NCBI GenBank assembly: GCA_021806045.1
Contig: JAJZDI010000007.1
Coordinates: 106,803-139,604, forward strand
DNA: 32,802 bases
Source of the DNA: Actinomycetes bacterium
GTDB taxonomy: Bacteria > Actinomycetota > Acidimicrobiia > Acidimicrobiales > RAAP-2
Reading direction: 5' to 3'
Below, piece by piece: positions 1-32,802 of this stretch. Under the pieces are notes generated by a model. It saw nothing but the letters and a program-made list of their open reading frames with translations. It did no database searches and had not been told where the DNA came from. Positions within the stretch are counted from its first letter, which is position 1; every line of letters starts with the position of its first letter. The translations under genes were made by a program, and so were the position numbers.

Positions 1-46
1 GCAGCCGGACCTCGACCAGGACGGAGAACGTCTCGGACGAGCCCAT
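1..46 (-). CDS. purS: PurS, small subunit of phosphoribosylformylglycinamidine synthase (5' end only)
   Basis: Only the first 15 codons lie in the window. The minus-strand ATG is at 46, one base after the purC stop, and the peptide begins MGSSETFSVLVEVRL. That start resembles PurS, which opens with a short hydrophobic beta strand ending in V.V.L. PurS forms the FGAM synthase complex with PurL and PurQ in step 4 of purine synthesis. The call rests on this short match and on its place directly after purC, where purS-purQ-purL commonly follow. The gene continues past the left edge. Confidence 0.7.
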   Translation of the reverse strand, partial: MGSSETFSVLVEVRL

Positions 47-47
47 G

Positions 48-947
48 TCAGGCACCGTACCAATCGGCCAGGCGCCGCCCGCTGACCAGCTCGTAGGAGG
101 CGACGTAGCGCTCCGAGGTGGCGGCCACGATGTCGTCGGGCAGGGCCGGCGGCGGTGGCTGCTTGTCCCACGGCTGGGCCTCCAGCCAGTCACGCAGCGG
201 CTGCTTGTCGTACGAGGGGGGGTTGGTGCCCGGGGCGCAGTTCTCCGCCGGCCAGAAGCGGGACGAGTCGGGGGTGAGGACCTCATCACACAGGGACAGC
301 TCCCCGTCGATGAACCCGAGCTCGAACTTGGTGTCGCAAATGACGATGCCGTGCTCCTCGGCCCGGGCCGCCGCCCGCTGGTAGGCGGCCAGGCAGATCT
401 CGGCCGCCTTCGCCGCCACCTCGGTGCCGACCAGGTCGGCCGCCTGTGCCTGGGAGATGTTCTCGTCGTGGCCCTCGGTCGCCTTGGTGGAGGGGGTGAA
501 CATCGGCTCGGGAAGCCGCTCGGCGTGACGCAGGCCGGCGGGCACGGCCATGCCGTGGACGGTCCCCTGCGCCAGGTACTCCTTGTAGGCGGAGCCGGCC
601 AGGTAGCCGCGCACGATGCACTCGATGGGGAGCATCTCGGCCCGGCGCACCAGCATGGACCGGCCGGCCAGGTAATCCGCACCACCGGGCAGCGCGGCGG
701 CGCCCTCGGGGAAGTCGGCCACGTCCACCGCCACCAGGTGGTTGGGGACGAGGTCAGCCAGCTCCTCCAGCCAGTAGGCGGTCATGGCCGTCAGCACCCG
801 CCCCTTGTGGGGAATGGTCTCGGCCATGACGACGTCGAAAGCGGAGATCCGGTCGGAGGCGACCATGAGGAGGCGGCCGTCGCCGGCGTCGTAGAGCTCA
901 CGGACCTTGCCCGACTGGACGAGGGGGAGGGGGGCGGGATCGGTCAT
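48..947 (-). CDS. purC: Phosphoribosylaminoimidazole-succinocarboxamide synthase (SAICAR synthetase)
   Basis: This 299-residue protein joins CAIR and aspartate using ATP to make SAICAR, a cytoplasmic purine step. The family pattern is clear: KVRELYDAG near residue 14 and ASDRISAFDVVM near 30 (nucleotide-binding part), IVRGYLAGSAYKEY near 112, CDTKFELGF near 205, and LCDEVLTPDSSRFW near 219 followed by SYDKQPLRDWL. The length is typical of the roughly 300-residue PurC type. The ATG overlaps the purB stop as ATGA, and purS starts one base after its own stop, so translation is probably coupled along the cluster. Nothing appears broken. Confidence 0.97.
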   Translation of the reverse strand: MTDPAPLPLVQSGKVRELYDAGDGRLLMVASDRISAFDVVMAETIPHKGRVLTAMTAYWLEELADLVPNHLVAVDVADFPEGAAALPGGADYLAGRSMLVRRAEMLPIECIVRGYLAGSAYKEYLAQGTVHGMAVPAGLRHAERLPEPMFTPSTKATEGHDENISQAQAADLVGTEVAAKAAEICLAAYQRAAARAEEHGIVICDTKFELGFIDGELSLCDEVLTPDSSRFWPAENCAPGTNPPSYDKQPLRDWLEAQPWDKQPPPPALPDDIVAATSERYVASYELVSGRRLADWYGA

Positions 948-2250
948 CGGTCGGTTGCCTCCAGGGCGTCGGTGAACCGGTGGACGTGCCGGAGCGTACG
1001 CGCCAGGTCGAAGGCGTCGTCCAGCTCGGCGGCGGACAGGGTGACCTCGGGGTCGGCCTCGAGCACGGCCCGGAACGGCCGGCGCTCCTCCCAGGCGGCG
1101 CGGGCGTCACGCTGGACGATCCGGTAGGCGGCGTCGCGCGAGAGCCCCCCGGCCACCAGGGCGAGGAGGACGGACTGGCTGAACACCAGGCCGAAGCTGC
1201 CCTCGGTCAGGTTGGCCAGGGCCCGCTCGGGGTGGATGACGAGCCCGTCGACCAGGCCCGTCGCCTTCTCCAGGATGTAGAGGGTGAGCATCGACGCGTC
1301 GGGGAGGACGACCCGCTCCACCGAGCTGTGGGAGATGTCCCGCTCGTGCCACAGGGCGACGTCCTCGATCCCGGCCGACAGGTAGCCGCGCAGCACCCGG
1401 GCCAGGCCGCACAGGCGCTCGGAGAGGATCGGGTTGCGCTTGTGGGGCATGGCCGAGCTGCCCTTCTGGCCCGGCTTGAACGGCTCCTCGGCCTCGCCCA
1501 CCTCGCTTCGGGCCAGGTGGCGCACCTCGGTGGCGATGGCCTCGATGGTGGCGCCCACCGACGCGCACGCCCACAGGTACTCGGCGTGGCGGTCCCGGGC
1601 GATGACCTGGGTGGCCGGCACCGGGGTGAGGCCGAGCGAGGCGCACACGTGGGCCTCGACGCTGGGGTCGATGTTGGAGTAGGTGCCGACCGCCCCCGAC
1701 AGCTTGCCCACCGCCACCCGCTCCCGGGCCGCCCGCAGGCGCTCGACGTCTCGGCGGGCCTGGAGGGCCCACAGGGAGAACTTGGCGCCGTAGGTGGTGG
1801 GCTCGGCGTGCATGCCGTGCGTCCGCCCCGTCACCGGCACGTCGATCAGCTCGCGGGCCCGGCGCTCGCACGCGGCGGCCAGCCCCTCGGCCGCCGACAC
1901 CAGGAGGTCGGCCGCCCGTACCAGGGTGGTGCACAGCGCCGTGTCGACCACGTCGGAGGAGGTGAGGCCGTAGTGGACCCACGAGCCTTCGGGCTGGCCG
2001 ATGGCCTGCTGGACGACGTCGACGAAGGCGGCCACGTCGTGGTCGGTCACCCGCTCCCGCTCGGCCACCGCCTCGACGAAGGCGGCGTCGACGGCCGGGG
2101 CCCGGTCCCTACAGGCCCGGGCGTCGTCGGCGGGGACGACGCCGAGGGCGGACCACCCCTCGGTGGCCAGCAGCTCGACCTCCAGCCAGGTGGCGAAGCG
2201 GGCCTCGTCGCTGAAGAGCGCGGCCATGGCCGGCGGCGCGTAACGGGGGA

Positions 2251-2254
<4 letters not shown>
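944..2254 (-). CDS. purB: Adenylosuccinate lyase
   Basis: A fumarase/aspartase-superfamily lyase of 436 residues. It releases fumarate from SAICAR and from adenylosuccinate, so it serves both the IMP branch and the AMP branch. The superfamily signature GSSAMPHKRNP is present near residue 270, preceded by VHYGLTSSDVVDTAL and TGRTHGMHAEPTTYG, which carry catalytic and substrate-binding residues. The GTG at 2254 is chosen as start because it overlaps the purD stop as GTGA, the same coupling used elsewhere in this cluster, and because IPRYAPPAMAALFSDEARF matches a normal PurB N-terminus. Open frame continues upstream, but there it overlaps purD. Confidence 0.96.
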
Positions 2255-6580
<4,326 letters not shown>

Positions 6581-6602
6581 GGGCCGGGCCGGAGGGGGCG
6601 GG

Positions 6603-9095
6603 TCAGGTGAAGACCAGCGCCCCGTCCTTCTCGTCGACGGTGACCGTCGCCCCCTCGGTGTAGCGGCCCTCGAGGAGGGCGAGGGCGAGGGGGTCCTCCA
6701 CCTCCCGCTGGATGACCCGCCGCAGGGGCCGGGCCCCGTAGTCGGGGTCGAAGCCGGCCCGGGCCAGCCACCCCTCGGCCGCCGGGGTGACCTCGAGGGT
6801 GAGGCGCCGCTCGGCCAGCCGGCCCCGCAGCCGTCCCAGCTGGATGGTGACGATGCGCTCCAGGTCCGCCTCGGTCAGGGGGTGGAAGCGGACGATCTCG
6901 TCGATGCGGTTGACGAACTCCGGCTTGAAGTGGTCGGCGGGGGAGCCGGCCAGGTTGGACGTCATGATGAGCACGGCGTTGGTGAAGTCGACGGTGCGAC
7001 CCTGGCCGTCGGTCAGGCGCCCGTCCTCCAGCACCTGGAGCAGGGTGTTGAACACGTCCGGGTGGGCCTTCTCCAGCTCGTCGAGGAGCACCACCGCGTA
7101 GGGGCGGCGGCGGACGGCCTCGGTCAGCTGCCCGCCCTCCTCGTAACCGACGTACCCCGGGGGGGCGCCGACCAGGCGCGACACGCTGTGGCGCTCCATG
7201 TACTCGCTCATGTCGATCCGCACCATGGCCCGGGCGTCGTCGAAGAGGAACTCGGCCAGGGCCCGGGCCAGCTCGGTCTTGCCCACCCCGGTGGGGCCGA
7301 GGAAGAGGAACGAGCCGATGGGCCGGTGGGGGTCCGACAGCCCGGCCCGGCTGCGGCGGATGGCGTTGGCCACCGCGGAGACGGCCTCGTCCTGGCCCAC
7401 CACCCGGGCGTGGAGGGCGTCCTCCATGCGGATGAGCTTCTCGACCTCGCCCTCCATCAGCCGGCTGACCGGCACCCCCGTCCACCGGCTGACCACCTCG
7501 GCCACGTCCTCGGCGTCGACCTCCTCCTTCAGGAACCGCTGCTCGGCCTGGAGGCGGGCCAGGCTCTCGGTGGCCCCGGCGATGCGCCGCTCGAGGTCGG
7601 GGATCTGGCCGTAGGTGATCTCGGAGGCGGCGGCCAGCTCGCCGTCGCGGGTCAGGCGCTCGGCCTCGCCCCGGCGGGTCTCCAGCTCGCCCTTCAGGCC
7701 GCGGATGGTGTCGATGGCCTCCTTCTCGGCCTGCCAGTGGGCCGTCATGGCGTTGGACTGCTCGGCCAGGTTGGCCAGCTCCTCCTCCAGGCGGGCCAGC
7801 CGCTCGGCCGAGGCGGCGTCGGACTCCTTGGCCAGGGCCATCTTCTCGATCTCCAGCTGGCGCATGCGCCGGGTGACCACGTCGAGCTCGGTGGGCATGG
7901 AGTCGATCTCGATGCGCAGCCGGCTGGCCGCCTCGTCCATGAGGTCGATGGCCTTGTCGGGCAGGAACCGGCCCGTCACGTACCGGTCGGAAAGCACGGC
8001 CGCGGCGACGAGGGCGGCGTCCTGGATGCGCACCCCGTGGTGGACCTCGTAGCGCTCCTTCAGCCCCCGCAGGATGGCCACGGTGTCCTCCACCGACGGC
8101 TGGCCCACGAAGACCTGCTGGAAGCGGCGCTCGAGGGCGGCGTCCTTCTCGATGTACTGCCGGTACTCGTCGAGGGTGGTGGCGCCGATGAGGCGCAGCT
8201 CGCCGCGGGCCAGCATGGGCTTGATCATGTTGCCGGCGTCCATGGCCCCCTCGGAGCCGCCGCCGGCGCCGACGATGGTGTGGAGCTCGTCGACGAAGGT
8301 GATGACCTCGCCCTCGGCGTCGGCGATCTCCTTCAGCACCGCCTTCAGGCGCTCCTCGAACTCGCCCCGGTACTTGGCCCCGGCCACCATGGAGGCGAGG
8401 TCGAGCCCGATCACCCGCTTGCCCCGCAGGCCCTCGGGGACGTCGCCCTCCACGATCCGCTGGGCCAGGCCCTCGACGATGGCCGTCTTGCCCACCCCCG
8501 GCTCGCCGATGAGCACCGGGTTGTTCTTGGTCCGCCGGGACAGCACCTGGATGACCCGGCGCACCTCCTCGTCCCGGCCGATGACGGGGTCCATCTTCCC
8601 CTGGCGGGCCAGGGCGGTGAGGTCCCGCCCGTAGCGCTCGAGGGCCTGGAAGGTCTCCTCGGGGTCCTTGGAGGTGACCCGGTGGCTGCCCCGCACCTCA
8701 CGGAGGGCGGCCAGCAGCGCGTCGCGGCCCACGCCCAGGCGGTCGGCCGCGGCCAGTAGGAGGTGCTCGACCGACAGGTAGTCGTCACCCATCTCGGAGC
8801 GGGCGGCGTCGGCCGCGGACAGGACGTCGCGTGTCTCGGACGACAGCCGGGGCTCCTCGCCGCCATACGCGCGCGGCAGGCGGCCCAGCTCGCCCTCGAT
8901 GCGCTCCCGGGCGGCGTCGGCCTCCACGCCGGCCCGGGCCAGCACCGGCCCGGCGATCCCCTCGGGCTGGGCCAGCACGGCAGCCAGCAGGTGGCCGGGG
9001 GTGACCTCGGCGTGGTGCTGGGCGGTGGCCCGCTCGACGGCGGCGGAGAACGCCTCCTGGGTCTTGGTGGTCCAACGGTTGGGGTCGATGGTCAT
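6603..9095 (-). CDS. clpB: ATP-dependent disaggregase ClpB
   Basis: An 830-residue Hsp100 hexamer that threads aggregated proteins with DnaK, DnaJ and GrpE. Order: Clp N-domain (1-140); first AAA+ domain with Walker A GEPGVGKT (197-204) and Walker B ITFVDELH; a coiled-coil M domain (about 395-525), which separates ClpB from ClpA/ClpC; second AAA+ domain with Walker A GPTGVGKT (600-607), Walker [12 protein letters not shown] and the D2 small domain. Two ATGs lie six bases apart. The second (9095) is chosen: AGGAGG is six bases before it and it overlaps the hspR stop as ATGA, whereas the first abuts the ribosome site. It is the last gene of the heat-shock operon. Confidence 0.97.
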
Positions 9096-9637
9096 CGCCA
9101 TCCTCCTCTGTGCTGCTGGCCCCCCGGCTGCTGACCCCCCATTCCCGATCCGGTCCCCGGCCCGCCGACGGTGCCGGAGCCCGTGCCGGGTCCGGTGCCG
9201 GGCCGGCCACCGGCGTCCTCGAACCCGTCCGTGATGACCCGCCGGGTGGAGCGGCGGGGCCGTGACGGGTTGACCGGCACCGGTGCCTGGGACAGCGGGA
9301 CCAGGTCCCGCCGGTACTGGCGGTGGGTGCGGGCGATGGCCTCGCGGGCCTCGTCGCGGGTGCGCTCGAGGTCGGACCGCAACCGGGCCAGCTCCGTCTC
9401 GAGGGCCAGGATCCGCCGCACCCCTTCGAGGTTCACCCCCGCCGCGGTCAGGTCCTGGATGTGGCGGAGGCGGGCCAGGTCCCGCTCGCTGAAGCGGCGG
9501 CTGCCCCCGGTGGTGCGGGCCGGGTCGAGCAGGCCCTTGCGCTCATAGACGCGCAGGGTCTGGGGGTGCATGCCGGCCAGTTCGGCCGCCACCGAGATGA
9601 CGTAGACGGCCCGGTCGACCGAGCGCTCAGCGCTCAT
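9092..9637 (-). CDS. hspR: MerR-family heat-shock repressor HspR
   Basis: This 181-residue protein has a MerR helix-turn-helix at residues 12-80 ([26 protein letters not shown], then [18 protein letters not shown]) and a helix near 95-125. The [14 protein letters not shown] and [10 protein letters not shown] segments are typical of HspR. HspR represses the dnaK operon at HAIR sites, with DnaK as co-repressor in Streptomyces. It lies between dnaJ (11-bp overlap) and clpB (4-bp overlap). Residues from about 142 to the end form an unusual Gly/Pro/Thr-rich tail ending in a Gln/His-rich segment, which lengthens the protein beyond the usual 130-150 residues. Confidence 0.93.
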
Positions 9638-10769
9638 CGTCCTCCACCCCCTCGAAGTGCCGCGGCGCCGGGCCCGACACGGCGCCCAGCGCCTCGACGG
9701 CGGCCCGTTGCTCGTCGGTCAGCTCGGTGGGCACCGCCACCTCCACGGTGACCATCAGGTCGCCCAGGCGCCCCTTGGCCGCAGCCGGTGCGCCCCGCCC
9801 CTTCACCCGGAAGGTGCGCCCCGACGGAGTGCCGGCCGGCACCCGCAGGGTCACCGGCCCGTCCAGGGTGGGGACGGTGAGGGTGGTGCCGAGGGCGGCC
9901 TCGGCGAAGGTCACCGGCACCTTGAGCGTCAGGTTGTGGCCGCGGCGGCCGAAGTAGCGGTGGCGGCCGACGTGGACGACGACGTAGAGGTCGCCGGGCC
10001 CGCCGTTGCCCTGGCCGGCCGCGCCCCGGCCCTTCACCCGGATGCGCTGGCCGTCCTCCACCCCCGGCGGGATCCGCACCTTCACCTCGCGGTTGCGGTG
10101 CTCGACCCCGGTGCCGTGGCAGGTGGGGCAGGGATCGGTCACGATCGTGCCCCGGCCCCCGCAGCGCGGGCAGATCTGGCTGAGGGAGAAGAGGCCCTGG
10201 TCGTCCTGGAGGCTGCCCGTGCCCGAGCAGCGCGGGCAGGTGGCCGGGGTGGACCCCGGTGCCGAGCCCGACCCCCGGCACGTCTGGCAGCGGGCGTCGC
10301 TGTCCACGTGCACCGTCGTGGTCACGCCCCGCACGGCGTCCTCGAACGAGAGGTGGACGTCCGTCTCGATGTCGGCGCCCCGCCGGCCGGCGGTGGCCGT
10401 CCGGCCCCGGCGCCGTCCGCCACCGAAGAGCCCGCCGAACAGGTCGCCGAGGTCGCCCATGTCCTCCACCCGGAAGGTGGTGCCCCCCGGCCCGCCCGGG
10501 CCGCCGAAACCGCCGGGGAACCCGCCGGCCCCGCCCATGGGGCCGAGGGCCCGGACCTCGTCGTACTCCTTGCGCTTGGCCGCGTCACCGAGGACGTCGT
10601 AGGCGGCGGAGATGTCCTTGAAGCGCTCCTCGCTGCCGGGGTTGGCATCGGGGTGGTGCTTCTTGGCCAGACGCCGGTACGCGCTCGTGATCTCCTTGGC
10701 GGTGGCCGTCTTCGGCACACCGAGGACCTCGTAGTAGTCCTTCTCGAACCATTCGCGCTGGGGGGGCAC
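9627..10769 (-). CDS. dnaJ: Chaperone DnaJ
   Basis: A 380-residue type I J-protein. The J domain (10-75) carries the HPD triad at residues 39-41, which stimulates DnaK ATPase. A Gly/Phe-rich linker (about 80-120) follows, then four zinc-binding repeats (CQTCRGSG, CPRCSGTG, CPRCGGRG, CPTCHGTG), then the substrate-binding C-terminal domains. The start is GTG at 10769. It ends 11 bp inside hspR and is third in the dnaK operon; DnaJ delivers unfolded clients to DnaK. A 163-bp gap separates it from grpE, the only long gap in this operon. Confidence 0.96.
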   Translation of the reverse strand: MPPQREWFEKDYYEVLGVPKTATAKEITSAYRRLAKKHHPDANPGSEERFKDISAAYDVLGDAAKRKEYDEVRALGPMGGAGGFPGGFGGPGGPGGTTFRVEDMGDLGDLFGGLFGGGRRRGRTATAGRRGADIETDVHLSFEDAVRGVTTTVHVDSDARCQTCRGSGSAPGSTPATCPRCSGTGSLQDDQGLFSLSQICPRCGGRGTIVTDPCPTCHGTGVEHRNREVKVRIPPGVEDGQRIRVKGRGAAGQGNGGPGDLYVVVHVGRHRYFGRRGHNLTLKVPVTFAEAALGTTLTVPTLDGPVTLRVPAGTPSGRTFRVKGRGAPAAAKGRLGDLMVTVEVAVPTELTDEQRAAVEALGAVSGPAPRHFEGVEDDER

Positions 10770-10913
10770 CGTCGCCTCTGCTCTCTCCTCCGGATCCTCT
10801 CGGGTCGTGCTCCTTTGGATCCTCCCGGCACCCGGACCTCCCGGATGCGCTCGCTCTTCCTCGTCCCGTGTTCCTGTCGATCGGCGTCGCCGCGATCGCG
10901 GTGCCCGGTCGGG

Positions 10914-10948
10914 TCAGCCCCGGACGGTCGCCTCAGCCCCGGACGGTC
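10914..10948. repeat. Short tandem repeat at the grpE 3' end
   Basis: TCAGCCCCGGACGGTC occurs at 10914-10929 and again at 10933-10948, a 19-bp period. The second copy holds the last grpE codons and its stop; the first lies just past the stop in the grpE-dnaJ spacer. It looks like a slippage duplication of the gene end. Confidence 0.7.
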
Positions 10949-11676
10949 ACCATGGCCGGCCGGACCACCGCGCCCCGCCACCGGAAGCCGGCCCGCATGA
11001 CCCGGGCCACCACCGCGCCTCCGTCGTCGCCCGCCCCACCAGCTGCGGCATCCTCCGGCGCACCGTCGCCTGCCGCCGACCCCCCCTCACCCGCGGCAGG
11101 CTCCGGCTCCGGCTCCGGCGCCGGCTCGTGGCCCACCGCCTCGTGGGCGGTGGGGTCGAAGGGGAGTCCGGTGGGGTCGATCCGCTCCAGGCCCTCCTTG
11201 GCCAGCACGTCGTTCAGCTGGGCGGCCGCCTGCAACAGGGCCGTCCCGTCCGGACCGGGCTCCTCGCCCAGGTGGGCGGCGGCCAGGTCCAGGGTGTCCA
11301 GCACGGGCAGGAGCTTCTCCACCAGGAGGGCGGCGGCACGGTCGCCCGCCTCGGCCTGCTGGCGGGCCACCCGCTTGCGGTAGTTGTCGAACTCGGCCTG
11401 CAGCCGGCGCAGGGCGTCGAGGTACTCGTCGCGCTCGGCCGTCACCACGGCGAACGGGTCGGGTGCCTCCGCCTCTCCAGCCGCCTCCGGGCCGGGTGCC
11501 TCCTCCGCCCCCGACACCTCACCGCCATCGGGCGCTCCGGGCGCCGCCCCCGCAGCGGTCTCCGCGCCGGCCGGCGGTGCCGCCTGGTCGGGACCGGTGC
11601 CGGACGCCGGGCCGTCCCCCGCCGCGGTGGCGGGGGGGCGGCCGGTGCCGTTGTCCTGGTCGGTCGGACCGGTCAT
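10933..11676 (-). CDS. grpE: Nucleotide exchange factor GrpE
   Basis: A 247-residue GrpE, which releases ADP from DnaK. The first ~75 residues are Ala/Gly/Pro-rich and disordered. The dimerising helix follows (ERDEYLDALRRLQAEFDNYRKR), then LLPVLDTLDLAAAHLG and FDPTAHEAVGHEP, and the family end VVARVMRAGFRWRGAVVRPAMV. Between GHEP and VVARV sits an acidic, low-complexity insert of about 35-40 residues (EPEPEPAAGEGG and onward) where most GrpE proteins have only a few. It falls in the beta domain that contacts DnaK. The gene is 5 bp after dnaK. Confidence 0.94.
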   Translation of the reverse strand: MTGPTDQDNGTGRPPATAAGDGPASGTGPDQAAPPAGAETAAGAAPGAPDGGEVSGAEEAPGPEAAGEAEAPDPFAVVTAERDEYLDALRRLQAEFDNYRKRVARQQAEAGDRAAALLVEKLLPVLDTLDLAAAHLGEEPGPDGTALLQAAAQLNDVLAKEGLERIDPTGLPFDPTAHEAVGHEPAPEPEPEPAAGEGGSAAGDGAPEDAAAGGAGDDGGAVVARVMRAGFRWRGAVVRPAMVTVRG

Positions 11677-11681
11677 CGGGC

Positions 11682-13520
11682 TCAGTCCTTCTCGTCGACG
11701 ATCTCGGCGTCGACGACCTCCTCGTCGGAGAGCTCGTCGGCCGGGCCCCCTTCGCTGGAGGTGGCGCCGGCCGCGTTCTCCCGGGCGGCCTCCTCGTAGA
11801 GCCGCTGGCTGAACGACTGGCTGGCCGTGAGAAGGGCCTCGGTGGACGACTTGATGGCCTCGATGTCGGAGCCCGAGAGGGCCTCCTTCAGCTTGCCCAG
11901 GGCGTCGTTCACCTTGTCCTTCTCGTCGCCCTCGATCTTCTCGCCCTGCTCACGCAGGAGCTTCTCCGTCTGGTAGACGAGGGTGTCGGCGTTGTTGCGG
12001 ACCTCGGCCTCCTCGCGGCGGCGGCGGTCGTCCTCGGCGTGGGCCTCGGCGTCACGGACCATCCGCTCGATGTCGTCCTTGGCCAGCGAGGACTGGCCGG
12101 TGATCGTCATCGACTGCTCCTTGCTGGTGGCCCGGTCCTTGGCCGAGACGTGCACGATCCCGTTGGCGTCGATGTCGAAGGTGACCTCGATCTGGGGCAC
12201 GCCGCGGGGGGCGGGGGGCAGGTCCACCAGTTGGAACTTGCCCAGCGTCTTGTTGTACATCGCCATCTCGCGCTCGCCCTGGAGGACGTGGACCTCCACC
12301 GACGGCTGGTTGTCGTCGGCGGTGGTGAACACCTCGGAGCGCTTGGTCGGGATGGTGGTGTTCCGCTCGATGAGGCGGTGCATGACGCCGCCCTTCGTCT
12401 CGATGCCGAGCGACAACGGGGTGACGTCGAGGAGGAGGACGTCCTTCACCTCGCCCTTCAACACACCGGCCTGCACGGCGGCGCCCACGGCCACCACCTC
12501 GTCGGGGTTGACGCCCTTGTGGGCCTCCTTGCCCGTCAGGTTCTGCACCAGGTCCTGCACGGCGGGGATGCGGGTGGAGCCGCCCACCAGCACGACGTGG
12601 TCGATGTCGGAGGTGGACAGCCCGGCGTCCTTGATGGCCTGCTCGAACGGTCCCTTGCACCGGCCGACCAGGTCGGAGGTCAGCTCGTTGAACAGGGCGC
12701 GGGTCAGCTTGACGTCGAGGTGCTTGGGGCCCTCGGACGTGGCCGTGATGAACGGCAGGTTGATCTGGGTCTCCTGCAGCGAGGAGAGCTCGATCTTGGC
12801 CTTCTCCGCTGCCTCCTGCAGGCGCTGGGTGGCCATCTTGTCGGCGGACAGGTCGACGCCCTCGGTGTCCTTGAACGTCTTCACCAGCCAGTCGATGATC
12901 TTCTGGTCCCAGTCGTCACCGCCCAGGTGGGTGTCGCCCGACGTGGACTTCACCTCGAAGACGCCGTCGCCGATCTCGAGCACGGACACGTCGAAGGTGC
13001 CGCCGCCGAGGTCGAAGACGAGGACGGTCTGGTCCTTGCCCTCCTTGTCGAGGCCGTAGGCGAGGGCCGCCGCCGTCGGCTCGTTGATGATGCGGAGTAC
13101 CTCGAGGCCGGCGATCTGGCCCGCCTCCTTGGTGGCGGTGCGCTGCGCGTCGTCGAAGTAGGCCGGCACGGTGATGACGGCCTGGGTCACGCTGTCGCCC
13201 AGGAACGCCTCGGCGTCCCTCTTCAGCTTGCCGAGGATGCGGGCGGAGATCTCCTGGGGCGTGTACGCCTTGCCGTCGATGTCGACGGTCCACGACGTTC
13301 CCATGTGGCGCTTGACGGACCGGATGGTGCGGTCGGGGTTGGTGATGGCCTGGCGCTTGGCCACCTCACCCACCAGCACCTCGCCGGACTTGGCGAAGCC
13401 GACCACGGACGGCGTCGTCCGGCCGCCCTCGGCGTTGGGGATGACGACCGGTTCGCCGCCCTCCAGCACGCTCACCACCGAGTTGGTGGTCCCCAGGTCG
13501 ATTCCAACGGCCTTGGCCAT
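11682..13520 (-). CDS. dnaK: Chaperone DnaK (Hsp70)
   Basis: This 612-residue Hsp70 binds and releases unfolded segments using ATP. It begins [20 protein letters not shown] (phosphate-1 loop), has [19 protein letters not shown] (phosphate-2), [14 protein letters not shown] (adenosine site) and the linker [19 protein letters not shown] ahead of the substrate domain. The acidic C-terminus DAEIVDEKD fits DnaK. A GGAGG ribosome site lies about ten bases before the ATG. It is first of dnaK-grpE-dnaJ-hspR-clpB. A leader of roughly 130 bases separates it from a probable promoter overlapped by a HAIR-like site. Confidence 0.98.
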
Positions 13521-13656
13521 CGTCTGCTGCCTCCTCCATCGAGCCCGTCACGGGAGGCCGCCTCGGCCACCCGCACCGCCCGACCGGGGCCGGCACCCGG
13601 TGTGCCGTGCTCCCGGACCGGTCGGCGTCCGGTCTGTTCCTCTGTGTACAGACAAC

Positions 13657-13662
13657 ACTATA
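13657..13662 (-). promoter_or_regulatory. Probable -10 box of the dnaK operon promoter
   Basis: Minus-strand TATAGT sits in a short AT-rich stretch that stands out from the surrounding GC-rich DNA. The predicted transcript would start near 13650, giving a leader of about 130 bases before dnaK. No clean -35 hexamer is visible at the right spacing; that position lies within the HAIR-like site. The arms GTCTGT (13632-13637) and ACAGAC (13648-13653) form an inverted repeat at the start point. Confidence 0.5.
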
Positions 13663-13667
13663 GCAAA

Positions 13668-13688
13668 CTTGAGTGGAGATGAATCATG
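13668..13688. promoter_or_regulatory. HAIR-like operator for HspR
   Basis: The site reads CTTGAGT, seven bases, then AATCATG. The HspR consensus is CTTGAGT, seven bases, ACTCAAG: the first half is exact and the second matches at five of seven positions. It overlaps the -35 and spacer region of the probable dnaK promoter, where a bound repressor would block polymerase. The operon it precedes encodes HspR, consistent with autoregulation. Confidence 0.7.
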
Positions 13689-13699
13689 TTTTCTTGGTG

Positions 13700-13718
13700 T
13701 GAGGTTCGCCGAACCTTA
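13700..13718. promoter_or_regulatory. Palindrome resembling a DtxR/IdeR iron box, upstream of gpmA
   Basis: AGGTTCG and CGAACCT form a perfect palindrome around a central C at 13709. Over 19 bases it agrees with the DtxR/IdeR pattern TWAGGTWAGSCTWACCTWA at 16 positions; two of the three mismatches are symmetric. It ends 36 bases before the gpmA start and 12 bases beyond the HAIR-like site. It could also be an operator for another dimeric repressor. No regulator gene for it is present in the window. Confidence 0.35.
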
Positions 13719-13754
13719 CAGGAGCGGCCACGACGCAGGGAGTACGCTCGGCCC

Positions 13755-14510
13755 ATGCTCGATCTTCTGCTGCTGCGCCACGGCCAGTCGGCCTGGAACG
13801 AGGCCAACCTCTTCACCGGGTGGGTGGACGTCGACCTGACGTCCCGGGGCGAGGAGGAGGCCCGCGCCGCCGGCACCCTGCTGGCGGCCGAGGAGGGCCT
13901 CGACGTGCGGGTGGTGCACACCTCGGTGCTGACCCGGGCCATCCACACCGCCGAGCTGGCCCTGGCCGCCGCCGGGCGGAGCTGGGTCCCGGTGCGGCGG
14001 CACTGGCGCCTGAACGAGCGCCACTACGGCGCCCTCCAGGGCAAGGACAAGAAGGCCACCGCCGAGCAGTTCGGCAAGGAGCAGCTCCAGGCGTGGCGCC
14101 GCGGCTATGCCACCCCGCCGCCGCCCCTCGAGCCGGCCGACCAGGCCGCCGCCGCGTCCGACCCCCGCTACCGGGACGTGCCCGCCCACGTGCTGCCGGC
14201 CAGCGAGTGCCTGGCCGACGTGGTGGTCCGCGCCCTCCCCTACTTCGAGGACGCCATCGTCCCCGACCTGCTGGCCGAGGGGGCCCGTGGCGGGGCCGTG
14301 CTCGTCGTCGCCCACGGCAACAGCCTGCGGGCCCTGCGCAAGCACCTCGACGGCATCGCCGACGACGACATCGTCGGCCTGGAGATCCCCACCGGGATCC
14401 CCTACCGCTACCGGCTGGCCGACGACCTCTCGGTGGTGTCGGCCGGCTACCTGGGCGACCCCGAGGCGGCGGCCGCCGCAGCGGACGAGGTCGCCCGCCA
14501 GGCCGGCTGA
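13755..14510 (+). CDS. gpmA: 2,3-bisphosphoglycerate-dependent phosphoglycerate mutase
   Basis: A 251-residue glycolytic enzyme that interconverts 3- and 2-phosphoglycerate through a phosphohistidine. The active-site motif [18 protein letters not shown] is at residues 5-22, [12 protein letters not shown] near 87 (catalytic Glu and substrate loop), and [15 protein letters not shown] near 187 (second catalytic His). The length and GpmA-type insertions ([14 protein letters not shown]) separate it from short phosphatases of the same fold. The frame is open 23 codons upstream, but those residues are not family-like and overlap the palindrome, so the ATG at 13755 is preferred. It is transcribed divergently from dnaK. 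Confidence 0.95.
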
Positions 14511-14583
14511 CGCTCCCCGGGTCCACCCGCCGGTCCCACCCGGCTACTCCACCCGACGGCAGCCGGCAGTGCCGGCACGCGCC

Positions 14584-14609
14584 GGTGGCCGGCCCGAAGG
14601 CCGGCCACC
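14584..14609. terminator. Strong hairpin between convergent gpmA and glnB
   Basis: GGTGGCCGGCC and GGCCGGCCACC are perfect 11-base arms around a CGAA loop. It lies 74 bases after the gpmA stop and 75 bases beyond the glnB stop, so it could end transcription from both sides. There is no U-tract, which is common for actinobacterial terminators. Confidence 0.75.
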
Positions 14610-14684
14610 AGGTTCGTCCGCCGCAGGACCGAGCGATGGGGAAGGCATTTCCCACGGCGGTTGATCGTCACGAGCGGGTATCGG

Positions 14685-16617
<1,933 letters not shown>

Positions 16618-16754
16618 TGTCCTCGTGCTCCTCTCTGCTGCTCCGGTCGCGGCGCCGGCCGCAGTCCGGACGAGACCCGGTCGGGGTCGTCGCGGCACGG
16701 TCAGGCGGGTACGCGCTTGCTCCGGCAACCTTGCCCTGCCGTCGTTTCGGCACG

Positions 16755-16781
16755 GTCACTCCCGTGTTACCAACGTGTGAA
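16755..16781. promoter_or_regulatory. GlnR-like operator upstream of amt-glnB
   Basis: Three half-sites occur at an exact 11-base period on the plus strand: GTCAC (16755-16759), GTTAC (16766-16770) and GTGAA (16777-16781). The Streptomyces GlnR pattern is gTnAC and GaAAC-type half-sites separated by six bases, and the AC/GT spacing matches. It lies about 140 bases before the amt start in the 259-bp gap (16618-16876). Nothing else in that gap could be assigned. Confidence 0.5.
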
Positions 16782-16876
16782 TTGGGCGGCGGGCCTGCGG
16801 GCGCGCCAAGGACGCCCTGCGTGAGGGGAAGATCGGAGCGCAGCCGCGCCCGGGACGGGTCAGCCGCGAATGCCGG

Positions 16877-17488
16877 TCAGCGCCCGCTGCCCGGCCCGCG
16901 CGGCGGCGTGTAGCGCTTGGACGCCCCCGGGGTGCCCCGTGAGCCACCGCCACCGCCACCACCGCCGCCGGCCTGCACCGTCTTCAGCTTCTGCTGGATC
17001 CGGTAGCCGCGCACCAGGTACCAGGCGCCGCCCAGCACGAACGGCACCCCGAACCCCCAGAAGTGGAGGTTGAAGATGGACAGCCCGTAGAGGGCCATGG
17101 TGATGCCCAGGTAGAGCCGCTTGCGGAACCAGGCGAATCCCACCATGGCCGCGGCCAGGGCCAGGGCGACCCCGCCCACGGCCAGGTAGAGGGACGGGTC
17201 CACGTGGGCCTTGGTGCCCACCTTGGGGTCGTTGGCGATCAGGCTCGACGTGACGATCACGGCGATCATGCCGGCCAGCGGCGCGGCGATCAGGCCGATG
17301 AGCCGCTCCTTGTCGTCCGCGTGGGCGCTGAGCGCCTCGAGCTCCTCGGCGGTGTCGGGGAGGGCCCCACTGCTGGGTGGCGCCTGGCCGCCGGGCCCCG
17401 GTCGCTGGGCCCAGCCGACGAAGCGCTCCCACAGTCCGGGGCGACCGCCACCGTCGCCACCGCCGGTCACGTGCTCGGCCGCGGTCAT
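16877..17488 (-). CDS. Hypothetical membrane protein with glycine-rich C-terminus
   Basis: A 203-residue protein of no family I recognise. The first ~75 residues are soluble and Gly/Pro-rich, with an acidic helix (DTAEELEALSAHADDKERL). Four hydrophobic segments follow: LIGLIAAPLAGMIAVIVTSS (about 75-95), LYLAVGGVALALAAAMVGF (110-130), LGITMALYGLSIFNLHF and FVLGGAWYLVRGY. A run of nine glycines and a basic tail (KRYTPPRG) close it. Its ATG overlaps the stop of the preceding gene as ATGA, so the two are probably co-transcribed. It is intact by codon pattern. Confidence 0.75.
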   Translation of the reverse strand: MTAAEHVTGGGDGGGRPGLWERFVGWAQRPGPGGQAPPSSGALPDTAEELEALSAHADDKERLIGLIAAPLAGMIAVIVTSSLIANDPKVGTKAHVDPSLYLAVGGVALALAAAMVGFAWFRKRLYLGITMALYGLSIFNLHFWGFGVPFVLGGAWYLVRGYRIQQKLKTVQAGGGGGGGGGSRGTPGASKRYTPPRGPGSGR

Positions 17489-18114
17489 GCCACACCCCGG
17501 GCGGCAGTCCCGACGGGCAGGCGGTGCGCGGGTCGGTCGAGCCCGCCGCCCCAGCGCCGGCGCCGGCGCCGGGAGGCCATCAGCCCACCGGCCACGCCGG
17601 CGGCGAGGACGAGCCCGGCCGGCACCAGGTAGGCCCGTGACGAGGGCTGCGACGAGGCCAGGGCGGCGGGCGTCGTGAACAGGGCGGGGTCGCCCGAGGC
17701 CACGATGCCCCCCACCCGGTCGCCGACCTGGTGGGGGGCGATGCCCGGCACGGTCGCTGAGTACGTGGCCCCCGCCACCGTGTAGGTGGCCGTGCACTGG
17801 AAGCCGGCCACGTTGCTCCCGCTGCCGCCGACCAGGCTGACGCAGCCGGTCACCGTCGCCTCGACGGGCACGCCGTGCTGGCGGAGGGTGGTGATCTGCG
17901 CGTTCGCCTGGTGGGCGGCCACCGCCATGCACACGCCGGTGACGGCGAGCGCGGCGATGGCCAGCGCTGCCACGATCCGGCCGGCACGGCGCGCGTCGAC
18001 ATCGACAGCGGCGCCCCGCAGGGTGCCCGTCGCTCCCGTCGGGAGCAGGTCGTCGGTCGCATCCGGTGGTGCCGGTGCGGCCTGTGTGTGAGCCAGGGGC
18101 TCGGTGGGGGTCAT
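17485..18114 (-). CDS. Membrane-anchored protein with a DUF3592-like extracytoplasmic domain
   Basis: A 209-residue protein with a membrane segment near residues 45-65 (IVAALAIAALAVTGVCMAV), an extracytoplasmic domain of about 90 residues and a second segment near 170-190 (VPAGLVLAAGVAGGLMA) followed by a run of arginines. The middle domain (VPVEATVTGCV, FQCTATYTVAGATYSATVPG, VGDRVGGIVASGDPALF) has the layout of DUF3592-type domains: a variable Cys pair, a YtV.G..Y strand and a GD.V..... dP strand. No biochemical role is known. The ATG at 18114 is preferred; the frame is open upstream but overlaps the divergent gene's control region. Confidence 0.75.
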   Translation of the reverse strand: MTPTEPLAHTQAAPAPPDATDDLLPTGATGTLRGAAVDVDARRAGRIVAALAIAALAVTGVCMAVAAHQANAQITTLRQHGVPVEATVTGCVSLVGGSGSNVAGFQCTATYTVAGATYSATVPGIAPHQVGDRVGGIVASGDPALFTTPAALASSQPSSRAYLVPAGLVLAAGVAGGLMASRRRRRRWGGGLDRPAHRLPVGTAARGVA

Positions 18115-18230
18115 CGGTCTCGCAGTCCTTGGTTGCGTCCGGTTTTCCCCATGCTCGGTGCAACGATGGTACCAGGGGCGGCGCCACACCCACACGGCGC
18201 GCCCGGGGTCGTCACGGCTACCCTTCCCCC

Positions 18231-18653
18231 ATGGCACGCCACGCCCAGAACCTCGACCTGAAGTCCATCTGGTTGTTCTCCGGGTGCAGCGCGTCGGAGA
18301 TCCGCAAGATCCGCGGCTCCCTGGACGAGCTGACCGTCGCCCCCGGCAAGGTCCTGTGCGAGGAGGGCGACATCGGGCGCGAGTTCTTCGTGATCGTGTC
18401 GGGCACGGCCAGCGTGCGCCGCAAGGGGCGCAAGGTGGCCACCCTGGGACCGGGCGACTACTTCGGCGAGCTGGCCCTCCTCGACCGCAAGCCCCGGTCG
18501 GCCACCGTCATCTCGGAGGGCGACCTGCAGATCCTCGTACTCGGGCAGCGGCAGTTCAACGCCATCCTGGAGTCGATGCCGTCCATCGCCCGCAAGCTGC
18601 TGTCGGCCACGGCCACCCGCCTGCGTGAGGCGGACGCCCGGGCCTTCCACTGA
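18231..18653 (+). CDS. Stand-alone cyclic nucleotide-binding domain protein
   Basis: A 140-residue protein consisting almost entirely of one cyclic nucleotide-binding (CRP-type) beta-roll: LFSGCSASEIRKI, GKVLCEEGDIGREFFVIVSGTASVRRKGRKV, GPGDYFGELALLDRKPRSATV (the phosphate-binding cassette with GEL and RSA) and a closing helix MPSIARKLLSATATRL. No helix-turn-helix follows, so it should bind cAMP or a similar ligand without binding DNA itself. The ATG is preceded closely by TACCCT and no ribosome site is visible, so a leaderless transcript is possible. It converges on the EtfD-like gene with a 77-bp gap. Confidence 0.88.
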   Translation: MARHAQNLDLKSIWLFSGCSASEIRKIRGSLDELTVAPGKVLCEEGDIGREFFVIVSGTASVRRKGRKVATLGPGDYFGELALLDRKPRSATVISEGDLQILVLGQRQFNAILESMPSIARKLLSATATRLREADARAFH

Positions 18654-18730
18654 CGGCCTGCTGATTCTCCACGCACGGCCGAGCCAGGCCGACCGGCCCC
18701 GACCGGCCGTCCCCGACGCAGCCCGAAGCG

Positions 18731-20842
18731 TCAGTCCGACGAAGCGCTGTCCCCGTCGGATGCGGCCGACGGCGCACCGGCCGACGCACCCGCCGCTGCC
18801 GCCGCCACCGGCGCCGACAGCGACTCCTCCACCAGCTGCGAGAGGTCGAGGACCCGCACCTCTTCTTCCTTCTGGTTGGCCTTCACCGCGTCGTCGATCA
18901 TGATCATGCAGTACGGGCAGGCGGTGGAGACCACGTCCGCCCCGGTGGACAGCGCCTCCCGGGTCCGCTCCATGTTGACCCGGGTGCCGAGGTTCTCCTC
19001 CAGCCACATGCGCGCGCCCCCGGCGCCGCAGCAGAAGCCCTTCTCGCGGTGGCGTGCCATCTCGACCTGCGTCGCCCCCGGGATGGCGTCGATCACCGAC
19101 CGGGGCTCGTCGAACACCCGGTTGTGGCGGCCCAGGTAGCACGGGTCGTGGTAGGTCACGGTGCCCGAGTAGCCGTCGCCCGGGGTGATGCGGCCGGTCG
19201 ACACCAGGTGCTCGAGCAGCTGGCTGTGGTGGATGACCTCGAAGTTGCCGCCCAGCGACGGGTACTCGTTGGCCAGCGTGTTGAAGCAGTGCGGGCAGCT
19301 GGCGATGATCTTCTTCGCCCCCACCGACTCCAGCGTCTCGATGTTGGACCGGGCCTGCTCCTGGTAGAGGTACTCGTTGCCCAGCCGGCGGACCGGGTCG
19401 CCGGTGCAGCTCTCCTTGCCGCCGAGGATGGCGAACTTCACCCCGGCGCGGCGCAGCATGCGGGCGGTGGCCTGGGTGCCCTTGCGGGCCCGCTCGTCGA
19501 GTGAGCCGGCGCACCCGACCCAGTAGAGGTACTCGATGTCGTCGGGGATGGTCCCCTTCACCACCGGGATCTCGAAGTCGAGGGCCTCGGTCCAGTCGGT
19601 GCGCTTGGAGGAGCCGAGCCCCCACGGGTCACCCTGGTTCTCGACGTTGCGCAGCATGAGGCCGGCCTCGGTCGGGAACCGCGACTCCATCAGGACCTCG
19701 TAGCGGCGCATGTCCACGATGGTGTCGACGTGCTCGATGTCGACCGGGCACTGCTCGACACAGGCGCCGCACGTGGTGCACGACCACAGGACGTCGGGGT
19801 CGATGACCGAGGGGACGAGAGTCTCGACCTCCTGGAAGGCCGAGCGGTCACGCTCGAGCACCCGAGATGCCGACGAGAAGAGGTTGTCGCGCAGCCCCAT
19901 GATGACGAGCTTGGGCGACAGGGGCTTGCCCGTGTTCCACGCCGGGCACTGGGACTGGCACCGGCCGCACTCGGTGCAGGTGGCCATGTCGAGCAGCTGC
20001 TTCCAGCTGAAGTCCTCGATGCGCCCGGCACCGAACACCGCCTCGTCCTCGTCCCGCACGTCCTCCATCGTCATGTCGGGGGTGGAGGCCAGCGCCCCGA
20101 GGGCCCGGGGGCGGCGGGAGGTGGCCACGTTGATGGGGGCCATGAAGATGTGGAGGTGCTTGGAGTAGGAGACGAAGACGAGGAACCCGGCGATGATGGC
20201 CACGTTGGCGATGAGGGCGGTCGTCTCGATCACGCTGTTCACCCCGGTGCCGAGGGGGTGGAGCCAGCGGGCGATGAGGTGGGAGGCGAACGCCCAGTTC
20301 GAGTAGGGGAAGTTGCCCGTGTTGACCTGGGCGGCCCGGTAGAGGAGGAGGGAGACGATCACGCCGCCGATCATCACCAGGACGAGGGCGGCCGCCTCGT
20401 TGTGGGAGCCGAAGAACCGGGACTTGCGCTCCTCCCGTGACGGGGCGTGCTTGATGCGGATGATGGTGAACACCACCAGGGCCGCCAGCACGGCCACCGC
20501 GAAGAAGTCCTCCACCAGGCCGATGAACGACCACCGCCCGATGCCCGGGATGTGGAAGTCACGCTGGAAGAGGTTCCCGTAGGCCTCGATGATGGTGAGG
20601 ATCAGGATGGTGAAGCCCCAGAAGGTGAAGGCGTGGGCCGCGCCCGGCACCGTCCACTTGAAGAGCTTGCGCTGGCCGCCGACCTCGACGATCTCCGCCT
20701 TCAACCGCTTCCCCATGTCCTTGAAGCGGTCGGGAGCGGGCTGGCCAGAGGAGATGAGGCGGTAGAGCCAGAAGAAGCGGCGGCCGGCGATGGCGAACAT
20801 CACCACGGTGATCCCCATGCCGAGAGCGATCCTGATGGGCAC
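18731..20842 (-). CDS. etfD: Membrane iron-sulfur reductase, EtfD / heterodisulfide-reductase type
   Basis: A 703-residue protein with an N-terminal membrane part of about six segments (1-230), as in cytochrome b-like NarI/HdrE domains. Two [4Fe-4S] ferredoxin motifs follow, CTECGRCQSQCP (289-300) and CTTCGACVEQCP (355-366), then two CCG domains (one around YWVGCAGSLDERARKGTQ, the last with HDPCYLGRHN and GFCCGAGGARMW). The architecture matches mycobacterial Rv0338c, named EtfD, which takes electrons from EtfAB during acyl-CoA oxidation and passes them to menaquinone. The GTG start has AGGAGG five bases upstream. The tail from about 670 is Ala/Ser-rich. Confidence 0.88.
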   Translation of the reverse strand: MPIRIALGMGITVVMFAIAGRRFFWLYRLISSGQPAPDRFKDMGKRLKAEIVEVGGQRKLFKWTVPGAAHAFTFWGFTILILTIIEAYGNLFQRDFHIPGIGRWSFIGLVEDFFAVAVLAALVVFTIIRIKHAPSREERKSRFFGSHNEAAALVLVMIGGVIVSLLLYRAAQVNTGNFPYSNWAFASHLIARWLHPLGTGVNSVIETTALIANVAIIAGFLVFVSYSKHLHIFMAPINVATSRRPRALGALASTPDMTMEDVRDEDEAVFGAGRIEDFSWKQLLDMATCTECGRCQSQCPAWNTGKPLSPKLVIMGLRDNLFSSASRVLERDRSAFQEVETLVPSVIDPDVLWSCTTCGACVEQCPVDIEHVDTIVDMRRYEVLMESRFPTEAGLMLRNVENQGDPWGLGSSKRTDWTEALDFEIPVVKGTIPDDIEYLYWVGCAGSLDERARKGTQATARMLRRAGVKFAILGGKESCTGDPVRRLGNEYLYQEQARSNIETLESVGAKKIIASCPHCFNTLANEYPSLGGNFEVIHHSQLLEHLVSTGRITPGDGYSGTVTYHDPCYLGRHNRVFDEPRSVIDAIPGATQVEMARHREKGFCCGAGGARMWLEENLGTRVNMERTREALSTGADVVSTACPYCMIMIDDAVKANQKEEEVRVLDLSQLVEESLSAPVAAAAAGASAGAPSAASDGDSASSD

Positions 20843-20891
20843 TGCGTCCTCCTGTGGGTGGGACTACGAGGTCGGGCGGCGCGCCGCGGCG

Positions 20892-20907
20892 GCCGGGAGG
20901 GCCCGGC
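20892..20907. terminator. GC-rich hairpin after dcd
   Basis: GCCGGG and CCCGGC pair around a four-base loop, ten bases past the dcd stop in the 74-bp gap before the next minus-strand gene. The short stem without a U-tract makes this a weak terminator candidate. Confidence 0.35.
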
Positions 20908-20916
20908 GTGGCGGCG

Positions 20917-21483
20917 TCACCGGCGGAAGTTGTCGGCGTAGCGGCTGGGCGTCGGCCCCCACTGGCCCTGGTACTTCGAGCCGAGCTCGGACGAACCATA
21001 GGGGTGCTCAGCGGGGGTGGTCATCTCGAGGAAGCTGATCTGACCGATCTTCATGCCCGGGTAGACGGTGATGGGCAGGTTGGCGACGTTGGAGAGCTCG
21101 AGGGTGAGGTGGCCGTCCCAGCCGGCGTCGACGAAGCCGGCCGTGGAGTGGATGAGGAGGCCCAGGCGCCCGAGGGAGGACTTGCCCTCGAGGCGGCCGA
21201 CGAGATCGTCGGGCAGGGCGACCCGCTCCTTGGTGGAGCCGAGGAGGAACTCGCCGGGGTGGAGGATGAGGGGGTCCTCGGCGCCGATGTCGACCAGCTC
21301 GGTCAGGTCCTCCTGGTCCTCGCGCACGTCGATGACGCGGCTGGTGTGGTTGCGGAAGATCCGGAAGTACTGGTCCACGTGGAGGTCGACCGACGACGGC
21401 TGGATGCACCCCTCACCGAGGGGGTCGATCACGATGCGGCCGGCGTCGAGCGCCTCACGGATGGAACGGTCGGAGAGCACCAT
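20917..21483 (-). CDS. dcd: dCTP deaminase (possibly bifunctional with dUTPase activity)
   Basis: A 188-residue trimeric enzyme of the dUTPase fold. [36 protein letters not shown] holds the nucleotide-binding Arg/Ser and the catalytic Glu, and [22 protein letters not shown] is the C-terminal lid. It converts dCTP to dUTP; in mycobacteria the homologue goes on to dUMP, and sequence alone does not settle which applies here. There is no clear ribosome site before the ATG, and minus-strand TATCGT is nine bases upstream, so a leaderless start is plausible. The first 38 codons and about 100 bp of upstream DNA are duplicated at 22495-22708. Confidence 0.95.
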
Positions 21484-21583
21484 GCCGGATAGACGATAGT
21501 GGGCCTCCGGGCACCGGGGGGAAGTCCGGCCACCTGGGCGTCGGGGCGGGCCGGACGGCGCCGTTCATCTAGGGTCTGGGCCG
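21370..21583. repeat. 214-bp direct repeat, copy 1 (dcd 5' end and upstream region)
   Basis: Positions 21370-21583 match 22495-22708 at 213 of 214 bases, offset by exactly 1,125. The only difference is G at 21463 versus A at 22588, synonymous in a Ser codon of dcd. Copy 1 includes the first 38 codons of the functional dcd gene plus 100 bp upstream. Confidence 0.97.
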
Positions 21584-22494
21584 CAGACATTGGCGCGCTC
21601 AGGCCAGCGAATTCTGGGGGTAGGAGCCAGGCGCGCGGGTCGCCGTGAGGAACATCGTCCGGAAGGGGTGAGGCGGGCCATGCGTACTTCGGGGCCGCGT
21701 GAGCAGGGCGGGCGGCGATGTGAGGACCGGGTCGGAGGCGGCACACGGCCCAAGCGAAGCGGGTAGTCCTCACCGCCGAAGGTCTGCTCCCGCTCGTGCT
21801 CCGCGACGTGGACGGCGAGAGCCACCTTCTCGTCACGCTGCGAGTCTGGGGGCTCCTTCCGGATCTTGGCGGGATAGGCGATGATCTGCCAGGCGTCGAG
21901 GATCTAACGAAGGTGCCTCTCGCCTACCCGTCCGCAGAGCAGGACGGCCAATCTTCATCACAAGAGGTTGATCCCCGGGATCAGTTTGAAGATGACGGTC
22001 AGGATTCCCAGGACGAGCCCGGCGACCGCGAGCCCTTTGCTATCGGGCATCCGCGAAGAGCGTGACAGGCCAATCCCGCTGAAGATGATCGCGAGCACTC
22101 CCATGATGATCCCGATGAAGATTCCGAACAAGGGAATCAAGCTGAGCGCCGCTCCTACGATCCCAAGGGTGCCACCCGTCTTAGCGAGGGTGTTCGCTTC
22201 CCCGGGTTGCATGTAGGGAGCGCCTTGGGCGTAGGGGTTAGCGTCGTAGTACACCTGCTGCCGAGGGTCGAGAGGGTACGGAGACATGCCCTGCGGCGGC
22301 TGCGCAGCTGTCGGCGGATACCACCTGCCGTCGGGGGCCAGCCACCACCCCGGCCCTGGCGGCGTTGCCGACTGGTACCAATTCCCGCCAGCGTCTTGCC
22401 ACCATCCTGACGACTCAGTTCCGCTCATGTTCTTCCCTTCACCGGCGGGCTCTTGCTGATGTCAGAGCGAACACGCCCGCTTCGCATGATCGGC
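21584..22494. other. 911-bp unique segment between the 214-bp repeats
   Basis: This inserted segment separates dcd from the hydrolase gene. It holds the DUF4190-like gene (21958-22428) and the end of the truncated dcd copy. The remaining 374 bp (21584-21957) carry no convincing gene. One minus-strand stretch, about 21903 down to 21760, has coding-like codon choice (ILDAWQIIAYPAKIRKEP and onward, ending near GGEDYPLRLG) but follows an in-frame TAG and has no start, so it may be a gene remnant. No integrase, transposase or terminal inverted repeats were seen. Confidence 0.6.
21958..22428 (-). CDS. Small membrane protein, DUF4190-like, with two GWW motifs
   Basis: A 156-residue protein. Residues 8-20 (GWWQDAGGNWYQ) and 26-39 (GWWLAPDGRWYPP) are two copies of the motif found in the proteins at 5022 and 5732. 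A Pro/Gln/Tyr-rich linker to about residue 80 precedes two membrane segments: TLGIVGAALSLIPLFGIFIG extending to IIMGVLAIIFSGIGL (88-122) and GLAVAGLVLGILTVIFKLIP (132-152). That arrangement with a GLAVAGLVLG core is typical of DUF4190. The ATG is preceded by AAGGGAAG. It lies 33 bp behind the truncated dcd copy, whose duplicated promoter may now drive it. Function unknown. Confidence 0.8.
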   Translation of the reverse strand: MSGTESSGWWQDAGGNWYQSATPPGPGWWLAPDGRWYPPTAAQPPQGMSPYPLDPRQQVYYDANPYAQGAPYMQPGEANTLAKTGGTLGIVGAALSLIPLFGIFIGIIMGVLAIIFSGIGLSRSSRMPDSKGLAVAGLVLGILTVIFKLIPGINLL

Positions 22495-22608
22495 CTGGTC
22501 CACGTGGAGGTCGACCGACGACGGCTGGATGCACCCCTCACCGAGGGGGTCGATCACGATGCGGCCGGCGTCGAGCGCCTCACGGATAGAACGGTCGGAG
22601 AGCACCAT
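22462..22608 (-). pseudogene. Truncated second copy of dcd (48 codons)
   Basis: The duplicated dcd start at 22608 gives the same first 38 residues ([15 protein letters not shown] and onward), then leaves homology at the repeat border and runs through ten unrelated codons to TGA at 22462. All active-site residues are missing, so it cannot be an enzyme. The upstream 100 bp is identical to that of dcd, so it is probably still transcribed, and transcription would continue into the DUF4190-like gene. Confidence 0.9.
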
Positions 22609-22708
22609 GCCGGATAGACGATAGTGGGCCTCCGGGCACCGGGGGGAAGTCCGGCCACCTGGGCGTCGGGGCGGGCCGGACGGCGCCGTTCATCTAGGGT
22701 CTGGGCCG
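22495..22708. repeat. 214-bp direct repeat, copy 2
   Basis: Second copy of the dcd 5' segment, lying 39 bases before the hydrolase start codon. If the 1,125-bp unit is removed, dcd and the hydrolase become a simple divergent pair about 140 bp apart, which is probably the ancestral arrangement. Confidence 0.97.
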
Positions 22709-22747
22709 GGTCGGCGAGGGGCGAACGACTCGAACGGGGAGGGAACC

Positions 22748-24271
22748 ATGCGGTGGACTCGATGGGCGGTGGCTGCCGCCGCCTCGGTGGTGGCCGTGAC
22801 CGCGGCCGGGTGCACCTCGGGCGTGGGGACGGCGTCGGGGACGGGCCCGGGCGGGAACGGCCCGGGCGGGAACGGCACCCACCTCATCGCCGGACGGGTG
22901 ACGCCGGCCGCCGGGCCGGTACCGGTGGCGGCCCCCCTCACCGGTGGCACGGGGATCGACCTGGTCTCCGCCGGCTCCGTGCCCGCCCTGCCCACGGGGT
23001 GGGTGGAGGCCGAGTACTCGGTGGCCGGCACCGCCACCTCCTACCGGGCCATGGGTCCCCTCCCCGGCGACGGCCGGTTCCACCTGGCCCCGAGCGGGAC
23101 GGCCAGCTACAAGACGCGGATCGTGGTGCGCCGCCCGCCGGCGTCGAAGTTCAACGGCACGGTGGTGGTCGAGTGGTTGAACGTCAGCGGCGGGCTGGAC
23201 GCGGCGCCCGACTACACGTACCTGGCACCCGAGCTCATCCGGGCCGGCTACGCGTGGGTGGGGGTATCGGCGCAGTACATCGGGGTGGAGGGCGGTCCGG
23301 TGGCAGTGCAGACCCCGGTGAGCAACCTGGGGGGTGCCGGCAAGGGGCTGGTGCACGTCGACCCCGCCCGCTACGGAAGCCTCCACCACCCGGGCGATGC
23401 CTTCTCCTATGACATCTTCACCCAGGTGGGTCGGCTCCTCCGGAACCCCGGCGCGGTGGACCCCCTCGGAACGCTGCACCCGCACGTGCTCCTGGCCGCC
23501 GGCGAATCGCAGTCGGCCATCATGCTCACCACGTACGTGGACGGGGTCCAGCCCCTCGAGCACATGTACGACGGGTTCCTCATCCACAGCCGGTCGGGGT
23601 CGGCCGCGCCGCTCGGGAGCCCGGGCACGGGGATCGACATCACCCAGGGGATCGGCGGCCCGCCCACGCGCATCCGCACCGACCTGCACGCCCCCGTGAT
23701 CATGGTGGAGACGGAGTCGGACGTGGTGGGGCTGCTCAATTACCTGCCGGCGAGCCAGCCCGACACCACCCGCATCCGCACGTGGGAGGTGGCGGGCACG
23801 GCACACGTGGACCTGGCCCAGCTGGGTGCGGTGGCGAAGCTGTTCGGGTGCTCCACGCCGGTGAACGCCGGACCGGACGCGTTCATCGTGCGGTCCGCGC
23901 TGGCCCACCTGGATACGTGGGCCCGGGGCGGGGCGGCGCCACCCCATGCACCCCGGTTCGAGATCGCCGGGGGGAAGTACGTGCGCAACGCCGACGGGAT
24001 CATCGAGGGCGGCATCCGCACGCCGCTGGTCGACGTGCCCGTCGACGTGCTGTCGGGGCAGCCGGGACCGGGCGGGTCGGTGGCCTGCCTGCTGGCCGGC
24101 TCGACCACACCGCTGCCTGCATCGCGACTGGCCCAGCTGTACCCCTCCCGGAGCGCCTACCTGGCGGCGTACGCCAAGTCGACCGACGCAGCCATCGCCG
24201 CCGGGTTCGTCCTGCCGGCGGACCGGGCGGCCATGCTGGCCCTGGCCCAGCCGGACCGGATCGCCGGGTGA
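22748..24271 (+). CDS. Secreted alpha/beta-hydrolase domain lipoprotein
   Basis: A 507-residue exported hydrolase. The N-terminus has two Arg, a hydrophobic stretch (WAVAAAASVVAVTAAGC) and a lipobox-like AAGC with Cys22, followed by a Gly-rich linker, so it is probably a lipoprotein. The body matches a large actinobacterial alpha/beta-hydrolase family: YKTRIVVRRP, FNGTVVVEWLNVSGG, the nucleophile motif GESQS with Ser254, and AGTAHVD near residue 355 as the likely catalytic His. The substrate is unknown, probably an ester. GGGGAGGG lies just before the ATG. Copy 2 of the 214-bp repeat ends 39 bases upstream, so its promoter may have been affected. Confidence 0.85.
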   Translation: MRWTRWAVAAAASVVAVTAAGCTSGVGTASGTGPGGNGPGGNGTHLIAGRVTPAAGPVPVAAPLTGGTGIDLVSAGSVPALPTGWVEAEYSVAGTATSYRAMGPLPGDGRFHLAPSGTASYKTRIVVRRPPASKFNGTVVVEWLNVSGGLDAAPDYTYLAPELIRAGYAWVGVSAQYIGVEGGPVAVQTPVSNLGGAGKGLVHVDPARYGSLHHPGDAFSYDIFTQVGRLLRNPGAVDPLGTLHPHVLLAAGESQSAIMLTTYVDGVQPLEHMYDGFLIHSRSGSAAPLGSPGTGIDITQGIGGPPTRIRTDLHAPVIMVETESDVVGLLNYLPASQPDTTRIRTWEVAGTAHVDLAQLGAVAKLFGCSTPVNAGPDAFIVRSALAHLDTWARGGAAPPHAPRFEIAGGKYVRNADGIIEGGIRTPLVDVPVDVLSGQPGPGGSVACLLAGSTTPLPASRLAQLYPSRSAYLAAYAKSTDAAIAAGFVLPADRAAMLALAQPDRIAG

Positions 24272-24406
24272 GGTGGGGCGGAGTCGGGGTTGGGGGTTGG
24301 GTCGGCCGGGAGGGGTGGCTCGGGGTCGCGTGGCCGGTCTCCGGGTGGGCCGCTCCTGGCTGGCAGTCCGGGGCAGGCGGCGGTGCCGTCACGGCAGCAA
24401 AGGAAG

Positions 24407-24412
24407 TAAGGT
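24407..24412 (+). promoter_or_regulatory. Likely -10 box of the tRNA-Gly promoter
   Basis: TAAGGT lies 14 bases before the mature tRNA 5' end, a normal distance for a tRNA promoter. The -35 region is not clear. The rest of the 24272-24426 gap is GC-rich with no gene. Confidence 0.4.
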
Positions 24413-24426
24413 GTCGCCCACCTTCT

Positions 24427-24500
24427 GCGGGCGTAGTTCAGAGGCAGAACATCAGCTTCCCAAGCTGAGAACGCGGGTTCGATTCCCGTCGCCCGCTCCA
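24427..24500 (+). tRNA. tRNA-Gly (anticodon CCC), CCA encoded
   Basis: All arms fold: acceptor GCGGGCG with CGCCCGC, D stem GTTC/GAAC, anticodon stem TCAGC/GCTGA with loop TTCCCAA (anticodon CCC, reading GGG), T stem GCGGG/CCCGT around TTCGATT, discriminator T and genomic CCA. The 74-nt gene is complete. The accessory region begins directly after it; no second copy of the tRNA 3' end was found in the window. Confidence 0.96.
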
Positions 24501-24538
24501 TTGTGACGTCGCGAGACATCGTAGACAGTCAGCGCCGC

Positions 24539-24625
24539 TCACGGCAGGGGCTGGTCGTCCTTCGAGGGATCCAGGATGAGTGGCCGGGTGCCCTTGGTCG
24601 GTACCCCATAGCTGATCAACCTGAC
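24539..24625 (-). pseudogene. Small gene of the DUF4338 cluster, 3' part (cut off by IS256)
   Basis: This minus-strand stretch reads from just after the IS256 target copy to a TGA at 24539 (QVRLISYGVPTKGTRP, then LILDPSKDDQPLP) with codon use like a real gene. It continues the peptide broken at 28528-28732. Joining the two at the duplicated target AGGGACCAG, with one G removed from the right-hand copy, gives one 96-codon frame. The stop is 38 bases from the tRNA 3' end. The protein family is unknown. Confidence 0.65.
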
Positions 24626-24726
24626 CTGGTCCCTCAGAACTGGTCCACCCACGTGAGAGCTGTAGCTGGTGGTCCTGGATAGAGCCCCGGCACGTGGTGG
24701 GAATCCGAGCGTGACCCTCGGTGTGC

Positions 24727-25523
24727 TCAGCCCGTGATCTCGAGCTGACCGTCCGCAGTCTCGCGCGAGACATGCAGCGCCGCCATGGACTCTTCGGAGA
24801 GGTAACGACGGGCGACGGCCCACTCGTCGTGTTGGTCGGCGAGCACGGCGCCGATCAAGCGGATCGCGGCGGTGTCGTTCGGGAAGATGCCCACGACACG
24901 ACTCCGGCGCTTGATCTCCTTGTTCAGGCGCTCCAACGGATTGTTGGACCACGTCTTGCGCCAGTGGGCCTGGGGGAAGGCGCTGAACGCGAGGACGTCG
25001 GCCTTGGCGCCGCGCAGGAGCTCGGCGGCCTTCGGGAGCCGGGGCGCGAGGGCGTCGGTGACCTCGTCGTAGCGGGCGGCGAGCTTGTCGGGATCGGTCT
25101 GGGCGAAGATCGAGCGGAAAGCCGCTGCCACCATCTCCTGGTCACCTTTCGGGACCCGGGCGAGGAGGTTCCGGGCGAAGTGGACCCGGCACCGCTGCCA
25201 AGACGAGCCCGAGAAGCATTTCGCGATTGCCGCCTTCAGCCCGGCGTGGGCGTCGGAGATCACGAGGCGGACCCCGGTGAGCCCCCGGTCCTTCAACGAG
25301 CGCAGGAAGCGGGTCCAGAAGGTCTCGTCCTCGCTGTCACCGATGTCGAGGCCGAGGACCTCACGGGCGCCCTCGGCGCTGATCCCGGTGGCCACGACGA
25401 CCGCCCGGGAGACGACCTGGCCGAGGGCGTCGTCCCGGACGGCCACGTAGGTGGCGTCCAGGTACACGTAGGGGAAGGCGATGTGGCCGAGGGTCCGGTT
25501 GCGGAAGGCCTCGACCCGCTCGT
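24727..25523 (-). pseudogene. IS256-family transposase, C-terminal part
   Basis: Starting from the IS21 border this frame reads DERVEAFRNRTLGHIAFPYV and onward, with the catalytic residues: Asp in YLDATYVAVRDD, Asp in LVISDAHAGL and Glu in NNPLERLNKEIKRRSRVVG, the DDE set of mutator transposases. It also has the IS256 segment WQRCRVHFARNLL. It lacks its own start. The N-terminal part is at 27991-28420; joined exactly at 25523/27991 the two give an uninterrupted 408-residue transposase. As it stands it should be inactive. Confidence 0.93.
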
Positions 25524-25526
25524 CGT

Positions 25527-25626
25527 GTCCATGGCCATGAGAAAGTCCCCGCTGGTGGCCAGCTGAGGTCCCCGCTCGTGGCCACGAAAAGTCCCCGCTG
25601 GTGGCCAGGGGAGGTCCCCGCCCCTC
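25527..25626. repeat. Left-end subterminal repeat array of the IS21 element
   Basis: GTCCCCGCTGGTGGCCA starts at 25545 and 25591, with a variant (GTCCCCGCTCGTGGCCA) at 25568 and a partial copy at 25614: an exact 23-bp period. The terminal copy (25527) is 18 bp before the first. The flanks alternate AAA and GAG. These are probably IstA binding sites. Confidence 0.85.
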
Positions 25627-25667
25627 ACTGAACCATCCATGTCAGTGCCCCCTCCGGTCGGCACGGT

Positions 25668-25686
25668 GGTGATGCCTGTCATCACC
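25668..25686. promoter_or_regulatory. Hairpin just upstream of istA
   Basis: GGTGATG and CATCACC pair around CCTGT, 22 bases before the istA start and directly ahead of its ribosome site (GGAAGGG). It could limit istA expression, for example by stopping transcription entering from outside, but this is inference. Confidence 0.4.
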
Positions 25687-25708
25687 GACCAACCGGAAGG
25701 GACACCCA

Positions 25709-27151
25709 ATGCTGTCAGTGAGGAAGAGAATGGAGATCCAGGACGCCTACCGCGAGGTCGGCACCTACCGCGCCGCAGCCGAGATCTGCGGCACGACCCC
25801 GAAGACCGTCAAGCGCGTCGTCACGGCCACGGAGGCACCCGCGCGCGAGCCTCGGACTCGCAACTACGAGCCCGTGCGGGAGCTCGTGGCGGCCAAGGTG
25901 AAGAAGACCGAGGGGCGCATCAGCGCGAAGCGGTTGCTCCCGTTGGCGACGGTCGCCGGCTACGCGGGTTCGCCCCGGAACTTCCGCCGTCTCGTCGCCG
26001 AGGAGAAGGTCGCCTGGCGCAAGACCAAGGGGCGGGGCCGACGACCGGGCGTGTGGATCCCCGGCGACGTCGTCTGCTTCGACTGGGGGGAGCTGGGCTC
26101 CCTCTACGTCTTCTGCGCCGTGCTCGCCTTCTCGAGGATCCGCTTCGTCTTCTTCGCCGACAATTGCGGTGCCGAGGCGACGATGACGGGCCTCGCGGCC
26201 TGCTTCGAGTACCTGGGGGGAGTCCCCAAAGTGGCCCTCACCGACCGGATGGGCTGCCTCCGGGCCGACACGGTCGCCGACGTGGTCGTGCCCACGCCTG
26301 ACTACGTGCGGTTCGCCGCCCACTACGGCTTCCGGCCCGACTTCTGCCTCGCGGCCGACCCCGAGTCGAAGGGTCTCGTCGAGAGCCTCGTCGGCTACGT
26401 GAAGTCCGACTTCATCATCCCCGAGGAGCTCGAGGATGCGGCCACGGCGAACGACAAGGCGCCCGTGTGGATGGCCGAGGTGAACACCCAGGTCCACAGC
26501 GAGATCTGCGCGGTCCCCCTCGAGCGCCTCACCTCGGAACGCCCGCTCCTTCGCCCGCTTCCGTCGCTGCGGCCGCTCATCGGGAAGTCGGTGGTGCGCA
26601 AGGTCGACAAGCTGTCCTGCGTCCGCTTCGGATCGGCCCGCTACTCGGTCCCGAACGAGCACATCGGGGCCCAGGTGACGGTCGTCGTGGCCGGCAAGGC
26701 CATCGAGATCCTCGTCTCGGGCGAGGTGGTCGCCACCCACGACCTCGTGGTCCCAGGCGAGACCTCGGTGAAAGACGAGCACTACGGAGGTCCCCGTCCG
26801 GCACCGAACCGGGCCGTCAGGCCCAAGAGCGACGAGGAGAAGGCCTTCGTCGCACTCGGCGCAGCCGCCGCCGAGTTCATCGCTCGTGCCGCAGCTGCAG
26901 GCTCGACCACGCTGGCCTCCGACCTGAGAGAGCTCGCCGGCCTCGAGTCCGCCCATGGCCGCGACGTGCTCATCGCCGCGATCGAGCGCGCCGTCGAGTT
27001 CTCCCGCTTCCGTGCGAGCGATGTGCGATCGATCATCGAGGCCGGTCTGGCCGCCCACCGACCGGCTGAGCCGGGATCTGCCGTCATCGTCGAACTGCCG
27101 AGTGCTCCGAAGCGTTCGCTGTCGGACTACGCCATGCGCGACCTGTCGTGA
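25709..27151 (+). CDS. istA: IS21-family transposase IstA
   Basis: A 480-residue transposase. The N-terminal helix-turn-helix (about 8-40, AYREVGTYRAAAEICGTTPKTVKRV) binds the element ends. The DDE catalytic core has Asp125 (VCFDWGELG), Asp179 (VALTDRMG) and Glu225 (PESKGLVESLVGY). A C-terminal beta-barrel region (VRKVDKLSCVRFGSARYSVP) is also typical. GGAAGGG is about eight bases before the ATG. Its stop overlaps the istB start as GTGA, the coupling usual for istAB. The gene is intact. Confidence 0.96.
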   Translation: MLSVRKRMEIQDAYREVGTYRAAAEICGTTPKTVKRVVTATEAPAREPRTRNYEPVRELVAAKVKKTEGRISAKRLLPLATVAGYAGSPRNFRRLVAEEKVAWRKTKGRGRRPGVWIPGDVVCFDWGELGSLYVFCAVLAFSRIRFVFFADNCGAEATMTGLAACFEYLGGVPKVALTDRMGCLRADTVADVVVPTPDYVRFAAHYGFRPDFCLAADPESKGLVESLVGYVKSDFIIPEELEDAATANDKAPVWMAEVNTQVHSEICAVPLERLTSERPLLRPLPSLRPLIGKSVVRKVDKLSCVRFGSARYSVPNEHIGAQVTVVVAGKAIEILVSGEVVATHDLVVPGETSVKDEHYGGPRPAPNRAVRPKSDEEKAFVALGAAAAEFIARAAAAGSTTLASDLRELAGLESAHGRDVLIAAIERAVEFSRFRASDVRSIIEAGLAAHRPAEPGSAVIVELPSAPKRSLSDYAMRDLS

Positions 27152-27921
27152 GCACCACCGCCCCGGCACTCCCGGCCGACCTGGAGGCCGGCCTTCGACG
27201 GCTGCGCCTCGCCGCCATGCGGCGCCTCGCCCCCGAGCTGCTCGTCGCCGCGAAGACCCAGCGATGGTCGCCCGAGGAGCTGCTGCGCACGTTGGTCGAG
27301 GCCAAGCTCTCATCCCGGGACGAGTCCAACACGAGGAACCGCCTGAAGGCGGCGGCCTTCCCCGTGCACAAGACCCTCGAGGAGTTCGACGTCGCCCTCT
27401 CTTCGGTGAAGCAGGCCACCCTCTCCTACCTCACCAGTCTCGAATGGGTCCGGGCCCACGAGAACCTCTGCCTCGTGGGGCCCGCCGGCACGGGCAAGTC
27501 GCATCTCCTCGTCGCCCTCGGCCATGCGGCCGTCGACGCCGGCCACAAGGTGCGCTACTTCACCGCCGCCGAGCTCGTCGAGGCCCTCTACCGGGGCTAC
27601 GCCGACAACTCCGTCGGACGCCTCATCGAACAGATCGTCCGGGCCGACCTCGTGCTCATCGACGAGGTCGGCTTCGCCCCGCTCGACCACACCGGAGGGC
27701 AGCTGCTGTTCCGGCTCGTCGCCGCCGCCTACGAGCGGCGGTCCCTCGGAATCGCGAGCCACTGGCCTTTCGAGGAGTGGGGCCGCTTCCTCCCTGAGCA
27801 GACCACCGCCGTCAGCCTCCTCGACCGCATGCTGCACCACGCGACGGTCGTCACGACCGAGGGCGAGTCCTACCGGATGCGCGAGGCGCGTCAGAAGGGA
27901 GGGCGCCCGCCCAAGCCTTGA
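27148..27921 (+). CDS. istB: IS21-family helper ATPase IstB
   Basis: A 257-residue AAA+ ATPase related to DnaC, which assembles on target DNA and activates IstA. Walker A is GPAGTGKS (111-118), Walker B LVLIDEVGF, and SHWPFEEWGRFL plus LLDRMLHHATVVTTEGESYRMR are family-typical. The GTG start overlaps the istA stop. It ends about 15 bp before the right-end repeats. Confidence 0.96.
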   Translation: MSTTAPALPADLEAGLRRLRLAAMRRLAPELLVAAKTQRWSPEELLRTLVEAKLSSRDESNTRNRLKAAAFPVHKTLEEFDVALSSVKQATLSYLTSLEWVRAHENLCLVGPAGTGKSHLLVALGHAAVDAGHKVRYFTAAELVEALYRGYADNSVGRLIEQIVRADLVLIDEVGFAPLDHTGGQLLFRLVAAAYERRSLGIASHWPFEEWGRFLPEQTTAVSLLDRMLHHATVVTTEGESYRMREARQKGGRPPKP

Positions 27922-27935
27922 CGATCAGATCAAGA

Positions 27936-27987
27936 GGGGCGGGGACTTTTCCTGGCCACCAGCGAGGTCATCAACTTGGCCATTGAC
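27936..27987. repeat. Right-end subterminal repeats of the IS21 element
   Basis: Read inward on the minus strand, copies begin at 27987 (terminal, GTCAATGGCCA), 27969 (GACCTCGCTGGTGGCCAG) and 27946 (partial, GTCCCCGCCCC), spaced 18 and then 23 bp. The spacing equals that of the left end, but there are fewer copies. Confidence 0.8.
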
Positions 27988-27990
27988 ACG

Positions 27991-28420
27991 CGAGGCCGGC
28001 ACAGATCCGGGACACCTCGGACTTGGAGATGCCGGCCTCGACGCCCATGGCGGCCACCAGGTCGTCGACCGACCGGGTTGAGACACCGTGCACGTAGGCC
28101 TCCATGACCACCGCGTAGAGGGCCTGGTCGATCCTCCGGCGGGGCTCCAAGAGGGACGGGAAGAACGAGCCGGCACGGAGCTTCGGGATGGCGAGCGCCA
28201 CGTCACCGGCCTTGGTCGACAGCGTCTTCGGACGCGATCCGTTGCGGTGGGTCGCCCGGGTGTCGGAGCGCTCGTAGCGGCCGGCTCCGATCTTCTCGGC
28301 GGCTTCGGCCTCGATGAGCTGCTGGAGCGCCCACTGGGCGAGCTCACGGACGAGATCGATGCCGTCTCCGGCGCGGAGCGCGTCGAGCAGCTCGGACAGG
28401 GCAGAATCGGACAGAGCCAT
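27991..28420 (-). pseudogene. IS256-family transposase, N-terminal part
   Basis: The ATG at 28420 has GAGGAG about nine bases upstream. The frame holds the DNA-binding N-domain: LAQWALQQLIEAEAAEKIGA, the TRATHRNGSRPKTLSTKAGD segment, and DDLVAAMGVEAGISKSEVSR just before the break. It then reads six foreign codons of the IS21 end and stops. It continues in frame at 25523. Confidence 0.93.
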
Positions 28421-28527
28421 CGGTGTGATCTCCTCGTTGTGCACTTGGCGTACACACCGAGCATCACGCCGGTGGCTCACCTCATGGTGGACCGGCCCCG
28501 AAACCCCACCACGTGGGGGGACTCATA

Positions 28528-28732
28528 CTGGTCCCCTCCACTGGTCCGCGAACTCGACCGGCGTGCGCATGCCGCTCTGGAATCGACACAAGGCAACACG
28601 AGTTCCCTGGCTCAGCTGCTCCATGTGACGGACGAGGCGTTGCAGATCGTTGCCTCTACTCACGTGGCGCCTCATGTAGTTCGCGAAGTACTCATGGTTC
28701 TTTACGCGGAACTGGACTGTCGAGAGCTTCAC
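28528..28732 (-). pseudogene. Small gene of the DUF4338 cluster, 5' part (cut off by IS256)
   Basis: From GTG 28732 this reads MKLSTVQFRVKNHEYFANYM, then about 46 further residues to FADQWR at the IS256 border; its present stop lies within the IS256 end. Joined to 24625-24539 with one G removed from the duplicated target, the product is 96 residues, basic at the N-terminus, with no membrane segment or recognisable family. It lies 50 bp downstream of the DUF4338 gene on the same strand and may have been the last gene of that cluster. No clear ribosome site is visible; a hairpin lies just upstream. Confidence 0.6.
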
Positions 28733-28739
28733 AGTTGAT

Positions 28740-28771
28740 ATCGGAGGTCGACCTTGCGGCCGGCCTCCGAT
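28740..28771. promoter_or_regulatory. Hairpin between the DUF4338 gene and the small gene
   Basis: Fourteen-base arms (28740-28753 and 28758-28771) pair at 13 positions, one a G-T pair, around TTGC. It begins 11 bases past the DUF4338 stop. Its left arm contains TCGGAGGTCGACCTT, which recurs at 32532. It could be a terminator without U-tract, a processing site, or a recombination-associated structure. Confidence 0.55.
28741..28755. repeat. 15-bp direct repeat bordering the cluster, copy 1
   Basis: TCGGAGGTCGACCTT is identical to 32532-32546. The two copies bracket the three intact genes of the sigma-like / ATPase / DUF4338 cluster. Confidence 0.8.
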
Positions 28772-28782
28772 CTCTTGTTCGA

Positions 28783-29964
28783 CTAAGTGGGCTCGGCAGG
28801 TTCGAACCGGTCCTGCGTACTTGCCTGACCCGGAACGAGCTCCGCAAGTTCACTCGACAATCGCATCGAAGCGCGCTTCCACTGCTTGAACTCCGGCCTA
28901 CGCTCAGCGCGCGGAATCGCCCACCTCGTGCGGTAGTGCGCGGCGATGTCCTCCATTGGGTAGGCGATCGGTTTGATTACGTCTGTCTCACCTCGGAGGA
29001 AGGCCCTCCACCCGTACGACAGCGGAGCTGCAAACACTTCGCGCTTGATGCCGTGCTTCAAAAGATCGCCGGACAGGCCCAGGCGTTCGAGGCCCGAACG
29101 GATCGTCCTGATCTTCCAGTTGGGCCCATCGCCGTATCTGTTCCCACGGAATCTCTCCTGTTCTGACACCAGGGCCACCAGGCTCTGGAAGACGGCGTCC
29201 GAGAACTGGAAGTGGCCAAAGCCCTCGGTATAGCCGATTGGCTCAAATACCTTCCGGTCGCCCAGCCGCAGGCGGTTGTAGATTGACGAACGTCCAAGTG
29301 CAGAGGACGTCGTGACGAGCACGGGACGCGATATCTTCTCCTCGTCCCGGATTGTCGTCCGGACGCCCTTGTACTTCGCCTCGAGGAACGCCACGATCTC
29401 ATCGGAGACCGCGCAGAGGGCCACGAGCTTTCCGGCGATCAGCTGTCGGTATGGGTCGACCGCGCCGAGCACAAAAGCATCGAAGATGTTGTACAGGCGG
29501 TCCTGTCTCTGTGCCTGATCCCACCCGATGAGGCGGTCTCGCACGCCGAGGTTGAATACGGGATCCCCGAGGGCGGCGATCCCGATGAGCTTGCCGTTCG
29601 CCTGATCAGTAACGAGAAAGCGAGTACGACGACCGTAGCCCTGGGAGACGGGGACGGCCCAGTGCAGACTGGCGAAGCGGAACAACGCCGCCTCCTCCGG
29701 CGTCTCTACGGCCCGGATGCGAGGGAGGATCCCCGCGGGGTCGACGTCGGAGCCGTCGGCAAACCGGTCCAGGAGTTGATCCTCCCACTCGTGGATGAAC
29801 GGGGCTGCCTTCAACAGGGCATGTCGACGCTGGGTGGAATGCATGGAGCGGGCGACGTCCTTGCCGTCACCTTCGGGTGGTACGAGCTGGCCGCCTCGGA
29901 ACTCGAATCCCGAGGCGACCAGCTCCGTGATGACCATCCGACGAACCTCGGTCAGACGCTGCAA
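28783..29964 (-). CDS. DUF4338 protein, DruA-like (Druantia-related)
   Basis: A 393-residue protein recognised as DUF4338, the family of DruA from the type I Druantia anti-phage system. Family-like segments are RFLVTDQANGKLIGIAALGD (116-135), LGVRDRLIGW (139-148), DAFVLGAVDPYRQLIAGKLVALCA (162-185), LVTTSSALGRSSIYNRL (216-232) and IGYTEGFGHFQF (243-254). Its biochemical activity is not established. The start is TTG 29964 with GGAGGAGG eight bases upstream; no in-frame ATG or GTG is available. It lies 42 bp after the ATPase stop in the same reading frame, so only one TGA separates the two. No DruE-like helicase is present. Confidence 0.8.
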   Translation of the reverse strand: MQRLTEVRRMVITELVASGFEFRGGQLVPPEGDGKDVARSMHSTQRRHALLKAAPFIHEWEDQLLDRFADGSDVDPAGILPRIRAVETPEEAALFRFASLHWAVPVSQGYGRRTRFLVTDQANGKLIGIAALGDPVFNLGVRDRLIGWDQAQRQDRLYNIFDAFVLGAVDPYRQLIAGKLVALCAVSDEIVAFLEAKYKGVRTTIRDEEKISRPVLVTTSSALGRSSIYNRLRLGDRKVFEPIGYTEGFGHFQFSDAVFQSLVALVSEQERFRGNRYGDGPNWKIRTIRSGLERLGLSGDLLKHGIKREVFAAPLSYGWRAFLRGETDVIKPIAYPMEDIAAHYRTRWAIPRAERRPEFKQWKRASMRLSSELAELVPGQASTQDRFEPAEPT

Positions 29965-30006
29965 TTGCGCATCCTCCTCCCGCCGGAGCCTTTCATCTGC
30001 CGGCGG

Positions 30007-31779
30007 TCAGGCAAGATCGCCGGTCACCTCCACATCGGGCTCCTGAACGATGAGGTCGATGTGATCCTCCAGGAGGGTGAAGGCCGCGTTCAGTCGCCGG
30101 GACCACTCGATCCGCTCGCTGACGTACCAGATTTTCCCCTCCTCATTCGTATCGAGCTCGCACTCGCCGAGCACGAACAGGAGCAACTCCAGGGAGGCCC
30201 GTATCCGGGCACCCTCGTGCCCCTCCTGAACGGCGTACACGTCGGTGAAGAAGCGGTGCGCGGTGTTGATCAGGAGCACCATCTGACCGCCACGCTGTTC
30301 GACTCGGTAGAAGGGAGCGTCCGTCACGCTCTCTCGCTCGACCAGGTAGGGGCGGGCGTCGGCCTCCTTCTGCTTCTGGTCCGCAATCAGATCGGGCGGC
30401 AGTCCCGTTTCCCTCGCCAGGCGGTCGACCTCGCGACGCATGTTGTCCTCGGCCTCCTGGTTCGCGTCCTCGCTCGTCGGACGCCGACGGATCAGGTGGG
30501 CGGCTTCCTCCATGACCGCCTCCGACGCCTTGGGTACGTCAGGGCTCTCTTCGCGACCGACGTTCCGATCTGCCCGCTCCTCCTCGTAGCGCTTCGACAA
30601 CGAGGAGATGACGCGAGGGAAGCCGGCCTGCCGCAGGTGGTCCCAGATGCGGTCCGAAATGGAGATCTGCTGCTTGGCGGTGGTCACGCCGAACTCCTCG
30701 TCCAGGGCGGCCGGAAAATCGAGCTCGAACCCGAGGTACCGGTCGTTGTTCTGGAACACGAGGAGCGGGGTCCGGGTGACCACGTCGATCTGCCGGCCGT
30801 TGCGGCAGACGATGATGCCGTTGTTCTCCTTCCGGATCGCGAACCGGGGATTCGCGTTCTTCGACGTGGCGGCCTTGGACTTGTCCTTGGATAGGAAGCC
30901 GGGGGGCATGAACGAGACCCGCATGGTCACTTCGCCCATCGACTTAGCATGGTCGTCCTTGACCTCGAACTTGAGGGGCGGGAGTGCCTCGGCACGGTCG
31001 TCGTCGACGTCGTAGAAGCGGTATCCGGGGGTGATGAAGAGCGGATCGATCGGGCCGACCGCCTTGCCGTTCACCGAGATTGACGTCTGGCGGAGAAATC
31101 CCCGGTAGACGAGACCGAAGTGCTGGAGGAGGTTGGTCTCCAGCGCGGTCGTCGTCTTCCACGTGATCTTGTCCAACTTGTCCCAGACCACGACGGTCCG
31201 AAGCGCGCCGACTCCTCCAGGGAAGTTCTCTTCGGCATAGCTCACGATCCATGCGGGCAGTGCGGACTCCGTCGGCGTCGCAATCAGGAAGCGACCAGAC
31301 TTGTCACGCTTGGCCTGCCGGACCTCGTCGACGTCGATCGTCACCCCGAAGAACGGCCCGCCGTCCACCCGGGAGAAGACGCTGAACGCCTTCCCCTGGG
31401 ACACGGAGGCGCTGGGCAGTCCGTAGCCGAAGCGTCCGAAGAGGTTCCGGCTGCCCTCACGGTCCGTTCCACCCCACCGTGACGCGGCGCCGACCATGCC
31501 CGGCACCATGCCGTAGCCGTCGTCGAGCACCGCGACCTGGGTCGGCTTTGCATCCGACTTCGGCCCATAGCCGAACGCGAGGTGGACGTTCTCTGCTCCG
31601 GCCTCGATCGAATTGTCGATGAGCTCGTCGGCCGCAGTCGCGGCGCTCTTGTAGCCGAGTTCCCGGATTGACTGGATGAACGCTCCGGCGATAATGATGT
31701 CGAGCGGTTCGTCATTGGTGGAGATGCTGTCCACGTACTCCTGCTGACGCTTGTGAACTGCGTCGGGCTTGCTAACCAT
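30007..31779 (-). CDS. MORC/MutL-type GHKL ATPase
   Basis: A 590-residue protein with a GHKL ATPase domain at the N-terminus: ELIDNSIEAG (N box, Glu52 and Asn56), VLDDGYGMVPGM (86-95, DxGxGM) and GRFGYGLPSASVSQG (115-129, ATP lid). A transducer-like S5 region follows (about 200-400: VVWDKLDKI, NGIIVCRNGRQI, GFELDFPAALDEEFGV), then a charged helical section (430-500) and a C-terminal domain with LLINTAHRFFTDVY. This is the layout of prokaryotic MORC-like ATPases in predicted defence and modification clusters, thought to change DNA conformation with ATP. The ATG at 31779 has AAGGGAAG upstream; an in-frame extension looks noncoding. Second gene of the cluster. Confidence 0.88.
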   Translation of the reverse strand: MVSKPDAVHKRQQEYVDSISTNDEPLDIIIAGAFIQSIRELGYKSAATAADELIDNSIEAGAENVHLAFGYGPKSDAKPTQVAVLDDGYGMVPGMVGAASRWGGTDREGSRNLFGRFGYGLPSASVSQGKAFSVFSRVDGGPFFGVTIDVDEVRQAKRDKSGRFLIATPTESALPAWIVSYAEENFPGGVGALRTVVVWDKLDKITWKTTTALETNLLQHFGLVYRGFLRQTSISVNGKAVGPIDPLFITPGYRFYDVDDDRAEALPPLKFEVKDDHAKSMGEVTMRVSFMPPGFLSKDKSKAATSKNANPRFAIRKENNGIIVCRNGRQIDVVTRTPLLVFQNNDRYLGFELDFPAALDEEFGVTTAKQQISISDRIWDHLRQAGFPRVISSLSKRYEEERADRNVGREESPDVPKASEAVMEEAAHLIRRRPTSEDANQEAEDNMRREVDRLARETGLPPDLIADQKQKEADARPYLVERESVTDAPFYRVEQRGGQMVLLINTAHRFFTDVYAVQEGHEGARIRASLELLLFVLGECELDTNEEGKIWYVSERIEWSRRLNAAFTLLEDHIDLIVQEPDVEVTGDLA

Positions 31780-31796
31780 GATGTGTACTTCCCTTC

Positions 31797-31812
31797 TGCA
31801 GCCTTTGCGGCC
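31797..31812. repeat. 16-bp repeated element upstream of the ATPase gene
   Basis: TGCAGCCTTTGCGGCC occurs here and at 32513-32528. Here it ends 18 bases from the ATPase start codon, next to its ribosome site; the other copy is 67 bases upstream of the sigma-like gene. Confidence 0.75.
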
Positions 31813-31870
31813 GCGCTGTTGGTCTGTTGGTACTGCTCTCGATGCCCTGGTGGGCAACGAACTTGGCCGC

Positions 31871-32446
31871 CTAGGCGGCGCTCGGCCGCCGGCTACGGAG
31901 TTGGAAGTGCTCTGTGGCCAACGGGCGGATCCTCGCGACCGCCCGGCTTACTGCTCGGGGATTCATGGACAGGTCAGACGCGATCTCCCCCTGCGACCGC
32001 CCCTCCGCCAGCATCGACGCGATCTGCCGATCGCGTCCTTCCAGGCACTTCAGGAACGCCTTAATGGACTCCCACTCCTCGATGGCGACGAAGGAGCCGT
32101 CGAGAGTTGCCGTGAACTGATCTTCCTCGCCAGTCAGTTGCAGGCGCTCAAGAGACTCCGGCCGATTCCGACGTTCGAAGGAAGGTCGCGATCTTGTCAA
32201 CGAGCGGGCCACGCGGTCCTTCGCCCTCTGCTGGAGCCGGCCTCCGAACGAACCACGCGACGCGTCGAACCCCTTGCGGGCCGACACGATGGTCTCGTCG
32301 CACACTCCCAGGAACTCGTCGGCGCTCCACGTCCAGCGTGGTGTCGCACGGCGGATCACGCTCCGGCATGCTCGGAGATCGCCATGATCTATGAGTTCGC
32401 CGGACTCCAGCGCTGCCGACGCGGGTGCAACTTCAGCCTCAGACAT
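31871..32446 (-). CDS. Sigma-70-like regulator
   Basis: A 191-residue protein with two parts of a sigma-70 factor. Residues about 42-85 (ADEFLGVCDETIVSARKGFDASRGSFGGRLQQRAKDRVARSL) resemble region 2, including the FD..RGSF..RL..RA..R pattern. Residues about 137-172 (RDRQIASMLAEGRSQGEIAS, then DLSMNPRAVSRAVARIR) form a region-4-type helix-turn-helix. The region 2 match is weak, so it could be a regulator derived from a sigma factor. AGGAGG is eight bases before the ATG. It is first in the minus-strand cluster, 91 bp ahead of the ATPase, and may activate or tune its expression. Confidence 0.75.
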   Translation of the reverse strand: MSEAEVAPASAALESGELIDHGDLRACRSVIRRATPRWTWSADEFLGVCDETIVSARKGFDASRGSFGGRLQQRAKDRVARSLTRSRPSFERRNRPESLERLQLTGEEDQFTATLDGSFVAIEEWESIKAFLKCLEGRDRQIASMLAEGRSQGEIASDLSMNPRAVSRAVARIRPLATEHFQLRSRRPSAA

Positions 32447-32512
32447 TGGCCGGACCTCCTCGTTGATTGGAGAAGGTCGCTCGCCGGAGGCGGGCTTTAG
32501 GTCCCTGCTTCA

Positions 32513-32528
32513 TGCAGCCTTTGCGGCC
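32513..32528. repeat. 16-bp repeated element upstream of the sigma-like gene
   Basis: Second copy of TGCAGCCTTTGCGGCC, three bases from the 15-bp repeat copy at 32532-32546. The two elements sit together in the leader region of the first gene of the cluster. Confidence 0.75.
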
Positions 32529-32531
32529 ACG

Positions 32532-32546
32532 TCGGAGGTCGACCTT
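32532..32546. repeat. 15-bp direct repeat bordering the cluster, copy 2
   Basis: Exact copy of TCGGAGGTCGACCTT at 28741-28755, 86 bases upstream of the sigma-like start codon. Confidence 0.8.
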
Positions 32547-32675
32547 CAGTTCAGTTGTGTGAGTACAGGATACCAGGGGTGTCAAGGCCGGGCCGACCTT
32601 GTTGCTCCGGATTGAACTGTCTCACTTACAACTATCCCCGCCCGTCCCGAATCTCGGACGGCGCGTCCCGATCTC
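32547..32675. other. Intergenic region with inverted repeats ahead of the cluster
   Basis: No gene. CAGTTCA (32547-32553) is inverted at 32613-32619 (TGAACTG), and AGTTGTGTGAG (32553-32563) is inverted, with a two-base gap, at 32621-32633 (CTCACTTACAACT). These arms flank about 50 bases. They may be operator sites for the cluster or the end of another element. No promoter with good spacing could be assigned, although minus-strand TTGACA occurs at 32580-32585. Confidence 0.4.
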
Positions 32676-32802
32676 TGAATCGCCCCGGGTTCGGTGACTG
32701 CTCCACCTCTTGAGAGGATGGAGCCATGCCAGAAGAGAAGAGCCGGAGGCGCACGCCCTACCCGGCGGAGGTGAGGGAGCGGGCGGTCCGACTGGTCCTC
32801 GA
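32676..32802 (+). mobile_element. Left end of an IS3-type element (continues past the window)
   Basis: TGAATCGCCCCGGGTTCGG begins at 32676, 50 bases before a transposase start, and resembles IS3-family ends beginning TGA. The border is tentative because the other end is outside the window. Confidence 0.5.
32726..32802 (+). CDS. IS3-family transposase OrfA (5' end only)
   Basis: Twenty-five codons from ATG 32726 to the window edge read MPEEKSRRRTPYPAEVRERA, then VRLVL. The pattern RR.YP.E.RERAVRLVL is the usual beginning of the IS3/IS911 OrfA helix-turn-helix protein. TGAGAGGATGGAG lies upstream as a possible ribosome site. The remainder is outside the window. Confidence 0.8.
   Translation, partial: MPEEKSRRRTPYPAEVRERAVRLVL

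What the first reader, a model, noticed from the sequence alone, without database searches (positions are those of the whole stretch)
28741..32546. Sigma-like regulator + MORC-type ATPase + DUF4338/DruA-like protein: candidate undescribed defence module
Seen: three same-strand genes with short gaps (91 and 42 bp), less extreme GC than the core, next to a tRNA and among insertion sequences. Known: MORC-like GHKL ATPases occur in predicted defence and modification clusters, and DUF4338 is the DruA family of type I Druantia. Inference: this combination, without a DruE-type helicase, nuclease or methyltransferase in the window, may be a compact anti-phage or anti-mobile-element system in which the ATPase senses or remodels DNA and the DUF4338 protein acts on it.
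Basis: partly seen in the sequence, partly recalled or inferred. Interest (0 to 1): 0.85.

Follow-up and report, generated by a model that had tools for sequence, protein, structure and literature searches.

The report
MORC–DruA cassette without Druantia helicase
A bacterium carries a three-gene cassette that pairs a MORC-type ATPase with DruA, a component of the Druantia anti-phage system, beside a sigma-like regulator and without the Druantia helicase; related pairs occur in distant bacteria, on plasmids and on phage-like contigs, so it looks like an unnamed Druantia-related defence module.

Summary
Three intact minus-strand genes lie at 28783-32446: a weak sigma-70-like protein, a MORC-type GHKL/S5 ATPase and a Druantia-type DruA, with gaps of 91 and 42 bp. 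The trio recurs, in order, in another family of the same order. The core pair, ATPase directly followed by DruA, stands in 11 distinct loci that I inspected (Actinomycetota, Rhodobacterales plasmids, viral contigs). In 6 a DruE1-type helicase lies nearby; in 5, window included, none is linked. So this is kin of Druantia, but DruB, DruC, DruD and DruE are missing and it is not a type I Druantia. DruA is modelled as a GNAT fold (in print for DUF4338), with phage Mu Mom the nominal best match. The ATPase is closest to SMCHD1 and MORC structures. I infer a defence module in which a MORC clamp traps invading DNA and DruA acts on it, the sigma-like gene setting expression; the DruE-less form is either self-standing or a relic. 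The contig ends at an insertion sequence just upstream, so a DruE there cannot be wholly excluded, though none was found in the 97% complete genome. No paper in the library searched holds both Druantia and MORC, or Druantia and GHKL.

The parts
31871..32446 (-). sigma-70/ECF-like regulator, 191 aa, first gene of the trio
   Evidence: Sigma70_ECF just over cut-off, TIGR02937 4.2e-6 below cut-off; 38% identical orthologue in the same place in G382
30007..31779 (-). MORC-type GHKL + S5 ATPase (590 aa from ATG 31779; a TTG at 31857 gives 616 aa)
   Evidence: HATPase_c_3 4.5e-15; invariant GHKL motifs and S5 lysine in 9 aligned homologues; MORC2 best solved relative by profile, 5.3e-12; model closest to SMCHD1/MORC4/MORC3, Z 21.6-21.2
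28783..29964 (-). DruA (PF14236/DUF4338), GNAT fold, 393 aa, short type
   Evidence: PF14236 2.8e-73, PADLOC DruA1 2.7e-120; model pLDDT 82.8, pTM 0.80; GNAT fold, Mom nominally top
32501..32558 (-). conserved non-coding block 55-112 bp upstream of the sigma-like gene; candidate promoter/operator or leader
   Evidence: 85% identical over 60 columns to G382 at the same distance; local alignment score 35 against a maximum of 14.5 in 2000 shuffles
32676..32802 (+). left end of an IS3-like element (orfA start by eye) at which the contig breaks
   Evidence: same 127 bp at the end of G401:C17 (100%) and, at 93%, at the start of an rve/HTH_21 transposase frame in G401:C196
27971..28480 (-). N-terminal part of a Mutator-family transposase bordering the cassette; the C-terminal part is at 24730-25467, the two separated by IS21
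   Evidence: PF00872 profile 10-144 here and 164-377 at 24730-25467
25709..27921 (+). IS21-type istA + istB between the two parts of the Mutator-family gene
   Evidence: rve/Mu-transpos_C_2 and IstB_IS21 2.3e-62

Best explanation
The trio is a DruE-less defence module of Druantia kinship. Shown: a MORC-type ATPase with intact ATP-binding motifs and a Druantia-type DruA of GNAT fold form a gene pair that recurs across phyla, co-diversifies and often lies beside a DruE1-type helicase. Inferred: the ATPase, like MORC and MutL proteins, closes on DNA as an ATP-gated dimer clamp and so traps or compacts incoming DNA; DruA works at the trapped DNA, as a DNA-binding or DNA-modifying (Mom-like) enzyme; the sigma-like protein drives or tunes its own operon through the conserved upstream block. 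In loci with DruE the helicase would then process the DNA; in the window form the block would rest on the clamp plus DruA alone.
For: Trio in the same order and strand in G382, another family (ATPase 68%, DruA 66%, sigma-like 37.5% identity). ATPase gene directly followed by DruA, overlapping or within 118 bp, in 11 inspected loci: window, G382, G036, G307, Leisingera, Roseivivax THAF30 and Paracoccus plasmids, viral contigs L158, L159, L160, L162. In the 396-genome phylum sample the ATPase is in 16 and PF14236 in 19 genomes, both in 5 (0.8 expected if independent), neighbours in 4 of the 5; without the own genome, which was chosen for the pair, both in 4 and neighbours in 3. DruE1-type helicase close by in 6 of 11; DruD1 7.4e-120 at G307; a 955-996 aa protein family is shared by MORC-DruA loci G036 and L120 and by DruA loci L090 and L112 without the ATPase. 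DruA and ATPase distances correlate: Mantel r 0.75, p 1e-4 (10 loci); 0.85, p 0.0012 (8 long-type loci). Purifying selection. MORC-type folds rank first; MORC2 clamps DNA and compacts it by ATP hydrolysis (PMC12216690, abstract and passages). The Roseivivax plasmid (complete record) and viral records L158 and L162 (may be fragments) carry the pair with no DruE in the record; L162 has a Mu F-like gene about 4 kb from the pair. In Roseivivax and Leisingera the shared 7-kb cassette ends just after the sigma-like gene.
Against: No functional test. DruE is absent from the binned genome, so the locus may be a relic; the contig breaks at an IS 230 bp upstream of the trio, so DruE there cannot be excluded (DruE lies upstream of the pair in L159). 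ATPases of the same tree group occur without DruA in the 14-18 kb fetched (G632, G553). Most PF14236 proteins of the phylum sample are stand-alone or transposase-fused forms. The sigma-like protein is a weak family match, and no homologue was found in 7 of the 11 loci. The window/G382 DruA is of the short type, apart from the DruA of the other 9 MORC loci. The second ATPase frame of L159 starts inside the GHKL domain and may be broken or misread. Related sequences inflate the Mantel test.
Confidence: 0.5

Rival explanations
1. Degenerate or split Druantia-like system: DruE and other subunits were lost through insertion-sequence activity or lie beyond the contig break, and the trio is a remnant or works only with them.
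For: IS elements on both sides; 6 of 11 related loci have DruE nearby; DruE upstream of the pair in L159.
Against: All three genes intact and under purifying selection against G382, whose 87.6-kb contig with the trio has no DruE match (G382 has an unlinked DruE3-like gene on another contig); no DruE in the 97% complete own genome; the Roseivivax plasmid and two viral records also lack it.
Confidence: 0.3
2. A modification or protection module: DruA is a Mom-like base-modifying enzyme that marks or masks DNA, the ATPase loads it, and the product shields host or phage DNA from restriction rather than attacking invaders.
For: GNAT fold with phage Mu Mom as nominal top match, Z 9.4 over 182 residues; a DruA-domain transposase matches Pfam Mom at 2.7e-5, though below the curated cut-off (24.3 against 27.1 bits); L162 carries the pair near a phage head gene; polar and aromatic residues such as R142, D143, W148, Y172, K179, Y198, Y229 and R308 are invariant in 11 aligned DruA, 8 of them 27-29% identical to the window's.
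Against: Mom is tied with many other GNATs (Z within 1); a canonical acetyl-CoA loop is not evident by eye; no modification measured.
Confidence: 0.25
3. Not defence: a regulatory or transposon-related locus in which the DruA domain and ATPase serve a mobile element.
For: PF14236 domains are fused to DDE transposases in G116 and G220; the trio sits among insertion sequences.
Against: The window DruA belongs to the Druantia-type clade and is single copy in its genome; no convincing terminal repeats frame the trio (one 19-nt pair, 84% complementary, does lie on both sides, one arm inside the IS3-like end); the pair sits by DruE, DruD and PD-(D/E)XK genes elsewhere.
Confidence: 0.1

Closest known systems
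Druantia type I (DruA, DruB, DruC, DruD, DruE; composition recalled, models in PADLOC)
   Same: DruA of the DruA1 model; related MORC-DruA loci hold a DruE1-type helicase and in one case DruD1
   Different: window has no DruB, DruC, DruD or DruE; it has a MORC ATPase and a sigma-like gene that are not among the type I components
MZA (MzaB ATPase; composition recalled) and prokaryotic MORC/paraMORC restriction-modification loci (PMC2292703)
   Same: GHKL + S5 ATPase; MzaB model matches the N-terminal 214 residues (6e-21)
   Different: 74 bits against an equivalog cut-off of 850; no helicase, nuclease or methylase gene in the trio
phage Mu Mom DNA-modification enzyme
   Same: GNAT fold over 182 residues of the DruA model
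   Different: no Pfam Mom match of the window DruA at E up to 1; activity unknown
eukaryotic MORC2/3/4 and SMCHD1 ATPase modules
   Same: closest solved structures of the ATPase by profile (MORC2) and by fold
   Different: no other domain matched in Pfam; own helical and alpha/beta C-terminal part; bacterial operon with DruA

Membership tests
Druantia type I | DruA protein | tested here: met
   PADLOC PDLC00002 DruA1 2.7e-120; PF14236 2.8e-73
Druantia type I | DruE helicase in the locus | tested here: not met
   none in the own genome with a DruE protein or with PDLC00013; the contig ends 356 bp beyond the trio, at an IS
Druantia type I | DruB, DruC, DruD | tested here: not met
   trio proteins match none of these models; 18 other window frames gave no Dru model; beyond the contig break and elsewhere in the genome not tested
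MZA system | MzaB over its curated cut-off with its partner genes | tested here: not met
   74.3 bits against 850, N-terminal part only; no Mza model among the other window frames
MORC/paraMORC GHKL ATPases | GHKL ATP-binding motifs plus S5 domain with conserved lysine | tested here: met
   invariant E78, N82, D112, G114, G116, G141, G144, G146, K395 in 9 rows; model aligns over GHKL+S5 to SMCHD1/MORC
MORC family sensu Iyer 2008 | MORC-specific motif in the S5 domain | tested here: inconclusive
   by eye a stretch of the S5 region fits the printed motif except one position; no tree with eukaryotic MORC was made
Mom family | Pfam Mom match and DNA-modifying activity | tested here: not met
   no PF25680 match of the window DruA at E up to 1; fold similarity only; activity not testable here
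GNAT acyltransferase fold | GNAT fold | tested here: met
   top structural matches are mostly GNAT proteins; DUF4338 called GNAT in PMC10853773 (passage)
sigma-70/ECF factors | score over curated cut-off | tested here: inconclusive
   Sigma70_ECF 21.2 against 21.1; Sigma70_r4_2 and TIGR02937 below theirs
Anti-phage defence system | protection against phage or plasmid | not testable with these tools
   needs an experiment

The most novel reading that the evidence does not exclude
A self-standing, helicase- and nuclease-free defence system in which a bacterial MORC clamp, targeted or licensed by a Mom-like GNAT protein (DruA) and run by its own sigma-like factor, silences or immobilises invading DNA without cutting it, a bacterial counterpart of MORC-based transposon silencing; it can lose or gain the DruE helicase as an add-on.
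Probability: 0.25. Interest if true: 0.85.

Novelty: new variant of a known kind. Interest (0 to 1): 0.6.

Why it matters
What DruA does in Druantia is, as far as I know, open. A recurrent MORC-DruA pair that occurs both with and without DruE splits the system into modules that can be tested apart, gives DruA a partner with a known kind of mechanism (ATP-gated DNA clamp), and would tie bacterial defence to eukaryotic MORC silencing. In one search no paper of the library held both Druantia and MORC, and none held both Druantia and GHKL (open-licence PMC text only; whole-word terms).

Tried and rejected
Horizontal transfer of the trio between families (near-identical 12.3-kb contig in MAG G401): rejected as evidence, since that contig also carries neighbouring sequence (window 20512-32802, 99.95%) and is better read as the same species misbinned. 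The DruE2/4-type gene of G401 (C130) as the missing partner: no ATPase or DruA hit on the 14.0 of 14.2 kb fetched. The G382 helicase on C17 (L109): DruE3-like beside a type IIG enzyme, not linked to the trio. Terminal inverted repeats around the trio: 16 pairs of 14-24 nt, of which one (28560-28578/32739-32757, 19 nt, 84%) lies on both sides; taken as chance. Rfam on 27800-32802: one sub-threshold hit outside the trio. Promoter/terminator scan near shuffle level. A viral-contig scan with a 16-base upstream pattern gave 22 stretches, not followed. RNA folding of the upstream stretch gave z -2.0 and -3.0 but no common structure by eye. Homology of the window and Rhodobacterales sigma-like proteins: not shown. 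Viral-contig scans with the single window proteins found nothing; with alignments they did. Sigma-like protein on plasmids: no match. ATPase in the phage collection: 2 unannotated records, 27-30% identity, not followed. PDB profile search with DruA: nothing significant. Plasmids: 40 of the 49 records with an ATPase match were listed and only the 4 best of them are also in the DruA list of 14; the other 9 were not seen. Roseivivax THAF40 was seen by coordinates only and is not counted. The profile used to call Druantia-type DruA was built from 4 MORC-linked DruA, so it leans to them; it also gave a marginal 2e-4 for G137. Papers: PMC2292703 read in parts 1-2 of 4 and by find; PMC10853773, PMC12216690, PMC12458937, PMC12904381, PMC8565338 by passages; PMC13192584 by find (no hit); PMC8011034 not read (one search failed); others as search listings. 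Composition of Druantia types and MZA, and Mom chemistry, are recalled.
Full report
Observation. The three minus-strand genes are present as described, with gaps of 91 bp (from the ATG at 31779) and 42 bp, GC 63-65% against 67.5-76% further left. Window end and contig end coincide. The own genome has 3.10 Mb in 43 contigs, 97.5% complete, with one DruA and one such ATPase.

Families. Protein 3 is a Druantia-type DruA (PF14236 2.8e-73; PADLOC DruA1 2.7e-120). Protein 2 is a GHKL ATPase (HATPase_c_3 4.5e-15) with an N-terminal match to MzaB far below its cut-off. Protein 1 is at best a divergent ECF-like sigma factor. In an alignment of 9 ATPases the GHKL motifs and the S5 lysine are invariant. 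The ATPase profile finds human MORC2 best among solved structures (5.3e-12; MutL 3e-7), and the predicted model (pLDDT 76.3, pTM 0.62) aligns best to SMCHD1, MORC4 and MORC3 (Z 21.6, 21.3, 21.2); MORC2 (18.7), Hsp90 (18.1) and MutL (16.8) follow. By Foldseek E-value alone TRAP1 (Hsp90) is first and MORC2 third.

Conservation of the cassette. In 396 genomes of the phylum the ATPase was found in 16 and PF14236 in 19; five genomes have both, and in four of them (own, G382, G036, G307) the genes are neighbours; in the fifth (G116) the PF14236 protein is a transposase fusion on another contig. The own genome is in these counts by choice. Six of the 19 PF14236 genomes carry Druantia-type DruA by my profile, plus a marginal one; 4 of the 6 have the ATPase, G275 cannot be judged because its contig starts just upstream, and G131 lacks it in 16 kb. 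The full trio, in order, is in G382 and, as a near-identical copy of the window's end, on a contig binned as G401. On plasmids the ATPase matched 49 records (40 listed) and DruA 14; the four best ATPase records (Leisingera, Roseivivax THAF30 and THAF40, Paracoccus) are the ones of the listed 40 that are also in the DruA list. Leisingera and Roseivivax carry ATPase, small gene, ATPase, DruA and a convergent gene that the record calls sigma-70 in Roseivivax; the 7-kb stretch is 81.6% identical and ends just after that gene, beyond which Leisingera has DruE and a NERD protein and Roseivivax does not. Viral contigs L158, L159, L160 and L162 have the pair too; L159 and L162 have two ATPase frames, the second of L159 starting inside the GHKL domain. 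L162 has a Mu F-like gene (2.2e-8) and a weak portal match 3-5 kb away. In all, 11 distinct inspected loci, with the window/L024/G401 copies counted once.

Relation to Druantia. DruE1-type helicases lie near the pair in G036, G307, Leisingera, Paracoccus, L159 and L160; G307 also has DruD1 and a PD-(D/E)XK protein, G036 a DruK-like one. A family of 955-996 aa, without a PADLOC model, stands after DruA in G036 and L120 and also in L090 and L112, whose DruA has no ATPase beside it (phmmer E 3e-110 or lower between all pairs). No DruE was found in the own genome, on the trio contig of G382, or in the records of Roseivivax, L158 and L162 (the viral records may be fragments and the Roseivivax chromosome was not searched). 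In a tree of 29 DruA proteins, long-type DruA (9 of the 11 MORC-linked loci) and short-type DruA (L090, L091, L092, L112, L114 and others, and window + G382 as their own 100/100 clade) are separate. In the ATPase tree of 29 rows the window falls in a group of 10 (support 84/99) with L158, L159a, L162a, Leisingera, Roseivivax and Paracoccus, but also with G632 and G553, which lack DruA in the 14-18 kb fetched. So one ATPase group is paired with both DruA types, which suggests partner exchange or repeated pairing. Distances of the two partners correlate (Mantel r 0.75, p 1e-4 for 10 loci, Roseivivax left out as a near copy; 0.85, p 0.0012 for the 8 long-type loci); related sequences inflate such tests.

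DruA fold. The model of the window DruA (14-row alignment of window and viral proteins) is a GNAT fold. Foldseek gives mostly GNAT proteins at weak E-values (best 0.045). A DruA-domain transposase from G220 also matches Pfam Mom at 2.7e-5, below the curated cut-off, over an overlapping region, an independent hint. That DUF4338 is a GNAT domain is in print (PMC10853773, passage seen).

Regulation. A 58-bp block 55 bp upstream of the sigma-like gene is 85% identical between window and G382, while third codon positions of the three genes are 34-47% identical. A pattern made from these two sequences occurs once each in own, G401 copy and G382 of 298 genomes and nowhere else, so it is not a dispersed repeat. 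Promoter, operator or leader function is inferred.

Setting. On the left a Mutator-family transposase gene, in two parts with IS21 between them, borders the trio; on the right an IS3-like element begins 230 bp upstream of the sigma-like gene and breaks the contig. The G401 contig breaks at the same base.

Mechanism. MORC2 is a DNA clamp that compacts DNA by ATP hydrolysis (PMC12216690, abstract and passages), and prokaryotic MORCs were tied to restriction-modification operons with helicases and nucleases (PMC2292703). I infer that the ATPase traps DNA and DruA acts on it, DruE being an add-on effector. Which of attack, silencing or marking results is open.

Literature. No paper of the library holds both Druantia and MORC or both Druantia and GHKL; DUF4338 is in three papers. 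This covers open-licence PMC text only.

Noticed in passing
L077:2197-4068, L083:3029-4900, L084:7502-8926: DruA (PF14236) domains fused N-terminally to DDE transposases; L083 also matches Pfam Mom (2.7e-5, below cut-off). Suggests a shared Mom-like GNAT domain in transposons and Druantia.
   Followed up: partly
L070, L072, L074, L076 and others: Stand-alone PF14236 proteins of about 300 aa, often on short contigs, with an N-terminal extension of unknown kind.
   Followed up: partly
window DruA model, BFVD search: Giant-virus proteins (Faunusvirus, Yasminevirus, Dasosvirus) match the DruA model at E 2e-15 to 2e-8.
   Followed up: no
L108:2554-8559 and L107: MORC ATPases of the same tree group without DruA, beside ParB-like genes (clear in L107, weak in L108); L108 also has a clear sigma-70 gene (6.7e-16) and a type II-like methyltransferase: another MORC + sigma cluster.
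   Followed up: partly
L111:9369-12233, L112:11209-14124, L120:11631-14618, L090:11201-14068: A conserved protein family of 955-996 aa between DruA and DruE; the three members scanned (L111, L112, L120) match no PADLOC model, L111 no Pfam model either.
   Followed up: partly
window 24730-28480: A Mutator-family transposase gene in two parts with IS21 between them.
   Followed up: yes
window, one of 8 short frames: A PADLOC DrmD-model match (7.6e-40) and a weaker mad1 match on frames not rescanned one by one.
   Followed up: no
L109:2670-13600: In G382, a type IIG restriction-modification protein next to a DruE3-like helicase: a second YprA-type defence locus.
   Followed up: no
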